Below the pieces are notes generated by a model that was not told the origin of the DNA, did no database searches, and saw only the letters and a list, made by a program, of their open reading frames with translations. From Ruminococcus sp. FMBCY1 (GTDB lineage: Bacteria > Bacillota > Clostridia > Oscillospirales > Acutalibacteraceae): a stretch of DNA of 64,000 bases. Positions 1 through 64,000 of this stretch are shown in pieces. The DNA lies in assembly GCF_023921805.1 (NCBI RefSeq), contig NZ_CP074197.1:1240001-1304000 (forward strand), given 5' to 3'. The translations under genes and the position numbers were made by a program. Numbering within the stretch: position 1 is the first letter of the stretch; each line of letters starts with the position of its first letter.

Positions 1-183
1 ATGCATAATCGACTCACCTGTCATCATTTTGCCGAACATCTTGCCTACTCCGCCGCCTGAAGTTTCCATATTAAGGTTAGGTGACATCCATACCATTCCG
101 CCGCCCTGTGTAATAATAGTTTCGCCGTTTTCAAGAGATACCTCCACTATCGGAAGTGAACCTCCCTCAATTTTGTATTGCAT
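1..183 (-). CDS. AIM24 family protein, C-terminal part outside the window
   Basis: This is the first 61 codons of a gene that reads off the left edge of the window. The start is MQYKIEGGSLPIVEV, followed by glycine-rich stretches (QGGGMVWMSPN, then ETSGGGVGKMFG). That pattern is typical of the AIM24/TIGR00266 family, small beta-rich proteins of unknown function that are common in Firmicutes. The start is the ATG at 181-183, with GGAGG (complement of 191-195) seven bases ahead. The family assignment rests on the N-terminal third only. Confidence 0.7.
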   Translation of the reverse strand, partial: MQYKIEGGSLPIVEVSLENGETIITQGGGMVWMSPNLNMETSGGGVGKMFGKMMTGESIMH

Positions 184-266
184 AGATAAACCTCCATAAA
201 TGTTTATTATCGGCATTATATCATATATCAAATGCAATGTAAATAAAATTTTACATATATACATCA

Positions 267-292
267 AAAGACTTCCATTTGCAGAAGTCTTT
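267..292 (-). terminator. Rho-independent terminator
   Basis: A ten-base stem (AAAAGACTTC / GAAGTCTTTT) with a short loop lies just past the stop of the deacylase gene on the minus strand. A run of T flanks both sides, so it may act in both directions. Confidence 0.7.
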
Positions 293-303
293 TTTACTTA
301 TGT

Positions 304-855
304 TTATTCACCTGTCAAATGTACAACTGTTGCCGTATGCCCTACTGCTTTTAAAAACTTATCAAAAACATCTGTTGTTTTTATTTTAAGGCTCGATGTA
401 TTCACGCATGGGTGACATCCTACATATTCACCTTTTAAAACATCTTCATCTACAAGCAAAGTGACTGCGTTTTCTTTGTCGTTCATAAGTCCCATAATGC
501 TTACAGACCCCGGCAAAATATCAAGGTACTCTTCCATAGCCTCGGCAGACGCAAAAGAAAGTCTTGCCGAATTAATTTGACTTGAAAGTTCCTTTGTTTT
601 AAAAGGCTTGTCCCCCGGCATCATTAAAAGATAAAATTTAGTTTTCTGCCTGTTGCACAAAAACAGATTTTTACAAATAAGTACATCAAGTACCTTGTCA
701 ATTTCATTGCACGCCTCCATAGTATCGGCATGGCCGTGATCTGTTCGCAGATACTCTATGCCAAGGCTGTCGAGCAAATCATATACTCTGACTTCCCTGT
801 CAAGTCTTCCCTCAATATTCTGCGGTCTGCCTTTGTATAATTCCACCGCTGTCAT
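304..855 (-). CDS. Prolyl-tRNA synthetase associated domain protein (YbaK/ProX-type deacylase)
   Basis: A 183-residue single-domain protein of the YbaK/ProX fold, the free-standing form of the editing domain of prolyl-tRNA synthetase. Known members hydrolyse mischarged Ala-tRNA(Pro) or related aminoacyl-tRNAs in the cytosol. Visible family marks are YDLLDSLGIEY near the N-terminus, HADTMEAC around residue 42, KNLFLCNRQKTKFYLLMMP in the middle (the conserved core lysine) and GEYVGCHPCVNTSSLKI near the C-terminus. The length fits the family. The ATG at 855 sits directly against AGGAG. A GTG three codons later has better spacing to the same site and may be the real start. Which amino acid it edits cannot be read from sequence. 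Confidence 0.82.
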   Translation of the reverse strand: MTAVELYKGRPQNIEGRLDREVRVYDLLDSLGIEYLRTDHGHADTMEACNEIDKVLDVLICKNLFLCNRQKTKFYLLMMPGDKPFKTKELSSQINSARLSFASAEAMEEYLDILPGSVSIMGLMNDKENAVTLLVDEDVLKGEYVGCHPCVNTSSLKIKTTDVFDKFLKAVGHTATVVHLTGE

Positions 856-913
856 CTCCTAACATTTTTACTACTAATATAATAATGGATTACTCTCCCT
901 TTGTCAAAGAAAA

Positions 914-944
914 ACAGAGCGACTGCACAACACAATCGCTCTGT
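914..944 (-). terminator. Rho-independent terminator after the ABC operon
   Basis: A perfect nine-base stem ACAGAGCGA / TCGCTCTGT with a 13-base loop. On the minus strand it is followed by TTTTTCTTT, immediately past the stop of the ABC permease. Confidence 0.85.
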
Positions 945-951
945 AATTTAT

Positions 952-3138
952 TTATCTTTCATATACTGTGTCGTAATCACCATATTCAGGAACATTAAAA
1001 TACTCAGAGTTTTTATTAAGTGTATAGTCAGCTTTAAGTAAGCCGTACTTTTTGAGTACCTCAATGGTATTTGTATATGACTTCGGTACAAAGTAATACT
1101 CAGAATCTGTACTGTTAGTACCGAAAATAAATTTTTTAGCTTTTTCAGGATCATAATTAGTATATTGTAATTGAATTTTGCAGACATAATCCTTAGAATA
1201 CTTCTCTCTGATATATTTAAGAGAATCAAAGCTGTAAACCGAATCATCGTCATTAGAAGAATCATAATAAATATCATCATTGTAAAGAAGTGCAAACGGA
1301 TCATACAAAACACCGTTAAGATAAGCAGTGTCAGCCTCAAGGTCTTTTTTAAATGCTGCGTTTATATCATTCATAATACTGTTCTTTTCAGCAATTTCTT
1401 TTGGATCTTTTTCTTTTTCATCATATGAATACTCGCCATAGTTTTCTATGGTCGACGAATATACACTGTCCTCGGAATATGTTTTGGTCAAAGCATAAAC
1501 AGTCACACTGCTTACTTGGAAATCTTCGTTCAGACCGGCATTTGCCACACCCGAGTATTTCATAATATACGGCTTTGATGAAAGCACAGGTTTGGCGGCA
1601 GTGTAAATTTGTGTAAATCCATATGATCTATAACCGTAATCAACATCATATGTATCATCGGTATAATCAATCGGCTCATAATCAAATGTCGCAGCCATTT
1701 CAAGCAGATTCTTAGAATAGTATCTTGTTACGGTTCTTCCGCTGTTTAGCTTGTAGGCAACGGTAATTATCTCGTCGCTTGCATATTCTCTGAAGGTATT
1801 GTAAAGCATACTGCCCCACACACTTGAAAATTTAGCCTTAGAAGTTGTATTCGTCTTTTTCTTGGTGAGAATTTCATTGTGAACATTAATAATAGATTTA
1901 ATGTCAGCTTCGTCTGTAAAATCGCCCGCACTCTTTGTGTAATATTTCGATATATTCTTGCCGACAGTGCTATACTCTGAACTAATCAAACCCGCACTCT
2001 TTACATCTTCTGATTTAGGCACATAATTATTGTAGCCTAACACATCAAGATTAATAAGAACCACACCGACAATTACCACAACAGCAAGACCTGCATAAAT
2101 CGGAATAGTTCTTACAATCTGCTTTAAGCCTTTGTAGAAAATCATATGAACGATAAGGAATGTCGGCGCACTTGCAAGAATAAAACCAAAAACAAAACCG
2201 CCTACGCCATTGCCAAAAACATTTATAGCGCCGAACATAGTTCCGAGAAACATACCTGCAAGGAATGAAACTATAACTTTTATTATATGGCAAGGAATGT
2301 AATAAGCAAATGAAGTCTGGGCTCTTTCGGATCTTCTCTTCATAATCAGCAATGTACCCAAAGCAATGCAGACTATACTGAAAATTATCCAATAAATAAG
2401 ATTGTTGCCAAAGTAAGCAGAAATAGGATTGAGTGCATTTGTTATAAAACTGTCAGAAAAATTACCCGTGTATGAGCCTGTAAAGAAAGCGTCGATATAA
2501 GCCCTTACAAAAACCATAGATAACGGATAGCAGGCACAAACCGCAATAAACATAATAACAGTATTAAATGTAGTACCACAGCAAGCAGACAGAAAACCGT
2601 ATGCGCTTATGCAGGCAAGAGTACCCACAATAAAATTAACATACATATTTGTTACCTGCGGAAGTAAAAGCGTACCCGTACAAACAGACGCAATAGCAAT
2701 AATGCCCATAAACACAAGCATAGGAATGATAGAGAACAAATAAGCTGCACCGTACTTGGCGAGGAAAAGTCTTGCTCTGCTTATAGGAAGCGAACCGTAA
2801 AAATCGACTTTACGCTTGTTGTGCATATACGAGAATATCTGCACAGTATAAATAATAGCAAAAATAAGTGTAAGAAAACCGATAATGGCAGATGAAATAA
2901 CCTGAAAAACCTGCATTTTTTCGCTTAGAGATATTTTCGGTGAACTTTCAGTTGAAAACAAAGGCGAAAATGAGGTTTGATCTGCCGTAAGCACAAAAAC
3001 AAGTGTAAAAATTATTACAGTAAATACCGACGCCAAAATCGTATATACCATCAACGAGCCTTTACAGCCTTTCAAATCCCATAGAATAACTGAAAAAATC
3101 TGCTTGAGCTTATCTTTAAAGGATACTGTGGATGTCAT
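952..3138 (-). CDS. ABC-2 type transporter permease
   Basis: A 728-residue membrane protein, the permease half of the ABC exporter encoded just upstream. The N-terminal half has a run of hydrophobic helices (roughly residues 28-50, 85-105, 130-155, 170-225, 245-265, 300-320 and 355-375). The last ~350 residues are hydrophilic, tyrosine- and aspartate-rich, and probably face outside. I start at MTSTVSFKDKL (ATG at 3136-3138), because the ribosome binding site GGGGGCGGCAGGA precedes it and it overlaps the ATPase gene by 23 bases. The operon order GntR-ATPase-permease matches YtrA-type stress or antimicrobial-peptide transport systems. The substrate is unknown. Confidence 0.8.
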   Translation of the reverse strand: MTSTVSFKDKLKQIFSVILWDLKGCKGSLMVYTILASVFTVIIFTLVFVLTADQTSFSPLFSTESSPKISLSEKMQVFQVISSAIIGFLTLIFAIIYTVQIFSYMHNKRKVDFYGSLPISRARLFLAKYGAAYLFSIIPMLVFMGIIAIASVCTGTLLLPQVTNMYVNFIVGTLACISAYGFLSACCGTTFNTVIMFIAVCACYPLSMVFVRAYIDAFFTGSYTGNFSDSFITNALNPISAYFGNNLIYWIIFSIVCIALGTLLIMKRRSERAQTSFAYYIPCHIIKVIVSFLAGMFLGTMFGAINVFGNGVGGFVFGFILASAPTFLIVHMIFYKGLKQIVRTIPIYAGLAVVVIVGVVLINLDVLGYNNYVPKSEDVKSAGLISSEYSTVGKNISKYYTKSAGDFTDEADIKSIINVHNEILTKKKTNTTSKAKFSSVWGSMLYNTFREYASDEIITVAYKLNSGRTVTRYYSKNLLEMAATFDYEPIDYTDDTYDVDYGYRSYGFTQIYTAAKPVLSSKPYIMKYSGVANAGLNEDFQVSSVTVYALTKTYSEDSVYSSTIENYGEYSYDEKEKDPKEIAEKNSIMNDINAAFKKDLEADTAYLNGVLYDPFALLYNDDIYYDSSNDDDSVYSFDSLKYIREKYSKDYVCKIQLQYTNYDPEKAKKFIFGTNSTDSEYYFVPKSYTNTIEVLKKYGLLKADYTLNKNSEYFNVPEYGDYDTVYER

Positions 3139-4015
3139 ATCCTGCCGCCCCCATTTCACTAATAAATATTTCCTCCAAAGTAAGAGGTATTGCAGAAACA
3201 AAAGCAGGATTAAGTGCCTTAAGCTTTGGCATAAACTCCTCTTCCTTTCCCTTTATTGTAAGATTAAATATATTGCCGTTGCGGGTTATATTAATTGCAT
3301 TAATACCCTCAAATATATTCGGCTTATACGGCAACTCCGTAAATGCCACCTGTACCTTGCGCAAACCGTGCCTTAAATCGTCAATACCACGCTCAAGCAT
3401 CATATGTCCCCTATGCATAAGGCAAAGTCTGTCGCATAAATCTTCAAGCTCTCTCAAGTTATGAGAGGCAATTACAACGGTTGTATTATTGTCTGCCACC
3501 TTTTCGGCAAGCAGGCTTTTGAGCATATGTCTTACCACAGGGTCAAGACCGTCAAATATTTCGTCAAGGAATAAATATTTCGGACAGGTTGAAAGCGCCA
3601 AAATAAGCGCCGCCTGTCTTTGCATACCCTTTGACATATTAATAATAGGTGCGTTTATGTTAATCGGGAAAATCGAACAAAGTCTGTTATATTCCTGTTC
3701 GCTCCAATTCGGATAAAGTCGTCTGTAAAGGAAAGCCGTACTCTCTACCGTGCTTGTATTGTAAAAATACGGGAAGTCAGGTATAAAAAAGCATTCTCCT
3801 TTAGTTACGGGATTATCAAAATGCTGTATGCCGTCAACTTTTACAGTTCCTCCGTCAGGTGCATATACTCCCGCAAGCATACGCAAAAGTGTTGATTTAC
3901 CGCTGCCGTTACTGCCTACAAGACCTACAACCGCACCGTTTGGAATATTCACGGTCATATTATCTACAGCATTAACCTTGCCGAACCTCTTGGTAAGTCC
4001 GCAAATTTCAATCAT
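3116..4015 (-). CDS. ABC transporter ATP-binding protein
   Basis: A 299-residue ATPase with all nucleotide-binding motifs: Walker A GSNGSGKST at residues 34-42, a signature-like MSKGMQRQAAL, Walker B KYLFLDEIFDGLD and the switch histidine in VIASHN. It would power the permease encoded directly downstream. The chosen start (MIEICGLTKRFG) lies eight bases inside the end of the GntR gene and has GGAGGTGGC ahead of it, so the three genes are translationally coupled. A longer reading frame upstream overlaps the regulator and is unlikely to be used. Confidence 0.88.
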   Translation of the reverse strand: MIEICGLTKRFGKVNAVDNMTVNIPNGAVVGLVGSNGSGKSTLLRMLAGVYAPDGGTVKVDGIQHFDNPVTKGECFFIPDFPYFYNTSTVESTAFLYRRLYPNWSEQEYNRLCSIFPININAPIINMSKGMQRQAALILALSTCPKYLFLDEIFDGLDPVVRHMLKSLLAEKVADNNTTVVIASHNLRELEDLCDRLCLMHRGHMMLERGIDDLRHGLRKVQVAFTELPYKPNIFEGINAINITRNGNIFNLTIKGKEEEFMPKLKALNPAFVSAIPLTLEEIFISEMGAAGYDIHSIL

Positions 4016-4385
4016 CAATGCCACCTCCGTTATAAATATTTTCAATAATTCTATTAAGCTCTGCCTTGTCAACGCTCAGTAAATTTGCTATTTTTGTGCT
4101 CTGTTTAAAATCATCGAGCGCCATGGCTCTTTCAGCACAATCCTTTGTCAGTTTATCGGATACATAACTTCCCCGTCCGACATTGGATACAATATACCCG
4201 TCATTTTCAAGCAATTTATATGCTTTTGCTACGGTATTAGGGTTAATGCCAAGCTCAGATGCAAGACTTCTTACAGGCAACAATTTATCACCCGGCTTCA
4301 ATACTCCCGCTGATGCAAGACGAATTATATTGGTACAAATTTGTTCATAAATCGGTACTCTTGATGTCAAGTCAATCTGAATCAT
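4008..4385 (-). CDS. GntR family regulator, YtrA subfamily
   Basis: A 125-residue repressor-type protein. The N-terminal winged helix has the GntR pattern SRVPIYEQICTNIIRL ... GDKLLPVRSLASELGINPNTVAKAYKLLE ... GYIVSNVGRGSYV. The effector part is only ~45 residues, as in YtrA-type GntR proteins, which usually control an adjacent ABC transporter. It starts at ATG 4383-4385 behind GGAGGTAGAATA and is the first gene of the operon. A perfect inverted repeat lies on its own promoter, which suggests autoregulation. The inducing ligand is unknown. Confidence 0.88.
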   Translation of the reverse strand: MIQIDLTSRVPIYEQICTNIIRLASAGVLKPGDKLLPVRSLASELGINPNTVAKAYKLLENDGYIVSNVGRGSYVSDKLTKDCAERAMALDDFKQSTKIANLLSVDKAELNRIIENIYNGGGIDD

Positions 4386-4436
4386 TATTCTACCTCCAAT
4401 CTTATGAATTGCACTCATTGGATTTATTGTATTAAT

Positions 4437-4482
4437 TTAAATAGTACATCTTAAATATATACTATTTAATTATTTTTGTCAA
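4437..4482 (-). promoter_or_regulatory. Promoter with overlapping GntR/YtrA-type operator
   Basis: On the minus strand TTGACA (complement of 4477-4482) lies 17 bases from TATATT (complement of 4454-4459). Across the -10 sits a perfect inverted repeat, TTAAATAGTA (4437-4446) and TACTATTTAA (4460-4469), with a 13-base gap. Two half-sites separated by about 13 bases over the promoter is the arrangement known for YtrA-type regulators. Confidence 0.8.
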
Positions 4483-4590
4483 TACTTTTTATCATTTTAG
4501 TAAATTTTATTTGATTGTCATTTTTTGTTCTGAATATGTAATCTATTATACAACAATATTATATGTGCAAAAAACACAGAAAAAGAAAAA

Positions 4591-4609
4591 AGCAAGACAA
4601 AGTCTTGCT
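4591..4609 (-). terminator. Rho-independent terminator
   Basis: Stem AGCAAGAC / GTCTTGCT with a three-base loop. On the minus strand it ends in TTTTTTC, about 200 bases beyond the AEC carrier stop. The AT-rich stretch 4483-4814 otherwise shows nothing gene-like. Confidence 0.65.
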
Positions 4610-4814
4610 CTTTTCTATGCTCACAAAAATTAAAAGAAAGAAATAACTATAAACTTTTTCAAAACATATAATTGAAAATTTGTTATAATTTATCTTATGG
4701 CTTTATTATAGCACATAATACTTCAAAATCAAGCATATTTTTTAATTTCATTCAAAATCAGCCATTTATATATGTTGTATAAGCTTTGTATGCGATATTT
4801 GTGCAATTTGTACA

Positions 4815-5753
4815 TCAGAAGAAATTTAACTCTTTTAAAAAATAAATCCAGCCGAATAAAGTAAAACACGAAAGCATAGTTGTAAAAACTACGGTACCTG
4901 CTGATAATTCATAATCGCTGTCCATTTGCCTTGCCATGGTATAAGAAGACACAGCGCAGGGCGATGCAAAAATTCCGATAAGCGAAACTAAATCAATTTC
5001 CCTGAAACCAATCATAATAGCTACTGAAAGACTGATTGCAGGCACAATAATAAGTCTTGCAAAAATAACCGCAATAAGGTTTTTCTTGTATCTTTTTATG
5101 CTTGCAAATTCAAAAGATGCTCCGAGCACAATCAACGCAAGCGGTGTTGCCGCCGACGCCATATCAGAAATAACGCTCTCTGCAATTTCAGGTAATTTAA
5201 TGCCGAAAGCCGCAAACAAAATACCTGCAACCGAGCCGATAATCAGCGGATTAGTAACTATGCCTTTGAGTATTTTTGTAATTTTTATACTCTCTCCCCT
5301 GAATACTTCAAGTGTTATTACAGCCAGAATATTATACATCGGAACAATAACCGTGACAAGCATAGATGTCATACCAAGTCTGCCGCTGCCAAAGATATTA
5401 CCTACAATCGGCAAACCCATAAGCACAAAATTACTCCTGTAAATCGCCTGGATTAGCGCACCACGACTTTTATTTGATTTTTCAAAAATTAAAGCAAAAC
5501 CAACCGACAAACCGTAAATAACCGCTACGGCAACAACCGCATACAAAAGAAGTGATGCATTAAAATCTGCCGACAAATCAAAAGCATATATATTGTTAAA
5601 CATCAAGAACGGAAAGAAAACATTAAAAACGATTTTGTTAAGCACAGGCAAATGAGCCTCTTCAATCACCTTCATTTTTCGCACAGTAAAACCTATAGCA
5701 AGCATTATAAACATAGGCAGTACCGCATACAGAGCCACAAAAAAATTAGACAT
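4815..5753 (-). CDS. AEC (auxin efflux carrier) family transporter
   Basis: A 312-residue integral membrane protein with about ten hydrophobic helices in two five-helix halves separated by a central loop (around residues 145-165). It begins FFVALYAVLPMFIMLAIGFTVRKMKVI, and further on has LNKIVFNVFFPFLMFNNIY and GLPIVGNIFG, the standard opening of the AEC/YwkB family. Relatives move organic acids such as malate or amino-acid derivatives. The actual substrate is not inferable. The start ATG has GAGGAGATGG upstream. It appears to be monocistronic, with its own promoter and a terminator downstream. Confidence 0.85.
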   Translation of the reverse strand: MSNFFVALYAVLPMFIMLAIGFTVRKMKVIEEAHLPVLNKIVFNVFFPFLMFNNIYAFDLSADFNASLLLYAVVAVAVIYGLSVGFALIFEKSNKSRGALIQAIYRSNFVLMGLPIVGNIFGSGRLGMTSMLVTVIVPMYNILAVITLEVFRGESIKITKILKGIVTNPLIIGSVAGILFAAFGIKLPEIAESVISDMASAATPLALIVLGASFEFASIKRYKKNLIAVIFARLIIVPAISLSVAIMIGFREIDLVSLIGIFASPCAVSSYTMARQMDSDYELSAGTVVFTTMLSCFTLFGWIYFLKELNFF

Positions 5754-5773
5754 TCTACCATCTCCTCAAAGAA

Positions 5774-5802
5774 AGCATAGCATATATTTTTTATAAATAC
5801 AA
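5774..5802 (-). promoter_or_regulatory. Probable promoter of the AEC carrier
   Basis: TTGTAT, 17 bases, TATGCT on the minus strand, about 20 bases ahead of the start codon. The hexamers are moderately good. Confidence 0.45.
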
Positions 5803-5875
5803 TATAATGTTAATTACCTTTACAAATTTGTTAGGCATTATAAACATCTTTCCCATTCCATTCACTTAAATATCA

Positions 5876-5904
5876 TTGAAAAAAGCGGTGTAATGTGTTA
5901 GAAT
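5876..5904 (+). promoter_or_regulatory. Promoter of the zinc-ribbon gene
   Basis: TTGAAA (5876-5881), 17 bases, TAGAAT (5899-5904). The start point near 5911 would leave almost no leader before the ATG at 5919. This supports initiation at the TTG at 5937, which has AAAGG ahead. Confidence 0.6.
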
Positions 5905-5936
5905 AGTTTATAATATAAATGAAAGGTTCTGAAAAC

Positions 5937-6329
5937 TTGAAAAAATGTGATTATTGCGCAAAAGAAATATCCTATTTTGAACAATATTGCAGTGAAGAAT
6001 GTCACGGCAATGCAAATAAATATTACGAAACTACCGAAAAGTACGGTAAATTGTTCAGCATTATAAATATGATTTGCTTTTTCGGTATTCCTATCGGAAT
6101 TTTTCTTTTTGCGTTTTTGCGAACTGCGGGAATGATAATTACAGTCGCAAGCTGCGATATTCTCGGCATAATGCTTATTTTACTTCCGTTTCCCACCGAA
6201 AATATGATTTCAAAGTACAAGCTGAAAAAAGCAACGAAAATTACCCGTATTATCGGACTTGCCGTAATCGGCCTCGGATTTATGTTTTTAATCTTTATGC
6301 TATTGTTCCCGATTATTTTTCCTGATTAA
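5937..6329 (+). CDS. Membrane protein with N-terminal zinc ribbon (DUF2116-like)
   Basis: A ~130-residue protein. The first 25 residues are a compact four-cysteine zinc ribbon (CDYCAKEISYFEQYCSEEC), like those of the DUF2116 group. Three hydrophobic helices follow (about residues 36-58, 62-80 and 95-125). It is therefore a small membrane protein with a cytosolic metal-binding head. No function is known. I start at TTG 5937, with AAAGG ten bases ahead; an ATG at 5919 would add six residues but has no ribosome binding site. Confidence 0.6.
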   Translation: MKKCDYCAKEISYFEQYCSEECHGNANKYYETTEKYGKLFSIINMICFFGIPIGIFLFAFLRTAGMIITVASCDILGIMLILLPFPTENMISKYKLKKATKITRIIGLAVIGLGFMFLIFMLLFPIIFPD

Positions 6330-6366
6330 CTTTCGTTTGAAAATTTTAATGTAAAGGAGTAAAAAT

Positions 6367-7386
6367 TTGAATGTAAATCAAAATACAGGAAGAAACTATT
6401 GCATTTCCATACTAAGAGTATTAGGTATGCTATTTATAATACTTTGTCATATTGCAAGTTGGCTTGATATAGCTTTTTTAGAACAATTTTTTAATTATGG
6501 CGTATATATTTTTTTATTCATTTCTGGATTTCTTTATGCAAATAAAGAAATAAATAGCCCTTCTGAATGGTTTTTGACAAGAGTAAAAAAACTGTTAATT
6601 CCATTTTATTTGTTTGTTATTCCTGTTTCCATAGTGTATTTTAAAATAAATGGATTTGATGGCTTGGAAGCAATAAAATATTTATTTTGCTTGCAAGGCA
6701 TTAATTTTATAACTCCTTTCATACCATTTTCTGAAATTAAACCTTTAGGAAATTTGTGGTTTGTTACAATTATTCTTATTTGCTATTTACTGACAATATT
6801 AGTTAAAAAGATTGAAAAAAAGCATAAACTCAATATAGCTGTAATAATTCTGATACTTGTTGCTGCTTGGTTTATTCCAAAAATAATGATGTGTTTTAAC
6901 ATACCATATATTTCACTTGAATATTTTGTTACATATTTTTTAGGATATTATATTTCTAAATTCAAAGTAAAAAATACACTGCCGATATTCATTATTTATG
7001 GCTTGTTTTTATTTTTAGCTTCTATTGGCATCAGATTAGTAGGCAAATATTGTTTTGATAATTCTATTAATAATTTTTATTTACTGATTGTTTCCGCTAC
7101 TCATTTAGGATTAGCCATATCAACTTATTTCATTTGTAATTACTTGGTTAACAAATTTACAATATTTATAAAAATTGCAAAATCAAATATTTGGATAACT
7201 TTTGATAAACTGTCATATCCAATATATATTACTCACTATGCTTTTTTAAATAGTGTAACTTCAGTTGATAATTTTGGATTATCTAAACCGATTTCATTTA
7301 TACTTTTTATATTAATGACTATTACAAGCGCTCTAATTATATTTTATATTGATAAAGCTATACAAAACAAAATTATCAGAACATAA
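6367..7386 (+). CDS. Acyltransferase family 3 membrane protein
   Basis: A 339-residue protein with about ten transmembrane helices and the acyltransferase-3 pattern: ISILRVLGMLFIILCHIASW at the N-terminus (the conserved histidine after the first helix), NYGVYIFLFISGFLYA, and GNLWFVTIILICYLL in the middle. Such enzymes O-acylate cell-wall or surface polysaccharides, or small molecules, at the membrane. It starts at TTG 6367 behind AAAGGAG; the ATG at 6371 is out of frame and hits a stop at once. The gene is markedly more AT-rich than its neighbours and uses many AAA/TTT/ATA codons, so horizontal acquisition is plausible. Confidence 0.82.
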   Translation: MNVNQNTGRNYCISILRVLGMLFIILCHIASWLDIAFLEQFFNYGVYIFLFISGFLYANKEINSPSEWFLTRVKKLLIPFYLFVIPVSIVYFKINGFDGLEAIKYLFCLQGINFITPFIPFSEIKPLGNLWFVTIILICYLLTILVKKIEKKHKLNIAVIILILVAAWFIPKIMMCFNIPYISLEYFVTYFLGYYISKFKVKNTLPIFIIYGLFLFLASIGIRLVGKYCFDNSINNFYLLIVSATHLGLAISTYFICNYLVNKFTIFIKIAKSNIWITFDKLSYPIYITHYAFLNSVTSVDNFGLSKPISFILFILMTITSALIIFYIDKAIQNKIIRT

Positions 7387-7453
7387 AAACAACTGAATAT
7401 TTATTTTAAAAGCGTCAATAATATTTTTACAATTATAATTAAGGAGGATTATT

Positions 7454-7675
7454 ATGATTGATAAAATTGCCCTGACGCTTTTAATTATAGGCGGACTTAA
7501 CTGGGGCTGTGTAGGTATTTTTCAGTTTGACCTTGTCGCCTGGATTTGCGGCGGTCAGACAGGAATTATAAGCCGAATTGTTTACATTCTCGTTGCGCTC
7601 GCCGCAATTTGGTGTATTTCACTTTTATTCAGAGATACCGACTCCGATACTGCGGTTAATAATGATTCCGTGTAA
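7454..7675 (+). CDS. DUF378 domain membrane protein
   Basis: A 73-residue protein that is almost entirely DUF378: MIDKIALTLLIIGGLNWGCVGIFQFDLVAW, then IISRIVYILVALAAIWCISLLF. There are two transmembrane helices with the typical GGLNWG motif between them. The function of DUF378 is unknown. AAGGAGG precedes the ATG. The final dozen residues are acidic. A strong terminator follows. Confidence 0.88.
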   Translation: MIDKIALTLLIIGGLNWGCVGIFQFDLVAWICGGQTGIISRIVYILVALAAIWCISLLFRDTDSDTAVNNDSV

Positions 7676-7680
7676 CGCAA

Positions 7681-7710
7681 AAGGTGGCTGTCCACTACGA
7701 ACAGCCACCT
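7681..7710. terminator. Bidirectional terminator between DUF378 and ackA
   Basis: An 11-base perfect stem AAGGTGGCTGT / ACAGCCACCTT with a nine-base loop, followed by TATTTTTA on the plus strand. It lies between the convergent stops of the DUF378 gene and ackA. Confidence 0.85.
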
Positions 7711-7731
7711 TATTTTTATATGTAGTTTTAA

Positions 7732-8940
7732 TTAAAGGGCCTCTACAATTTCCTTTGTATCTCTTGCAATAACAAGTTCTTCGTTAGTAGCAATAAGCTC
7801 AACTCTGATTTTTGAGTTTGGAGTTGAAAGTGTGCCTGTAACGCCGCACTTTGCTTTCTTGTTAAATTCCTTGTCCATCTCTACACCAAGGCAAGAAATG
7901 TAATCGCAAACAGTTTCACGAAGCTGTGGCTGATTTTCGCCGATACCTGCGGTGAATACGATTGCGTCACAACCGCCGAGTGCAACATAATAAGAACCGA
8001 TTGTCTTTGCAATCTGATAATAAAGCATTTCGTGAGCAAGGTGTGCTCTGTGGTTGCCATGCTCCTCAGCTGCACAAACATCACGATCATCTGAGGATAT
8101 GCCGGATACACCCAAAAGACCCGATTCCTTGTTAAGAATCTTAAGCATTTCTTCGGCAGAAATGTTTTCTTTCTCTGCAATGAAAGTAATTACAGACGGA
8201 TCAAGTGAACCTGAGCGTGTGCCCATCATAAAGCCGCCGAGCGGAGTAAGACCCATTGATGTATCAATTACCTTGCCGCCCTTGATAGCTGTGATTGATG
8301 AACCGTTACCGATGTGACAAGTAATGATTTTTGTATCTTCAATATTCCTGCCCATAAGTTCAGCCATTTTCTGTGATACATAACGGTGAGAAGTACCGTG
8401 GAAACCGTAACGGCGGATACCGTACTTTTCATAGTATTTATATGGAATAGCAAACATATAAGCCTTTTCCGGCATTGTCTGATGGAAAGCGGTATCAAAT
8501 ACTACAACCTGAGGAACATCTTTGCCGAATACCTTTGTACAAGCATTGATGCCCTGAATGTGAGCGGGGTTGTGGAGAGGAGCAAGAGGAGCAAGCTCTT
8601 CAATCTTCTTGATAACATCGTCTGTTACGAGAACCGACTTATTAAAATAGCTACCGCCCTGCACTACTCTGTGACCGATTGCGCTAACCTCTGACAAATC
8701 CTTGATTGCACCATACTGCGGATCAAGAAGTGCGTCCTTAACAGCCTCAAAAGCCTGTGTATGATTAACCATCTCTGTTTTGCGTTCAATTTTTGTGCCA
8801 TCAGGAGCTTTAAAACCGATAAATGCACCCTCCTGACCGATTCTTTCACAGTTTCCTTTTGCAAGTACCTTTTCGCTGTCCATATCAATAAGCTGATATT
8901 TAAGTGATGAGCTGCCTGCGTTAATAACGAGAACCTTCAT
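7732..8940 (-). CDS. ackA: Acetate kinase
   Basis: A 402-residue cytosolic enzyme that converts acetyl-phosphate plus ADP to acetate plus ATP, the energy-yielding last step of acetate fermentation. It shows the ASKHA-fold marks of AckA: MKVLVINAGSSSLKYQL at the N-terminus, AHRVVQGG-type GHRVVQGG, VFDTAFHQTMP, HIGNGSSITAI, and FTAGIGENQ near the C-terminus. Full length. AAAGGATG lies ahead of the ATG. No pta is adjacent. With pflB in the same window it completes the formate/acetate branch. Confidence 0.97.
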   Translation of the reverse strand: MKVLVINAGSSSLKYQLIDMDSEKVLAKGNCERIGQEGAFIGFKAPDGTKIERKTEMVNHTQAFEAVKDALLDPQYGAIKDLSEVSAIGHRVVQGGSYFNKSVLVTDDVIKKIEELAPLAPLHNPAHIQGINACTKVFGKDVPQVVVFDTAFHQTMPEKAYMFAIPYKYYEKYGIRRYGFHGTSHRYVSQKMAELMGRNIEDTKIITCHIGNGSSITAIKGGKVIDTSMGLTPLGGFMMGTRSGSLDPSVITFIAEKENISAEEMLKILNKESGLLGVSGISSDDRDVCAAEEHGNHRAHLAHEMLYYQIAKTIGSYYVALGGCDAIVFTAGIGENQPQLRETVCDYISCLGVEMDKEFNKKAKCGVTGTLSTPNSKIRVELIATNEELVIARDTKEIVEAL

Positions 8941-9121
8941 TATTATTCATCCTTTCAACTATATTAGTTGTCCTAAAGCGATTTTTGATATATAATATAT
9001 CTGAGGACAATTAAAAGTCACTCTGTGAGTGTTACACTATAATGATAAAACTTTTTATAATAGTTTTCAAGTGATTTTTTTAATATCTGACAATAATTTT
9101 TTGCTTTTTCGAGGTAATGCT

Positions 9122-10255
9122 ATGGCAATCGGCATAATTTGCGAATTTAACCCTTTTCATAACGGACATAAATATTTAATACAAAAGGCAAAAAGCCTTG
9201 TAAACGAACCTGTTGCGGTTGTAATGAGCACAAGCTTTACACAGCGTGGCGAAATCGCAATTACAGACAAATTCACAAGGGCAAAGTCTGCCCTGCTCGG
9301 CGGCGCTGACCTTGTAATAGAACTGCCTGTCGCCTATGCCGTATCAAATGCCGAAGTATTTGCAAAAAGCGGAGTTAAAATTCTCTCATCTTTCTCAAGA
9401 CTCACGCATCTTGCATTCGGTTGTGAAAACAGTAATATTGAACTTTTGAAACAGACAGCCGACGCACATAAAAATACTGCCGTACAATCGCTTGTGGCAA
9501 AGGAAATGCAAAATGGTTCGTATTATCCGAAAGCAATTGAATCTGCCGTGCGTGCAATATACGGCGATAAAACAGCCAAAATTCTTGCCACACCAAACAA
9601 TGTGCTTGCCGTTGAATATCTTAAAGCATTGCCGAGCAACATATCACCACTGCCAATCCGTCGTGAGGGAGTTGAACACGACAGCGAAATCACTGAAAAC
9701 GGTTTTGCCTCCGCATCATATATAAGAGAACAATTAAAGCAAGGCAAAAATATTGCGGAGTTTGCTCCTTTTGAACCGACAGAGCTTGCTCTGCCCGATA
9801 ATTTGGAAACCGCCTTGCTGTATAAATTGCGCTCCATGTCTGTTCATCAGCTTGCCGATTTACCCGATGTAACCGAAGGACTTGAAAACAGAATTTACAC
9901 GGCAGTGCACGAATATAATTCAGTTAATGAAATATTGTTTGCCGTAAAATCAAAGCGTTACACACTTGCAAGACTACGCAGAATTTTAATATGCGCACTT
10001 TTGAATATAACAAAAGAAATTCAAAACACCGAACCGTGCTATGCAAGAGTGCTCGGCTTTACAAATGACGGTGCAAAAATCCTGAAAAGCTGTACTCTCC
10101 CTGTTATAACCTCTGTAAAAAAAGGTTTGTCACTCGGAGGCAATACAGAAAAATTACTTAAAACAGAAATTTTCGCAACAGATGTTTTTTCACTCGCTGT
10201 AAATCCGCTTAAAAAGTGCGGAGCAGACTTCACAACGCCGATAATAAAAATATAA
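9122..10255 (+). CDS. tmcAL: tRNA(Met) cytidine acetate ligase
   Basis: A 377-residue member of the YlbM/TmcAL family, which uses acetate and ATP to acetylate the wobble cytidine of elongator tRNA-Met. The nucleotidyltransferase motif is at the very start, GIICEFNPFHNGHKYLI (the HxGH-type site), followed by FTQRGE and DLVIELPVAYA. I use the ATG at 9122 because GAGGT lies just upstream and the protein then begins at the conserved fold. The longer frame from 9029 adds 31 non-conserved residues. It is divergent from ackA. Confidence 0.88.
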   Translation: MAIGIICEFNPFHNGHKYLIQKAKSLVNEPVAVVMSTSFTQRGEIAITDKFTRAKSALLGGADLVIELPVAYAVSNAEVFAKSGVKILSSFSRLTHLAFGCENSNIELLKQTADAHKNTAVQSLVAKEMQNGSYYPKAIESAVRAIYGDKTAKILATPNNVLAVEYLKALPSNISPLPIRREGVEHDSEITENGFASASYIREQLKQGKNIAEFAPFEPTELALPDNLETALLYKLRSMSVHQLADLPDVTEGLENRIYTAVHEYNSVNEILFAVKSKRYTLARLRRILICALLNITKEIQNTEPCYARVLGFTNDGAKILKSCTLPVITSVKKGLSLGGNTEKLLKTEIFATDVFSLAVNPLKKCGADFTTPIIKI

Positions 10256-10289
10256 AATCAGTTACCGCAAAATAAATATCTGCTATAAC

Positions 10290-10347
10290 TTGCAAATATT
10301 TTATTTTGTGGTAATATATATGCATACAGTTAGTTTAGACTAACCTA
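10290..10347 (+). promoter_or_regulatory. Promoter with DtxR/IdeR-like box
   Basis: TTGCAA (10290-10295), 16 bases, TAATAT (10312-10317). Just past the predicted start point is TTAGTTTAGACTAACCTA (10330-10347). It matches the well-known DtxR/IdeR consensus half-sites (TTAGGTTAG / CTAACCTA) at 16 of 18 positions. The implied control is metal repression of the following micro-ORF. Confidence 0.55.
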
Positions 10348-10369
10348 TGTGTTGAAAAGAGGTAATTCT

Positions 10370-10465
10370 ATGACAAAGAAAAAATCAATTATAATGCTCT
10401 TATGAATGCTCTTATGCGGTATTTTAGGTTGCATATGTTTCGGATGCGGCGACTGTCTTTTATAA
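10370..10465 (+). pseudogene. Cys-rich micro-ORF interrupted by an in-frame UGA
   Basis: Behind AGAGGTAATTCT an ATG opens MTKKKSIIMLL, then TGA at 10403-10405, then in the same frame MLLCGILGCICFGCGDCLL and TAA. Two near-identical 12-base units, ATGCTCTTATGA and ATGCTCTTATGC, are adjacent. A tandem duplication plus one substitution would therefore explain the stop. Without it the product is a ~27-residue hydrophobic peptide with five cysteines, resembling in style the small Cys-rich membrane peptides found with iron-uptake genes. The 3' end runs into a dispersed repeat. It could be a pseudogene, or a stop-start pair (TGA-ATG). Confidence 0.4.
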
Positions 10466-10694
10466 AAGGAATGATTAACTTTTCATTATATATAGAATGG
10501 CTTTCTTGTTGCTATCGCACTTTTAAAGGCTAACGCCGTTGTGTTCAAGCCGCCAAACAGCAAGCTGTTTGGCTATCGTTAGATTGCATAAGCGGAAAGT
10601 ATTTGTGGGCTTTGCCCACACCCACGACCTTTGAAAAGGTCGACCAAATTTTTATAATTAATTGGCAAATCAATTTGCTAAACAATAATTTATT
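10461..10694 (-). repeat. MITE-like repeat R1 (5'-truncated copy)
   Basis: About 235 bases of the dispersed repeat family. It contains the CAAACAG/CTGTTTG hairpin, the GTGGGCTTTGCCCAC hairpin, the GACCTTTGAAAAGGTC hairpin and the right terminal repeat GCTAAACAATAATTTAT. The left end begins at the stop codon of the micro-ORF; sequence similarity to R3 may start a few bases earlier, inside the ORF. Confidence 0.7.
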
Positions 10695-10782
10695 ATTGTT
10701 ATGCCAACATTCAGGACAGAACCTTTATTTACCCCATAATGCGTAAGCATTACTTTTTTGCATACTTAATTTTCAAAAAGTA

Positions 10783-10810
10783 AAAGCACCTGTCTGCTGA
10801 CAAGTGCTTT
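10783..10810 (-). terminator. Terminator of tRNA operon copy 1
   Basis: A 12-base stem AAAGCACCTGTC / GACAAGTGCTTT with loop TGCT. On the minus strand it continues into TTTTAC and TTTTTG, directly after tRNA-Gly. Confidence 0.85.
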
Positions 10811-10814
10811 CTTT

Positions 10815-10890
10815 TGGAGCGGATGACGGGGCTCGAACCCGCTACCTCCACCTTGGCAAGGTGGCGCTCTACCAGATGAGCTACATCCGC
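10815..10890 (-). tRNA. tRNA-Gly(GCC), copy 1
   Basis: A 76-base cloverleaf, 5' GCGGATG acceptor paired with CATCCGC, anticodon loop CTTGCCAAG (GCC), T-loop GGTTCGAGCC and an encoded CCA. Last gene of the four-tRNA operon. Its sequence matches copy 2. Confidence 0.97.
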
Positions 10891-10895
10891 ATTTT

Positions 10896-10971
10896 TGGTG
10901 CCTCCGGACGGAATCGAACCATCGACACGGGGATTTTCAGTCCCCTGCTCTACCGACTGAGCTACAGAGGC
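10896..10971 (-). tRNA. tRNA-Phe(GAA), copy 1
   Basis: A 76-base cloverleaf with acceptor GCCTCTG / CGGAGGC, anticodon loop ACTGAAAAT (GAA), T-loop GGTTCGATTCC and an encoded CCA. Five bases separate it from tRNA-Gly. Confidence 0.97.
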
Positions 10972-10978
10972 AAAAAAT

Positions 10979-11055
10979 TGGCGACCCGGAACGGGTTCGA
11001 ACCGTCGACCTCTAGCGTGACAGGCTAGCGTTCTAACCAACTGAACTACCGGGCC
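10979..11055 (-). tRNA. tRNA-Asp(GTC), copy 1
   Basis: A 77-base cloverleaf with acceptor GGCCCGG / CCGGGTC, anticodon loop CTGTCAC (GTC), T-loop GGTTCGAACCC and an encoded CCA. Confidence 0.96.
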
Positions 11056-11060
11056 AAATG

Positions 11061-11136
11061 TGGTGGGAACAATAGGACTCGAACCTATGACCCTCTGCTT
11101 GTAAGGCAGATGCTCTCCCAGCTGAGCTATGCTCCC
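11061..11136 (-). tRNA. tRNA-Val(TAC), copy 1
   Basis: A 76-base cloverleaf with acceptor GGGAGCA / TGTTCCC, anticodon loop CTTACAA (TAC), T-loop GGTTCGAGTCC and an encoded CCA. First tRNA of the copy. No convincing promoter was found in the 75 bases between it and the terminator of copy 2, so copy 1 may depend on read-through. Confidence 0.96.
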
Positions 11137-11212
11137 ATTTGGTAATTGTTGCCTTTGTTTCGGTCTGTAAAGACTCAAAAATACATATTAAATTATCAAG
11201 TTGTTGAGAATA

Positions 11213-11240
11213 AAAAAGCACTTGACTTACAAGTGTTTTT
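11213..11240 (-). terminator. Terminator of tRNA operon copy 2
   Basis: Stem AAAAGCACTTG / CAAGTGTTTTT with loop ACTTA, right after tRNA-Gly copy 2. On the minus strand the sequence after it is only weakly T-rich, so read-through into copy 1 is possible. Confidence 0.65.
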
Positions 11241-11242
11241 AT

Positions 11243-11318
11243 TGGAGCGGATGACGGGGCTCGAACCCGCTACCTCCACCTTGGCAAGGTGGCGCTCTAC
11301 CAGATGAGCTACATCCGC
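11243..11318 (-). tRNA. tRNA-Gly(GCC), copy 2
   Basis: Same 76-base gene as the copy at 10815-10890, including the encoded CCA. Confidence 0.97.
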
Positions 11319-11323
11319 ATTTT

Positions 11324-11399
11324 TGGTGCCTCCGGACGGAATCGAACCATCGACACGGGGATTTTCAGTCCCCTGCTCTACCGACTGAGCTACAGAGGC
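11324..11399 (-). tRNA. tRNA-Phe(GAA), copy 2
   Basis: Same 76-base gene as the copy at 10896-10971, including the encoded CCA. Confidence 0.97.
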
Positions 11400-11405
11400 A
11401 AAATT

Positions 11406-11482
11406 TGGCGACCCGGAACGGGTTCGAACCGTCGACCTCTAGCGTGACAGGCTAGCGTTCTAACCAACTGAACTACCGGGCC
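11406..11482 (-). tRNA. tRNA-Asp(GTC), copy 2
   Basis: Same 77-base gene as the copy at 10979-11055. The spacer to tRNA-Phe is one base shorter than in copy 1. Confidence 0.96.
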
Positions 11483-11485
11483 AAA

Positions 11486-11561
11486 TGGTGGGAACAATAG
11501 GACTCGAACCTATGACCCTCTGCTTGTAAGGCAGATGCTCTCCCAGCTGAGCTATGCTCCC
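11486..11561 (-). tRNA. tRNA-Val(TAC), copy 2
   Basis: Same 76-base gene as the copy at 11061-11136. First gene of the promoter-proximal tRNA operon. Confidence 0.96.
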
Positions 11562-11613
11562 ATTGCCTTTGTCGCTTCGCTTTCGTTTGTCGTATCTCTT
11601 AGCGACAGGTATT

Positions 11614-11642
11614 ATAATACACCATATCGGCTCAAATGTCAA
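11614..11642 (-). promoter_or_regulatory. Promoter of the tRNA operon
   Basis: TTGACA (complement of 11637-11642), 17 bases, TATTAT (complement of 11614-11619), with a second overlapping TATAAT three bases on. It lies 50 bases ahead of tRNA-Val copy 2. Confidence 0.8.
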
Positions 11643-11707
11643 CACTTTTTTGAATTTTTTTCAAAAAAACTTTACAAAAGCAAAGCAACACGATATTTTA
11701 CGACAAT

Positions 11708-12628
11708 TTACTCTTTTGACTTTTTGTCTTTGGAAGTGTTATCCTTGGAATTTTTCTCTTTAATAATCTTCTCAAGGTCTTCTTTATTAAAGATATACTT
11801 CTTGTTACAGAAATGACAATTAGCCACTACTCTGCCGTTTTCATCAGGCATTGCACGAATTTCATCGTCGCTCATTGTACAGAAAAGTCTTTCGAGTTTT
11901 TCTCTTGAACAAGTGCAAACATACTTTACAGGGTACTCGTCAAGCACTTCTACCTCAAAGCCTGCAAGAGCGGTTTTGCATATATCAAGAATACTCATTC
12001 CCTTTGCAAGCATAGTTGTAACAGGCTCGAGAGTTTCGAGATTCTTTTCAAGTTTTTCAATTGTATCTTCAAAAGCACCCGGCAAAAGCTGAATAAGCAA
12101 TCCGCCTGCGAGCATCACTTCGCCGTCCTCCTTATTAATAAGAACGCCAAGCGCACATACTGTGGGAATCTGCTCACTTGTTGCAAAATAATTGGTAATA
12201 TCCTCGGCAATCTCTCCGCTTACAAGCTCAACCTGACCGATATACGGGTCGCCTGAACCGTAATCACGCATTACATTAAGCACACCGTTTTTACCTACTG
12301 CTTTTGAAACATTGATTTTGCCGTTGTTATAGTATTCGGTAGGGCAATTTGCGTTTCCTACATATCCACGAACATTACCCTTACTGTCCGCAACCGCTAT
12401 TACGGGGCCGAGTTCTCCGTCACCCGATACTCTAAGGTTAATTGATGCGTCTTTCTGCTTGAGCATTGCACCCATCATAGAAGTCGCACACAAAAGTCTG
12501 CCGAGTGCCGCAGTAGCGCTTCTTGAAAGTCCGTGAATTTTCTGTGCCTTAAAAACAATATCGGACGCATCAATAGCCGATGCCATTACTGCGCCGTCCG
12601 ATGTTATACATCTTATAATTTTATCCAT
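11708..12628 (-). CDS. hslO: Hsp33 redox-regulated chaperone
   Basis: A 306-residue cytosolic holdase chaperone, activated when its zinc-binding cysteines are oxidised. The redox switch is visible near the C-terminus as CTC (VCTCSREKLERL) and CHFC, i.e. CxC followed by CxxC. The fold marks SRSATAALGRLLCATSMMGAMLK and SGDGELGP are in the N-terminal half. The protein ends in a Lys/Asp/Ser-rich low-complexity tail (SKDNTSKDKKSKE) that is an add-on to the usual ~290 residues. It starts 12 bases after the methyltransferase stop with GGGAGAATA, so it is the last gene of that operon. Confidence 0.95.
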   Translation of the reverse strand: MDKIIRCITSDGAVMASAIDASDIVFKAQKIHGLSRSATAALGRLLCATSMMGAMLKQKDASINLRVSGDGELGPVIAVADSKGNVRGYVGNANCPTEYYNNGKINVSKAVGKNGVLNVMRDYGSGDPYIGQVELVSGEIAEDITNYFATSEQIPTVCALGVLINKEDGEVMLAGGLLIQLLPGAFEDTIEKLEKNLETLEPVTTMLAKGMSILDICKTALAGFEVEVLDEYPVKYVCTCSREKLERLFCTMSDDEIRAMPDENGRVVANCHFCNKKYIFNKEDLEKIIKEKNSKDNTSKDKKSKE

Positions 12629-12640
12629 ATTATTCTCCCG

Positions 12641-13399
12641 TTAACATTCCTTATTGATTGGATTTTTCATTCTTGCCACAAAAACAAGCCTTTGTTCGTC
12701 GGCTTTCGGTTCGTCAAAACTCATATCTCCATATACAGCCTCAAGTTCAAAACCCGCATTTACAAGCATTTCCGTCAGTTTTTCTCTTGAATATCCACGT
12801 TCCGAAAAGCTCTCGCTTGTTCTATAATAAATGCCGTTTTCTTCTTCAAAAAAGTCAAGGTCAATATCCGTCACGCAGTTTTCCCGTAAAGTATTCTGCC
12901 ACACGCAAAATACCTTATCGGTTTCGTACACAAAGGTATTATTCGCAAGCACCTGTTCGTGTTTATAAACGGTATTGACATCAAATACAAACAAACCGTC
13001 TTTATCCATAAAGAAAGCTACACGCTCAAAAGCCTTTGTCACATCTTCTTCTTTTGTAATGTGATTTATGCTGTCCAGCGTACAAATACAAGTATCTATA
13101 GTGCCGTAAAGGTTAAGATTCTGCATTTTCTGCTTTAAATATAAAATATTAAGCCCTTTTTCGCTCGACTTTTGCATTGCCTCGCTAAGCATTTCCGCAC
13201 TTGCGTCAATTCCGTAAACATCTATCCCCTTAAGTGCCAACTCCGTAGTAAGACTGCCCGTACCGCAGGCAAGGTCAAGTGTAATGCCAAATTCGTGATT
13301 ATGCCTTTTCATAAGCTCACAAATGTAGTCGCTTCGCTCTTTGTAGCCGACATTTTGCATTAATACATCATAATAATCGGCAAAAATATTGTAACTCAT
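12641..13399 (-). CDS. Class I SAM-dependent methyltransferase
   Basis: A 252-residue cytosolic methyltransferase. The N-terminus MSYNIFADYYDVLM is typical of the YqeM-like small-molecule methyltransferases of Firmicutes. The SAM-binding motif I is LDLACGTGSLTTELA (residues ~41-55), followed by GIDASAEML and CTLDSINHI. The acceptor substrate is unknown. The start ATG overlaps the stop of the TrpR-like gene by four bases (ATGA), so the two are co-translated, and hslO follows 12 bases later. Confidence 0.85.
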   Translation of the reverse strand: MSYNIFADYYDVLMQNVGYKERSDYICELMKRHNHEFGITLDLACGTGSLTTELALKGIDVYGIDASAEMLSEAMQKSSEKGLNILYLKQKMQNLNLYGTIDTCICTLDSINHITKEEDVTKAFERVAFFMDKDGLFVFDVNTVYKHEQVLANNTFVYETDKVFCVWQNTLRENCVTDIDLDFFEEENGIYYRTSESFSERGYSREKLTEMLVNAGFELEAVYGDMSFDEPKADEQRLVFVARMKNPINKEC

Positions 13400-13698
13400 T
13401 TGTTTTCCTCTTTGGCGATTTTATCGAGTACAAGTGTGTAACCGTAGGTATCGTTATCAAAAAGAGCACGCTTTACACGACTGATTGTTGCGGTTGACGC
13501 ACCCGTTTCTTTTACAATTTCAGAATAAACCTTTTTTTCTGTAAGCATTTTTGCTACAACAAGTCTTTGTGACATAGCCTTAAGTTCAGGACTTGTGCAT
13601 AAATCTTCAAAAAAGCGATAACACTCCTCTTCGTTTTCAAGAGAAAGAATTGCTTTAAAAAGAAAATCAGTATCACTGTTTTTTAACTTAGAGTTCAT
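13396..13698 (-). CDS. YerC/YecD family TrpR-related DNA-binding protein
   Basis: A 100-residue helical protein of the TrpR superfamily, YerC/YecD branch. It has the dimerisation helices (FEDLCTSPELKAMSQRLVVAKML) and a helix-turn-helix (KVYSEIVKETGASTATISRVKRAL). The target genes of this family are largely unknown. I start at MNSKLKNSDTDFL (ATG 13696-13698) behind AAAGGAGAACGG; the upstream extension is a hydrophobic translation of leader DNA. First gene of the operon with the methyltransferase and hslO. Confidence 0.87.
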   Translation of the reverse strand: MNSKLKNSDTDFLFKAILSLENEEECYRFFEDLCTSPELKAMSQRLVVAKMLTEKKVYSEIVKETGASTATISRVKRALFDNDTYGYTLVLDKIAKEENK

Positions 13699-13806
13699 AA
13701 TTTCCGTTCTCCTTTGCAAAACATTGCAAATATTTTTATACACTAAAATTTTAACATACAAAAGTATAAAAGTAAATATCAACAGAAAAATTTTTATAAA
13801 AACAAA

Positions 13807-13830
13807 AAGCTGCCTCAAAAGAGACAGCTT
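13807..13830 (-). terminator. Terminator of gap
   Basis: Ten-base stem AAGCTGCCTC / GAGACAGCTT (one G-U on the minus-strand RNA) with loop AAAA and a T-rich tail on the minus strand, directly after the gap stop. Confidence 0.8.
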
Positions 13831-13862
13831 AAAGTTTATACCTGATAAATTATAGGTTAAGA

Positions 13863-14900
13863 TTAGCCTAATTCAGCAAAGTACTTAATTGTTCTAACCA
13901 TCTGGCTTGTGTATGAGTTCTCGTTGTCATACCAAGAAACAACCTGTACCTCATAGAGATCGTCAGCAATCTTTGATACCATTGTCTGTGTAGCATCGAA
14001 GAGTGAACCGAATCTCATACCGATTACGTCTGAAGAAACGATTGGATCTTCGTTGTAACCGAATGACTCAGAAGCAGCAGCCTTCATAGCAGCGTTAATG
14101 CCCTCAACTGTTACATCCTTACCCTTAACAACAGCTGTAAGAATTGTTGTTGAACCTGTTGGAACAGGAACACGCTGTGCAGAACCGATGAGCTTACCGT
14201 TGAGCTCAGGAATAACAAGACCGATAGCCTTAGCAGCGCCTGTTGAGTTAGGAACGATGTTAGCAGCACCTGCTCTTGCTCTTCTGAGGTCACCCTTTCT
14301 GTGAGGACCGTCGAGGATCATCTGATCGCCTGTGTAAGCGTGGATTGTTGACATGATACCGCTCTGGATCTCAGCATACTTGTTAAGTGTGTTAGCCATA
14401 GGAGCGAGGCAGTTTGTTGTACATGAAGCAGCAGAAATGATTGTATCATCAGCTGTAAGTGTACCCTCGTTTACGCTGTAAACGATTGTCTTAAGATCGT
14501 TGCCTGCAGGAGCAGAAATAACAACCTTCTTAGCGCCGGCATCAATGTGAGCCTGGCTCTTTGCCTTTGATGTGTAGAAACCTGTGCACTCAAGAACTAC
14601 GTCTACGCCGATCTCGCCCCATGGGAGTTCAGCAGCGTTAGCCTTAGCATAGATTGTAAGAGTCTTGCCGTCAACTGTGATTGTGTTGTTCTCGTCATCA
14701 GCCTCTACTGTGTGAAGGTTCTCACCGATTTTACCGCAGTAACCGCCCTGTGCTGTATCATACTTGAGAAGATCTGCGAGCATTGATGGTTTTGTAAGGT
14801 CGTTGATAGCAACTACCTCATAGCCCTCTGCACCAAACATCTGTCTGAATGCAAGACGACCGATACGGCCGAAACCGTTAATTGCAACTTTTACTGACAT
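13863..14900 (-). CDS. gap: Glyceraldehyde-3-phosphate dehydrogenase
   Basis: A 345-residue glycolytic enzyme oxidising glyceraldehyde-3-phosphate with NAD and phosphate. The Rossmann motif is [15 protein letters not shown] at the start. The catalytic cysteine is in [13 protein letters not shown], with the substrate-site histidine downstream ([10 protein letters not shown]). WYDNENSY closes the C-terminus. The regular, pyrimidine-ending codons suggest high expression. AGGAGG lies upstream. It is monocistronic here, away from the pgk-tpiA-gpmI operon at 37-41 kb. Confidence 0.98.
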
Positions 14901-14932
14901 TTTAAATTCCTCCTAATTTATAAGGTAGTTTA

Positions 14933-14961
14933 ATTATATTACATTTTTTGCTGTTATTCAA
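14933..14961 (-). promoter_or_regulatory. Promoter of gap
   Basis: TTGAAT (complement of 14956-14961), 17 bases, TATAAT (complement of 14933-14938), about 30 bases before the start codon. Confidence 0.75.
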
Positions 14962-15125
14962 GTGTTTGATAAAATTTTAACAAATTTCTTATGAATTTTA
15001 CATAAAAACGAAAATTTTACAAAATTTCTGCATCTTTTACTGCAATTTGACGAACGCTATTGTCAAATTGTCCTGTGAATGTTGCGCTTTTTAATTATTT
15101 ATTTGCAAAATTGCCATTAATATTC

Positions 15126-15442
15126 TTGACATTTTTATTAAATTAGGATAAAATACTTATAATACCGTTAGTGCGGTTAAATAGGATTAATGCAAATTTA
15201 CCTATTTTTTATTAATCAGACTCGTTCAGAGCCGTTATTTATAGATATTTTTTATTTAGTTTTTATAACTTATTAATCGTTATAATATACCTTTGTTGCA
15301 AACCACAGCATATAAAAAATATTAAAATTAAATTATTTTTATAAAAATGAAAATTGAATATCTTTACTAACGGCACCGACAAGGCTGTTTGATTGAACTT
15401 AAACTTATTATCTAATTAAGAATCAAACAAGGAGGTGTCAGA
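15126..15442 (+). promoter_or_regulatory. Promoter and long leader of rny
   Basis: TTGACA (15126-15131), 17 bases, TAAAAT (15149-15154). The predicted transcript starts near 15161 and carries ~280 untranslated bases before rny. At the end of the leader a perfect nine-base inverted repeat, TGTTTGATT (15386-15394) and AATCAAACA (15421-15429), touches the ribosome binding site AGGAGGTG. No ORF is seen in the leader. Confidence 0.65.
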
Positions 15443-16993
15443 ATGTCGTTATTAGCAATAATATTAATTATTGTTGCGTTGCTTCTCGGTGCGGGCATAG
15501 GCATTTTTGCAGGTATAAGCTATCGTAAAAATGTTGCCGAAAAGGAAATCGGAAGTGCAGAAGAAGAGGCAAGAAAAATCGTGTCAGAAGCTATGAAAAC
15601 AGCCGAAGCCAAAAAGAAAGAGGTTGTTTTAGAAGGCAAGGACGAGGTTCACCGTTTCAGAACCGAGAGCGAAAAAGAAATTGCCGACCGCCGCAAAGAA
15701 GTTCAACGCCAGGAAAGACGCATTCAGCAAAAGGAAGAAACCCTCGACAAAAAGCTTGACAACATGGAGCTTAAGGACGAAAAGCTTTCTCGTAAGTTAA
15801 AAGACGCTGATGCAAAGCTTGAGGAAATCGAAACACTCAAGAAAAGTCAGTTTGAAATGCTTGAGAAAATTTCCGGCTATACAGCCGAGCAGGCAAAGAG
15901 TTACCTGCTTTCACAGCTTGAGGACGAGCTTGCTCATGAGAAATCCGTTAAGATTATGGAATATACGGAGCAGCTTAAGGATGAGGCGGACGAAAAAGCA
16001 AGAAACATTATTTCTCTTGCAATTCAGCGACTTGCCGCAGAGCAGGTTGCAGAGGCTACAATTTCCGTAGTTCCTCTTCCGAATGACGAAATGAAGGGCA
16101 GAATTATCGGTCGTGAGGGCAGAAACATCAGAGCCATTGAAACACTCACAGGTGTTGATCTTATCATTGACGATACACCGGAAGCAATCACTCTTTCAAG
16201 CTTTGAGCCTGTAAGAAGAGAAGTTGCAAGAATTGCTCTTGAAAAACTTATTTCAGACGGCAGAATTCATCCGGCAAGAATCGAAGAAATGATTGAAAAA
16301 GCAAGACGAGAAGTTGACGCTACAATCAAGCACGACGGCGAAAGAGCAGTGCTTGAGGCAGGCGTACACAACATTCATCCGGAGCTTGTCAGATTACTCG
16401 GCAGACTTCGTTATCGTACCAGCTACGGTCAGAATGTACTTAATCATTCACTTGAAGTTTCATATCTTGCAGGTATGATGGCAAGCGAGCTTGGTATGGA
16501 TCCGACAATTGCAAAGCGTGCGGGTCTTTTACACGATATCGGTAAGTCAATTGACCACGAGGTCGAAGGAACTCATGTTCAGATCGGTGTAGATTTGGCA
16601 AGAAAATACAAAGAACACGATGCGGTTATTCACGCTATTCAGGCTCACCACGGTGATGTTGAGGCAAAGACGGTTGTAGCTTGTCTTGTACAGGCTGCCG
16701 ACGCACTCTCTGCCGCAAGACCGGGTGCAAGAAGAGAAAATGTAGAAAACTACATCAAGCGTCTTGAAAAGCTTGAAGAAGTTGCATCTTCATTTGAGGG
16801 TGTTGAAAGCTCATATGCTATTCAGGCAGGCCGTGAGGTTCGTATTATGGTTAAACCCGAAGTCATAAATGACGAGCGTATGCTTCCGCTTGCAAGAGAA
16901 ATCTGCAAGAAGATAGAAGAAGAGCTTGAATATCCGGGACAGATTAAGGTTAATATCATAAGAGAGAGCCGAGCTGTCAATTACGCAAAATAA
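15443..16993 (+). CDS. rny: Ribonuclease Y
   Basis: A 516-residue membrane-anchored endoribonuclease that starts mRNA decay in Firmicutes. Domains in order: a transmembrane helix (residues 3-25), a long charged coiled coil (~30-180), a KH RNA-binding domain ([20 protein letters not shown]) and an HD domain ([13 protein letters not shown], with the metal-binding HD). The C-terminal part has the family block [19 protein letters not shown]. The length is canonical. AAGGAGGTG precedes the ATG. A strong terminator follows at once, so it is monocistronic. Confidence 0.98.
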
Positions 16994-17001
16994 TTAAATC
17001 A

Positions 17002-17026
17002 AGAGATACCTTTCGTGGGTATCTCT
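17002..17026 (+). terminator. Terminator of rny
   Basis: Perfect nine-base stem AGAGATACC / GGTATCTCT, seven-base loop and a T run, eight bases after the stop. Confidence 0.9.
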
Positions 17027-17052
17027 TTTTTGTTGCGTTGAGTTAAAACGAG

Positions 17053-17494
17053 TTAAATTATGGTTTAGCAAATTGATTTGCCAATTAATTATAAAAGTTT
17101 GGTCGACCTTTTCAAAGGTCGTGGGTGTGGGCAAAGCCCACAAATACTTTCCGTTTATGCAATCTAACGATAGCCAAACAGCAAGCTGTTTGGCGGCTTG
17201 AACACAACGGCTAATGCCCTTAAATGCGATAGCAACAAAAAAGCCATTCATTAAACAATAAATAAGCAAATTCTTTTCTAAAAGGCTACCGCCTGTTTTT
17301 TCAAACTCAGTGCAAGCACGCAAACAGCGTGGCTGTTTGCTCCTGATAAATTGTTATATCGGAAGATATTATGGGCGCTGCCCATACCCGCAATTTTTGA
17401 AAAAATTGAGTAAACTTTTTTGTTCTTTTGCTGATAATTTAGCGTTAGCTAATTTTCAATGCCCGACCGACACTCCGCTAAACAATAATTTATA
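17053..17494 (+). repeat. MITE-like repeat R2, near full-length copy
   Basis: About 440 bases with imperfect terminal inverted repeats, TAAATTATGGTTTAGC at the left and GCTAAACAATAATTTATA at the right. Inside, in order, are hairpins GACCTTTTCAAAGGTC, GTGGGCAAAGCCCAC, CAAACAGCAAGCTGTTTG, CAAACAGCGTGGCTGTTTG, GGGCGCTGCCC, CAATTTTTGAAAAAATTG and TTTAGCGTTAGCTAA. It fills the gap between rny and sigG. No gene is seen in 17027-17585. Confidence 0.85.
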
Positions 17495-17585
17495 AACCGC
17501 ACCGCACAACCTTTTTTATTATAACTGTATTAATCTCCCCTATTATGGCAATACTTATTGTAAGAAATTGCTTGGGGGTAATTTT

Positions 17586-18371
17586 TTGCAGTATGGTAAA
17601 GTTGAAATTTGCGGAGTAAACACATCTAAGCTTAAAGTCCTAAGTGAAAAAGAAAAGAAAGCACTGCTCAACACAATAAAGAACGGCAGTGAACAAGAGC
17701 GTAAAAAAGCAAGAGACGCAATGATAAACGGCAACCTGCGCCTTGTACTTTCGGTAATTCAGCGCTTTACAAACCGTGGTGAAAATCCAGATGATTTATT
17801 TCAAGTCGGTGTAATCGGACTTATCAAAGCAATTGATAATTTCGACCCGTCACTCGATGTGCGTTTCAGCACCTACGGAGTACCTATGATTATCGGCGAG
17901 GTACGAAGATACCTGCGAGATAATAACGCTATCAGAGTATCACGCTCAATGCGTGACACCGCCTATAAGGCTATGCAAATCAAAGAACAGCTCACCAATA
18001 AAGAAAACCGAGAGCCGACAGTTGAAGAAATCGCCAAAATAATGGGAGTGCCAAAACACGATGTTGTGCTTGCGCTCGAGGCAATAATTGAACCCGTTTC
18101 ATTGTACGAGCCTGTTTTTTCGGACGGCAATGACACCATTTATGTTATGGACCAAATTGGTGACAAAAACGACGATACAACCTGGCTTGAAGAAATTGCG
18201 GTAAAAGAAGCAATCGCAAACCTTTCCGACCGTGAAAAAAGAATATTGACAATGCGGTTTTTCCGAGGCAAAACTCAAATGGAGGTTGCAAGCGAAATAG
18301 GCATTTCACAGGCACAAGTCAGCAGAATAGAAAAAGGCGCACTTGACAGAATCAAGAAAAATATTTTTTAA
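17586..18371 (+). CDS. sigG: RNA polymerase sporulation sigma factor SigG
   Basis: A 261-residue sigma-70 family factor that directs late forespore transcription after engulfment. The SigG-specific N-terminus KVEICGVNTSKLKVLSEKE is present. Then come region 2 (NLRLVLSVIQRF, DDLFQVGVIGLIKAIDNFD, VRFSTYGVPMIIGEVRRYLRD), region 3 and a region 4 helix-turn-helix (GKTQMEVASEIGISQAQVSRIEKGAL). I start at TTG 17586 with GGGGGT seven bases ahead; a TTG at 17568 would add six residues but lies upstream of that site. The usual neighbours spoIIGA/sigE are absent. This is direct evidence that the host lineage is spore-forming. Confidence 0.95.
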   Translation: MQYGKVEICGVNTSKLKVLSEKEKKALLNTIKNGSEQERKKARDAMINGNLRLVLSVIQRFTNRGENPDDLFQVGVIGLIKAIDNFDPSLDVRFSTYGVPMIIGEVRRYLRDNNAIRVSRSMRDTAYKAMQIKEQLTNKENREPTVEEIAKIMGVPKHDVVLALEAIIEPVSLYEPVFSDGNDTIYVMDQIGDKNDDTTWLEEIAVKEAIANLSDREKRILTMRFFRGKTQMEVASEIGISQAQVSRIEKGALDRIKKNIF

Positions 18372-18385
18372 GCCGTTCAACAAAG

Positions 18386-18418
18386 ATACTCCGCCATCGT
18401 TGTAAAGTGGCGGAGTAT
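18386..18418. terminator. Terminator after sigG
   Basis: Perfect 11-base stem ATACTCCGCCA / TGGCGGAGTAT with an 11-base loop. The downstream T content is modest. Confidence 0.7.
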
Positions 18419-18499
18419 TACTTAATTATTCTCTTTTTAACACGCAAATCACAAAAAAAGTGACCTGAATTTTAATTATTTCAAGCTAAACCATAGCGT

Positions 18500-19228
18500 T
18501 TACATTTTCTTTATTACTAACTTTTTTACAAAGTTAATAAACAAAACACCGAGTAATGTCAATGAAACAGCACTGATAACATAGAACGAATAAGATATAA
18601 AATTATACATAAATATATTTTCTGACATCATATTATCAAAAATTTCATAATTCTTCAAAGCAAGGCCTATCATATAATTCTCCGAAGCAAGGCCTTTCAT
18701 AATAATATAATACACAAAGAAGATAATATTTGTAATCAGAAATATTACAGCAAAAAATATTGCACTTTTTCTCGCCTTGACATTGGTTTTAATCTCCTTT
18801 AATGATATGTTTGCACAATTTTTTAGTATTACCACAAACATAACAACCGCAAACGATGAATTTATTAAATACGAAAAATCAATGTAGGTTTCACTTAAAC
18901 ATGTCACTGATGCGTTAAGCAAATAATATAAAATATCAAAACCTGTTCTTACGGCAAACAAAACACCGATATTTTTAAACACCTTTTTCGCCATAAATTG
19001 TGTATCGGTAACCAATATCACCACATAATTATATGCCAGCAGATACACAAACACAAAAGCCGCATTAAATATTAGCATTGGTATTGCAAATTTGAATCCT
19101 CCCATAGCAAGTATTCCTATGCACTTCATCCGCAAAAAGCTATGTTCCTCATTATAAAAAATCAGCGATATTAATTCGAGTGCAACCACAATTATAAAAG
19201 GTAAGCATTTTTTCAATTTACTGTTCAT
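18500..19228 (-). CDS. Multi-pass membrane protein of unknown function
   Basis: A 242-residue protein with about six transmembrane helices (roughly residues 8-26, 45-75, 85-110, 125-145, 160-185 and 215-238) and no recognised motif. It starts at MNSKLKKCLPFII, with GGGAGAATA ahead. It is the last gene of the minus-strand accessory island and has no paralogue there, though its style (hydrophobic, Asn/Tyr-rich, isoleucine-rich) matches the other island proteins. I do not recognise it. Confidence 0.6.
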   Translation of the reverse strand: MNSKLKKCLPFIIVVALELISLIFYNEEHSFLRMKCIGILAMGGFKFAIPMLIFNAAFVFVYLLAYNYVVILVTDTQFMAKKVFKNIGVLFAVRTGFDILYYLLNASVTCLSETYIDFSYLINSSFAVVMFVVILKNCANISLKEIKTNVKARKSAIFFAVIFLITNIIFFVYYIIMKGLASENYMIGLALKNYEIFDNMMSENIFMYNFISYSFYVISAVSLTLLGVLFINFVKKLVIKKM

Positions 19229-19303
19229 ATTATTCTCCCTCATTCTTATATTTTTTCGTTCAAGCCTAAAGCAAGAAAAATTTTCAATCTCTGCTTTTCT
19301 GAA

Positions 19304-19402
19304 TCACGAACGCTCGTCATAACCGGAAACTTGCCAAACATTATCTTCCAATACCCATTGTACCGTACAATTAGAACGATTAGCAATATAGCGACTGTTA
19401 TC
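19304..19402 (-). pseudogene. Remnant of the D-type (NTF2-like) island gene
   Basis: Read on the minus strand this stretch gives DNSRYIANRSNCTVQWVLED, then NVWQVSGYDERS and a stop. It aligns with the C-terminal ends of the three D-type proteins (TVQWK-LDDDNVWRVSDFD). Nothing of the N-terminal part is left; it is fused right behind the 184-residue gene, in another frame. Confidence 0.65.
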
Positions 19403-19952
19403 GGTATTTACCACCCCTGACATAAGAATCAGAGGTGGTTTTGTCAAAATAATAATTTTCTCCCAAAATACCGTTTACATCACATTCAACCCATGCAACT
19501 CTGTTGCTGTTATAATAATTAGCCAAATAACTGCCATCTCTGTGCCATGTATGTTTCATATCCCATTTTTCTGTCCAATACACAGGAAATCTCCAACTCG
19601 GTTTCATAAAATCTATATAAATTTTATCCGTACCGCAGTTTTCCATTTCATTTTTGTAATTATATGTATTTAAAAATTCATAAATTAATGCTTTGGTTTT
19701 CTCCTCATTATCGGGACAATTTTGTATTATAAATGCCCTAATCGATTCAGAATTATATTGAAGATCTTTTTCGGTACCGTACGGTGTTAATTTCCTGTCA
19801 TGAGAATAATCCTCTATTTCAAATATTCTTTCCTTATTAGGATCATTTGTTCTGTGATAAAGCTCAACACGATATGCCAAAAATCCTATAATTGCCAAAA
19901 CAGAACAAACAGATAATACGATTATTTTTGTTTTAGATTTTTTTATTTTCAT
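19398..19952 (-). CDS. Island P-type protein, copy 1 (membrane-anchored, unknown function)
   Basis: A 184-residue protein with a lysine-rich start, one transmembrane helix (about residues 8-27) and an outside domain of ~150 residues. Residues 1-47 are identical to the copy at 20582-21088, and the block WRFPVYWTE-WDMKHTWHRDGSYLANY is also shared. The divergence lies between, which suggests conversion of the ends with diversification of the centre. No family was recognised. AGGTGAATTACA precedes the ATG. The last four residues come from a fusion at the 30-bp palindrome (19410-19439). Confidence 0.65.
   Translation of the reverse strand: MKIKKSKTKIIVLSVCSVLAIIGFLAYRVELYHRTNDPNKERIFEIEDYSHDRKLTPYGTEKDLQYNSESIRAFIIQNCPDNEEKTKALIYEFLNTYNYKNEMENCGTDKIYIDFMKPSWRFPVYWTEKWDMKHTWHRDGSYLANYYNSNRVAWVECDVNGILGENYYFDKTTSDSYVRGGKYR
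19410..19439. repeat. 30-bp palindromic island site, copy 1
   Basis: Arms ACCACCCCTGA and TCAGAGGTGGT around the 8-base spacer CATAAGAA. It lies inside the C-terminal codons of the 184-residue gene and at the junction with the D-type remnant. Confidence 0.8.
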
Positions 19953-20016
19953 TGTAATTCACCTGAAAACTAAGTTTTGTAATTTTATTTTTATCCATAT
20001 CTATATTTCTTTTTAA

Positions 20017-20502
20017 TTAATATTCCATAGGATTTCGCTCATAATATTCTTCGGCGGCTTTGAATACATCAATTATTGCATTTCCTATTTCTTCCGCCGT
20101 AGCATTGGCAGGCAAGTTTATTGACTTTATGCAGCCATTATATCCGCCCTTCTTTTCTCTGCATTTCTCAGATGAATAAACTTCGTAACTTTGGTTTTGA
20201 TACAACCTAACACTTGCGAGGTTATTATGTTTCCAAAAAGTTATATATCCCTTATACTTAGAACCATTTTTCCAAAATTGTTTAGGCTTTCCTACATACA
20301 ACGGACTATCCTCAATAGATTTTAATCCTAAAAAAGCTTCAGTTCCTAACTTAGCTACAAGGTTATCTTCTGCTTCACTAACTATTGTTATTTTATCAGA
20401 ATATGTATTATAACCGGCCTTATGTTCAACTTCTTCAACAATTAAAAATCTTCCCTCTCCTTTATATATTCTTACTGTCCACGGATATGATTGTACACTC
20501 AT
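20017..20502 (-). CDS. Island A-type protein, copy 1 (CdiI/DUF1436-like immunity candidate)
   Basis: A 161-residue soluble protein without signal peptide or helix. The C-terminal stretch SINLPANATAEEIGNAIIDVF resembles the conserved end of the DUF1436 family (CdiI-type immunity proteins of contact-dependent inhibition), in which LP-x-x-xxEEIG-xA precedes a helix. This is a motif-level similarity only. It has a full-length paralogue at 25550-26035; the last ~45 residues are almost identical while the middle (residues ~25-110) differs. I start at MSVQSYPW because AGGAGGAGAAAG lies directly ahead. Confidence 0.6.
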   Translation of the reverse strand: MSVQSYPWTVRIYKGEGRFLIVEEVEHKAGYNTYSDKITIVSEAEDNLVAKLGTEAFLGLKSIEDSPLYVGKPKQFWKNGSKYKGYITFWKHNNLASVRLYQNQSYEVYSSEKCREKKGGYNGCIKSINLPANATAEEIGNAIIDVFKAAEEYYERNPMEY

Positions 20503-20546
20503 CTTTCTCCTCCTCTGTTTTTCCATTGATTATCAAATGGTACCTT

Positions 20547-20576
20547 ACCACCCCTGACATAACAGTCAGAGGCGGT
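20547..20576. repeat. 30-bp palindromic island site, copy 2
   Basis: Arms ACCACCCCTGA and TCAGAGGCGGT around CATAACAG. It lies between the frameshifted P-type gene and A-type copy 1; the ~45 bases following it on the minus strand are nearly the same as at copy 4. Confidence 0.8.
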
Positions 20577-20581
20577 TTTGT

Positions 20582-21088
20582 CTAAAAATACTTTTCAAAT
20601 CTAATTCCGTTAGCATCGCACCGCAGATACGCAACTCTGTTGCTTTCAAAATAATTTGCCAAATAACTGCCATCTCTGTGCCATGTATGTTTCATATCCC
20701 ATTCTTCTGTCCAATACACAGGAAATCTCCAACTTGGTTTCATAAAATTAACTACAAATTTATCGGTATTATACTTTTTCATTTCATTTTTATAGTCATA
20801 GGCGTCTAAAAATTCATAAATTAAATTTTTAGTATCTTCTTCATTATTCGGACAATCTTGTATCATAAAAACACGCACTGATTCAGCATTATAAGGAAGT
20901 TCTTTTTCATAATCGTATAATTTTAATTTCCTGTTATGAGCGCAATCCTCTATTTCAAATATTCTTTCCTTATTAGGATCATTTGTTCTGTGATAAAGCT
21001 CAACACGATATGCCAAAAATCCTATAATTGCCAAAACAGAACAAACAGATAATACGATTATTTTTGTTTTAGATTTTTTTATTTTCAT
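20582..21088 (-). CDS. Island P-type protein, copy 2 (C-terminus lost by frameshift)
   Basis: A 168-residue paralogue of the 184-residue protein, with an identical membrane-anchor region (residues 1-47) and a divergent middle. Where copy 1 reads TATTTTGACAAAACC, this copy has TATTTTTAGACAAAACC. The two extra bases create a TAG and cut off the family's last ~20 residues, whose coding sequence (KTASDCYVRGG) is still recognisable downstream in another frame. AGGTGAATTACA precedes the ATG as in copy 1. Confidence 0.65.
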   Translation of the reverse strand: MKIKKSKTKIIVLSVCSVLAIIGFLAYRVELYHRTNDPNKERIFEIEDCAHNRKLKLYDYEKELPYNAESVRVFMIQDCPNNEEDTKNLIYEFLDAYDYKNEMKKYNTDKFVVNFMKPSWRFPVYWTEEWDMKHTWHRDGSYLANYFESNRVAYLRCDANGIRFEKYF

Positions 21089-21121
21089 TGTAATTCACCT
21101 GAAAATTAAGTTTTCCTTTTA

Positions 21122-21763
21122 TCACAAATCCCCGTCAAAATCAGATACTCGCCAAACATTATTATCATCCGATTTCCATTGCACCGTATAAGAAAGATCC
21201 TTAGCAATATAACTGTCATTCTCATTATTCAGTTGATATCTAACATAACAGCTATAGTTTACTTCCGCAGATTTTAAAGACAATATCTGCGGTTGAATAC
21301 TCGTAAACTTTGACTCAAAAATTTCCAAATTGTTTTTGTCTGTACAATTCTCCACATACAGATAATTCATATTTTTATAAATTTGCTCCGATACTATATC
21401 CTGATATTTGCTTTTTGAGTAATCTCCGTAATTATCGCAAGACTCCTGTACTATGTCATAAGTTAGGTCGGTAAGAGTATTTTCTATATTTTTCCGATGA
21501 TTAATACAAACCCCAATTCCGACAAAAACAAGAACAAATGCTGTTATTACCGCTGCAACCTTTATTTTTCCTTTTTTATCCAGTGCTTTTAATTTTCTGA
21601 AACTGTTTAATAAATCATCAAGAGGGGTACTGTTATATGGAACTATTGTTGAAAAAGGACCAACCACTAAAACTTCCCAAAATAATTTGAAGCAAATATA
21701 AAACAGCAATAATAAGCTACACAATTGCGGTATATTAATAAACAAGAAAATATACCATATCAA
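21122..21763 (-). CDS. Island D-type protein, copy 1 (two helices plus outside NTF2-like domain)
   Basis: A 213-residue protein with two hydrophobic helices (residues ~3-32 and ~69-87) and an outside domain of ~125 residues. The domain starts DLTYDIVQES-D-YGDYSKSKYQDIV and ends SYTVQWKSDDNNVWRVSDFD. This pattern recurs in the genes at 23477 and 26131 and in the remnant at 19304. The ending is reminiscent of DUF4878/NTF2-like lipoprotein domains, but I cannot assign it. The start is TTG overlapping the zinc-ribbon stop (TTGA), so the N-terminal helix may be a private addition to this copy. Confidence 0.55.
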   Translation of the reverse strand: MIWYIFLFINIPQLCSLLLLFYICFKLFWEVLVVGPFSTIVPYNSTPLDDLLNSFRKLKALDKKGKIKVAAVITAFVLVFVGIGVCINHRKNIENTLTDLTYDIVQESCDNYGDYSKSKYQDIVSEQIYKNMNYLYVENCTDKNNLEIFESKFTSIQPQILSLKSAEVNYSCYVRYQLNNENDSYIAKDLSYTVQWKSDDNNVWRVSDFDGDL

Positions 21764-21975
21764 AAAAGCAGATCAATCAACCTATTTACCCATATTATTT
21801 TGCCTTTAAGTTTTAAAGTTGCTTTGCAATTAGGGCATTCTTTTTCTTTCCAAAAATTTGTATAAAACCCTTTTTTATACCAACTGATACATTCTTCTCC
21901 GCAAACAGGACATTTAGTTTTTTTAGATAATAAATCTATAATTTTATCTTCCAACATATCCATCTCTTTTTTCAT
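21760..21975 (-). CDS. Small zinc-ribbon protein of the island
   Basis: A 71-residue protein with a four-cysteine zinc ribbon: CPVCGEECISW, then ECPNCKATLKLKG. It begins MKKEMDMLEDKIIDLL. The MDMLEDK opening is shared with the D-type protein at 23477, so the two start regions come from one duplicated segment. Its ATG overlaps the stop of the large membrane gene (ATGA), and its own stop overlaps the next start. Role unknown. Confidence 0.6.
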   Translation of the reverse strand: MKKEMDMLEDKIIDLLSKKTKCPVCGEECISWYKKGFYTNFWKEKECPNCKATLKLKGKIIWVNRLIDLLF

Positions 21976-23369
21976 TTAATTTCAAGCATTTTTTGAGCAA
22001 AATTTATCATATAATCTGTATTGATTTCTTGATTTACTTTATTTTCATTTTCTGTAAAGTCACCGTTCGCATATCTTTCTATGTATGGATTTATAAAATC
22101 AGAATCATACTTTTTAAGATAATCACAACCGTACTCAAAGTAATTCCATTCGCCGTCAGAAATTAAAGTTTCGAGCATTGCTGTAAGCACCTTGTTTTCG
22201 CTTTGGCTCTTTATATTCTCGGTCTTAATCGCATATCTTTGGTCACCGTCAAAGAAAAACAAGCCAAAATTTTCGAGCCTTTGCACATTACACTCCAAAT
22301 AGTCCGTTGACTCCGTATATTCCGTTTCAACGGGAACAAGCTCACAATAATAATTCGAGTCCTCGTCAAACGGCATAAAGTATGTAAATGTCTTTATACG
22401 GTCTTTTCCGTTTTTTACAGTAACAGAACCTAAATTCAGCACACGCTTTTCATCGTGTTCATAAGAAGAAAATCTGCTTAACGGAGTTACACACGTATCC
22501 GTTCTGAAATCCTTTACTGTTTCATTTGTATTTGAATAGGTGGTATCTGAACTTGAAATGATACTGCTCGGAATAATCTCATACAAATCTATCGGATAAG
22601 CTATGTATTTTACAACATACAATATTCCCGTTAAAAACAAAACCGCCCATAAACGGGTTATTATTTTAGCAAAACCGACATTGCTTTTACTTTTTATAAG
22701 TCCGCATTTTTCGACTGAAAAATAAAAATACAAAAAGCAAATAATATTCAATGCGCAAATAAAAATCAGCCTTGAAACCTCAAGTATAAAGCCGATATTT
22801 TCAGTGTATGCAACCCTCACATTTGCAACGACTGTATATTTTTCAACTATATAAGCAAAACCGTTATACTGAAACATACAATATATTGCAAGCAAAGCTA
22901 CAATCACAAAAGTTGCTATAAAAAACGGTATTGTCCCTTTAATCGGGCAAAATCTAAATTTACCGTCTGAAATAAAGTCCGATATAAGCCACAATGTAAA
23001 AAACAGAAAAACTACCTCGATAATGCAAGCCGCAAAAGTAAAAACATAATCATTAAAAAAGTAATAAATAATATAGTTTGCCACATCTGCCATAAGTCTT
23101 ACACTTGCAAAACTTAATATTAATCCTACGGGACTACGCATAAAAAACGAGTAAAACTTTCCAAAACAGTAATACGAAAACATTGTATATACAGATAAAA
23201 AATAAATTGCATAATAAACTAATCTAAAAATTATATCTCCGGCATTTATATGCTCTACAATATATGTTGTACAAATAAAGCCCTTGTAATACGGAGTCCA
23301 TAGAAACATCAATATTTCCAATGCAACTAACAGTATACAGCCGCTGATTTTTGAATAATATTTTTTCAT
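21972..23369 (-). CDS. Island M-type protein, copy 1 (seven-helix membrane protein with soluble C-terminus)
   Basis: A 465-residue protein. About seven transmembrane helices occupy residues 1-285, and a soluble domain of ~180 residues follows. The last ~60 residues (from YFEYGCDYLKKYDSDFINPY to the end) are identical to those of the paralogue at 23980-25353, although the rest is only weakly similar, which points to gene conversion. It starts at MKKYYSKISGCILL with GGAGAGGAAG ahead. No known domain recognised. Confidence 0.6.
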   Translation of the reverse strand: MKKYYSKISGCILLVALEILMFLWTPYYKGFICTTYIVEHINAGDIIFRLVYYAIYFLSVYTMFSYYCFGKFYSFFMRSPVGLILSFASVRLMADVANYIIYYFFNDYVFTFAACIIEVVFLFFTLWLISDFISDGKFRFCPIKGTIPFFIATFVIVALLAIYCMFQYNGFAYIVEKYTVVANVRVAYTENIGFILEVSRLIFICALNIICFLYFYFSVEKCGLIKSKSNVGFAKIITRLWAVLFLTGILYVVKYIAYPIDLYEIIPSSIISSSDTTYSNTNETVKDFRTDTCVTPLSRFSSYEHDEKRVLNLGSVTVKNGKDRIKTFTYFMPFDEDSNYYCELVPVETEYTESTDYLECNVQRLENFGLFFFDGDQRYAIKTENIKSQSENKVLTAMLETLISDGEWNYFEYGCDYLKKYDSDFINPYIERYANGDFTENENKVNQEINTDYMINFAQKMLEIK

Positions 23370-23476
23370 TTTATCTTCCTCTCCGAAAAGCATTATTCTC
23401 AATAATAAATATTCAAGTGAAGCATATTTCCATCATTTTTTAGCATATCATTTTCTTTTCATAAACTCTCATTTTA

Positions 23477-23971
23477 TCACGGAGGATCATCAAAATCTGA
23501 TACTCGCCAGACATTATCATCATTTAATTTCCATTGCACCGTACAGGTAGATTTGCCATAGCTATAGCCCTCCTCACCTTTTACAGAAAATTTAATCTCA
23601 TAAGTATATTTCGACTCAGCTGTATCTAAGAAAAAAATTAAGGTATTTACTTTAGATTGATTTGATACATATATGATAAATTCATCTCGATTATCATAGG
23701 AACCCCCGCGAAGATAATTCATACTGCTATAAATGTTTTCCGGTACTATATCCTGATATTTGCTTTTCGAGTAATCACCGTAAGTATCATAAGATTCCTG
23801 TACTATATCATAAGTTAGGTCACTAAGATAATTTGATATTTTTATCAAGTGATTAATGTAAACTCCTGTTCCAACAGTGATAAAAACAACTGCCGTTGTT
23901 ACTGTTGTTACTATTATTTTTTTCTTTTTATTATTGGTTTTTAGTTTTTCTTTATCTTCCAGCATATCCAT
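23477..23971 (-). CDS. Island D-type protein, copy 2
   Basis: A 164-residue protein: a lysine/asparagine-rich start (MDMLEDKEKLKTNNKKKK), one helix (residues ~20-38) and the outside D domain with DLTYDIVQESYDTYGDYSKS and the ending CTVQWKLNDDNVWRVSDFDD. Closest relative of the frameshifted copy at 26131-26603. It begins nine bases after the M-type stop, mirroring the zinc-ribbon gene after the other M-type gene. Function unknown. Confidence 0.6.
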   Translation of the reverse strand: MDMLEDKEKLKTNNKKKKIIVTTVTTAVVFITVGTGVYINHLIKISNYLSDLTYDIVQESYDTYGDYSKSKYQDIVPENIYSSMNYLRGGSYDNRDEFIIYVSNQSKVNTLIFFLDTAESKYTYEIKFSVKGEEGYSYGKSTCTVQWKLNDDNVWRVSDFDDPP

Positions 23972-23979
23972 CTCTTTTT

Positions 23980-25353
23980 TTATTTAATTTCAAGCATTTT
24001 TTGAGCAAAATTTATCATATAATCTGTATTGATTTCTTGATTTACTTTATTTTCATTTTCTGTAAAGTCACCGTTTGCATATCTCTCTATGTATGGATTT
24101 ATAAAATCCGAATCATACTTTTTAAGATAATCACAACCGTACTCAAAGTAATCCCAATATCCACAAGTAATCATATACTCTAAAAAATTTGTTATAACCT
24201 CATTCTCATTTTGATTTTTAATATCATCAAAGGCTATGACATAAGGGGTATCGTTTTTTGCATAAGCTATATATTGATTTGAAAAGAATAACACTTCTTG
24301 ATCTTGTATTTTAATTGATGCGCCTGAATTTGAATTGTTTATGTTATTCTGCTCTTTATTTATGTATTCATAATCGAAAAAATTATTTAGCTTAAAATCG
24401 AGTAATTCTTCGTCATGATATTTTATTTTAACATCTGTATTTTCGTATGATAATATCTGCGATGAATTACCATTTACCCTATATATTTGTTTATAAACAA
24501 AGCTATTAGAAATTAAATTTGGTAATCCAATGTAGCAATCAGATGATCTTTCCGGTATTTTTGCAATAGTACCCACATTTGAGATACAGATTTTAATAAA
24601 CAATAATACAAATATTGCTATAAAAGCTATTATTGTTCGTGCAATAATATTTAAAAATATTTTTGACCAATATAAATCTGCGTCAAAATTATTTGCATAT
24701 AGATTATTAAGTATTATTACAAGAAGTAGTTGTAAAATGATTGCCGCAAACATTCTTAACAACTGTGAATTAAAGTTATAATTCATACTTTTAAAAAGAT
24801 AAAATGATGAATCAATTGTATATTTTTCTGCATACATTTGCAAATTTATAAATATATAGATTAAATAAGAAACAACTATAGCCACAACTAAAACATACAA
24901 TAACAATATAACTACTATAGATTTATCTTTGCCCTTAATTTTACCATATATATCTTTTAATAAATTTCTGCCGGTATAAGCAAATGTAATAATTTGGAAT
25001 ATAATTACAAAAAATACGCAATCCGTTAATAAGCTATATATAGATTTAATCTCTGTACTTTTGAAAATATAACAGCCAATATCAAGTATAACTCTTATGA
25101 ATAAAAGAGCAAAAAAAGATATTACTATTTGCTTTTTATACAGTAAAAAAGTTTTCTTAGCAAAGCCCAATATAACAAATGCACTGAATGAAAAAAAGAA
25201 TACAGTAAATAAAACAATTGACCATATTAAATTATTTAAAGGATAAACCGGTAAAATCGATTTTGAATAAGGTGTCGATAAGAATACAACTAATTCAAGC
25301 AGAGTAATTAATATCCCCATAAAGCAAATATTTTTATTTATTATTTTTCGCAT
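23980..25353 (-). CDS. Island M-type protein, copy 2
   Basis: A 457-residue paralogue of the M-type protein at 21972. It has about seven hydrophobic helices over residues 1-270, a variable soluble region, and then a C-terminus identical to the other copy. It is more AT-rich than copy 1. I start at MRKIINKN by alignment to copy 1; an ATG five codons upstream is possible, and neither has a clear ribosome binding site. Function unknown. Confidence 0.55.
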   Translation of the reverse strand: MRKIINKNICFMGILITLLELVVFLSTPYSKSILPVYPLNNLIWSIVLFTVFFFSFSAFVILGFAKKTFLLYKKQIVISFFALLFIRVILDIGCYIFKSTEIKSIYSLLTDCVFFVIIFQIITFAYTGRNLLKDIYGKIKGKDKSIVVILLLYVLVVAIVVSYLIYIFINLQMYAEKYTIDSSFYLFKSMNYNFNSQLLRMFAAIILQLLLVIILNNLYANNFDADLYWSKIFLNIIARTIIAFIAIFVLLFIKICISNVGTIAKIPERSSDCYIGLPNLISNSFVYKQIYRVNGNSSQILSYENTDVKIKYHDEELLDFKLNNFFDYEYINKEQNNINNSNSGASIKIQDQEVLFFSNQYIAYAKNDTPYVIAFDDIKNQNENEVITNFLEYMITCGYWDYFEYGCDYLKKYDSDFINPYIERYANGDFTENENKVNQEINTDYMINFAQKMLEIK

Positions 25354-25503
25354 AACTATACACACCATTTCAAATTATTATCAGTTATAAAATCATCAAA
25401 AAAAGCACGATGTTTATTAGAAACTTTGCAAGTAGTATTGAATTGTTATCTGTACCGTAATTAAAAAACTGAACACTTTACACTCTTTGTTTTTCTGTTA
25501 ATT

Positions 25504-25533
25504 ACCACCCCTGACATAACAATCAGAGGTGGT
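25504..25533. repeat. 30-bp palindromic island site, copy 3
   Basis: Arms ACCACCCCTGA and TCAGAGGTGGT around CATAACAA, 20 bases past the stop of A-type copy 2 and not inside a P-type gene. The site therefore exists independently of that coding sequence. Confidence 0.8.
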
Positions 25534-25549
25534 AGTTCTATACACCTAA

Positions 25550-26035
25550 TCAATATTCCATAGGATTTTGCTCGTAATATTCTTCGGCGGCTTTGAATAC
25601 ATCAATTATTGCATTTCCTATTTCTTCCGCCGTAGCATTGGCAGGCAAGTTTATTGACTTTATGCAGCCATTATATCCGCCCTTTTTTTCTCTAAATTTT
25701 TCAGTTGCACAAACTTTATAACTTCCGTCTTCATACAAATCTACATATGTTAAAAGATTATGTTTCCAAAAGGTTATATAGCCTTTATACTTAGAACCCT
25801 TTTTCCAAAAATCTTTAGGTAAACCCACATACAACGGACTGTTCTCAATAAATTTAAATGCTAAAAAAACTTCATCTCCCAACTTAGTTTCAAGGCTATT
25901 TACATCTTCACTAATTACAGTAACTTCATCCGCTTTTGTTCTATAGCCACCTTCATGCTTGACCCCTTTTGTTATTAAAAATCTTCCCTCTCCCTTATAT
26001 ATTGATGCTACCCATGGATAAGGTTGTACACTCAT
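25550..26035 (-). CDS. Island A-type protein, copy 2 (CdiI/DUF1436-like immunity candidate)
   Basis: A 161-residue soluble paralogue of the protein at 20017. It begins MSVQPYPW and ends with the shared SINLPANATAEEIGNAIIDVF and a helical tail. The middle third differs strongly (for example DLYEDGSYKVCATEKF against RLYQNQSYEVYSSEKC), as expected if each copy neutralises a different partner. The ribosome binding site AGGAGGAGAAAG and the preceding ~45 bases are almost identical to copy 1. Confidence 0.6.
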   Translation of the reverse strand: MSVQPYPWVASIYKGEGRFLITKGVKHEGGYRTKADEVTVISEDVNSLETKLGDEVFLAFKFIENSPLYVGLPKDFWKKGSKYKGYITFWKHNLLTYVDLYEDGSYKVCATEKFREKKGGYNGCIKSINLPANATAEEIGNAIIDVFKAAEEYYEQNPMEY

Positions 26036-26079
26036 CTTTCTCCTCCTTTGTTTTTCCATTGATTATCAAATGGTACCTT

Positions 26080-26109
26080 ACCACCCCTGACATAAGAATC
26101 AGAGGTGGT
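26080..26109. repeat. 30-bp palindromic island site, copy 4
   Basis: The same 30 bases as copy 1 (spacer CATAAGAA), embedded in a leftover of P-type C-terminal coding sequence between the D-type pseudogene and A-type copy 2. Confidence 0.8.
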
Positions 26110-26130
26110 TTTGTCAAAATAATAATTTTA

Positions 26131-26603
26131 TCACGGAGGAGAATCAAAATCTGATACTCGCCAAACATTATCATCATCTAATTTCCAATATACTGTCGGT
26201 GAAGTTTCCCCACCGGAGCTATGATCTTCGTTTTTTCTTATATAATAACATTTTTCCTTATAGAACGATTTGGCTGTATTTCCGGGTAAAACTAATGTTA
26301 TGGGATTTGTATGATAACATTCAGTTATATGATAATTACTGCCATCGCCCTCCCCAGGTCCCGGCAAAATATTCATAATGCTATAAATGTTTTCCGGTAC
26401 TATATCCTGATATTTGCTTTTCGAGTAATCACCGTAAGTATCATAAGATTCCTGTACTATATCATAAGTTAGGTTACTAAGATAATTTGAGATTTTTATC
26501 TGATTATATATATATACTCCGATTATAATAATTGCAATTATACCTACAATTGTACCTATAATTTTTATATTTTTTTATTTTTTTTATTTTTTTTATTTAT
26601 CAT
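26131..26603 (-). pseudogene. Island D-type gene, copy 3, frameshifted in a poly-A tract
   Basis: From ATG 26601-26603, behind AGGAG (eight-base spacing), the frame reads MINKKNKKNKKI and stops. Adding one A to the seven-A run (T run 26570-26576 on the plus strand) restores an open frame of ~157 residues: NIKIIGTIVGIIAIIIIGV (helix), SNLTYDIVQESYDTYGDYSK and, at the end, VYWKLDDDNVWRVSDFDSPP. So this is a complete D-type gene broken by one base in a 9-base repeat tract. It may be a real pseudogene, a phase-variable gene or a sequencing error. It heads the island. Confidence 0.65.
26570..26598. repeat. Poly-T tract with 9-base unit
   Basis: Plus strand: seven T, A, eight T, A, eight T, A, TTT. 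On the coding strand the unit is AATAAAAAA (Asn-Lys-Lys). The homopolymers are long enough for slipped-strand mispairing. Confidence 0.8.
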
Positions 26604-26992
26604 TCTTCATCTCCTCATCCTAATTTTATTGTGTGTGCAATTGTACTAAAACAAATTCGTATCACCTCACCACTATTTATTCAATTAGCAATAAACAGAA
26701 TTGTTTATTATTGCTGTTTTATTGTCTATTGTTGTATTAATATACTATAAAAAATAATATTTGTAAATACCTTTTTTCAATATATTTACTTCAGAAAATC
26801 TATGCACATTTTTATAGTTATGTACAGCTCACAAAACATATAAAATAAATTTGATTTTTACATTTTAATAAAATTAACTTGATTTATTTATAAAAAAACT
26901 ATTTTTATGTAAAATTATGTTCCTTATGGGAATTTTGAGAGGTTATTTATAAAATTTACACGAAAATATTGTGTAAAAATTTTCAAATTTGC
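26604..26992. other. AT-rich gap between the island and the glycogen operon
   Basis: No coding potential is seen. The only ordered structure is a perfect inverted repeat AATAAACA (26690-26697) and TGTTTATT (26702-26709) with spacer GAAT, about 90 bases ahead of the first island gene. It could be an operator. Confidence 0.4.
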
Positions 26993-27021
26993 TTGAAAAC
27001 AACATATTTATTTGGTATTAT
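26993..27021 (+). promoter_or_regulatory. Promoter of the glycogen operon
   Basis: TTGAAA (26993-26998), 17 bases, TATTAT (27016-27021), giving a leader of about 140 bases. The leader contains a small hairpin TGACTG / CAGTCA just before the AAGGAG of glgB. Confidence 0.65.
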
Positions 27022-27168
27022 ATATTATAGGAATATAGAAGCAGTTTTAATTGGTATTCTTATACAAGAAGTTTTTATAATTAACAGTGATTATCAAACA
27101 ATCCGCATTATTCGGAATGGTTGACTGTCGATTGGGTGATTCGGCAGTCATAATAAGGAGTTGAATAT

Positions 27169-29145
27169 ATGAAGTATGTCTTTAATGATGAGCGTTCTCC
27201 GCTGCGACTGTTTTCTGACGGTGACGCTGTTCGTGCTTACGACTTTCTCGGCGCTCATTTTATAAATTTAGACGGCAGAAACGGTGTAATTTTCAGAGTA
27301 TGGGCGCCAAACGCAATTACAGTTTCTCTTGTCGGTGATTTTAACAATTGGAATCAAAAAGCTAATTATATGTATAAAATCGGCGGCGGTGTATGGGAAC
27401 TGTTTATTGAAAATCTCAATGAATTTGCCGTATATAAATTCTGTATAGAAACCGTTGACCACACAAACATTTTAAAATCGGATCCGTTTGCTTTTCATTG
27501 TCAGACAAGACCCGAAAATGCCTCTATGGTATTTAATACAAATCAATATGTATGGCATGACAGCTATTGGATGGAAAATCGTCAGAATACATCTTCACCC
27601 GACAAGCCGATGAATATATATGAAATTCACGCAGGCTCGTGGAAAAAATATCCTGACGGCAATTACTTTAACTATCAAAAAATGGCAGATGAGCTTATTC
27701 CTTATTTAAAGGAAATGAACTACACTCATGTTCAGCTTATGCCGCTTATGGAATATCCGTATGACCCAAGCTGGGGCTATCAGACAACAGGATACTTTGC
27801 CGCAACCTCCCGTTACGGTACGCCGTGTGACCTTATGGCTCTCATTGACCGCTGTCATATGGAGGGAATCGGCGTTATTATGGAAATTGTACCGTCAAAC
27901 TTTCCTAAGGACGATTACGGACTTTATAAATTTGACGGCACCTGCCTTTACGAGGACAACAATCCTAAAAAAGGTCAGCGTGACAGTTGGGGCACTTGCC
28001 TCTTTAATTTCCAGCGCTATGAGGTAATCAGCTTTTTGATTTCGGCTGTAATGTTCTGGTTCGACAAATACCACATTGACGGTATGCGAATCGGTGCGGT
28101 TTCTTCTATGCTTTACCTTGACTACGGCAAAAAGGACGGCGAATGGGTACCTAACCGCTTTGGCGGCAACGAAAACCTTGAGGCAATCGACTTTATCAAG
28201 CGTTTGAACAAGGCAGTACATATGTATCACCCGTCGGCTCTTACATTTGCCGAGGAAAACACTTCGTGGCCAAAACTTACCCTGCCTATTGAGGAGGGCG
28301 GACTCGGATTTGACTACAAATGGAATATGGGTTGGATGAACGATACTCTCCACTATATGTCGCTTGACCCGTTGTGGCGACCGTTTAACCACGATAACCT
28401 TACATTCAGCTTTTTCTATGCTTTTTCAGAGAGATTCATTCTTCCTATTTCTCACGATGAAGTCGCTCACGGCAAAGGCTCGCTTATCAGCAAAATGCCG
28501 GGTGACTATGACAGCAAGTTTGCAGGCGTAAGAACATTTATTACATATATGTACGCTCATCCCGGTAAAAAGCTTTTATTTATGGGCTGCGAAATAGGAC
28601 AGTTTGATGAATGGGATTCCGACTCGGGTATTCAGTGGGATCTTCTTAAGTTTGAAAAACATAATGCTCTATATACATTCTTTAAAGCAATAAATAAATT
28701 TTATATTGAACATAAGCCGCTTTATGAGCTTGACAATACTCCGAAAGGCTTTGAATGGATACACCGTAACGACTACACTCAAAGCGTTATTGCTTTCAGA
28801 AGAACCGACTCAGACGGCAACGAAATCATTGCAGTCTGCAATTTTCAGCCGACCGTTCACGAAAACTATATGATAGGTGTTCCCCGCTTTGGCGAATATG
28901 AGGAAATATTTAATTCCGACTTAACCGAATTTGGCGGAACAGGTGTATCAAATACAGGCACTCTTACCACGGTGCCGATGAAAATTCACGGTTACAAGCA
29001 GGGACTTTCACTTACCCTGCCGCCGCTCGGTGTAATTTATCTTAAATGTACAAAGGAACTTGAAAATCCCGAAGGCAACACCGAAAAGCCGAGAAAAACC
29101 GTTGTTCTCAATTCCGAAACCGTAAAGGCAGAGGAATTAAAATAA
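27169..29145 (+). CDS. GlgB-family 1,4-alpha-glucan branching enzyme homologue with degenerate active site
   Basis: A 658-residue GH13 protein heading the glycogen operon. Domain order matches GlgB: an N-terminal CBM48 (GVIFRVWAPNAITVSLVGDFNNW), a (beta/alpha)8 barrel and a C-terminal beta domain. The catalytic sequences are altered. Region I is EIVPSNF (residues 239-245) instead of D-x-V-P-x-H-F. Region II is DGMRIGAVSSM, with Gly309 where the nucleophile Asp belongs. Region III AEEN and region IV SHDEVAHGK (Asp430) are intact. From family knowledge a GH13 enzyme without the nucleophile should not branch glucan, so this may be a scaffold or regulatory subunit. AAGGAG precedes the ATG; glgC follows 71 bases after the stop. 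Confidence 0.9.
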   Translation: MKYVFNDERSPLRLFSDGDAVRAYDFLGAHFINLDGRNGVIFRVWAPNAITVSLVGDFNNWNQKANYMYKIGGGVWELFIENLNEFAVYKFCIETVDHTNILKSDPFAFHCQTRPENASMVFNTNQYVWHDSYWMENRQNTSSPDKPMNIYEIHAGSWKKYPDGNYFNYQKMADELIPYLKEMNYTHVQLMPLMEYPYDPSWGYQTTGYFAATSRYGTPCDLMALIDRCHMEGIGVIMEIVPSNFPKDDYGLYKFDGTCLYEDNNPKKGQRDSWGTCLFNFQRYEVISFLISAVMFWFDKYHIDGMRIGAVSSMLYLDYGKKDGEWVPNRFGGNENLEAIDFIKRLNKAVHMYHPSALTFAEENTSWPKLTLPIEEGGLGFDYKWNMGWMNDTLHYMSLDPLWRPFNHDNLTFSFFYAFSERFILPISHDEVAHGKGSLISKMPGDYDSKFAGVRTFITYMYAHPGKKLLFMGCEIGQFDEWDSDSGIQWDLLKFEKHNALYTFFKAINKFYIEHKPLYELDNTPKGFEWIHRNDYTQSVIAFRRTDSDGNEIIAVCNFQPTVHENYMIGVPRFGEYEEIFNSDLTEFGGTGVSNTGTLTTVPMKIHGYKQGLSLTLPPLGVIYLKCTKELENPEGNTEKPRKTVVLNSETVKAEELK

Positions 29146-29216
29146 ATATACTTATAATTGTAGGACAGTATGCTCACACTCTGCCCTACTCTTAAATAAT
29201 CTCTGGAGGTAGAAAA

Positions 29217-30428
29217 ATGTTCCCTAAGAAGGAAGTAGTTGCAATGCTTCTTGCCGGCGGACAAGGTTCCCGTCTTGGCGTTTTAACAAGAAAAATTGCA
29301 AAACCTGCCGTTCCATTCGGCGGAAAATATCGAATTATTGACTTTCCACTATCAAACTGCGTAAATTCAGGCATCGAAGCTGTTGGTATTCTCACACAGT
29401 ATCAGCCGCTTGTTCTTAACGAATACATAGGCAACGGTCAGCCGTGGGATCTTGACGGTATGCACTCGGGTGTAAACTGCCTAAGTCCGTATCAGGCTGT
29501 TGACGGTGCAGATTGGTACTCAGGTACTGCAAACGCAATTTTCCAGAATATTAACTACATTGACCGCTATGACCCCGAATATGTTGTTGTTTTGTCAGGC
29601 GACCATATCTACAAAATGGACTACAACAAAATGCTTGAATACCACAAAGAAAAGAATGCGGCTTGTACTATAGCTGTTATAGATGTACCTCTTGAAGAGG
29701 CGTCAAGATTCGGTATTCTCAACACACACGAGGACGGCGAAATTTACGAATTTGATGAAAAGCCCGAAAAGCCAAAAAGCACACACGCATCAATGGGTAT
29801 CTACATTTTCAGCTACAAAGAGTTAAGAAAATACCTCATTGAAGATGACGAAAACAAAAACTCAAGCCATGACTTTGGTAAAGATGTTCTTCCCGCAATG
29901 CTCAACGCAGGCGAGCGTATGTTTGCATATCCGTTTGAGGGTTATTGGAAAGATGTCGGAACAATCGACAGTCTTTGGGAAGCTAATATGGATCTTCTCG
30001 ACCCTAATGTTACACTTGACTTAAAGGATATTTATTCAAGAAATCCAATGATGCCGCCACACTTTGTATCTAATGACGCAGTTATTCAGAATTCACTTGT
30101 TGCAGACGGCTGTAATGTTTACGGTAATCTTGAGTTTTCTATTCTTTTCTCGGGCGTTACTATCGGAAAAGGCGCTACAATCAACTCTTCTATCATTATG
30201 CCTGGTGCGGTAATTGAAGAGGGCGCTACAGTTCAGTTTGCAATTATTGCAGAAAATACAGTTGTTCGCAAGAATGCGGTTGTAGGCGCAAAACCTGAGG
30301 ACTGTGCTAACAGAGATGACTGGGGCATTGCCGTAGTCGGCGAAAACGCTATAATTGACGAGGGCGCAGTTGTGAAACCAAAGGAAATGATTGACAGATG
30401 CACGGAGGTAAAAGCAAATGAGATGTAA
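29217..30428 (+). CDS. glgC: Glucose-1-phosphate adenylyltransferase, catalytic subunit
   Basis: A 403-residue enzyme making ADP-glucose from glucose-1-phosphate and ATP, the committed step of bacterial glycogen synthesis. The nucleotide-binding loop is [33 protein letters not shown]. The catalytic [10 protein letters not shown] and the substrate-site EFDEKPEKP are present, followed by a left-handed beta-helix of hexapeptide repeats (from ~residue 290). Its end overlaps glgD by 11 bases. With GlgD it should form the heteromeric Firmicute enzyme. Confidence 0.97.
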
Positions 30429-31527
30429 TAATGTTTTGGGACTTATTTTTGCAGGCACTCTTGACGAAAAAATGCCTGACCTCACCTCATCACGCACAAT
30501 GGCAAGCGTTCCTATCGGGGGCAAATACAGAATAATTGACTTTGTTCTTTCTAATATGTCAAATTCAGGTATCAACAATGTAGGCGTAGTTGCCACAAAG
30601 AACTATCTTTCTCTTGCCGATCACCTCGGCTCGGGTTCTGCTTATGACCTTTCAAAGAGAAGAAGTCAGCTTACATTGCTCACACCTTATAACGGCAGTT
30701 CTTTCTCAAGCTATCCCGAAACCATTTATAATATGCACGGATACATTGAAAACAGCCGTGAGGAATATGTATTGCTCTCACCGGGCAATATTATTTCTAA
30801 TTTTGACTGCACAGACCTTTTTGATTTTCACACCAAAAAGAATGCAGACATTACCGTAATTTACAACAAGATGGTTGTACCGTCAGGCTACGACCGTCCT
30901 ATGACAATCAGCGTTGACGATAACGGCAGAGTAAACAGACTTTTTCTCAATCCGCAAAAGACAAATACTGTTGAAAATGTAGTATTCGGTGCAATACTCC
31001 TGAAAAAAGATCTCCTTATGCAGGAAATAAATCAGGCTCTCGCCGTAAATCAGAAAGACATTAAAAATATTATTCAGGCTGCCGTCGGCAAATACAATGT
31101 TTACGGCTTTGAAGATAAAGGTTATACAGCGGCAATTACTTCTAATCAGGATTACTTCAATTTCAATATGGATTTAATCAAAAAAGAAGTAAGAGATGCT
31201 CTCTTTAATCCACAGCGTCCGATTTACACAAAGGTCAGAGATGACGCTCCGTCACGCTACGGTCTTACAAGCAGTGTCAAAAATTCAATTATTGCTCAAG
31301 GCTGTGTAATCAACGGTGAGGTTGAGAACTGTGTTATTTCTAAGGGTGTATATATCGGCGAGGGTGCTAAAGTAAGCAACTCAATAATTATGCAAGATAC
31401 AAAAATCGGTTGCAATACCAACCTGAATTATGTTATCATAGATAAGGATGTTAAAATTCAGGATGGTCGTTCACTTATGGGATATGACTCCTATCCTGTA
31501 TATATAGCAAAAAAATCTGTAGTTTAA
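30418..31527 (+). CDS. glgD: Glucose-1-phosphate adenylyltransferase regulatory subunit GlgD
   Basis: A 369-residue GlgC paralogue. The catalytic loop is lost: in place of LAGGxGxRL it has [20 protein letters not shown], and the SGDH motif is replaced by [11 protein letters not shown]. The frame [19 protein letters not shown] and the C-terminal hexapeptide repeats are kept. In known Firmicute systems GlgD is inactive alone and raises the activity of GlgC in a heterotetramer. It begins inside the last codons of glgC (CACGGAGG ribosome binding site), so the two are coupled. Confidence 0.95.
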
Positions 31528-31542
31528 TGGAGGTAAAATCAA

Positions 31543-32970
31543 ATGAGAATTTTATATTGTGCATCTGAAGCAAATCCGTTTTGCGGTAGCGGCGGACTTG
31601 CAGATGTTGCAGGAAGTCTGCCACACACACTTTGCAGAAAGGGTCAGGACTGCAGAATTGTAGTTCCGCTTTACGGCACAATTCCGCAGGAGCTTAGAAA
31701 TTCACTAAATTTCATTACAAACTTTACCGTACCTGTTGCATGGCGTCATCAGTATTGCGGACTTTTCTGGGCAAGATGGCACGACTGTACATATTATTTC
31801 ATTGACAATGAATACTATTTCAAGCGTGGTACACTTTACGGTCACTATGACGATGCCGAGAGATTTGCATTCTTCTCAAGAGCAATTCTCGAAATGCTCC
31901 CATACATTGACTTCCATCCTGATATTATTCACTGTAATGACTGGCAGACAGCACTTGTACCTGTTTACTACTATCTGTTCTATTCACACAGACCATGGTA
32001 TCACAATATCAAGAGCCTGTTTACAATTCACAATATTCAGTATCAGGGTGAATACGGCTGGGAAGTTAATACAGAATGTGTAGGTATTCCTGCCAATGAA
32101 ACAAAAATTCTTGAGATGAACGGCAAACTCAATATGATGAAGGGCGCTATTGAAACAGCAACAAGAGTTTCAACAGTATCTCCAAGCTATGCGGCTGAAA
32201 TTAAAGACCCATGGTTCAGCTGGGGACTTCACGACGAACTTAACCTCCGTCACTATAAACTTTGCGGTATTAAAAATGGTATTGATACCGAAAGCTATAA
32301 TCCTGAAACAGACTATCAGATCTATCGTAACTACTCTAAGGACGATATGAGCGGCAAGGGTGAGTGTAAGAGAGCACTTCAGGAGCGTCTTTGCCTTGAA
32401 CAGCGCTGGGATGTACCAATGGTTGGTATGGTAACAAGACTTGTAGGTCATAAGGGACTTGACCTTGTAAGAATGGGACTTGAAGAGCTTATGAATACCG
32501 AGAATATGCAGTTTGTAATTCTCGGCTCGGGTGATAAGGAATACGAGGACTACTTTAACTATATGCAGGCAAAATATCCGGGCAGACTTTGCTTCTGTCA
32601 CGGTTTTGTACCTGAACTTGCAAGAAAGATTTATTCAGGTGCTGATATATTCCTTATGCCGTCTGCTCAGGAGCCATGCGGCCTTGCACAGATGATTGCT
32701 CTCCGTTACGGTACAATTCCTGTTGTTCGTGAAGTTGGCGGACTTAAAGACTCTGTATTTGACAGTGCAGACAACTACGGTAACGGCTTTACATTCAAGA
32801 ACTACGATACGGCAGATATGGTAAATGCCGTAAGAAGAGCTTTGTGGGGTATTCATGATGACGCAGGCTGGCATCAGCTTATGTGGCGTGCAATGATGAG
32901 CGACAACAGTTGGGATCGTTCGGCTAACGACTACATCAATGTATATAACGATACTCTTAATTGGGCATAA
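31543..32970 (+). CDS. glgA: Glycogen synthase (GT5)
   Basis: A 475-residue GT-B glycosyltransferase that adds glucose from ADP-glucose to the non-reducing ends of glycogen. It shows MRILYCASEANPF, SGGLADVAGSLP, FTIHNIQYQGEYGW, TRLVGHKGLDL and the C-terminal EPCGLAQMIALRYGTIPVV with the conserved glutamate. The usual KTGGL loop reads GSGGL, so the lysine at position 15 that contacts ADP-glucose in E. coli GlgA is a glycine. Last gene of glgB-C-D-A, 15 bases after glgD, with TGGAGGT upstream. Confidence 0.94.
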   Translation: MRILYCASEANPFCGSGGLADVAGSLPHTLCRKGQDCRIVVPLYGTIPQELRNSLNFITNFTVPVAWRHQYCGLFWARWHDCTYYFIDNEYYFKRGTLYGHYDDAERFAFFSRAILEMLPYIDFHPDIIHCNDWQTALVPVYYYLFYSHRPWYHNIKSLFTIHNIQYQGEYGWEVNTECVGIPANETKILEMNGKLNMMKGAIETATRVSTVSPSYAAEIKDPWFSWGLHDELNLRHYKLCGIKNGIDTESYNPETDYQIYRNYSKDDMSGKGECKRALQERLCLEQRWDVPMVGMVTRLVGHKGLDLVRMGLEELMNTENMQFVILGSGDKEYEDYFNYMQAKYPGRLCFCHGFVPELARKIYSGADIFLMPSAQEPCGLAQMIALRYGTIPVVREVGGLKDSVFDSADNYGNGFTFKNYDTADMVNAVRRALWGIHDDAGWHQLMWRAMMSDNSWDRSANDYINVYNDTLNWA

Positions 32971-32990
32971 TTTTTAAATTTAAACCTTTT

Positions 32991-33014
32991 CCCTCTCTGA
33001 AAAATCGGAGAGGG
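32991..33014 (+). terminator. Terminator of the glycogen operon
   Basis: Seven-base stem CCCTCTC / GAGAGGG, ten-base loop, then ATTTTTTC. Confidence 0.85.
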
Positions 33015-33039
33015 ATTTTTTCTTTATCAAACATTGGGG

Positions 33040-33487
33040 TAAATTATGGTTTAGCGGAGTGTCGGTCGGGCATTGAAATTTAGCTAACGCTAAATTATCC
33101 TCCCAAAAAAGTTTACTCAATTTTTTCAAAAATTGCGGGTATGGGCAGCGCCCATAACATCTTCCGATATAACAATTTATCAGGCGCAAACAGCCACGCT
33201 GTTTGCGTGCTAAAACTAAGTTTGTTAAAACAGGCGACAGCATATTATAAAAGAAATGATTAACTTTTCATTATATATCTAATGGCTTTCTTGTTGCTAT
33301 CGCATTTAAGGGCTTTTGCCGTTGTGTTCAAGCCGCCGAACTGCAAGCTGTTTGGCTATCGTTAGATTGCGTAAACGGAAAGTATTTGTGGGCTTTGCCC
33401 ACACCCACAACCTTTGAAAAGGTTGACCAAACTTTTATAATCGTGACTGATAATTTAATCTTGCTCAAATTTTATTGCCCGATTAAT
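33040..33487 (-). repeat. MITE-like repeat R3
   Basis: About 450 bases. The left end TAAATTATGGTTTAGCGG is clear and preceded by the conserved outer ATTGGGG. The right end is degenerate (GATAATTTAATCTTGCTCAAATTT ... in place of the usual GATAATTTAGCGTTAGC). Internal hairpins are as in R2 but in the opposite order. It fills the gap between glgA and the S1 protein; nothing else is seen in 33488-33635. Confidence 0.8.
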
Positions 33488-33635
33488 ATTCTGTAAAATT
33501 TTCTTTCGGTTATATTTTTTATTGCAAAATCATACTAATATTTGTAACCAAATATGCTTACTGAAAAGTCAGCCATACGCTGACATTGCGACAAACAGAA
33601 ATCAGTAGCGCAATAAAATTAACGGAGGCTGTAAA

Positions 33636-34559
33636 ATGTCAGAATATTTACCCGAAGGAAAACTCATTTTAACACAGGATAATATCAACACGCTCCACAG
33701 CTTTTCTTTATTAAGTGACGCAAAAAAGGAAGGAAAAATTCTTGAGGCAAGGGCCTGCGTTTGTGATGCAGAACATAATCTTATTGTTGACCTCGGCATA
33801 ATGAAAGGAATTATCCCCCGTGAAGAAGGTGCAATCGGTATCCGTGAAGGTACGGTGCGTGATATTGCGGTAATTTCAAGAGTAAACCGCCCTGTATGTT
33901 TTATCATCACCGACTTTGCCGTTGATGAAAACGGAGAACGCTTTGCAGTTCTTTCAAGAGAAAAGGCACAACAACGCTGTATGAAAAATTACATTTCTCA
34001 CCTTGTCTGCGGTGATGTAATTGATGCTCGTATCACCCACCTCGAAAACTTCGGTGCATTTGCCGATATTGGGTGCGGAATTGTGGCTCTTATGCCGATC
34101 GATACAATTTCCGTATCACGAATAGAACATCCACGGGAAAGATTCACGGTCGGAATGGACATCAGAGCTGTAATAAAATCCATCGAAAACGGCAGAATAA
34201 GCCTAAGCCATAAGGAACTTCTCGGCACTTGGGAAGAAAACGCAAACAACTTTTGTGCAGGCGAAACCGTTGCGGGAATTGTACGCAGTGTAGAAAACTA
34301 CGGTGCGTTTGTAGAACTTGCCCCTAACCTTGCAGGACTTGCAGAAAGTAAGGACGGCGTAAAAGCAGGTCAGCAGGCAAGCGTTTACATAAAAAGCATC
34401 ATTCCCGAAAAAATGAAAATTAAAATCATCATCATTGACACTTTTGATTACAAATACAATCCGCAAAAACCTAAGTATTACTGCAACGGCAATCATATCG
34501 ACAGATTCTTATATTCCCCCGAGGGTTGCAGTAAACTTGTGGAAACGGTATTTAATTGA
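33636..34559 (+). CDS. S1 RNA-binding domain protein
   Basis: A 307-residue cytosolic RNA-binding protein made of S1 (OB-fold) repeats. A degenerate first repeat lies at residues ~40-110 (ILEARACVCDAEHNLIVDLGIMKGIIPREE). A good second one is at ~128-195 (GDVIDARITHLENFGAFADIGCGIVALMP ... ISLSHKELLGTW) and a third at ~205-270 (GETVAGIVRSVENYGAFVELAPNLAGLAE). Such short multi-S1 proteins stand in for ribosomal protein S1 in many Clostridia. ACGGAGGCTG precedes the ATG. Confidence 0.85.
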   Translation: MSEYLPEGKLILTQDNINTLHSFSLLSDAKKEGKILEARACVCDAEHNLIVDLGIMKGIIPREEGAIGIREGTVRDIAVISRVNRPVCFIITDFAVDENGERFAVLSREKAQQRCMKNYISHLVCGDVIDARITHLENFGAFADIGCGIVALMPIDTISVSRIEHPRERFTVGMDIRAVIKSIENGRISLSHKELLGTWEENANNFCAGETVAGIVRSVENYGAFVELAPNLAGLAESKDGVKAGQQASVYIKSIIPEKMKIKIIIIDTFDYKYNPQKPKYYCNGNHIDRFLYSPEGCSKLVETVFN

Positions 34560-34578
34560 ATTTATAACCATATCACAG

Positions 34579-34601
34579 CAGACTGTCAGTTTGGCAGTCT
34601 G
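34579..34601 (+). terminator. Terminator after the S1 gene
   Basis: Stem CAGACTG / CAGTCTG with a nine-base loop and TTTTTGC. Confidence 0.8.
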
Positions 34602-34688
34602 TTTTTGCATAATTTATAAAACATTCGTTTGACTTTTTAGCCTTGAAATGCTAATATATTAGTATAAATTGAATAAGGAAGTGTAAAA

Positions 34689-35951
34689 ATGCAAACGGCA
34701 CTTGATATTATTATAATTGTTTTGCTTGTTATTGCAGTTGTTATGCTCGGCATTGTTATCCTTAATCAGCTAAAAAAAGCATCGGACAACAGCAACAGTG
34801 AAGAATTTAAAAGACTTGAGCAAACTATCCGTAACGAACAATCGGCATTGCGACAGGAGCTTACTTCATCAACTCAAATGTCAGTAAAAAATCTCGGTGA
34901 TATGATTGCCGCAAGTCAGAATGCATACGCAATCAGCCAGAGTAAGAGCCTTGCTCAACTTGAGGAAAGATTAAAAACATTTTCGCTGACCAACGAACAA
35001 CAGCTTGATAATATAAGGCACTCTGTTGAAAACCGACTTAATTATATTCAAGAAGATAACAATAAAAAACTTGAAGAAATGCGAAAAACCGTTGATGAGC
35101 GTTTACAGCAATCCATAGAAGAAAAAATGAACCGCTCATTTTCACTTGTCAATGAGCGACTTGAGCAGGTTTATAAAGGTCTTGGAGAAATGCAAAGCCT
35201 TGCCGTCGGTGTGGGCGACCTCAAAAAAGTCCTTTCAAATGTGAAAACACGAGGTATTCTCGGAGAAATTCAATTATCCGCAATTTTAAGCGAAATTCTC
35301 TCGCCCGAGCAGTACGAAGAAAATGTCGCCACAAAAAAAGGTTCAAAAAATGTAGTTGAATTTGCAGTCAAACTTCCCTCCGACGATGATAAATTTATTT
35401 ATCTGCCTATTGACTCTAAATTCCCGGGTGATACCTATGCGGCTTTGCGTGACGCCATTGACGAGGGCGACAAAATAAAAATTGACCTTGCCGCAAAAGC
35501 GCTTATCACAAGAATAAAAAGTGAAGCAAAGGATATTCACGATAAATACATAGATCCCCCCTACACCACCGAATTTGCAATTATGTTTTTGCCTTTCGAG
35601 GGATTGTACAGTGAAGCAGTAAACCGAGGTCTTGTTGAAATTTTACAGCGTGATTACAAGGTAAACATCGCAGGCCCGAGCACTATGGCGGCATTACTCA
35701 ATTCATTGCAAATGGGCTTTAAAACTCTTGCCGTGCAAAAAAGAAGTGCCGAAGTATGGGAAATTTTAGGCGCAGTAAAACAGGAATTTGACAAATTCGG
35801 AGATGTGCTTGAGGCAACTCAACAAAGACTTGATCAAGCAAATAAGGAACTTGACAAACTCGTAGGTGTGCGTACAAGACAAATTCAGCGAAAACTCAAA
35901 GATGTACAGACTCCTGCCAAAGAATTATCCGAAAAAATATTTGATGCCTAA
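34689..35951 (+). CDS. rmuC: RmuC family DNA recombination protein
   Basis: A 420-residue protein with an N-terminal transmembrane helix (residues ~5-27), a long coiled coil (~35-165) and a C-terminal PD-(D/E)XK-like RmuC domain (TRGILGEIQLSAILSEILSPEQY ... LPIDSKFPGDTYAAL ... FMLPFEGLYSEAV-type). RmuC limits recombination between inverted repeats in E. coli. The length fits. GGAAGTG precedes the ATG. Followed at once by a strong terminator. Confidence 0.93.
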   Translation: MQTALDIIIIVLLVIAVVMLGIVILNQLKKASDNSNSEEFKRLEQTIRNEQSALRQELTSSTQMSVKNLGDMIAASQNAYAISQSKSLAQLEERLKTFSLTNEQQLDNIRHSVENRLNYIQEDNNKKLEEMRKTVDERLQQSIEEKMNRSFSLVNERLEQVYKGLGEMQSLAVGVGDLKKVLSNVKTRGILGEIQLSAILSEILSPEQYEENVATKKGSKNVVEFAVKLPSDDDKFIYLPIDSKFPGDTYAALRDAIDEGDKIKIDLAAKALITRIKSEAKDIHDKYIDPPYTTEFAIMFLPFEGLYSEAVNRGLVEILQRDYKVNIAGPSTMAALLNSLQMGFKTLAVQKRSAEVWEILGAVKQEFDKFGDVLEATQQRLDQANKELDKLVGVRTRQIQRKLKDVQTPAKELSEKIFDA

Positions 35952-35955
35952 AAAT

Positions 35956-35986
35956 AAAGCGTACACCAAAACGGTGTACGCTTTTT
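35956..35986 (+). terminator. Terminator of rmuC
   Basis: Perfect 12-base stem AAAGCGTACACC / GGTGTACGCTTT with loop AAAAC and a T run. Confidence 0.92.
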
Positions 35987-36067
35987 CAGCATAAAATGAC
36001 ATTTTTACTTGAAAACAATTGCAAAGTATAGTAATATATAATTATCAGAATTGGAATGGTAATTGCA

Positions 36068-36595
36068 ATGAATATTAATGAAGTTTATCTAAGAATAATT
36101 GAAACTGAAAATGACATCGATGTTGTAAAGCTTGCGAAAAAGGAAGTTATGGTAATTCCGATTTTAATAAATGCAATGCTTGACGAAAATAATTGTCGTG
36201 CGCAAAATATACTTATCGACCTTAGCGAACAAACACCTCTCTTGGTGTATCCGTATTTTCAATACATAATACAGGCGCTTGACAGATATGATAATTTTAC
36301 AGCTTGGAACACATGGAGAATTATAGCTAATCTTTTAATTGTTGATTATCTTGAGATGTGGGAAGAAATTAAAGATAAATACTTTGCGGCCTTTAACAGC
36401 GAAAACATAGCAGAAATTCTTGTAGTTGTTTCAACCGCAAAATTCATTATAAAATACAAACCTAAGGATAAAGAAAAGATTACAATACTTGCAAGTGAAT
36501 GTGTAAATAATGAATTTAAAATTTGCAACGAACCTGCCCCGCATTTAAATACAGTTGCAAAACAGGCAGTTGACGAATTTTTCAACAATTTGTAA
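36068..36595 (+). CDS. Hypothetical cytosolic protein, possibly HEAT-like
   Basis: A 175-residue, mostly alpha-helical protein (MNINEVYLRIIETENDIDVV ... KKEVMVIPILINAML ... RAQNILIDLSEQTPLLVYPY). Regular amphipathic helices of about 15-20 residues suggest a HEAT/ARM-like repeat, but no named family was recognised. I start at ATG 36068; an ATG at 36056 has no better ribosome binding site. Free-standing, with no obvious operon partner. Confidence 0.55.
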   Translation: MNINEVYLRIIETENDIDVVKLAKKEVMVIPILINAMLDENNCRAQNILIDLSEQTPLLVYPYFQYIIQALDRYDNFTAWNTWRIIANLLIVDYLEMWEEIKDKYFAAFNSENIAEILVVVSTAKFIIKYKPKDKEKITILASECVNNEFKICNEPAPHLNTVAKQAVDEFFNNL

Positions 36596-36627
36596 TAGCA
36601 ATGTTAATAACTTGTCGGGAATTATAA

Positions 36628-36708
36628 AATAATAATTATGATTTAGCATACTTTCGCCTGAATAATTATAATTGCTTTGCGAAGTATTTTTGCTAAACTG
36701 TAATTTAA
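36628..36708. repeat. MITE-like repeat R9 (short form)
   Basis: An ~80-base element: the left end AATTATGATTTAGCATACTT and the right end AAGTATTTTTGCTAAACTGT form long terminal inverted repeats, with almost no interior. The outer flank ATTATCCCAAC matches the flank seen at other copies. Confidence 0.65.
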
Positions 36709-36749
36709 GCATTATCCCAACATTTAACCAAAATCTAATAAAAACAAGA

Positions 36750-36779
36750 AAGCTGTACCTGAATACTCAAGTACAGCTT
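36750..36779 (-). terminator. Terminator of the glycolytic operon
   Basis: 13-base stem AAGCTGTACCTGA / TCAAGTACAGCTT (one G-U on the minus-strand RNA), followed on the minus strand by TCTTGTTTTTA. Confidence 0.85.
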
Positions 36780-36807
36780 AATTTTATGCAAAATTTATTA
36801 AGTAAAA

Positions 36808-38319
36808 TTACTTAATAAGGCTAACGCCGTCCATTTCAGCAGGCTGCTCTAAGCCCATAATCTGGAGCATAGTAGGAGCAATATCAGCAAGTCTGCCACC
36901 CTCACGAAGCTGGCAATCATAGCCTACTACACAGAAAGGAACAGGATTTGTTGTATGAGCTGTAAACGGTGAACCGTCAGCGTCTACCATCTTATCTGCA
37001 TTACCGTGGTCGGCTGTGATAAGAGCAACACCGCCCATTTTCTTGATAGCCTCAACAACTCTGCCTACGCAAGTGTCAACAGCCTCAACAGCCTTTACAG
37101 CTGCCTCGAATACACCTGTATGACCAACCATATCACAGTTAGCGTAGTTTAAGATAATCATATCATACTTACCGCTCTCAATAGCAGGAACAAGCTTATC
37201 TGTAACTTCGTAAGCGCTCATCTCCGGCTGTAAGTCATATGTTGCAACAGCAGGTGACTTAACAAGGATTCTGTCCTCGCCCTCATACTGCTTTTCAACA
37301 CCGCCGTTGAAAAAGAATGTTACATGAGCGTACTTCTCTGTTTCGGCAATTCTAAGCTGTGTCATACCCTTGTTTGAAACATACTCGCCAAGTGTATTCT
37401 TAAGTGTCTGCGGCTTAAATGCAACATCAACATTTGGCATTGTAGCGTCATACTGTGTCATACATACAAAGTTTACAGGGAAAAATCCGTTCTTTCTCTC
37501 AAATCCCTTAAATTCAGGATCAACAAAAGTTCTTGTAATCTCTCTTGCTCTGTCAGGACGGAAGTTAAAGAAGATAACGCTGTCGTTCGGCTTAACCTGT
37601 GCGCCGCCGTCAACTACAACAGGAACTACAAACTCGTCTGTAACGCCGTTTTCATATGACTTTTCAATAGCACAGCATGGGCAATCGGCTTTTTCACCCT
37701 CGCCGTAAACCATAGCGGCATATGTCTTTTCAACTCTGTCCCAGTTATTATCACGGTCCATAGCATAGTATCTGCCTGAAACAGTGGCTACCTTACCTAC
37801 ACCGATTTCTTTCATCTTGTCGAGGAGCTCGTCCATAAATTCAGCGGCACTTGATGGCGGAACATCTCTGCCGTCGAGGAATGCGTGAACATATACATTC
37901 TCAAGGCCTTTCTTCTTAGCAAGCTCAAGAATACCGTAAAGGTGTGTATTGTGGCTGTGAACGCCGCCGCTTGAAAGAAGACCCATAAGGTGAAGTGCTG
38001 TACCGTTCTCAATAGCCTTATCCATTGCATTTACAATAGCCTCGTTCTCTTTGAGCTTATCTTCATTAATAGTTTTTGTAATTCTTGTAAGCTCCTGATA
38101 TACGATTCTGCCTGCGCCCATATTTGTATGGCCAACCTCTGAGTTACCCATCTGACCGTCAGGAAGACCTACATCCATACCCGACGCACCAATCTGTGTT
38201 ACCGGGTTTTCTGCAAAAAGTTTATCAATATTTGGCTTATTTGCTGCTTTAATAGCATTACCTTTCTCCGGTGCAATACCAAAACCGTCGAGAATCATAA
38301 GAATTAATGGTTTTTTCAT
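36808..38319 (-). CDS. gpmI: 2,3-bisphosphoglycerate-independent phosphoglycerate mutase
   Basis: A 503-residue Mn-dependent enzyme interconverting 3- and 2-phosphoglycerate. It belongs to the alkaline-phosphatase superfamily: [16 protein letters not shown] at the N-terminus, the phosphorylated serine in [31 protein letters not shown], and the C-terminal metal sites in [23 protein letters not shown] and HTTNPVPF. Full length. AAAGGATTT precedes the ATG. Last gene of the pgk operon, ~100 bases after tpiA; the gap holds a long imperfect hairpin (ACGGACG / CGTCCGT, 38342-38402). Confidence 0.97.
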
Positions 38320-38418
38320 AACATAAATCCTTTCTAAACATTACGGACGACACAGGGAACACTGACTGCAAATTTATTACAGTTATTTCCTTTTGCCGTC
38401 CGTACCCCTAAAATTTAA

Positions 38419-39186
38419 TTACTTGCTTGCTGCCTTTACAATAGCTGCAAATTTCTCAGCAACGAGTGAAGCACCGCCGATAAGACCGCCGTCAACATTT
38501 GTCTTTGAGAGGAGTTCGTCAGCATTGCCGTCATTCATTGAACCGCCGTACTGAATTGTAACAGCGTCAGCGTCAGCCTGTGTGTAAAGCTTAGCGATTG
38601 TAGCACGAATAAATGCGCAAACTTCTTCAGCCTGGTCAGCTGTAGCAGTCTTGCCTGTACCGATAGCCCATACAGGCTCGTAAGCGATAACGATGTTCTT
38701 AAGCTCGTCAGCTGTAACATTGAAGAGGTCAAGTTTAATCTGTCTTGCGATAACTTCCTCTGTAATGTCGCACTCACGCTCCCAAAGAAGTTCGCCGACA
38801 CATACGATTGGCTTTAAGCCTGCAGCAAGAGCAGCCTTTGTTCTCTTGTTTACAGTTTCGTCTGTTTCGCCGAAATACTGTCTTCTCTCGCTGTGACCGA
38901 GAACTACATACTCAACACCCATTTCCTTGAGCATAAGAGCAGAAATTTCGCCTGTGAAAGCGCCACTCTCTGCCCAGTGGCAGTTTTCGGCACCGATTTT
39001 TACATTTGAGCCCTTTGTTGTTTCAAGAGCTACGCTTAAATCTACGAAAGGAACGCAAGCGATTACTTCGCAGTCAGCATCCTTTACAGCAGGAACAACA
39101 GCCTCAAGAAGTGTCTTAGCCTCTGAAGGTGTCTTATTCATTTTCCAGTTACCGGCAATAATTGCCTTTCTCTTTGTCTTGTCCAT
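38419..39186 (-). CDS. tpiA: Triosephosphate isomerase
   Basis: A 255-residue TIM-barrel enzyme interconverting dihydroxyacetone phosphate and glyceraldehyde-3-phosphate. Catalytic Lys in AGNWKMNKT, His in VVLGHSERR, Glu in VIAYEPVWAIGTGKTA, and the phosphate-binding YGGSMNDGNADELL near the end. Full length. AAAGGAATATTAC precedes the ATG. It lies between the unknown 116-residue gene and gpmI in the glycolytic operon. Confidence 0.98.
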   Translation of the reverse strand: MDKTKRKAIIAGNWKMNKTPSEAKTLLEAVVPAVKDADCEVIACVPFVDLSVALETTKGSNVKIGAENCHWAESGAFTGEISALMLKEMGVEYVVLGHSERRQYFGETDETVNKRTKAALAAGLKPIVCVGELLWERECDITEEVIARQIKLDLFNVTADELKNIVIAYEPVWAIGTGKTATADQAEEVCAFIRATIAKLYTQADADAVTIQYGGSMNDGNADELLSKTNVDGGLIGGASLVAEKFAAIVKAASK

Positions 39187-39239
39187 TGTAATATTCCTTT
39201 CCGATAAATAATTTATAAGAAATTAAAAATTGTTGTCTG

Positions 39240-39590
39240 TTATTGTTGATAAATAACATTAGCCTGCATGGCCATAAGTGTTTTATCAACTCTCTCCTTA
39301 AGCAATTGTTTAGGAAGTGCCCCAACAAAGCCCTTTGTACCCATTTCGCCGACATATACACCCGGAAGAATGGCAAATTTTATCCAAGCCTCAAGCACAT
39401 AGCTGCCATCGTTATTAACAGAAAGTTTTAAAAACTGCGGAGCGGTAAGAAGGCCTACACCTTTTTTCCAATACTGTTCCCCGTTTTTCTGAACAAACTC
39501 AAAATTCTCTCTGTACATAAACTTGCCAAATGCGTCAAAAACCGCATTAGAGTTAAAAGGAGAAGTAAATTTAATTATTGTTCTCGACAT
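39240..39590 (-). CDS. Unknown 116-residue protein within the glycolytic operon
   Basis: A 116-residue soluble protein, MSRTIIKFTSPFNSNAVFDAFGKF ... YWKKGVGLLTAPQFLKLSVNNDGSYVLEAWIKF ... LPKQLLKERVDKTLMAMQ. It alternates beta-prone stretches with a C-terminal helix. I do not recognise a family. It is 70 bases after pgk and 53 before tpiA on the same strand, so it should be co-transcribed with glycolytic genes at high level. The start ATG follows AGGATATAATAAAT, a weak ribosome binding site. Confidence 0.65.
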   Translation of the reverse strand: MSRTIIKFTSPFNSNAVFDAFGKFMYRENFEFVQKNGEQYWKKGVGLLTAPQFLKLSVNNDGSYVLEAWIKFAILPGVYVGEMGTKGFVGALPKQLLKERVDKTLMAMQANVIYQQ

Positions 39591-39660
39591 ATTTATTATA
39601 TCCTAAATATTGTGTAAACCATTAAGGGCGGAAAAACTCCGCCCCTATTGATTTTATAGA

Positions 39661-40872
39661 TTAATTTTTGTCAGCGATAACTGCGATACCCGGAAGAACC
39701 TTGCCCTCGAGGTACTCAAGAGATGCGCCGCCGCCTGTTGAGATGTGGCTCATCTTGTCAGCAAAACCAAGCTGAATAACAGCTGCAGCAGAGTCGCCGC
39801 CGCCGATGATTGTTGTAGCGTCTGTTTCTGCAAGAGCCTTAGCAACAGCAATTGTGCCCTTTGCAAGTGTTGGGTTCTCAAATACGCCCATAGGTCCGTT
39901 CCAAACAACTGTCTTAGCTGTCTTAACTGCATCTGCAAAGAGAGCCTGTGTCTTTGTACCGATATCAAGACCTTCCATATCAGCAGGGATAGCAGAAGAA
40001 TCTACAACCTCAACCTCGATTGGAGCATCGATTGGATCAGGGAATGTCTTAGAAACTGTTGTATCTACAGGGAGAAGGAGCTTTTTGCCGAGCTTTTCAG
40101 CTTTAGCCATCATTTCCTTACAGTAGTCAATCTTTGTATCGTCAACGAGTGAAAGACCAACTTCCTTACCCTGAGCCTTTAAGAATGTGTAAGCCATACC
40201 GCCGCCGATGATAAGTGTATCGCACTTATCAAGGAGGTTAGAAATAACATTAAGCTTGTCAGCAACCTTTGCGCCGCCGAGGATAGCAACGAAAGGACGA
40301 ACAGGAGTTTCAACTGCATTACCGAGGTAGTTTATTTCCTTCTGCATAAGGTAACCAACTGCTGTATCCTTGATGTGGTCTGTAACACCTGCTGTTGAGC
40401 AGTGTGCACGGTGAGCTGAACCGAAAGCGTCCATTACGAATACATCTGCAAGAGATGCAAGCTCTGATGAGAATGGCTCAAGGTTCTTGGTTTCTTCTTT
40501 TCTGAATCTTGTATTCTGAAGAAGAACAACATCGCCGTCCTTCATTTCTGCAACTGCCTTTTTAGCGTTCTCGCCTACAACCTCGTCGTCGTCAGCAAAG
40601 ATAACTTCCTTGCCGAGAAGCTCGGAAAGTCTTACTGCAACAGGAGCAAGTGAGAATTTAGCCTCTGGGCCGTTCTTCGGCTTGCCGAGGTGTGAGCAAA
40701 GAATAACCTTACCGCCGTCTGCGATAAGCTTTTTAATTGTAGGAAGAGCTGCTGTAATTCTGTTATCATTTGTAATAACGCCGTCTTTGAGCGGAACATT
40801 AAAGTCAACTCGAACGAGAACTCTTTTACCTTTTACATTGATGTCATCAACTGTAACCTTATTAAGATTCAT
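39661..40872 (-). CDS. pgk: Phosphoglycerate kinase
   Basis: A 403-residue glycolytic kinase making ATP from 1,3-bisphosphoglycerate. N-terminal substrate site [16 protein letters not shown] with [12 protein letters not shown] and [15 protein letters not shown]-terminal nucleotide site [10 protein letters not shown] and [10 protein letters not shown], closing with [15 protein letters not shown] start at [15 protein letters not shown] (ATG 40870-40872), behind AAAGGATTG; the upstream in-frame extension is leader. First gene of the operon. Confidence 0.98.
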
Positions 40873-40935
40873 TATTGAACAATCCTTTCTAATAGAAGAA
40901 TAATGTAAAAATATAGCATTTTTACAGTCAATTAT

Positions 40936-40964
40936 ATTATATATCAAAACATTGGTTTTATCAA
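40936..40964 (-). promoter_or_regulatory. Promoter of the pgk operon
   Basis: TTGATA (complement of 40959-40964), 17 bases, TATAAT (complement of 40936-40941). Confidence 0.7.
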
Positions 40965-40980
40965 TATAAATCTAAAAAAT

Positions 40981-41028
40981 TTCGAGCAATTCCCAAAAAA
41001 ATTTCGAGCAATTCCCAAAAAAATTTCG
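40981..41028. repeat. Tandem 22-bp repeat
   Basis: Two exact copies of a 22-base unit (TTCGAGCAATTCCC followed by AAAAAAAT) and the first bases of a third, just upstream of the pgk promoter and downstream of trmL. Confidence 0.85.
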
Positions 41029-41077
41029 TATAATAATTGAATTTACGGATTTTTTATGCACAAAATATTTATGAGAT

Positions 41078-41590
41078 TTACTTCAAAACATCGCTCCATT
41101 TGTGGTTATGCAGTTCGCCTATACTCTGCAGCTGCGGATAATTCCACTGTCTTAGCACTTCATATGTTGCAATGGCAACTGAATTTGAAAGATTCAGACT
41201 TCTTGCCTCGTCAATCATAGGTATTCTGACCGTGCTTTCGGGATACTGCATCAAAAGTTCTTCGGGCAGTCCCTTGGTTTCCTTTCCGAAAATAATATAG
41301 CAGTTATCGGGATACTCGGCATCTGAATGAATATGAGTACCCTTTGTTGAAAAGAGAAAATACCTGCCTCCCTTTGTTTTTTCGAGAAAATCGTTTAAAT
41401 CATCGTAATATGTAATATCAAGCAAGTGCCAATAATCAAGACCCGCTCTCTTTAGTTTTTTGTCATCAATATAAAAACCGAGAGGACGGACAAGGTGCAG
41501 ACTTGCTCCCGTTGCGGCACAGGTTCTTGCAATATTGCCTGTATTCTGCGGAATTTCAGGCTCTACCAGCACAATATTAAGCTTTGCCAA
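41078..41590 (-). CDS. trmL: tRNA (cytidine/uridine-34-2'-O)-methyltransferase
   Basis: A 170-residue SPOUT enzyme that methylates the ribose of the wobble base in leucine tRNAs. The trefoil-knot motifs are LVEPEIPQNTGNIARTCAATG at the N-terminus, IIFGKETKGLPEEL in the middle and IPMIDEARSLNLSNSVAIATYEVLRQ near the C-terminus. The length is typical. It ends 50 bases before the tandem repeat and the pgk promoter. Confidence 0.94.
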   Translation of the reverse strand: MAKLNIVLVEPEIPQNTGNIARTCAATGASLHLVRPLGFYIDDKKLKRAGLDYWHLLDITYYDDLNDFLEKTKGGRYFLFSTKGTHIHSDAEYPDNCYIIFGKETKGLPEELLMQYPESTVRIPMIDEARSLNLSNSVAIATYEVLRQWNYPQLQSIGELHNHKWSDVLK

Positions 41591-41708
41591 ATCTTATCAC
41601 TCCAAAAATTCAAAATTCTGTTTTATTCTATTTTAAATCGTAAACAATAATAATGCAAGAACAATCTTGCTCAAATAATAAATACAATTTTTACAGGAGG
41701 AAAGACTT

Positions 41709-41891
41709 ATGTTTCATTCACCGATAACAGACATTATGAAAGGTGTTGCCTTAGGTATGATGGCAGGCATAGCTGTTGGCTGCTGCGGAAGAAAAATGTA
41801 TGACGAAAATCCAAAGCTTAAAAGAAAAGCCAGCAAAGCAATCCACACAATGGAATCCATGCTCGACACCGCACACTATATGTTCAGATAA
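41709..41891 (+). CDS. Small YtxH-like protein
   Basis: A 60-residue protein, MFHSPITDIMKGVALGMMAGIAVGCCGRKMYDENPKLKRKASKAIHTMESMLDTAHYMFR in outline: a glycine/alanine-rich membrane helix (residues 10-27) followed by a basic amphipathic helix. This is the YtxH-type layout found in many spore-formers; the function is unknown. AGGAGGAAAGACTT precedes the ATG and a good terminator follows, so it is an expressed single gene. Confidence 0.72.
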   Translation: MFHSPITDIMKGVALGMMAGIAVGCCGRKMYDENPKLKRKASKAIHTMESMLDTAHYMFR

Positions 41892-41931
41892 AAAATCGGC
41901 AGTATCATTTTTAAGTGATGCTGCCGATTTT
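41892..41931 (+). terminator. Terminator of the YtxH-like gene
   Basis: Stem AAAATCGGCAG / CTGCCGATTTT with inner ATCATT / AAGTGAT pairing. Confidence 0.8.
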
Positions 41932-41940
41932 CAGTGTTGA

Positions 41941-42042
41941 ATAAATTATGGTTCAGTAAACTTTCTTTATTTTTTGGCGGATAATTTAGCGTTAGCTAAA
42001 ATTTCAATGTCCGTTCAAAACCTAAACTAAATCATAATTTAG
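41941..42042. repeat. MITE-like repeat R4 (short form)
   Basis: A ~100-base deletion derivative: the left end ATAAATTATGGTTCAG, the TTTAGCGTTAGCTAAA hairpin and the right end CTAAATCATAATTTAG are left. It sits directly after the terminator of the YtxH-like gene. Confidence 0.7.
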
Positions 42043-42043
42043 T

Positions 42044-42079
42044 ACCGCATAACAAGCATAAAACCGCTTATTATGCGGT
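42044..42079 (-). terminator. Terminator of the glycosylase/MATE operon
   Basis: 14-base stem ACCGCATAACAAGC / GCTTATTATGCGGT (one G-U on the minus-strand RNA), just after the glycosylase stop; the T run is weak. Confidence 0.6.
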
Positions 42080-42084
42080 GCTTT

Positions 42085-42597
42085 TTATAAGTATTTTAAA
42101 ATCACATTCCATTCCCGTAAAAGTTTGTCGAGTGTAAATGCCGCATTTGCAGGACTTGTTGACGGAAGTTTTATCGCCTCAATTTGTGTAAACGGATAAA
42201 TATGCTTTTTATACAGTTTATCGGCGGTCGAACCGTTTGTAAAAATTTGCGATATATTTGCCGTCTGTAAAATCGGCTCAATATCATTCGGCACAACATT
42301 CTTTATTGAGCTGTCGCTTGAACCTGTAATTGTGCAGGACTTTATAACATCCCACAAAGCTATGCCGTTATTGAGCAAAAGTTGTTTTTTCTCTTCCGTG
42401 TTTTCGGGAACACTTTCATTTAAAAGATCGGCAAGAACTTTCCAAAAGCGGTTTTGCTTATGTCCGTAGAAAAACTCCGCCTCCCGTGATTTTACGGACG
42501 GAAAACTGCCGAGAATTAATATTTTTGAATTTCGGTTAAACACAGGCGGTATGGTGTGCAGCAGCCGTAATTCTTCTTGTATGTTTATTTTTGCCAT
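42085..42597 (-). CDS. DNA-deoxyinosine (hypoxanthine) glycosylase, uracil-DNA glycosylase superfamily
   Basis: A 170-residue base-excision-repair enzyme. The superfamily motif 1 is ILILGSFPSVKSREAEFFYGHKQNRFW, followed by GIALWDVIKSCTITGSSDSSI, and motif 2 LPSTSPANAAFTLDKL near the C-terminus. These match the hypoxanthine-DNA glycosylase group, which removes deaminated adenine. It lies 18 bases after the MATE gene on the same strand. Confidence 0.85.
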   Translation of the reverse strand: MAKINIQEELRLLHTIPPVFNRNSKILILGSFPSVKSREAEFFYGHKQNRFWKVLADLLNESVPENTEEKKQLLLNNGIALWDVIKSCTITGSSDSSIKNVVPNDIEPILQTANISQIFTNGSTADKLYKKHIYPFTQIEAIKLPSTSPANAAFTLDKLLREWNVILKYL

Positions 42598-42615
42598 AGC
42601 TGTTTTAATCTCCGA

Positions 42616-43908
42616 TTAAATATTTTTTACTTGTGATTTATTCATTTTTACAATTATTACGGCTATTGCAAATACAATAAATTCAGTCAGAGGAAAAGAC
42701 CACCAAATTCCCATAATATTAAAGTTATTGTTCAACAGCCACATAAGAGGAAACAATAAAACTCCTTGACGAAGTACCTGAATAACCATACTCGGTACAA
42801 TTTTACCCATTGCCTGAACATAAGTGGCAATCATGGTAGATACCCCGCCAAAGCAATAGCTAAGCGCCATTATTCTTATTGCAGGTATTCCGACAGAACA
42901 CATTTTTTCCGATGCGGAAAACAACAAAAGTATTTGTCGCGGAAACAATACCTGATATGTCCGATTAACCCGTTCGTATTTTTTTGCGCCGTAATTATAA
43001 CGCATAATCGGCAAACAACCTTGAATTAAACCGTTTACCGACATAAATATTAACTGCTGTACCTTAAAATACGCTCCGAAAAAAGCCACTGCCGTATCAG
43101 AATATGTGACTAAAAACAGATTGACAAAAGTTATCATTAATGAACTTAAAACATTCATGGCAAACGAAGGCAATCCATATCCAAATATATTTTTAAACAT
43201 ATGAACATCAAAAACAAAACTCTTGATTTTGAGTTTTACCTTTTGCTTAGTAAATATAAGTACATATAATGAAATTAACATTGACAAAACATAGCCTAAA
43301 ACGGTTGCCAAAGCAGCTCCTTTTATTCCCATTTGAGGAAAAGGGCCTATTCCAAAAATAAGCAATGGGTCAAACACAAGATTAAAAACCACTCCTGCAA
43401 TCTGAAACCACATAGGAGAAATCATATTGCCTGTTGCTTGCAGCATTTTTTGAATTGCAATATGTACCATATTCGGCACTTGCATAAATGCACAAATCTG
43501 CATATATATACAGCCGTATTCAAAAATTCGGCTGTCCTCCGTAAAGGCAGAATAGTACGGTGTCATAACTAAAAGTACAATTATATTAACAATTATACCA
43601 ACCGATAACGACAAAATCAATCCCATTGTAACAACAGAATTTGCCTTGTCCTGCCTTTTTTGCCCCAAATAACCGGCAATCAAAACATTTATTCCTACTC
43701 CAATCCACACTGAAAGTGAATTCATTAAATTTGTAATCGGAAAAGACAAAGATACTGCCGCAAGAGCTTGCTCATTAATGCAGGCAACAAACATACTGTC
43801 TATCATATTATATGAATATTGCAAGAACATAGAAATCATAGGCGGCAAGCACATCTTAATTATTAATCTGTTTATAGGTTGATATTCCATTTTGTTACAG
43901 GTTTCCAT
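42616..43908 (-). CDS. MATE family efflux transporter
   Basis: A 430-residue integral membrane protein with about 12 helices in two halves. It has the MATE start MEYQPINRLIIKMCLPPMISMFLQYSYNMIDSMFV, the block GVGINVLIAGYLGQKRQDKAN, and in the middle FDPLLIFGIGPFPQMGIKGAALATVLG. It exports cationic drugs or metabolites using an ion gradient. The substrate cannot be read. GGAGGAG precedes the ATG, only 15 bases after a terminator hairpin in its leader. The hypoxanthine glycosylase follows in the same transcript. Confidence 0.9.
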   Translation of the reverse strand: METCNKMEYQPINRLIIKMCLPPMISMFLQYSYNMIDSMFVACINEQALAAVSLSFPITNLMNSLSVWIGVGINVLIAGYLGQKRQDKANSVVTMGLILSLSVGIIVNIIVLLVMTPYYSAFTEDSRIFEYGCIYMQICAFMQVPNMVHIAIQKMLQATGNMISPMWFQIAGVVFNLVFDPLLIFGIGPFPQMGIKGAALATVLGYVLSMLISLYVLIFTKQKVKLKIKSFVFDVHMFKNIFGYGLPSFAMNVLSSLMITFVNLFLVTYSDTAVAFFGAYFKVQQLIFMSVNGLIQGCLPIMRYNYGAKKYERVNRTYQVLFPRQILLLFSASEKMCSVGIPAIRIMALSYCFGGVSTMIATYVQAMGKIVPSMVIQVLRQGVLLFPLMWLLNNNFNIMGIWWSFPLTEFIVFAIAVIIVKMNKSQVKNI

Positions 43909-43931
43909 AAAAACTCCTCCAAAACAAAAAA

Positions 43932-44025
43932 GTCACACCCCGCAAAGGGTGTGACGAAAAAACTTTGTTGAAAAATTCACACAAATTTTCTACTTACATT
44001 ATAGCACAGCACAAGTATTTGTCAA
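43932..44025 (-). promoter_or_regulatory. MATE promoter and terminator-bearing leader
   Basis: TTGACA (complement of 44020-44025), 16 bases, TATAAT (complement of 43998-44003). About 40 bases into the transcript a perfect terminator, GTCACACCC / GGGTGTGAC (43932-43955) plus TTTTTT, blocks the way to the MATE gene. GTGTGA (complement of 43977-43982) can pair with TCACAC of the terminator's 5' arm, an obvious anti-terminator. This looks like an attenuator. Confidence 0.6.
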
Positions 44026-44068
44026 ATAAAAGTTATACAGAGAACCATTAAAATATTCTCTATTGACT

Positions 44069-45448
44069 TTACTGATTGAGAATTTCTCTTGCAACAAACA
44101 CACCGCTTGCGCTTGCGTGTGACAAGGAATGAGTTACACCACTGCCGTCGCCAATAATATAAAGTCCTTTATGAAGCGACTCAAGGTGTTCGTCAACTTC
44201 AACTTCCATATTGTAGAATTTAACCTCAACGCCATAGAGCAATGTATCATCATTCGCTGTACCCGGCGCAATATTATCAAGGGCATAAATCATTTCAATA
44301 ATGCCGTCAAGGATTCTCTTAGGCAATACAAGACTAAGGTCACCCGGTGTAGCCGACAGTGTAGGAACAACCAAACCTTCCTCTATTCGTTTCGGGTTAC
44401 TTCTGCGGCCACGGATTAAATCGCCAAAACGCTGAACGATTACTCCTCCGCCGAGCATATTACTAAGTCTTGCAATGCTTTCGCCGTAACCGTTACTGTC
44501 TTTAAAGGGTTCTGAAAAATGCTTGCTTACGAGCAGCGCAAAGTTTGTATTCTCCGTTTGTTTTTCCTTGTCCTCATAACTGTGACCGTTTACTGTAATA
44601 ATGCCGTTTGTGTTTTCTGTAACTACACTACCCTTGGGATTCATACAGAATGTACGCACATTATCCTCGAACTGCTCTGTACGATATACGATTTTACTTT
44701 CATAAAGTTCGTCTGTAAGATTTGCAAAAATTACAGCAGGCAGCTCAACACGAACACCAATGTCAACTCGGTTAGATTTTGTCGGAATTTTAAGGTCATT
44801 GCAAACTTTTTCCATCCATTTACTTCCACTTCGACCAACTGAAACAATACATTTTTCACACTCGTAACTTTCTTTTTCGGTGTTAATGATATATCCTTTA
44901 TCATCACCCAAAATTTCAATATTGCTGACAGGAGTGTCAAAGTAAAAATCGACCTTATCCTTAAGAAAACTATATATGTTATTCAACACAATGTAGTTTT
45001 TATCAGTACCGAGATGACGAACAGATGCATCCAATAAATTAAGCTTGTTCTGCAAACAAAGTTTTTTAAAGCCTGAACCTGCTGTTGAATACAATTTAGT
45101 ACCGCTGCCGCCGTACTGCATATTTATATCATCAACATAGTGCATTAATTCAATAGCCTTTTTCTTGCCGATATATTCATATAAAGTACCGCCGAAATCA
45201 TTGGTAATGTTATATTTACCGTCAGAAAAAGCACCTGCGCCGCCAAATCCGCTCATTATTGAACAAGTTTTGCAAGAAATACATTTTTTTACCTTGTCGC
45301 CGTCAATAGGGCATTTTCTTTTTTCAAGCAAATGACCCTCTTCAAAAACAGCAACCTTGAGGTCTGAATTGTTAGTAATTAATTCATAGGCAGAAAAAAT
45401 ACCGCCCGGACCTGCACCGACAATAATTACATCATATTTTTTCATCAT
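44069..45448 (-). CDS. FAD-dependent dehydrogenase (COG2509-type NAD(P)/FAD oxidoreductase)
   Basis: A 459-residue flavoprotein. FAD-binding Rossmann motif DVIIVGAGPGGIFSAYEL at residues 5-22. A cysteine cluster, KRKCPIDGDKVKKCISCKTC (residues ~61-80), then SGFGGAGAFSDGKYN and, at the C-terminus, LYIIGDGSGVTHSLSHASASGVFVAREIL. This is the layout of the COG2509 uncharacterised FAD dehydrogenases. The cysteines may hold a metal or take part in redox chemistry. AAGGAGAAAA precedes the ATG. It has its own promoter and a structured leader. Confidence 0.85.
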   Translation of the reverse strand: MMKKYDVIIVGAGPGGIFSAYELITNNSDLKVAVFEEGHLLEKRKCPIDGDKVKKCISCKTCSIMSGFGGAGAFSDGKYNITNDFGGTLYEYIGKKKAIELMHYVDDINMQYGGSGTKLYSTAGSGFKKLCLQNKLNLLDASVRHLGTDKNYIVLNNIYSFLKDKVDFYFDTPVSNIEILGDDKGYIINTEKESYECEKCIVSVGRSGSKWMEKVCNDLKIPTKSNRVDIGVRVELPAVIFANLTDELYESKIVYRTEQFEDNVRTFCMNPKGSVVTENTNGIITVNGHSYEDKEKQTENTNFALLVSKHFSEPFKDSNGYGESIARLSNMLGGGVIVQRFGDLIRGRRSNPKRIEEGLVVPTLSATPGDLSLVLPKRILDGIIEMIYALDNIAPGTANDDTLLYGVEVKFYNMEVEVDEHLESLHKGLYIIGDGSGVTHSLSHASASGVFVAREILNQ

Positions 45449-45513
45449 TTTTCATTTTTCTCCTTTATGTTAAAAAGTAAAGCGTAAAGGCAAATAAAAA
45501 AACCACCAAAAAC

Positions 45514-45603
45514 AACTATAATATGCCCCTACTCGGGGATTATAGTTAAACAGTTTAAGGCAGTTTGTAGATACACCCGTCCGTATTACGAGTTTATATA
45601 ATC
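45514..45603 (-). ncRNA. Candidate transcription-terminating riboswitch before the FAD dehydrogenase
   Basis: The RNA starting near 45611 can form a seven-base closing stem GATTATA (complement of 45597-45603) with TATAATC (complement of 45538-45544). Inside are GTATCTAC, a small stem AAAC / GTTT with loop CCTTAAA, and AACTA, in the order seen in J2/3-P3-J3/1 of purine riboswitches. However, P2 is at most four base pairs and P1 does not fit that consensus. The 3' arm of the closing stem is also the 5' arm of a terminator (45514-45547, CCCC / GGGG core, then GTTTTTGG). Mutually exclusive folding is therefore built in. Confidence 0.5.
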
Positions 45604-45617
45604 TTTGAACCTGCAAT

Positions 45618-45646
45618 ATTATAGCAAATTATATTGCAACCGTCAA
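45618..45646 (-). promoter_or_regulatory. Promoter of the FAD dehydrogenase
   Basis: TTGACG (complement of 45641-45646), 17 bases, TATAAT (complement of 45618-45623); the transcript begins directly at the candidate riboswitch. Confidence 0.8.
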
Positions 45647-45671
45647 TAGCTATTTTTATTTTTATGTAAAT

Positions 45672-46109
45672 TATAGGGTATTCATTATCAGTTTGGCATT
45701 TAAATTTAGCTAACGCTAAATTATCCGCCCAAAAATAAAAAAGTTTACTCAATTTTTTCAAAAATTGCGGGTTTGGGCAGAGCCCATAAATACTTTCCGT
45801 TTACGCAATCTGACGATAGCCAAACAGAAAGCTGTTTGGCGGCTTGAACAAATAGGCGAAAGCCTTTGCGAGAGCAATAAGAAAAGAAATTCGTTATTTC
45901 ATTAACAAAATATAGGTCTTTTCTTAACGGCTGTCGCCCGTTTTAACAAACTTAGTCTTAACACGCAAACAGCGTGGCTGTTTGCGCCCGATAAATTGTT
46001 ATATCGGAAGATATTATGGGCGTTGCCCAAACCCGCAAGCCTTTAAAAAGACTTGACCTAAATTTTTTAATTATTTCGCTTAAATTGGTGCATTAAACCC
46101 CAAATTTAC
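45672..46109. repeat. MITE-like repeat R5
   Basis: About 440 bases with degenerate ends (right end GCATTAAACCCCAAATTTA). It carries the TTTAGCTAACGCTAAA, CAATTTTTTCAAAAATTG, CAAACAG/CTGTTTG (twice) and GGGCGTTGCCC hairpins. It separates the pflA terminator from the FAD dehydrogenase promoter; no gene is seen. Confidence 0.75.
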
Positions 46110-46128
46110 AATCTCAACTAACCAAAAA

Positions 46129-46150
46129 GGGACAGTCATCAGACTGTCCC
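46129..46150 (-). terminator. Terminator of pflBA
   Basis: Perfect nine-base stem GGGACAGTC / GACTGTCCC, loop ATCA, then TTTTTGG on the minus strand, just after pflA. Confidence 0.92.
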
Positions 46151-46165
46151 AAAAATATTAGGTTA

Positions 46166-46906
46166 TTATTCGCAACCGAGAATTTTCTTTGCGTTAAGAA
46201 CTCTCTCGGGTGTTGGCGGATCAATGCCCTCAAGTTTATAGTCGATGCCAAGTTCTTTCCACTTATACACTCCAAGTGTGTGATACGGCAACACTTCAAC
46301 TCTCTTGACATTTTTAAGAGTTTTTATAAAATCGGCAAGACGATACAGATACTCGTCATAGTCGCTCCTCTGCGGAACAAGTACATGGCGAATCCATACG
46401 GGTTTACCCATATCCGAAAGCTCTCTTGCCATTTGCAGAATATTAACATTAGTATGCCCGGTAAGAATTTTGTGCTGTTCATCATCAATATGCTTAATAT
46501 CGAGTAACAACAAATCCGTATATTGCATAAGCTCTTTCCACTTTGAGTAGTAAGGTTCTTCTGTAGTAAACGGGTTTCCGCTTGTATCAAGCGTTGTATT
46601 TATACCGAGCTTTTTTGCCTTTTTAAAAAAGTCAATAAGAAAATCAATCTGTAAAAGCGGCTCTCCTCCACTAACTGTAATACCGCCCTCACTTTTCCAG
46701 TAAGGGCGATATGCGATAGCTTTTTTAAGCAATTCTTCTGCTGTGTAAGGTGTACCCTTACTCATTTGCCAGGTGTCGGGATTGTGGCAGAATTGACAGC
46801 GCATTGCGCAACCGCTCAAAAATACTACATATCTTACACCCGGTCCGTCAACAGAACCAAAGCTCTCGAGTGAGTGGACATAGCCGACTAACTCTTTATT
46901 TTCCAT
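46166..46906 (-). CDS. pflA: Pyruvate formate-lyase activating enzyme
   Basis: A 246-residue radical-SAM enzyme that installs the glycyl radical on PflB. The 4Fe-4S motif is GCAMRCQFCHNPDTW (CxxxCxxC), followed by GGITVSGGEPLLQ (SAM-binding GGE) and LLLDIKHIDDEQHKILTG. The length is canonical. It lies seven bases after pflB on the same strand, so the two are co-transcribed. Confidence 0.97.
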   Translation of the reverse strand: MENKELVGYVHSLESFGSVDGPGVRYVVFLSGCAMRCQFCHNPDTWQMSKGTPYTAEELLKKAIAYRPYWKSEGGITVSGGEPLLQIDFLIDFFKKAKKLGINTTLDTSGNPFTTEEPYYSKWKELMQYTDLLLLDIKHIDDEQHKILTGHTNVNILQMARELSDMGKPVWIRHVLVPQRSDYDEYLYRLADFIKTLKNVKRVEVLPYHTLGVYKWKELGIDYKLEGIDPPTPERVLNAKKILGCE

Positions 46907-46913
46907 TATTAAA

Positions 46914-49160
46914 TCACATTGACTTGTGGCAAGTTCTTGCGATTACATCGAGCTGCTGCTCTCTTGTAAGGTCAATGAACTTAACAGCGTAACCTGATAC
47001 ACGGATTGTGAAGTTAGCGTACTCTTCCTTCTCAGGATGCTCCATAGCATCGATGAGCTTTTCTGTACCGAATACGTTTACATTGAGGTGGTGTGCACCC
47101 TGATCGAAGTAACCGTCAAGTACATTTACAAGGTTGTTTACACGCTCGTCATCATTGTGACCGAGTGCATCCGGGCTGATTGTCTGTGTATTTGAAATAC
47201 CATCGAGTGCATACTCGTATGGAAGTTTAGCAACAGAGTTAAGTGAAGCAAGAAGACCGCTCTGCTCTGCACCGTAAGATGGGTTAGCACCAGGTGAAAG
47301 TGGCTCGCCTGCTTTTCTGCCGTCAGGAAGTGAACCTGTAGCCTTACCGTATACAACATTTGATGTAATTGTAAGGATAGAAGTTGTAGGCTCTGAATCT
47401 CTGTATGTGTGGCAGTATCTGATCTTGCTCATAAACTTACGGAGAAGGTTTACAGCGATTTCGTCTGCTCTCTCATCGTTGTTGCCGTATCTTGGGAACT
47501 CACCGTCGATCTCGAAGTCAGTAGCAATACCGTCTTCATCACGGATAACCTTAACCTTAGCATACTTAATAGCGCTGAGTGAGTCAACTACATGTGAGAA
47601 ACCTGCGATACCTGTAGCAAATGTACGACGGCAGTTAGTATCAATAAGAGCCATCTCGGCAGCTTCATAGTAATACTTGTCGTGCATATAGTGAATCATA
47701 TTAAGTGTACCTACATAGAGGTGAGCAAGCCAATCCATCATAGCGTCATACTTCTTGAGAACCTCATCATAGTCAAGGTATTCAGAAGTAATCGGTCTGT
47801 ATTCAGGACCTACCTGTACCTTTGTCTTCTCATCAACACCGCCGTTGATAGCGTAAAGAAGACACTTAGCAAGGTTAGCACGAGCGCCGAAGAACTGGAT
47901 TTCCTTACCGGTTTCTGTTGCAGATACGCAGCAGCAGATTGAGTAATCATCGCCCCATACCGGACGCATAACATCATCGTTCTCATACTGAATTGAGCTT
48001 GTCTGAACAGAGATCTTAGAAGCGTACTTCTTAAAGCCCTCAGGAAGTCTTGAAGAATAAAGAACTGTGAGGTTTGGCTCAGGTGAAGGGCCCATATTCT
48101 CAAGTGTGTGGAGGAAACGGAAGTCGTTCTTTGTAACCTGTGAACGGCCGTCGATACCGATACCTGCAACTTCAAGAGTAGCCCATACAGGGTCACCTGA
48201 GAAGAGCTGGTTGTAGCTTTCGATTCTTGCGAACTTAACCATACGGCACTTCATAACAAAGTGGTCAACAAGCTCCTGTGCCTGTGCCTCTGTAAGTGTA
48301 CCGTTCTCAAGGTCACGCTCAATATAAATGTCGAGGAATGTAGAAACTCTGCCTACGCTCATTGCAGCACCGTTCTGAGTCTTGATAGCTGCGAGGTAAC
48401 CAAAGTAGAGCCACTGAACAGCTTCTTTAGCGTTCTTAGCAGGCTGTGAAATATCAAAGCCGTAGATTGCAGCCATTTCTTTCATGCCGTTAAGAGCCTT
48501 GATCTGATCTGCGATTTCCTCTCTGAGCTGGAAGTCGCCTCTTCTCATACCCTGACGGTTTGTTTCGGCGAAGTCTTCCTTCTTGCACTCGATAAGGTAA
48601 TCAATACCGTAAAGAGCGACTCTTCTGTAGTCGCCTACGATTCTGCCTCTGCCGTATGTATCCGGAAGACCTGTAAGAATCTTGTTGTGACGAGCTACCT
48701 TCATTTCAGGTGTGTAGATATCGAATACACCCTGGTTATGTGTCTTGTGATATTTTGTAAAGATTTCGTGAAGCTTAGGGCTTGGCTCATAACCGTACAT
48801 CTGGCATGACTGTTCAGCCATCTTAATGCCGCCGTAAGGCATAAATGCACGCTTTAAAGGCTTGTCAGTCTGAAGACCGACTACCTGCTCAAGATCCTTA
48901 AGATCTTCGTCAATGTATGCTGCGCCGTAAGCTGTGAGTGAGGTAACAACCTCAGTCTCCATATCAAGTACGCCGCCCTTGCTTCTTTCTTCTTTCTGAA
49001 GTTCTTTAAGTTTGCCCCAAAGCTTTTCTGTAGCCTCAGTAGGACCTACGAGGAAAGACTCATCGCCGTCATATGGCTTGTAGTTTTTCTGGATAAAGTC
49101 TCTGACATTGATTTCAGATTCCCAAAGTCCGCCAACAAAATTACTCCATTCGGAACGCAT
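46914..49160 (-). CDS. pflB: Formate C-acetyltransferase (pyruvate formate-lyase)
   Basis: A 748-residue glycyl-radical enzyme that splits pyruvate with CoA into acetyl-CoA and formate under anaerobic conditions. The active-site cysteine pair is in [15 protein letters not shown], and the glycine-radical loop [17 protein letters not shown] is near the C-terminus. Full length. GGGGGTTATTCT precedes the ATG. No focA formate channel is adjacent. Its ~190-base leader holds a terminator-like hairpin. Together with ackA it feeds acetate and ATP production. Confidence 0.98.
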
Positions 49161-49190
49161 AGAATAACCCCCTGTATTTCAAAAATAAAA

Positions 49191-49383
49191 CCGACAAGGC
49201 TCAAACCGTGATTGATTTGAACCGTCGGCATTTCAAGCATTTTCAATAGACGAGATTAACTCTCATTGAATTGATTTTATTGCTTTTTTGCCGAAACGGC
49301 AATGTAAGCCTTGCGTTGCTGATTTATTGTTTCCGTCACAAAATCAGCATATATAAAATACCACATTTTTTTGCTAAAGTCAA
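49191..49383 (-). promoter_or_regulatory. pflB promoter and leader hairpin
   Basis: TTGACT (complement of 49378-49383), 17 bases, TATTTT (complement of 49355-49360). Near the end of the ~190-base leader a long hairpin, CCGACGGTTCAAA / TTTGAGCCTTGTCGG (49191-49228), is followed by TTTTATTTTTG only 30 bases before the start codon. This has the form of an intrinsic terminator in front of the gene. Nothing gene-like is seen in 49384-49637. Confidence 0.6.
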
Positions 49384-49637
49384 GGATTTTCAAAAATTAC
49401 TAATGCTTTTTATTTTTGCCTAAAAAAGCCGAATTTTCCCTATATTTTTTGCCTATAGCGCCGCCGATTTTCGGTATATTTTTTAATATGTGAAAAATTT
49501 AACAATTACTTGTTTTTTATTATTTGTTTTTACATAAATTTTGTTGATTTTTGTTCTGTCCTTTACAAGCGGCAAAAGCATTTCAGTACTTTAAAACGCA
49601 AAATCGGTAAAATAAATTCATTAAAATCACAAAGAAA

Positions 49638-50171
49638 TTATTTTTTGATTTTTCTTAATTTTCTTATATAAGCAAAAGTTTCTTCTTCTCCCTTTTCACT
49701 CAGCATTGTAAGTAATTCTTCAAGCAGTTTCTCTGTGTTTTCGTGCATACGGTGTTTACCCTTTACCCTGCCGAAGTAATCCAAAGAATCTCTGTCTTTG
49801 TAATTCGAACCGTTATATATTTTACTTGCGGCGACCCTGTCACAAAACATTTCGATTACATAATTAAGCGGCATTTCCACATTTTCTATCTGCTTTGTCT
49901 TAGGATTGTAGTCATTCCAATACTCGTAGTGATGACGGTTTCTGCCCTTATGATGCATCCATGCCTTTGAGTAGCCGTAAAGCTCCCTTTCTTTTTCGTT
50001 AGGACTTCTGTTGCCCTGGTAGTACTTTGCACCAGGAATAAACTCCGTCGGTGAATATTTTGAAAGGTCGTGCCTCAACCCCTGCCAAAGTATTCCTGCC
50101 TTTGCGCAGTGAGCAATAACCTTATGCCTGTGTCTTGTAATCGTTCTGAAGTGTTTTATAAAATGTAACAT
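49638..50171 (-). CDS. DUF5662 family protein
   Basis: A 177-residue soluble protein, His/Tyr/Lys-rich: HFIKHFRTITRHRHKVIAHCAKAGILWQGLRHDLSKYSPTEF, KAWMHHKGRNRHHYEYWNDY and GKHRMHENTEKLLEELL. This is the DUF5662 pattern, where conserved H/D pairs suggest an HD-like metal site; the function is unknown. I use ATG 50171; a TTG two codons upstream is an alternative. No operon partner. Confidence 0.85.
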   Translation of the reverse strand: MLHFIKHFRTITRHRHKVIAHCAKAGILWQGLRHDLSKYSPTEFIPGAKYYQGNRSPNEKERELYGYSKAWMHHKGRNRHHYEYWNDYNPKTKQIENVEMPLNYVIEMFCDRVAASKIYNGSNYKDRDSLDYFGRVKGKHRMHENTEKLLEELLTMLSEKGEEETFAYIRKLRKIKK

Positions 50172-50309
50172 ATCCAATCACCAAACATATTCTAACATAT
50201 TTCACGGGGATTTTGTTGAATATTTAAATATTTCTTGAACTTTTTTAAAAAAACATATATAATAATGTAATAAAATAAACTAAAAGACACAAACGAAAGG
50301 AATAATTTG

Positions 50310-51536
50310 ATGAATTTTAAATCCATTAATCGTAAATCCTTTATTCTTACGCTTGCGGCAGTGCTTGGCGTATCGGTAATAGTAACCGCTGTGGCAGGTA
50401 GAACTTCCGATAATTCAGTACCTGCCGACAATAAAAACATTAATACAACTCAACCTTCGTTGGCAAACAGCAAACAGCCGACCGTTATTGTAACGGGCGA
50501 AACCGCCGATATAAGCATTGAATGTAATGAAATAAAAATTATCACTCCGTCGGAGGCAACCGCCGAAGAACTTGTAAAATCAAAGTGGTCAAGCAGTGAC
50601 AACAATATCGTTACCGTTGATGACGGTGGAAGAATTGACGGCTTAAGCGAGGGTACGGCTACAATTACCGCACAGATAGGCAACACCCGCCATACCTACA
50701 ATATTACGGTTGCTGCTCAGTCGCAGAGCATTTATGACGGATATTCAACCTGCTATCTTGCAAACACTGATGTTCTCAATGAAAATCTTAATAATATTTA
50801 CGAAAAAAATCCTTATTTTATTAAAGTCAATCGCTCGCAAAACTGCGTTACGGTTTACACTTATGACAAAAACGGCGAATATACTGTTCCTGTCCGTGCA
50901 ATGATTTGTTCAACCGGTGTTAACAAAGCTACCGTTCTCGGCGACGATTTCTACATTTACTACAAGCAGGAATGGAATCCGCTTTTCAATGATGTTTACG
51001 GTCATTATGTATCGGGATTTTACGGCGATTATCTTTTTCATTCCGTTCCGTATGAAGACGCAAGCGCCGACACACTCGAAACCGAGGAGTTCAACAAACT
51101 CGGAGATGAGGGTTCACTCGGCTGTGTAAGAATGGAAACCGCAGATGTAAAGTGGATATATGATAATTGTCCCGAAAACACACCCGTAACCGTTTACGAT
51201 GACAACAATCCGGGCCCGCTCGGCAAACCGGAGGCAATTAAAATTACCGACCATACCTGTGGCTGGGACCCTACCGACGATGATCCGCAGAACCCGTATG
51301 CAACAAAGACACCTGAAATTCACGGCGCAAGCGATTTGACTATAAGCAAAGGCGAAACCGCCGACCTGCTTGAGGGTGTAACCGCTGTTGACACCTGTTC
51401 AAACGATATTACAGATAAAATATCCGTAACAGGCAATGTTCTTACCGATAAAGTCGGTACATATAAGCTGACTTACAGCGTTGAAGACACAATGCACCGC
51501 ACAAAAAGAATTGATGTTACCGTCAAGGTAGTTTAA
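50310..51536 (+). CDS. Secreted L,D-transpeptidase with Ig-like domains
   Basis: A 408-residue exported cell-wall enzyme. Order: signal/anchor helix (residues ~10-30), a Big2-type Ig-like domain (~50-135, with SSDNNIVTVDDGGRIDGLSEGTATITA), a YkuD catalytic domain (~150-295) and a C-terminal DUF5011-like Ig domain (~328-408). The YkuD part has FHSVPYE and GSLGCVRM, with the catalytic cysteine. The histidine of the usual SHGC motif is a leucine, a variant also seen in other Firmicutes. It would cross-link peptidoglycan or attach ligands to it. GAAAGGAATAATTTG precedes the ATG. Confidence 0.88.
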   Translation: MNFKSINRKSFILTLAAVLGVSVIVTAVAGRTSDNSVPADNKNINTTQPSLANSKQPTVIVTGETADISIECNEIKIITPSEATAEELVKSKWSSSDNNIVTVDDGGRIDGLSEGTATITAQIGNTRHTYNITVAAQSQSIYDGYSTCYLANTDVLNENLNNIYEKNPYFIKVNRSQNCVTVYTYDKNGEYTVPVRAMICSTGVNKATVLGDDFYIYYKQEWNPLFNDVYGHYVSGFYGDYLFHSVPYEDASADTLETEEFNKLGDEGSLGCVRMETADVKWIYDNCPENTPVTVYDDNNPGPLGKPEAIKITDHTCGWDPTDDDPQNPYATKTPEIHGASDLTISKGETADLLEGVTAVDTCSNDITDKISVTGNVLTDKVGTYKLTYSVEDTMHRTKRIDVTVKVV

Positions 51537-51995
51537 AATTATGGTTTAGCAGAGTGTTTTGACAAGTAATTATAAAAGTTTGGTCAACCTTTTCAAAGGT
51601 TGTGGGTGTGGGCAAAGCCCACAAATACTTTCCGCTTACGCAATCTGACGATAGCCGAACAGCTTGCTGTTTGGCGGCTTGAACGAATAGGCGAAAGTCA
51701 ATGCGAGAGCAATAAAAGAAAACATACTTAATCTTCATAGGCAACGCAATGCGTTGCCTATATTTTTGGCATTTCCGTTTACAACGGCTACCGCCTGTTT
51801 TTTCAAATTCTGTTTTACGCACACTGACAGCAGACTGTCAGTGCATAATAATTTGTTATATCGGAAGATTTTTATGGGCGCTGCCCAAACCCGCAATTTT
51901 TGAAAAAATTGAGTAAACTTTTTTGTTTTTGGGAGGATAATTTAGCGTTAGCTAAATTTCAATGCCCGACCGACACTCCGTTAAACCATAATTCA
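51535..51995 (+). repeat. MITE-like repeat R6, full-length copy
   Basis: About 460 bases with the best-preserved terminal inverted repeats: AATTATGGTTTAGCAGAGTG at the left and CACTCCGTTAAACCATAATT at the right (18 of 20 paired). It starts at the stop codon of the L,D-transpeptidase gene. It contains all the standard hairpins plus a private one (GGCAACGC / GCGTTGCC). No other feature is seen in 51537-52036. Confidence 0.88.
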
Positions 51996-52036
51996 CCCCA
52001 ACTTTTAATAAAAAATCTGATAACAAGATAAAAATT

Positions 52037-52065
52037 ACGGCTGTTGCTTAAATCGCAACAGCCGT
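52037..52065 (-). terminator. Terminator of the patatin gene
   Basis: Perfect 11-base stem ACGGCTGTTGC / GCAACAGCCGT with a seven-base loop and AATTTTTA on the minus strand. Confidence 0.88.
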
Positions 52066-52070
52066 TTAAT

Positions 52071-52952
52071 TTATCCAAAAACTTTTAAAATCTCGTCCTT
52101 ATGAGCCATAATTGCATCATACCCCTCTTGAATAGTATCGTCAACACTGTCGATAGAAAAAAGGGCGGTATTTTCATTCTTTATCTGCACGGCGAGGTCG
52201 GCAAGCTTCATTGATTCTCTGGTACTGTCAATTGAATACACATCGAGAGCACGCCATATAACCTTGATAAGTCCATCAAGGCCTGCGTCCGGTTTATACT
52301 GCAAAATATCAAATCCGATTGCAAGCACCTTGCCTACGCCCATATCCTTTAACACTCTTACAGGCAGGTTGTCCTTTGAACCGCCGTCAACAAAGTCATA
52401 TTCTTTATACGGGCAGGTTGTGTAAATTGCAGGAAACGACATACTCGCTCTTACCGCAACATCGAGCGGAACATCTGTAAGATAGTGTATATGCTCTCTT
52501 TCAAGGTGTTCGTCATAGGTTGTAAAAATACATTCGTCTGTTGTCATTGTGTCAACGGTACAGACAGAAAGATTAATCGGCAAAGACTTAAAATCATTTT
52601 CAAGTCCCTTTAAGGCAAGCACTTCTTTTACAACATCAGAAATTATTTCGCCGTTTTTTATGCCGTTTTTCTGAATTTTTTTATAAACGATAAACTGCGC
52701 AAGTGCCTTGAATATAAGTCCGTTGTCAATTTCGGCAAGAATTTTCCAATATTTTTTTGCTATCTCGTGCATTTCTTTCGGTTCAAGCCCCATAGCAACC
52801 AACATTGCCATAATAGAGCCTGAGCTTGTTCCCGAAACATATTCGGGTCTTATACCAAGTTCATATAAAGCGGTTACCGCACCAATGTGCGCAATACCCT
52901 GCAATCCGCCGCCTGAAAAAACAAATCCAATCGCATCTTTTCTGTCTTTCAT
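52071..52952 (-). CDS. Patatin-like phospholipase
   Basis: A 293-residue patatin-domain serine hydrolase. The oxyanion loop is FVFSGGGLQGIAHIGA, the nucleophile elbow GTSSGS (GxSxG), and the catalytic aspartate in YDFVDGGSKDNLPV. It resembles the bacterial RssA/YqhO group, whose natural substrates are unclear. I start at ATG 52952 with AAGGA upstream; a TTG at 52964 would add four residues. It is 24 bases after the GT39-like gene, so probably in one transcript with it. Confidence 0.88.
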   Translation of the reverse strand: MKDRKDAIGFVFSGGGLQGIAHIGAVTALYELGIRPEYVSGTSSGSIMAMLVAMGLEPKEMHEIAKKYWKILAEIDNGLIFKALAQFIVYKKIQKNGIKNGEIISDVVKEVLALKGLENDFKSLPINLSVCTVDTMTTDECIFTTYDEHLEREHIHYLTDVPLDVAVRASMSFPAIYTTCPYKEYDFVDGGSKDNLPVRVLKDMGVGKVLAIGFDILQYKPDAGLDGLIKVIWRALDVYSIDSTRESMKLADLAVQIKNENTALFSIDSVDDTIQEGYDAIMAHKDEILKVFG

Positions 52953-52976
52953 AATTTTTCGCAATCCTTATCTTTA

Positions 52977-54692
52977 TTAATAAAATTTGTACACATTACA
53001 ATAAGATTCGGTTTCCACAAAGTAATCGTACCAATTGTAAAACTCGTCAAAGCTGTAATCCTTTGAAATCAAGTCATAATTCTTGAATTTTGTATTCTCT
53101 GTAATATACTTAATTACCTTGTCTTTGTCGGCAAGTCTTGAAATGTAAACTGTAATTTCATTCTCATTCGCAAGTTTTAAATCCGTTTTGATAGCCTGCA
53201 TACTGTCGGTCTTTTCCTTTTCACTGCCGTTATTCATATAACCGTCCATAAACTCGGTAATCTTTCCGTTGGTAATTACTCCCCTCTTCTCTGCAAAATT
53301 CTCAAGCTCATTTGCAAGAGCAGGAGAAAAATCAGCCGTCTGAACAATCATAGTTTCATCGTAATTTGCAAGCTTGTCAATGCTCTTGTTCCACTCAAGC
53401 ATTGCAGTGCCGACAAATACGCATTTAGAAGTCTGCGGAGTGTAAAGCTCCGTCTTTACACCGTACATATAGTACGGCTTTACAGTGATATATCCGATTG
53501 CACAGGTAACCGCAAGGCAAATCGGTACGGCTGTTGTGAGCCATTTTTTGCCCGTAACTCTTGTAAATTTAATAAGTGCAAGCACAAATACAGTTACAAG
53601 CATCGGCAAAGACGCCATAATGTAGCGGTCGCTGTTAAACGGAGAAACAAGCGAAATTGCCACAAAATATACAAGCGACGGCACAAAAGCCATATACGCT
53701 GTGCGAGAAAGCTTTTCCTTTCTGACAAAGCGGAGGTAAATCCAAAAGCCGATGAGCGCCCCACCGCAAAGTGCAAGCAGCCAAATCTGATTTAAGAATA
53801 CATCTTTTGCCAGCACCTGAATATATGTGCAAATCTTATAAACAAAGTAAGTAACAATAGTAATCGGATCAATATTAATGCTCAGCGAACCGAAGCCACG
53901 GTTGCCGCCGAGCACATTCGTAATGATGTACGGATAAATACAAAGTGCCGCCGCACTGCCGAGAACAGCAGTAATTATGTACTTTATTAAATCCTTTATG
54001 TTTCTTTCCTTAATTTGGAACACAAGCATAATAAGACCTGTAAGTCCCTCAAACAAGATGAAGTAATACTGCGTAAGCGTGCCAAGCAATGTTATAAGCC
54101 CTAAAATCAAGAAATCGGTAAATTTTGCGGTATTCTTTCTCTCATAGATTTTTAGGTTCATATAAATCATTGAAAGCACAAAAAATGTAAGCGTTGCGTA
54201 CATTCTCAAATAAATAGTCATTGTAGTACAGGCAATACTGAACGCAAAAGCGCCTGTCGCTATGAGAGCATAGAGATTATTTTTGGTAATTCTCTTTACG
54301 ATTTTAAACAGCATAATCAAAATGCCTGCCATTGCAAGAACATTTATCGAAAACGCAAAATATCTTGAGAATTGATTTGGAAACAGCGAGCATACAGTAT
54401 GCACAAGTCCGTAGTAAAAAGGCGGATGAGAAGCGTCAATTATTTGATTTTCATAAACCTGTTCATAATTAAAGCGGTCACCGTCCGATACGGAAAGATA
54501 GTCGATAAAATCGGCACCGCTGTTCCATTCACCGTCAGTTTTAAGTGTATTAGCCGAATTTGCGAGATTATATGTCAAAAGCTCATCCTCGTGATAGCCC
54601 TGTTTGTTCATCATAAAAACAGTGCTTAGCGCAAGGCTTAAAACTATGACAACAGCAAGAAAAATTCTTGATTTTTTGTCTGAAATATTCAT
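52977..54692 (-). CDS. GT39-like membrane glycosyltransferase
   Basis: A 571-residue integral membrane protein. A first helix is followed by an outside loop with HEDELLTYNLAN (the acidic pair typical of GT-C enzymes), then ASHPPFYYGLVHTVCSLFPN, which is characteristic of the ArnT/PMT (GT39) group. There are about ten helices up to residue ~400 and then a C-terminal outside domain of ~160 residues. GT39-type enzymes transfer sugars from lipid carriers to wall or lipid acceptors. The actual acceptor is unknown. GATGAGGTAATAT precedes the ATG. Confidence 0.82.
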   Translation of the reverse strand: MNISDKKSRIFLAVVIVLSLALSTVFMMNKQGYHEDELLTYNLANSANTLKTDGEWNSGADFIDYLSVSDGDRFNYEQVYENQIIDASHPPFYYGLVHTVCSLFPNQFSRYFAFSINVLAMAGILIMLFKIVKRITKNNLYALIATGAFAFSIACTTMTIYLRMYATLTFFVLSMIYMNLKIYERKNTAKFTDFLILGLITLLGTLTQYYFILFEGLTGLIMLVFQIKERNIKDLIKYIITAVLGSAAALCIYPYIITNVLGGNRGFGSLSINIDPITIVTYFVYKICTYIQVLAKDVFLNQIWLLALCGGALIGFWIYLRFVRKEKLSRTAYMAFVPSLVYFVAISLVSPFNSDRYIMASLPMLVTVFVLALIKFTRVTGKKWLTTAVPICLAVTCAIGYITVKPYYMYGVKTELYTPQTSKCVFVGTAMLEWNKSIDKLANYDETMIVQTADFSPALANELENFAEKRGVITNGKITEFMDGYMNNGSEKEKTDSMQAIKTDLKLANENEITVYISRLADKDKVIKYITENTKFKNYDLISKDYSFDEFYNWYDYFVETESYCNVYKFY

Positions 54693-54733
54693 ATATTACC
54701 TCATCTTTTTATCCGTTCTGAATTTTAAAAAAT

Positions 54734-54762
54734 ATTATACCAAAATTTTACCATATAGTAAA
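54734..54762 (-). promoter_or_regulatory. Promoter of the GT39-patatin transcript
   Basis: TTTACT (complement of 54757-54762), 17 bases, TATAAT (complement of 54734-54739). Confidence 0.55.
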
Positions 54763-54976
54763 CATACAAAACATTGGTTTTTATATGTAATTTTTCAAAT
54801 ATTTACTGTGCTTTAGCTAAACAAGAGCAAAAACAATGTACCATTATTTATTTTAACGAACGAATGTGACTTTTGTGTTACAAAGAAAAAATTATTTTGT
54901 ATAAAAATCAAGCCGACACAGATGTTTTTATTTTATCGGTTAAATCCCGTTTTTCAAAAATACTTAATAAATTCTC

Positions 54977-56041
54977 TTATATAAAAAACTCTTTCATTGC
55001 CGCAATCATCTTATCCATTTCTTCATCTCTACCTATAGAAATTCTTAAGTAGTTATCAATTCTCGGAACATTAAAATATCTGATAAAAATTTTCTTGGTT
55101 TTCAGATATTCAAATATTTCTTTTGCGGAATATTCTTTATGAGTGGCAAAAAGAAAGTTTGTTGCGCTCTTTTTTACATCAAAGCCAAGCGCAATGAGTT
55201 CATCCCTTACCCTCTCTCTTGTAGCGATAACCTTATTAACACATTCCTTAAAGTATTCCTCGTCATTCACAGACGCAGTACCGACCTCAAGTGCAATGCT
55301 GTCCATAACATATGAATTGTATGAATTTTTAACGGTTTCAAGCGTAGCAATCAACTCTTCACTGCCGATTGCAAAGCCGATACGCATACCTGCGAGTGAG
55401 CGTGATTTTGAAAAAGTTTGGGTAACAAGGAGATTTTCGTACTTCTTTGTAAGCTCAACGGCAGACTCTCCGCCAAAGTCAACATAAGCCTCGTCAATAA
55501 TAACAACGCTGTCGGGATTATGCTCAACAATGTCAATCACAAAATCAAGCGGTTTGCAAATGCTGGTCGGCGCATTCGGGTTAGGAATAATAATACCGCC
55601 GTTCTCCGTATAGTAATCTTCGGCGTGAATTTCAAAATTTTCGTCAACAGGGATTGTCTTGTACGGAATTTTTATAAGCGAACACCATACAGGATAAAAA
55701 GAATAGGTAATATCAGGATATAAAATCGGCTTATCAGAATTAAAGAAAGCCATAAAAGACAATGCTATTACATCATCCGAGCCGTTGCCGACAAATACAT
55801 TATTTCTGTTTACATTATATCTTTGAGCAATGGCATCTTTTAAAATTATCGAATCCGAATTAGGATATTTTTTTAGCCCATCACTGTTCTGTGCGTATTT
55901 TTCAAAAACTTTTTTAACCTGCGGTGACGGCGGATAGGGATTTTCGTTTGCGTTAAGTTTAATCATATCCTTATCGTTTGACTGTTCACCTGCTACATAC
56001 GGTTTTATTTTTATAAGATTTTCTCTCCATTTTCCCTGCAT
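54977..56041 (-). CDS. hisC: Histidinol-phosphate aminotransferase
   Basis: A 354-residue fold-type I PLP enzyme of histidine biosynthesis. Start KPYVAGEQSNDKDMIKLNANENPYPPSP, then FVGNGSDDVIALSFMAFF. The PLP site is VVIIDEAYVDFGGES, and the lysine that binds PLP is in TQTFSKSRSLAGMRIGFAIG. C-terminal YLRISIGRDEEMDKM. No other his genes are near, so the aminotransferase may also act on aromatic 2-oxo acids. AAAGGAGAAATCAA precedes the ATG. Confidence 0.92.
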   Translation of the reverse strand: MQGKWRENLIKIKPYVAGEQSNDKDMIKLNANENPYPPSPQVKKVFEKYAQNSDGLKKYPNSDSIILKDAIAQRYNVNRNNVFVGNGSDDVIALSFMAFFNSDKPILYPDITYSFYPVWCSLIKIPYKTIPVDENFEIHAEDYYTENGGIIIPNPNAPTSICKPLDFVIDIVEHNPDSVVIIDEAYVDFGGESAVELTKKYENLLVTQTFSKSRSLAGMRIGFAIGSEELIATLETVKNSYNSYVMDSIALEVGTASVNDEEYFKECVNKVIATRERVRDELIALGFDVKKSATNFLFATHKEYSAKEIFEYLKTKKIFIRYFNVPRIDNYLRISIGRDEEMDKMIAAMKEFFI

Positions 56042-56076
56042 TTTGATTTCTCCTTTTATAAATATTTTTTAACAAT

Positions 56077-56197
56077 CGGGCAATAGCCTTTGAAATCAAC
56101 GGATTATCCGCCCCGAAAAAAAGTTTGTCAGCCTAAAAAGGCTTGACCTGAATTTTTAAATTATTTCGCTTAACCCGTGCGCTAAGCCATAATTTAT
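56077..56197. repeat. MITE-like repeat R8 (partial)
   Basis: About 120 bases. The right end GCTAAGCCATAATTTATCCC and the outer flank CAACTTTTGATAAA match other copies. The left part keeps only AATCGGGCAATAGCC-like fragments and an AAAAGGCTTGACC hairpin remnant. Confidence 0.6.
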
Positions 56198-56242
56198 CCC
56201 AACTTTTGATAAAGAACCACAAAATTTTTCTTAAATTCCAAA

Positions 56243-56266
56243 ACAGGTCACGAAAAATCGTGACCT
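56243..56266 (-). terminator. Terminator of the binding-protein gene
   Basis: Perfect nine-base stem CAGGTCACG / CGTGACCTG with a six-base loop and TTTTGG on the minus strand. Confidence 0.85.
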
Positions 56267-56303
56267 GTAATTAACTGTGTACATTGTAAACAGCGAAAAA
56301 GCG

Positions 56304-57587
56304 TTAAGCCTTTGCCTTGGCGTCACTCTTAAAGAGTGCTGTAAGAGTTTTATTATCTGCTGTGCCTGACTGTTTAAGTCCGCTCGCTTTTTGGAAATCT
56401 TTTACAGCCTTTTGAGTAACTTCGCCGTAATAACCCGTCACATTACCCTTATCTGTAATGTAACCAAGGTCAAACAAGCGCTGCTGCATAGCCTTTACAT
56501 TATCGTTTTCATCGTCAAGTTTAAGTGAAAGACCGCTTACCTTTATTTTGTATTGGCTTTCAACCGAACCGTTTACATTTGCGGCAGCTGTTGCAGCCTG
56601 CGTGGTTGTCTGTGTATTCGATGCCGATTTTGTAGCTGTTGTTGCACCCTCAACGGCTGACGGAACAACCGATTCGGAGGTTGCGTCCGTATTTTTCTTA
56701 AGTCTGTCGGGATACATAAAGTTCATAATCTTATTCAATGTAAAAAGTGAAGTTGTACCCATTCTGCTGATTTCTTCCTGTGAAATCATAAGAGTTTGTT
56801 TATTCTTAACAGCTTTTAATCCCTTAAGGTCAGAGTCATTCTTAATAAACTGCAAAGTTGCGTCATCGTCATACAATATATAATCCGGATTTGCAATCTT
56901 TAAAATTTTTGTGTCAATCTCGCTTTCGGATACATTTACAGCGGCATTTACCGCACCTGTGTATCCCAAAAGCATATCGCCGTATGTTCCGCTGTGGAGA
57001 GTATGGAGCTTATCTCCCTCAAGGTACAAATAGCAAATTGTTTTGGAAACATTGCTGTTGACTTCGGCTTTGTAAGTTTTCATGGTGTCAATTAAATCTT
57101 TATAAGAATCTTCACCTGTTTTTGCTCCGTCAACAGAACCGCCAAGAATCTTTCCGAGAGTAAGATACACGGTTTCAAGCTCTGTTGTGGTTTCGGGTGA
57201 AGCAACATTTAGCACCATAATACCTGCGTCGGTAAGCTCTTTCTTTGCATTTTCGTCAAGTGTGTCATCTGCAAAAACAATATCGGTTGCATACGATTTG
57301 ATTTTTTCAACATCAGGATTTGCAGCCGAACCCACACTCGGTGCCACCGATAAAAAGTTTTGAGTAACCTCGTCACTTCTGCCTACCATTTTTTTGGCAT
57401 AACCTAAATAAGAAATAATGTCTGCCGTTTCGTCCGAAAGCACAACAATATCTTTAGGCTCGGTTTCTATAGTAATATCCGCAACAGATACAGGATAGTT
57501 TTTATTGTCGCCGCTGCAGCCCGCAAGTCCCGCACAAGCTGAAACAGCAAGTGCCGACGCAAGGAATACTGAAACAATTTTCTTCAT
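56304..57587 (-). CDS. BtuF/TroA-type binding lipoprotein fused to a peptidoglycan-binding domain
   Basis: A 427-residue exported protein. A lipoprotein signal peptide ends LAVSACAGLAGC (lipobox LAGC, residues ~20-23). Residues ~35-300 are a substrate-binding fold of the cobalamin/siderophore class (KDIVVLSDETADIISYLGYAKKMVGRSDEV ... DIVFADDTLDENAKKELTDAGI). A Thr/Ala-rich linker (~305-345) and a PG_binding_1 domain (VKAMQQRLFDLGYITDKGNVTGYYGEVTQKAVKDFQ) follow. No ABC permease or ATPase is nearby. It starts 13 bases after the DUF815 stop. Confidence 0.82.
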   Translation of the reverse strand: MKKIVSVFLASALAVSACAGLAGCSGDNKNYPVSVADITIETEPKDIVVLSDETADIISYLGYAKKMVGRSDEVTQNFLSVAPSVGSAANPDVEKIKSYATDIVFADDTLDENAKKELTDAGIMVLNVASPETTTELETVYLTLGKILGGSVDGAKTGEDSYKDLIDTMKTYKAEVNSNVSKTICYLYLEGDKLHTLHSGTYGDMLLGYTGAVNAAVNVSESEIDTKILKIANPDYILYDDDATLQFIKNDSDLKGLKAVKNKQTLMISQEEISRMGTTSLFTLNKIMNFMYPDRLKKNTDATSESVVPSAVEGATTATKSASNTQTTTQAATAAANVNGSVESQYKIKVSGLSLKLDDENDNVKAMQQRLFDLGYITDKGNVTGYYGEVTQKAVKDFQKASGLKQSGTADNKTLTALFKSDAKAKA

Positions 57588-57600
57588 TATTTACCTCCGT

Positions 57601-58851
57601 TTATTTAGCAAATAGAGATTCAATATAATGCTTTGCACATCTCGGTGAACGACCGCCTCTTGAAAGTGCAAAACGCTCTGCGCCTGCCTCAAGTTCTTCT
57701 TCTGTAAGATTAACTCCGTTTTCTTTGGCAAGAGCAAAAACAATGTCAAGAAATTCTTTCTTTGACGGAGCAGAATAACATACCGACAAACCGAAACGGT
57801 CTGAAAGCGAGAGTGTTTCCTGCATATTATCACGGGTGTTGATATCATCATCCGTACGGTCGGCAAAGCTTTCCTTAACAAGATGACGACGGTTAGATGT
57901 CGCATAAATAAGCGCATTGTCAGGACGAGCCGCAATACCGCCCTCAAGCACCGCTTTCAATGTTGTGTAACTCTGATCCTGCTTTTGGAAAGAAAGGTCA
58001 TCAATAAATATGATAAACTTCATAGGCAGAGTTGCAATCTTATCAACCAGAATCGGGAAGTCGATAAGTCTTTCCTTTGGAATTTCAACAATTCTCAAGC
58101 CGTCTTTGCGGAATTCATTTGCAATGGCTTTAACGGTAGAACTTTTACCTGTACCCATATCGCCGTAAAGCAGGCAGTTATTGCAAGCCTTACCCTCAAT
58201 AAAGGATTTTGTATTGCCGACAACGATGTCACGCTGTCTTTCGTAGCCTGTAAATGAATCCATATCGATTTTATCGGGGTGCAAAACAGGTTGAATATCG
58301 CCGTCACGCCAAATAAACGCCTTATAACGGGCAAAAATACCGCAGCCGTTTTCTTTATAATACTTAGCTACCTTTTCAAGCGAACCGTCAAACATCTTAA
58401 AGCTCTCTGCACACTCGCCGCACTCCCATTTTGGAAGATGCTCGGCAACATAGCCCATATCGGCAACGGTTGCCAAATCATTTGATGCGCAATAGCACTG
58501 AATAAGCTCTTGAGAAGTAAGTGAAGCGGCATTTAAAATAGCCTGACAGTCACGCTTTACGGCTTTTAAAAGATTGTCGGGAAGTGTGTTGTACTTACCG
58601 GCAGCCGCAGCTCTTGTAAAGCAGTTTTCATCAAACAATGCAGCCTCGGTAAATGCATAGGCAAGGCGATTGCTGCAACCTCTTTCACTGATAAGAGAGA
58701 AAAACTCGCCGTATGCGTTTAAAAACTCCTCGGGCTTTTTATCCATAGAATTTAATAATTTGTAATATGCCTTTGGTACGCTTCTGTTTAAAATTCCTCT
58801 GAAAATCGAGAGGGACGAAAGCGAAAATAAAATTTCTTTTGCTTTATTCAT
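57601..58851 (-). CDS. DUF815 family AAA ATPase
   Basis: A 416-residue ATP-binding protein. Residues ~1-180 are a helical N-terminal region. The P-loop is LYGDMGTGKSSTVKAIANEF, Walker B FIIFIDDLSFQ, sensor-like ALIYATSNRRHLVKE, and a lid with LSDRFGLSVCYSAPSKKEFLDIVFALAKE. This matches the DUF815 ATPases, whose partners are unknown. I choose the third of three clustered in-frame ATGs, which has GAGGA nine bases ahead. First gene of the transcript with the binding lipoprotein. Confidence 0.87.
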   Translation of the reverse strand: MNKAKEILFSLSSLSIFRGILNRSVPKAYYKLLNSMDKKPEEFLNAYGEFFSLISERGCSNRLAYAFTEAALFDENCFTRAAAAGKYNTLPDNLLKAVKRDCQAILNAASLTSQELIQCYCASNDLATVADMGYVAEHLPKWECGECAESFKMFDGSLEKVAKYYKENGCGIFARYKAFIWRDGDIQPVLHPDKIDMDSFTGYERQRDIVVGNTKSFIEGKACNNCLLYGDMGTGKSSTVKAIANEFRKDGLRIVEIPKERLIDFPILVDKIATLPMKFIIFIDDLSFQKQDQSYTTLKAVLEGGIAARPDNALIYATSNRRHLVKESFADRTDDDINTRDNMQETLSLSDRFGLSVCYSAPSKKEFLDIVFALAKENGVNLTEEELEAGAERFALSRGGRSPRCAKHYIESLFAK

Positions 58852-59023
58852 AATCATCATTCCATTCCTCTTAATTGTACGACTTTTTTCGTTTTAAGTC
58901 AATATTTCCTCAAAAAATATGACTTTGTTTTAATTTTTAAAAGTAAAAAACAAACAAAAAACTGTATTGCACATTGTTATTTTTTGCTTTATTTGCAATA
59001 ATTTAAAAATATTCAAAAAAGTG

Positions 59024-59052
59024 TTGACAAATACAATTTAATGCTGTATAAT
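59024..59052 (+). promoter_or_regulatory. Promoter of 5S rRNA copy 1
   Basis: TTGACA (59024-59029), 17 bases, perfect TATAAT (59047-59052). A hairpin GTTCTC / GAGGAC follows in the leader. Confidence 0.9.
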
Positions 59053-59086
59053 ACTATATGTTCTCTTGTGAGGACACAATTAAACA

Positions 59087-59202
59087 GTTGGTGTTAATGA
59101 CGCTGAGGGTCCACCTGTTCCCATACCGAACACAGAAGTTAAGCTCAGTGGTGCCGAAAATACTTGGCTGGTGACGGCCCGGAAAGATAGGGAGATGCCA
59201 AC
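59087..59202 (+). rRNA. rrf: 5S ribosomal RNA, copy 1
   Basis: A 116-base 5S rRNA: the ends GTTGG and CCAAC close helix I, and CCATACCGAACACAGAAGTTAAGC is the universal loop A/B core. It has its own promoter and terminator, with no 16S, 23S or tRNA gene in the same unit. Confidence 0.96.
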
Positions 59203-59208
59203 ATAACA

Positions 59209-59233
59209 AAATCCATCTGATTTAGGTGGATTT
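59209..59233 (+). terminator. Terminator of 5S copy 1
   Basis: Stem AAATCCATCT / AGGTGGATTT (one G-U), then TTCTTTT. Confidence 0.85.
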
Positions 59234-59290
59234 TTCTTTTGCAAAATTTTAGGTAAATTTGGGTTTAGCGGTTCTTTCTCAAAAGTTGGG

Positions 59291-59372
59291 GTAAATTATG
59301 ATTTAGCAAATTGCTTTGCCAATTAATTATAAAAGTTTGGTCGACCGACACTTCGCTAAAACATAATTTATA
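59291..59372 (+). repeat. MITE-like repeat R7 (short form between the 5S genes)
   Basis: An ~80-base deletion derivative: left end TAAATTATGATTTAGCAAAT, then TTTGGTCGACCGACACTTCG, right end GCTAAAACATAATTTATA. The outer flank AAAGTTGGGG is present, and another end-like fragment (TAAATTTGGGTTTAGCGG) lies at 59254-59271. Confidence 0.75.
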
Positions 59373-59390
59373 AAAATTTTAAAAAAGGTA

Positions 59391-59419
59391 TTGACAAATA
59401 CAATTTAATGCTGTATAAT
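59391..59419 (+). promoter_or_regulatory. Promoter of 5S rRNA copy 2
   Basis: TTGACA (59391-59396), 17 bases, TATAAT (59414-59419), with the same spacer sequence as copy 1. Confidence 0.9.
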
Positions 59420-59453
59420 ATCAATTGTTCTCTTGTGAGAACACAATTAAATA

Positions 59454-59569
59454 GTTGGTGTTGATGACGCTGAGGGTCCACCTGTTCCCATACCGAACAC
59501 AGAAGTTAAGCTCAGTGGTGCCGAAAATACTTGGCTGGTGACGGCCCGGAAAGATAGGGAAATGCCAAC
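59454..59569 (+). rRNA. rrf: 5S ribosomal RNA, copy 2
   Basis: A 116-base 5S rRNA differing from copy 1 at only two positions that I can see (near the start, GTGTTGAT for GTGTTAAT, and near the end, GGGAAATG for GGGAGATG). Promoter, leader hairpin and terminator are duplicated with it. Confidence 0.96.
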
Positions 59570-59575
59570 ATAATG

Positions 59576-59600
59576 AAATCCATCTGATTTAGATGGATTT
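59576..59600 (+). terminator. Terminator of 5S copy 2
   Basis: Perfect ten-base stem AAATCCATCT / AGATGGATTT followed by TTTCTTTT. Confidence 0.88.
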
Positions 59601-59635
59601 TTTCTTTTGCGATTTTTAATTTTAAAAACAAAAAC

Positions 59636-59667
59636 AGCCCTGTCATAGTTTAAATTATGACAGGGCT
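59636..59667 (-). terminator. Terminator of the coiled-coil gene
   Basis: Perfect 12-base stem AGCCCTGTCATA / TATGACAGGGCT with an eight-base loop and GTTTTTG on the minus strand. Confidence 0.9.
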
Positions 59668-59693
59668 TTACTTAACTGTAATTCAATTTTGAA

Positions 59694-60161
59694 TTATGCT
59701 TTCTTCTGCGTTCTCTGCTGTTCTGAAAACTTTTCTCTTGTTTTCTTTACAATATCAAGCTGTGAAGAAAGTGTTTCTTCTGTTGTCTTTAAAATGCTGT
59801 CAGAGTAAACATTTGTAGCTGTGCGGATTTCCTTTGATTTTGCCTTCGCATCGTCAACAATTTCCTTAGCCTTAACCTTTGCCTCACGAACAAGCTCGTT
59901 CTGATTGAGGATTGTTTTTTTACGCTCTTCGGCATTGCGAATAATGTTTTCTGCCTCTTTCTTAGCCTCTGTAAGAATTGCCTTTCTGTCGGCAACTACA
60001 TTCTTTGCCTGGCTGATTTCTGACGGCATTGCGTCCTGAATCTGCTCAATAATGTTGTACATCTCATCGCTGTCAACCATTACCTTGCCGCCTGAAAAAG
60101 GTACAGACTTAGCCGAGCCGAGTATATCCTGAAGCTCTAAAATTAAATCATCAATTTTCAT
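59694..60161 (-). CDS. Coiled-coil protein related to ATP synthase subunit b / DivIVA-like
   Basis: A 155-residue soluble, highly charged protein. Residues 1-50 are a short globular part (MKIDDLILELQDILGSAKSVPFSGG ... DSDEMYNIIEQIQDAMP). From ~55 on it is one long heptad coiled coil (AKKEAENIIRNAEERKKTIL ... REAKVKAKEIVDDAKAKSKEI). Databases often label such genes as F0 subunit b-like ATPase, but the membrane anchor of subunit b is missing. It follows coaD by 26 bases, so it is probably the end of an rsmD-coaD transcript. Confidence 0.7.
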   Translation of the reverse strand: MKIDDLILELQDILGSAKSVPFSGGKVMVDSDEMYNIIEQIQDAMPSEISQAKNVVADRKAILTEAKKEAENIIRNAEERKKTILNQNELVREAKVKAKEIVDDAKAKSKEIRTATNVYSDSILKTTEETLSSQLDIVKKTREKFSEQQRTQKKA

Positions 60162-60187
60162 AATTTATTATCTCCTTTATTTAAGGT

Positions 60188-60679
60188 TTACTTTTCTTTT
60201 TTATAAAGTCTTTCAACAATTCTGTCATGAATCATCTCAGGAACAAAATTGCTTATATCACCGCCGAGAGAAGCTACCGTACGCACCATACTTGAACTTA
60301 AATACATTGACTCCGACTCCGCTGTCAGAAATATTGTTTCAAGCTGCGGATTAAGCCTTTTATTGGTGAGTGCCTGCTGAAATTCATATTCAAAGTCAGA
60401 CACAGCTCTTAATCCTTTTACTATTGCGTCAACCTTGCGCTCTTTGCAATATTGAGCAAGCAAGCCGCTGTAGCTTACTATTTCAACATTCTCGATACCT
60501 GCGGTTGATTCCTTTAAAAACTGTATTCTCTCCTCCGCAGAAAAGCTCGGAGTCTTTTTTTCGTTGGTAAACACACCGACTATAACCTTGTCAAACATAT
60601 TTGCGGCACGCTTGATAATGTCGATATGTCCCAGCGTAACCGGATCAAAACTGCCCGGACAAATAACTGTTTTTTCCAT
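60188..60679 (-). CDS. coaD: Phosphopantetheine adenylyltransferase
   Basis: A 163-residue enzyme of coenzyme A synthesis joining 4'-phosphopantetheine and ATP. Nucleotidyltransferase motif CPGSFDPVTLGHIDII at the start, KGLRAVSDFEYEFQQA in the middle and YLSSSMVRTVASLGGDI near the end. The length is canonical. Its ATG overlaps the stop of rsmD by one base (TAATG), a common pairing in Firmicutes. Confidence 0.98.
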   Translation of the reverse strand: MEKTVICPGSFDPVTLGHIDIIKRAANMFDKVIVGVFTNEKKTPSFSAEERIQFLKESTAGIENVEIVSYSGLLAQYCKERKVDAIVKGLRAVSDFEYEFQQALTNKRLNPQLETIFLTAESESMYLSSSMVRTVASLGGDISNFVPEMIHDRIVERLYKKEK

Positions 60680-61224
60680 TACAAAAAATCCTTATGTCTG
60701 AATGTGCTTATTTTTATTTTACCATAGCGATATTCTCTGTCAAGTACAAAATCGCCGTAATTTGCAGAAATTTGTTCGTCAATGGGATTTTCTGCAATAA
60801 TTATGCCTGTTTCACGCATATTCTCCGCCACAATAGGAAGTGCGTCCTGCAAAATTCCTTTTTTGTACGGCGGGTCTAAAAACGCTATGTCAAACTCGGT
60901 TGAGTTCATAGAAAGAAAGCTGCGGTAATCCATTGCAAACAGCTTTGCCTCTTTGTCAAATTTAACCGCAGAAACATTTTTTCGCACTACATCAAGCGAT
61001 TTTTTTGATGCGTCAACAAAATACGCCGAGCTTGCGCCTCTGCTTATTGCCTCAATACCCATCTGTCCCGAGCCTGCAAAAAGGTCGAGAAATGTATGTC
61101 CCATAATTTCAAACTGTATAATTGAAAATACGGCCTCTTTTATTCTTTCGGTGGTAGGTCTTACATCTTCTCCCTCAAGGGTTTCAAGTCGCCTGCCTTT
61201 TGCCGTTCCTGTTATTACCCTCAT
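60679..61224 (-). CDS. rsmD: 16S rRNA (guanine(966)-N2)-methyltransferase
   Basis: A 181-residue methyltransferase acting on 16S rRNA. Start MRVITGTAKGRRLETLEGEDVRPTTERIKEAVF, SAM motif FLDLFAGSGQMGIEAISRGA, catalytic FLDPPYKKG (DPPY). The length is canonical. It is directly coupled to coaD downstream. Confidence 0.96.
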   Translation of the reverse strand: MRVITGTAKGRRLETLEGEDVRPTTERIKEAVFSIIQFEIMGHTFLDLFAGSGQMGIEAISRGASSAYFVDASKKSLDVVRKNVSAVKFDKEAKLFAMDYRSFLSMNSTEFDIAFLDPPYKKGILQDALPIVAENMRETGIIIAENPIDEQISANYGDFVLDREYRYGKIKISTFRHKDFL

Positions 61225-61336
61225 AATATCTTCCTTTTTTTCGTATAAAGCATAAAAGCACTTATTACGAATGTATTTTCTTCAATATTACATAATTATA
61301 ACATATTATTACAAAAATTACAACATTTTTATTAAT

Positions 61337-63181
61337 TCAATTTTCTGTCGTTTTTTCATTTGAATGAAAGTATCTGTACACTGCTATTGCCGCATTTTTT
61401 GTCATTTGCGGACATCCCTCAAGCTCTTCAAGGTCTGCCTTTGAAATATTGTCAATCGTCCTGAAATACTTAAGCATTGCCCTTGCTCTCTTCTCCCCTA
61501 TGCCGTCAATATCGGTAAGCGAGCTTTTAAAAGTATTTTTACTTCGCCTGCTGTGGTGATAGCCGATTGCAAAGCGGTGCACTTCGTCCTGCATTTTGCT
61601 AAGGAAAGTAAACAGTGCCCTGCGTGAGCTGACAGAAATTTCTCCGCCGTCACCCGTAACCGCCCTTGTACGGTGTTTGTCATCTTTAACCAAGCCGAAA
61701 AGCGGAACATCAATATTCATCTCCCGCAAAACTTTTTTTACTGCCGCAACCTGACCTTTACCGCCGTCAAGCAAAATCAGGTCGGGCAGTTTTCCGAAGC
61801 CCTCGTCTGCCTTTTCGGCTTTATAGTATTCGTCAAATCGTCTGCCGATAACCTCCGCCATAGATGCGTAGTCGTCCTGTCCCTCAAAACCCTTTATCTT
61901 AAATTTTTTATAGGCGCACTTGTACGGCTTGCCGTTTTTATAAACAATCATACCCGCAACATTTTCTGTACCGGCAAGGTTTGAAATATCGTAGCTTTCA
62001 ATGTATTGCGGTATTTTTTCAAGTCCGAGCAATTCCTTAAGCTCTTCAAGTACACTGTATTCCTTGACTGTCGCACCCTTGCGCTGTGCAAGTTCTTCGG
62101 CGGCGTTTGAACGGCACATTGCCATAAGCTGTGCCTGCTCACCCCTTTGCGGAACTGTAACATACACCTTACTGCCACGCTTTTCGCTCAGCCAATCCTG
62201 CATTGCGGTCAAACCGTCAAAATCTTTGTCAATGGCAATATTTTTTGGTATATCGTCACGAATAGTATAGTAGCGCAAGATAAATTCCTCGGTTTCACTG
62301 TCACTGTCGCCCGAATCAAAAACAAAACTTTCTCTGTCAAAAAGCCTGCCGCCCTCAAAGCGAAACACCTGATAGCAGGTCTTTTTTCCGTCCGAAAAAC
62401 TGCCGATAACATCTTCGTCGAGAACCTTGTTTGCAACAACCTTTTGCTTGTCCCCCATTTTTTTAATTGAGCTGATTTTATCACGGATTCTTGCGGCTCT
62501 TTCAAATTCAAGATTTTCTGCCGCCTCCTCCATTTTCTTAGTGAGGTCTTTAACCGAATTTGACGAACCTCCCTTTAAAAACGCAAGCGCCTGTTCTACG
62601 CTTTCGTTATAATCGGCAAATTTCACCTTTCCTGTGCACGGAGCGGAACAAAGTTTGATATGATAGTTAAGACACGGTCTGCCCTTGCCGAAATCCTGCG
62701 GGAACTTGCGATTGCAGGTTGGGAGCATAAAAATTTTGTTAGCCTCCTCAACTGCGCTCTTTACATAGTAACTGCTTTTGTACGGTCCGATGTATTCGGC
62801 ATTATCGTCATTTTTCTGGAGAACATAAGAAATTTTGCGCCATTTGTCGCCGCTGACCTTGATGTAACTGTAGCCCTTATCGTCTTTAAGGAGAATATTA
62901 TATTTTGGGGTGTGCTGTTTAATCAGACTGCACTCAAGAATGAGCGCCTCAAACTCGCTGTCTGTGATAATGTATTCAAAGTGGTCAACATTGTCAACCA
63001 TACGGCGCACTTTTTCTGCGTGGTTGTTTTGAGAACCAAAGTATTGGCTGACACGGTTTCTCAAAGCCTTTGCCTTTCCGATGTAAATAATTTCACCGTC
63101 AGCGGAATGCATAATATATACCCCGGGCAAAAGAGGCAGTGCCATAGCTCTTTTGCGGAGTATTGCCATTTTGGGATTCAT
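61337..63181 (-). CDS. uvrC: Excinuclease ABC subunit C
   Basis: A 614-residue nucleotide-excision-repair nuclease making both incisions with UvrAB. N-terminal GIY-YIG domain (LPLLPGVYIMHSADGEIIYIGKAKALRNRV), UVR motif (LTKKMEEAAENLEFERAARIRDKI, residues ~200-225), C-terminal RNase H-like domain (YDISNLAGTENVAGMIVY ... LLDGGKGQVAA) and tandem helix-hairpin-helix motifs (LTDIDGIGEKRARAMLKYF). Full length. AAAGGAGAATATCA precedes the ATG. Confidence 0.97.
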   Translation of the reverse strand: MNPKMAILRKRAMALPLLPGVYIMHSADGEIIYIGKAKALRNRVSQYFGSQNNHAEKVRRMVDNVDHFEYIITDSEFEALILECSLIKQHTPKYNILLKDDKGYSYIKVSGDKWRKISYVLQKNDDNAEYIGPYKSSYYVKSAVEEANKIFMLPTCNRKFPQDFGKGRPCLNYHIKLCSAPCTGKVKFADYNESVEQALAFLKGGSSNSVKDLTKKMEEAAENLEFERAARIRDKISSIKKMGDKQKVVANKVLDEDVIGSFSDGKKTCYQVFRFEGGRLFDRESFVFDSGDSDSETEEFILRYYTIRDDIPKNIAIDKDFDGLTAMQDWLSEKRGSKVYVTVPQRGEQAQLMAMCRSNAAEELAQRKGATVKEYSVLEELKELLGLEKIPQYIESYDISNLAGTENVAGMIVYKNGKPYKCAYKKFKIKGFEGQDDYASMAEVIGRRFDEYYKAEKADEGFGKLPDLILLDGGKGQVAAVKKVLREMNIDVPLFGLVKDDKHRTRAVTGDGGEISVSSRRALFTFLSKMQDEVHRFAIGYHHSRRSKNTFKSSLTDIDGIGEKRARAMLKYFRTIDNISKADLEELEGCPQMTKNAAIAVYRYFHSNEKTTEN

Positions 63182-63323
63182 TGATATTCTCCTTTGAACG
63201 AAGTTTTCAACATTTTATTATAATAACATTAAAAGATTAATTAAAAATTCCGTAATAAACAAACTTTAATCATAAAACAGAGTATAAAAAACCGATTTTT
63301 ATATTTTCTTTGTTAATCTGAAT

Positions 63324-64000
63324 TTATATCACAAATCCGCCGTTTACACCGAGGACTTGTCCTGTAATAAACTTTGCCTTATCCGAGCACAAAAACAATG
63401 CGGTCTGCGCTATATCATCAGGTTCGCCGAGCATATTGAGCGGAGTTTCATCTTTTAATTCATTCACAGTATGCTCGTCAAACGATTTCATCATATCGGT
63501 CATTACAACTCCGGGTGCAATGCAATTGACACGAATACCCGAAAGTCCGACTTCCTTTGCAAGCGCCTTTGTAAGTCCGATTACGCCTGCCTTTGCGGCG
63601 CTGTAATGCACCTCGCAGGACGCACCTACCTGCCCCCACATTGAACTGACATTTAGTATAACCCCGCTGTGATTTTTTATCATAAAGCGTTTCAGTACCT
63701 CTCTTGAACAATAAAAAACACCGTCAAGGTTAGTGCCTGTCATTCTTCTCCAATCCTCATCCGTTATATCCGTAAAAAGTTTTTGCTGTGCTATTCCTGC
63801 ATTATTCACAAGCACATCAACAGTGCCGAACCGATTTTCAACTTCGTCAAAAAGGAAAGTAACTTCTTGCGAAGATGAAACATCCGCTTTAACAGGTAAT
63901 GCAGTCGAGTTAGTTTCGTTCTCTATCTTTTTTGCAAGCGCAAGCGCCTTGTCTTGTGAATTGTTATATTGCAAAACAACATTGTATCCGTCCTTTGCAA
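63324..64000 (-). CDS. Short-chain dehydrogenase, 5' end outside the window (YmfI/FabG-like)
   Basis: The reading frame is open to the right edge (AKDGYNVVLQYNNSQDKAL...), so the N-terminal NAD(P) loop is missing and the ATG at 63974 is internal. Visible SDR marks: DVLVNNAGIAQ, the serine in ILNVSSMWGQVGASCEVHYSAAKAG with the Tyr-x-x-x-Lys pair, and the C-terminal FITGQVLGVNGGF. The SSMWGQVGASCEV-YS block is typical of YmfI, the EF-P 5-aminopentanone reductase of Firmicutes; FabG is the alternative. Confidence 0.82.
   Translation of the reverse strand, partial: AKDGYNVVLQYNNSQDKALALAKKIENETNSTALPVKADVSSSQEVTFLFDEVENRFGTVDVLVNNAGIAQQKLFTDITDEDWRRMTGTNLDGVFYCSREVLKRFMIKNHSGVILNVSSMWGQVGASCEVHYSAAKAGVIGLTKALAKEVGLSGIRVNCIAPGVVMTDMMKSFDEHTVNELKDETPLNMLGEPDDIAQTALFLCSDKAKFITGQVLGVNGGFVI

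Follow-up and report, generated by a model that had tools for sequence, protein, structure and literature searches.

Heterogeneous polyimmunity loci have been described (Zhang et al. 2012, PMC3482391), and the tandem T7SS immunity paralogues esaG and tipC of Firmicutes have been found to recombine (Garrett et al. 2022, PMC9484751). Orphan immunity arrays termed rAID, characterized by SUKH-domain immunity and an association with a recombinase, were reported from gut Bacteroidales (PMC12247911), and an orphan CdiI related to the EC869 CdiI was reported from S. Typhi (PMC9086364).

The window analysed here is a stretch of 64,000 nucleotides from Ruminococcus sp. FMBCY1, in which a gene array occupies positions 18500 to 26603. 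As in the polyimmunity loci outlined in PMC3482391, the genes are arranged in tandem on the same strand, belong to several unrelated families, and have no recognised toxin gene between them. In contrast, nearly all immunity proteins in that account are cytoplasmic, whereas the P, D, M, and M0 proteins of the array have hydrophobic spans and belong to unassigned families, and no recombinase was recognised beside the array. With esaG and tipC, as presented in PMC9484751, the array shares conserved blocks, variable parts, and recombination between tandem paralogues, and the membrane-bound, outward-facing orientation given there for TipC is also predicted for D and P, whereas no LXG match was observed in the genome carrying the array. 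The array would resemble the rAID arrays as an orphan immunity gene array of a gut anaerobe, but the SUKH domain and the recombinase of their description in PMC12247911 set them apart, as neither was seen in the array. No published account of the present system was found in the titles and abstract openings of the literature searched. The initial annotation of this DNA, which suggested an undescribed system, nevertheless went too far, since both polyimmunity loci (PMC3482391) and tandem immunity paralogues that recombine (PMC9484751) are already on record.

The most probable reading of the array is that of a heterogeneous polyimmunity island in an orphan state, in which A would act against an EC869-type nuclease, P, D, and M may act against toxins at or outside the membrane, and the copies would be re-sorted by recombination.

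Layout of the array

The features of the array are as follows; the centre classes of D are those of the population alignment described below.

18500..19243, minus strand: M0, open reading frame of a membrane protein with several hydrophobic spans
19303..19400, minus strand: D remnant, the C-terminal end of D only, behind P1, from the repeat search
19398..19952, minus strand: P1, open reading frame with one hydrophobic N-terminal span; the 3' end crosses a palindrome
19411..19438, no strand assigned: 28-nt palindrome within the 3' end of P1
20017..20502, minus strand: A1, CdiI-fold protein, probably of 161 aa; the listed open reading frame extends to 20526
20548..20575, no strand assigned: 28-nt palindrome with one mismatch, between P2 and A1
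20582..21088, minus strand: P2, open reading frame with one hydrophobic N-terminal span, 77% identity with P1
21122..21763, minus strand: D1, hydrophobic N-terminus and soluble domain, centre class 1
21760..21975, minus strand: 71-aa open reading frame that encodes two CxxC pairs and overlaps the M1 end
21972..23402, minus strand: M1, membrane protein in which several hydrophobic spans are combined with a soluble C-terminal part
23477..23971, minus strand: D2, one hydrophobic span and a soluble domain, centre class 0
23980..25368, minus strand: M2, homologue of M1, the last 35 codons nearly identical
25505..25532, no strand assigned: 28-nt palindrome after A2
25550..26035, minus strand: A2, CdiI-fold protein, probably of 161 aa; the listed open reading frame extends to 26059
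26081..26108, no strand assigned: 28-nt palindrome between D3 and A2
26131..26602, minus strand: D3, broken D copy with three in-frame TAA; the intact C-terminal part is of centre class 2

All genes named in the initial annotation lie on the minus strand, at the coordinates that it gave. The array genes share this one orientation, are separated by short intergenic gaps, and have no toxin gene between them, as judged from open reading frames and family matches; the family searches also gave no toxin family match among the array proteins. M and D are arranged as M-D pairs. The A proteins probably start at the second ATG (20502 and 26035), because their homologues begin at MSVQ and have 161 aa. 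The zinc-ribbon matches of the 71-aa open reading frame were all below the cut-off among the matches listed.

Mosaic copies and the 28-nt palindrome

Direct repeats were observed for D (three register copies of 237 nt, with 77% and 66% identity to the reference), A (2 x 300 nt, 86%), P (2 x 300 nt, 78%), and the M/D junction (2 x 274 nt, 86%), and the D remnant contributes a C-terminal repeat of 46 nt (19303-19348). At the same settings, three further regions of approximately 13 kb each yielded 0, 3, and 3 direct-repeat families, namely tRNA gene duplicates and pairs no longer than 40 nt. The initial observation is confirmed in part. M1 and M2 are homologous (34% identity over 333 aligned positions, E 6e-39), whereas M0 is unlike either, with no significant similarity to M1 or M2.

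The accompanying claim, that the ends of the copies are identical and the centres differ, applies mostly to one end per type when DNA identity is compared in codon windows. For P1 and P2, the identity was 100% for codons 1-30, 74-76% for codons 61-120, 94% for codons 121-150, and 63% for codons 151-168. For A1 and A2, which are 73% identical, it was 84% for codons 1-30, 66% for codons 31-60, 72% for codons 91-120, and 96-97% for codons 121-169. For M1 and M2, it was 31-50% for codons 1-411, 86% for codons 412-441, and 98-100% for the last 35 codons. In the population alignment of D, a variable centre is flanked by conserved stretches and the N-terminus is exchangeable, and five centre classes and four N-terminal classes occur in 10 combinations.

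In the population of A proteins, 334 of 595 informative site pairs failed the four-gamete test, and site association fell with distance (0 of 2000 permutations equally strong). For D, 88 of 210 pairs failed, and one of 2000 permutations was as strong. Across the population, both A and D are recombinant proteins, with a few exchangeable stretches interspersed among conserved ones. This mosaicism fits the diversifying immunity proposed at the outset. In addition, the end of P1 has a match in the interval that separates D3 from A2, indicating that the gene types recombine with one another. The conserved stretches may serve as crossover tracts for the gain, loss, and re-sorting of copies against the changing toxins of neighbours.

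The variability of A is distributed unevenly over its structure (29 rows), with means of 0.7-1.2 bits for strands 1-5 and helix 1, and 0.2 bits for strand 6 and the C-terminal helix, which hardly vary. Fresh positive selection on A was considered and rejected: the dN/dS of A1 versus A2 was below 1 in every window (0.13-0.80), so positive selection is not demonstrated.

The 28-nt palindrome, absent from the initial annotation, is present in four copies, before each A gene, after A2, and in the end of P1. It was rejected as an ordinary terminator, as it has no T run and is not among the two terminator-like sites. A site-specific cassette system, with the A genes moved by recombination at the palindrome, would account for its flanking A2, preceding A1, and lying in the P1 end, and for the exact pattern occurring at only three places in the genome, all within the array. 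This alternative is nonetheless very improbable, as no recombinase was recognised in the array from open reading frames and family matches, A1 has no palindrome after it, and in Ruminococcus sp. UBA946 (locus L035) a different strong hairpin, terminator- or attenuator-like, takes the corresponding position between the toxin gene and the A gene. Among eight stretches upstream of A genes, the hairpins of A2, L035, and L034 (A+T-rich) exceeded all 100 single-base shuffles, those of A1, L039, L036, and L032 were reached by 11, 13, 35, and 93 of 100 shuffles, respectively, and L006 had none. A hairpin before A is not general among these stretches.

The CdiI fold of A and the toxin neighbours of its relatives

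The A proteins have the CdiI fold, which they share over 136-142 residues with 4g6u, 4zqw, 4zqv, 4zqu, and 2gkp, which we take to be PF07262 (DUF1436) entries. The identity to the solved CdiI proteins is only 9-16%, and A differs from them in being duplicated and orphan, in a Clostridia genome. In sequence searches, A1 and A2 scored 14.0 and 13.1 bits against PF07262, below the gathering cut-off of 25 bits, and the relative at L034 scored 21.1 bits. PF07262 was reached at E<=0.1 by five of 10 A-family members (best E 0.046), and the A profile gave weak matches to PDB sequences (best E 0.024).

In Ruminococcus sp. UBA946, a relative of A with 36-37% identity lies directly behind a CDI_toxin_EC869_like gene: the PF21111 frame (27.8 bits, cut-off 27) ends at 5296, and the A-type gene starts at 5428. 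A weaker second case was seen at L039 of genome G012, where a PF21111 C-terminal piece (31.2 bits) directly precedes a gene with an hhalign alignment to the A profile (probability 70, E 4.2e-5); the link comes from this profile comparison, tblastn giving no match to A at E<=0.05. Both relatives carry a C-terminal extension, which the A proteins of the window lack. For the relatives at L006/L033, L032, and L034, no neighbouring toxin was recognised, a minority of the neighbours having been scanned. The UBA946 toxin frame had no match to PDB sequences at E<=1. At L035 and L036, adjoining frames encode CBM2 (cellulose-binding), TSP3, and VWA modules.

The initial interpretation is supported in part. 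Its guess that A is CdiI-like is backed by both the fold and the toxin neighbour. By analogy with the CdiI of the same fold, A would bind and block an incoming EC869-type nuclease in the cytoplasm.

A second match to PF21111 in the genus, in G334, was rejected as a toxin carrier. It scored 18.5 bits, below the cut-off, and was taken as chance because it lies within an apparent aldo/keto reductase.

Membrane families, probable orphan state, and distribution

The family searches placed A below the PF07262 cut-off, as given above, and for P, D, M, and M0 nothing exceeded the cut-off in Pfam, NCBIfam, or PADLOC. The D profile gave weak rows only against PDB sequences (best E 0.21), neither TipC nor EsaG appeared when D was searched against Pfam and PDB sequences, and the best PDB match of M1 was weak (E 0.0049), to a membrane segment of SCAP. 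Foldseek returned no row for D at E<=0.001 (best 0.010), and several of the 50 matches listed were named NTF2-like. The D model is poor (pLDDT 51.4), and this lean (E>=0.01) was not used as proof.

D and P, which are membrane-anchored, and M, which is multi-pass, may confer immunity against toxins acting at or outside the membrane, and are candidate immunity proteins with less support than A. Alternatively, only A would be immunity, and P, D, and M would be an unrelated recombining membrane or surface system at the same plastic site, such as an envelope sensor or phage-receptor decoy family. Their want of a family match accords with this, as do two weak D relatives in G022 (E 3.7e-6 over 69 positions and E 1.3e-4 over 49), tandem lipoprotein-like frames beside proline-synthesis genes with no toxin recognised. 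We regard it as rather unlikely, because the design of D is that reported for the TipC immunity genes, and the P1-end match between D3 and A2 joins the types in recombination.

The genome itself gave no match to PF21111 at E<=0.01 or to LXG (PF04740) at E<=0.1; in a control search for LXG, the cut-off was passed in one of 14 named genomes. The orphan reading offered initially fits these results for the two toxin families sought. As a fitting toxin was not found in the genome, the array is probably a shield against the weapons of its neighbours, toxins delivered by rival bacteria.

The missing PF21111 and LXG toxins would also suit a graveyard, in which immunity modules left after the loss of toxin loci drift by recombination with no present function. 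The initial impression of several freshly broken copies holds for D3 and the D remnant, which would fit such decay, whereas P1 is open, its 3' end running through the palindrome. Against this improbable reading, nine frames of at least 164 aa are intact, every dN/dS value that could be computed for A, P, and D is below 1 (0.12-0.99), and the A1-like cluster P0001 comprises 296 member sequences on 1000 contigs.

The distribution is patchy. A was present in one of 60 genomes of the genus, its own, and again in its own genome only in two overlapping samples, of 394 genomes for the order and 391 for the class. P was found in one of 161 genomes (its own) and D in two of 161. Beside glgB, none of eight relatives had a match to A, P, D, or M. 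Strain variation was inferred from protein clusters rather than aligned loci: the three D matches of the genome are of classes 0, 1, and 2, and it lacks centre class 3 (P0145 and P0152, whose longest contigs measure 2.42 and 2.37 Mb). Scanning genome contigs with A1 gave nothing, and with A5 gave five loci. The array DNA had no megablast match in phages or plasmids, at the approximately 85% identity that this search needs; by tblastn, plasmids yielded no match to A2, M1, or D2 and phages none to D2, and viral contigs had no A or D relative.

These results place an EC869-type CDI toxin/immunity pair in Clostridia, make the UBA946 toxin domain a directly testable candidate partner for the A proteins, and name P, D, and M as three unassigned membrane families of candidate immunity proteins. 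More speculatively, and with considerable doubt, gut Clostridia may attack with CDI-type nucleases and other toxins on secreted CBM2/TSP3/VWA proteins, that is, with weapons on plant fibre, to which bacteria such as this one would answer with orphan islands that combine a CdiI-fold antidote for the cytoplasm, a new envelope immunity module of two parts (M and D), and P, all re-sorted by recombination. The Ruminococcus case would extend orphan immunity, worked out in gut Bacteroidales (PMC12247911), to a Gram-positive group.

Genomic site and layout of the array

The window, positions 1240001-1304000 of the single-contig 2375995-base genome, carries the array of minus-strand genes between two neighbours:

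17568-18371, a gene that we take to encode a sporulation sigma factor
about 18500-26603, minus strand, the array
27169-29145, a gene that we take to be glgB

These two names, as well as rny, gapA, and glgC, are our assignments by eye, with no family match behind them, and so are the proline-synthesis and aldo/keto-reductase labels used for the genomes of relatives. In the direction of transcription, the array consists of D3 (broken), a palindrome, A2, a palindrome, M2, D2, M1, a 71-aa CxxC ORF, D1, P2, a palindrome, A1, P1 (whose end runs through the palindrome), a D remnant, and M0. The G+C content of the array is 27-33%, versus 35-43% in most other 2-kb steps of the window; positions 4001-8000 are also low.

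The glgB gene was present in all 20 genus genomes searched, and none of the eight glgB stretches fetched from genus genomes contained a match to A, P, D, or M at E<=1e-3. In G308, G032, and G002, glgB lies next to gapA and rny without the array, in G016 it lies next to rny, and in the remaining four stretches it has different neighbours. In this genome, glgB and the rny side are separated by the array, indicating that the site has been rearranged.

Elsewhere in the window, the tRNA genes for Gly, Phe, Asp, and Val are tandemly duplicated (10815-11561; about 428 bases between copies, 99% identity). Two 5S rRNA genes lie 367 bases apart at 59087-59570, with no 16S or 23S among the window's 11 Rfam matches, and two short repeat pairs (36 nt, 86%; 40 nt, 93%) link 46014-46083, 51872-51907, and 56134-56173.

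Exchange of parts within the array and among relatives

The array copies are linked by repeats of 237-300 nt at 66-86% identity; in three comparison stretches of about 13 kb each, repeats were limited to duplicated tRNA genes and to pairs no longer than 40 nt. The initial annotation had described copies with identical or nearly identical ends and differing centres. By DNA identity in codon windows, mostly one end of each type, not both, is conserved: codons 1-30 of P are identical between copies (other P windows, 63-94%), codons 121-169 of A are 96-97% identical (other A windows, 66-84%), and the last 35 codons of M are 98-100% identical (other M windows, mostly 31-50%). Synonymous divergence is small at the conserved end and large in the remaining parts, and the dN/dS between A1 and A2 is 0.13-0.80. 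We conclude that recombination exchanged or homogenised parts of the copies and that the centres are not the product of fresh divergence in place. In addition, the sequence separating D3 from A2 matches the P1 end, so there is recombination between the types as well.

For D, 161 relatives were found and 120 were listed, of which 111 passed a length filter of 145-170 aa; the three window copies were added. In this combined set, five centre classes (114 rows) and four N-terminal classes (113 rows) occur in ten combinations. Each of the three D copies in this genome belongs to a different centre class, and the commonest centre class (87 of 114 rows) is absent from the genome. That class is carried by clusters P0145 and P0152, whose longest contigs (2.42 and 2.37 Mb) presumably represent other near-complete genomes.

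For A (38 intact of 67 relatives, plus A1 and A2), 334 of 595 informative site pairs failed the four-gamete test, and association fell with distance, a decay equalled in 0 of 2000 permutations. In the D set (113 rows), 88 of 210 pairs failed and 1 of 2000 permutations showed as strong a decay. Both sets were tested on amino acids, and recurrent mutation may contribute to the outcome. The variability of A lies in strands 1-5 and helix 1, and strand 6 and the C-terminal helix hardly vary.

Relatives of A and the toxin side

A search of 84,980 species, with one genome each, returned five A relatives. Proteins homologous to A1 or D2 (61-76% identical) are labelled Ruminococcus sp. At the L035 locus of Ruminococcus sp. 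UBA946, an 845-aa frame has a C-terminal match to CDI_toxin_EC869_like (PF21111; 27.8 bits, cut-off 27) and a TSP3 match slightly below threshold (24.7 bits, cut-off 25). Its stop is followed after 131 bases by an A-type gene, which starts at 5428. The main case for the immunity reading is the CdiI fold of A together with this locus. Upstream of the toxin frame lie two overlapping frames with TSP3 (26.5 bits) and CBM2 (80.2 bits) matches, which may belong to the same gene as the toxin frame. A strong 15-bp hairpin separates the toxin frame from its A-type gene (L035:5340-5372).

At the L036 locus of Lachnospiraceae NK3A20, the A-type gene starts at the contig end, with 28 matched residues, and is preceded by a CBM2 frame, a VWA-AHH-nuclease frame, and an Imm11 gene. 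These Clostridia toxin frames (L035:905-5296 and L036:5726-8838), which adjoin frames with CBM2 cellulose-binding modules, TSP3 repeats (partly below cut-off), and, in L036, a VWA domain, possibly represent fibre-bound polymorphic toxins.

PF21111 was hit in two of 161 genus genomes, G012 and G334. In G012 (L039:9997-11102), a C-terminal PF21111 piece (31.2 bits) directly precedes a 304-aa A-like gene. This gene has no tblastn match to A at E<=0.05 but can be aligned to the profile of A (hhalign probability 70, E 4.2e-5). An LXG-like frame lies nearby (23.8 bits, below the cut-off of 26.5). The G334 hit scored 18.5 bits, under the cut-off, and was rejected as a probable chance match. A small gene of G334 (L040:10897-11418) has an Imm68 match of 19.6 bits, below the cut-off of 29.6.

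A C-terminal extension is common to L035, L006/L033, L034, and L039 and absent from the window's A. No toxin was recognised beside L006/L033, L032, or L034 among the neighbours scanned, a minority of the neighbours. Those of L006 include DO-GTPase2 and GAP1 proteins, and its A-type domain with the extension (L006:10835-11800), downstream of DO-GTPase2 and GAP1-N2/GAP1-M (L006:22-8927), may belong to a conflict system.

The locus had been proposed to be an orphan or poly-immunity locus, with a search for polymorphic toxins in the same genome as a check. The orphan reading holds for the two toxin families sought: the genome has no match to PF21111 at E<=0.01 or to LXG at E<=0.1, and with respect to these the array appears to be an orphan. 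A was found in one of 60 genus genomes (its own), two of 250 family genomes (its own and G271), one of 394 order genomes, and one of 391 class genomes, in overlapping samples; P and D were found in one and two of 161 genus genomes, respectively.

P, D, and M and a possible mode of action

P, D, and M match no Pfam, NCBIfam, or PADLOC family above cut-off. P and D2 each have one hydrophobic N-terminal span, D1 has more than one, and M1, M2, and M0 have several each. In G022, two tandem frames are weak D relatives of lipoprotein-like appearance. PMC9484751 describes TipC as membrane-bound and facing the extracellular space, and a recombination design for the T7SS immunity genes esaG and tipC; the design of the array is alike, and the predicted topology of P and D resembles that of TipC. 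On this likeness and the shared array, an immunity role is somewhat favoured for D and P, and the odds are lower for M. NTF2-fold immunity proteins are listed by Zhang et al. (PMC3482391), and this assignment would suit D, given a confirmed D fold.

The A fold, the toxin neighbour of a relative, and the mosaic population are established. In the proposed mechanism, A would act in the cytoplasm by occupying a nuclease that enters the cell, the envelope would be guarded by D, P, and M, and the conserved stretches would serve as crossover tracts. The 28-nt palindrome is specific to this locus; since in L035 a strong but different hairpin lies between the toxin frame and the A-type gene, we would guess that the palindrome is a relic of a toxin-immunity spacer.

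Overall, the core idea of a poly-immunity locus holds for A, and for the remaining types it is plausible. Loci of this kind are already known; new here are the families and the host group.
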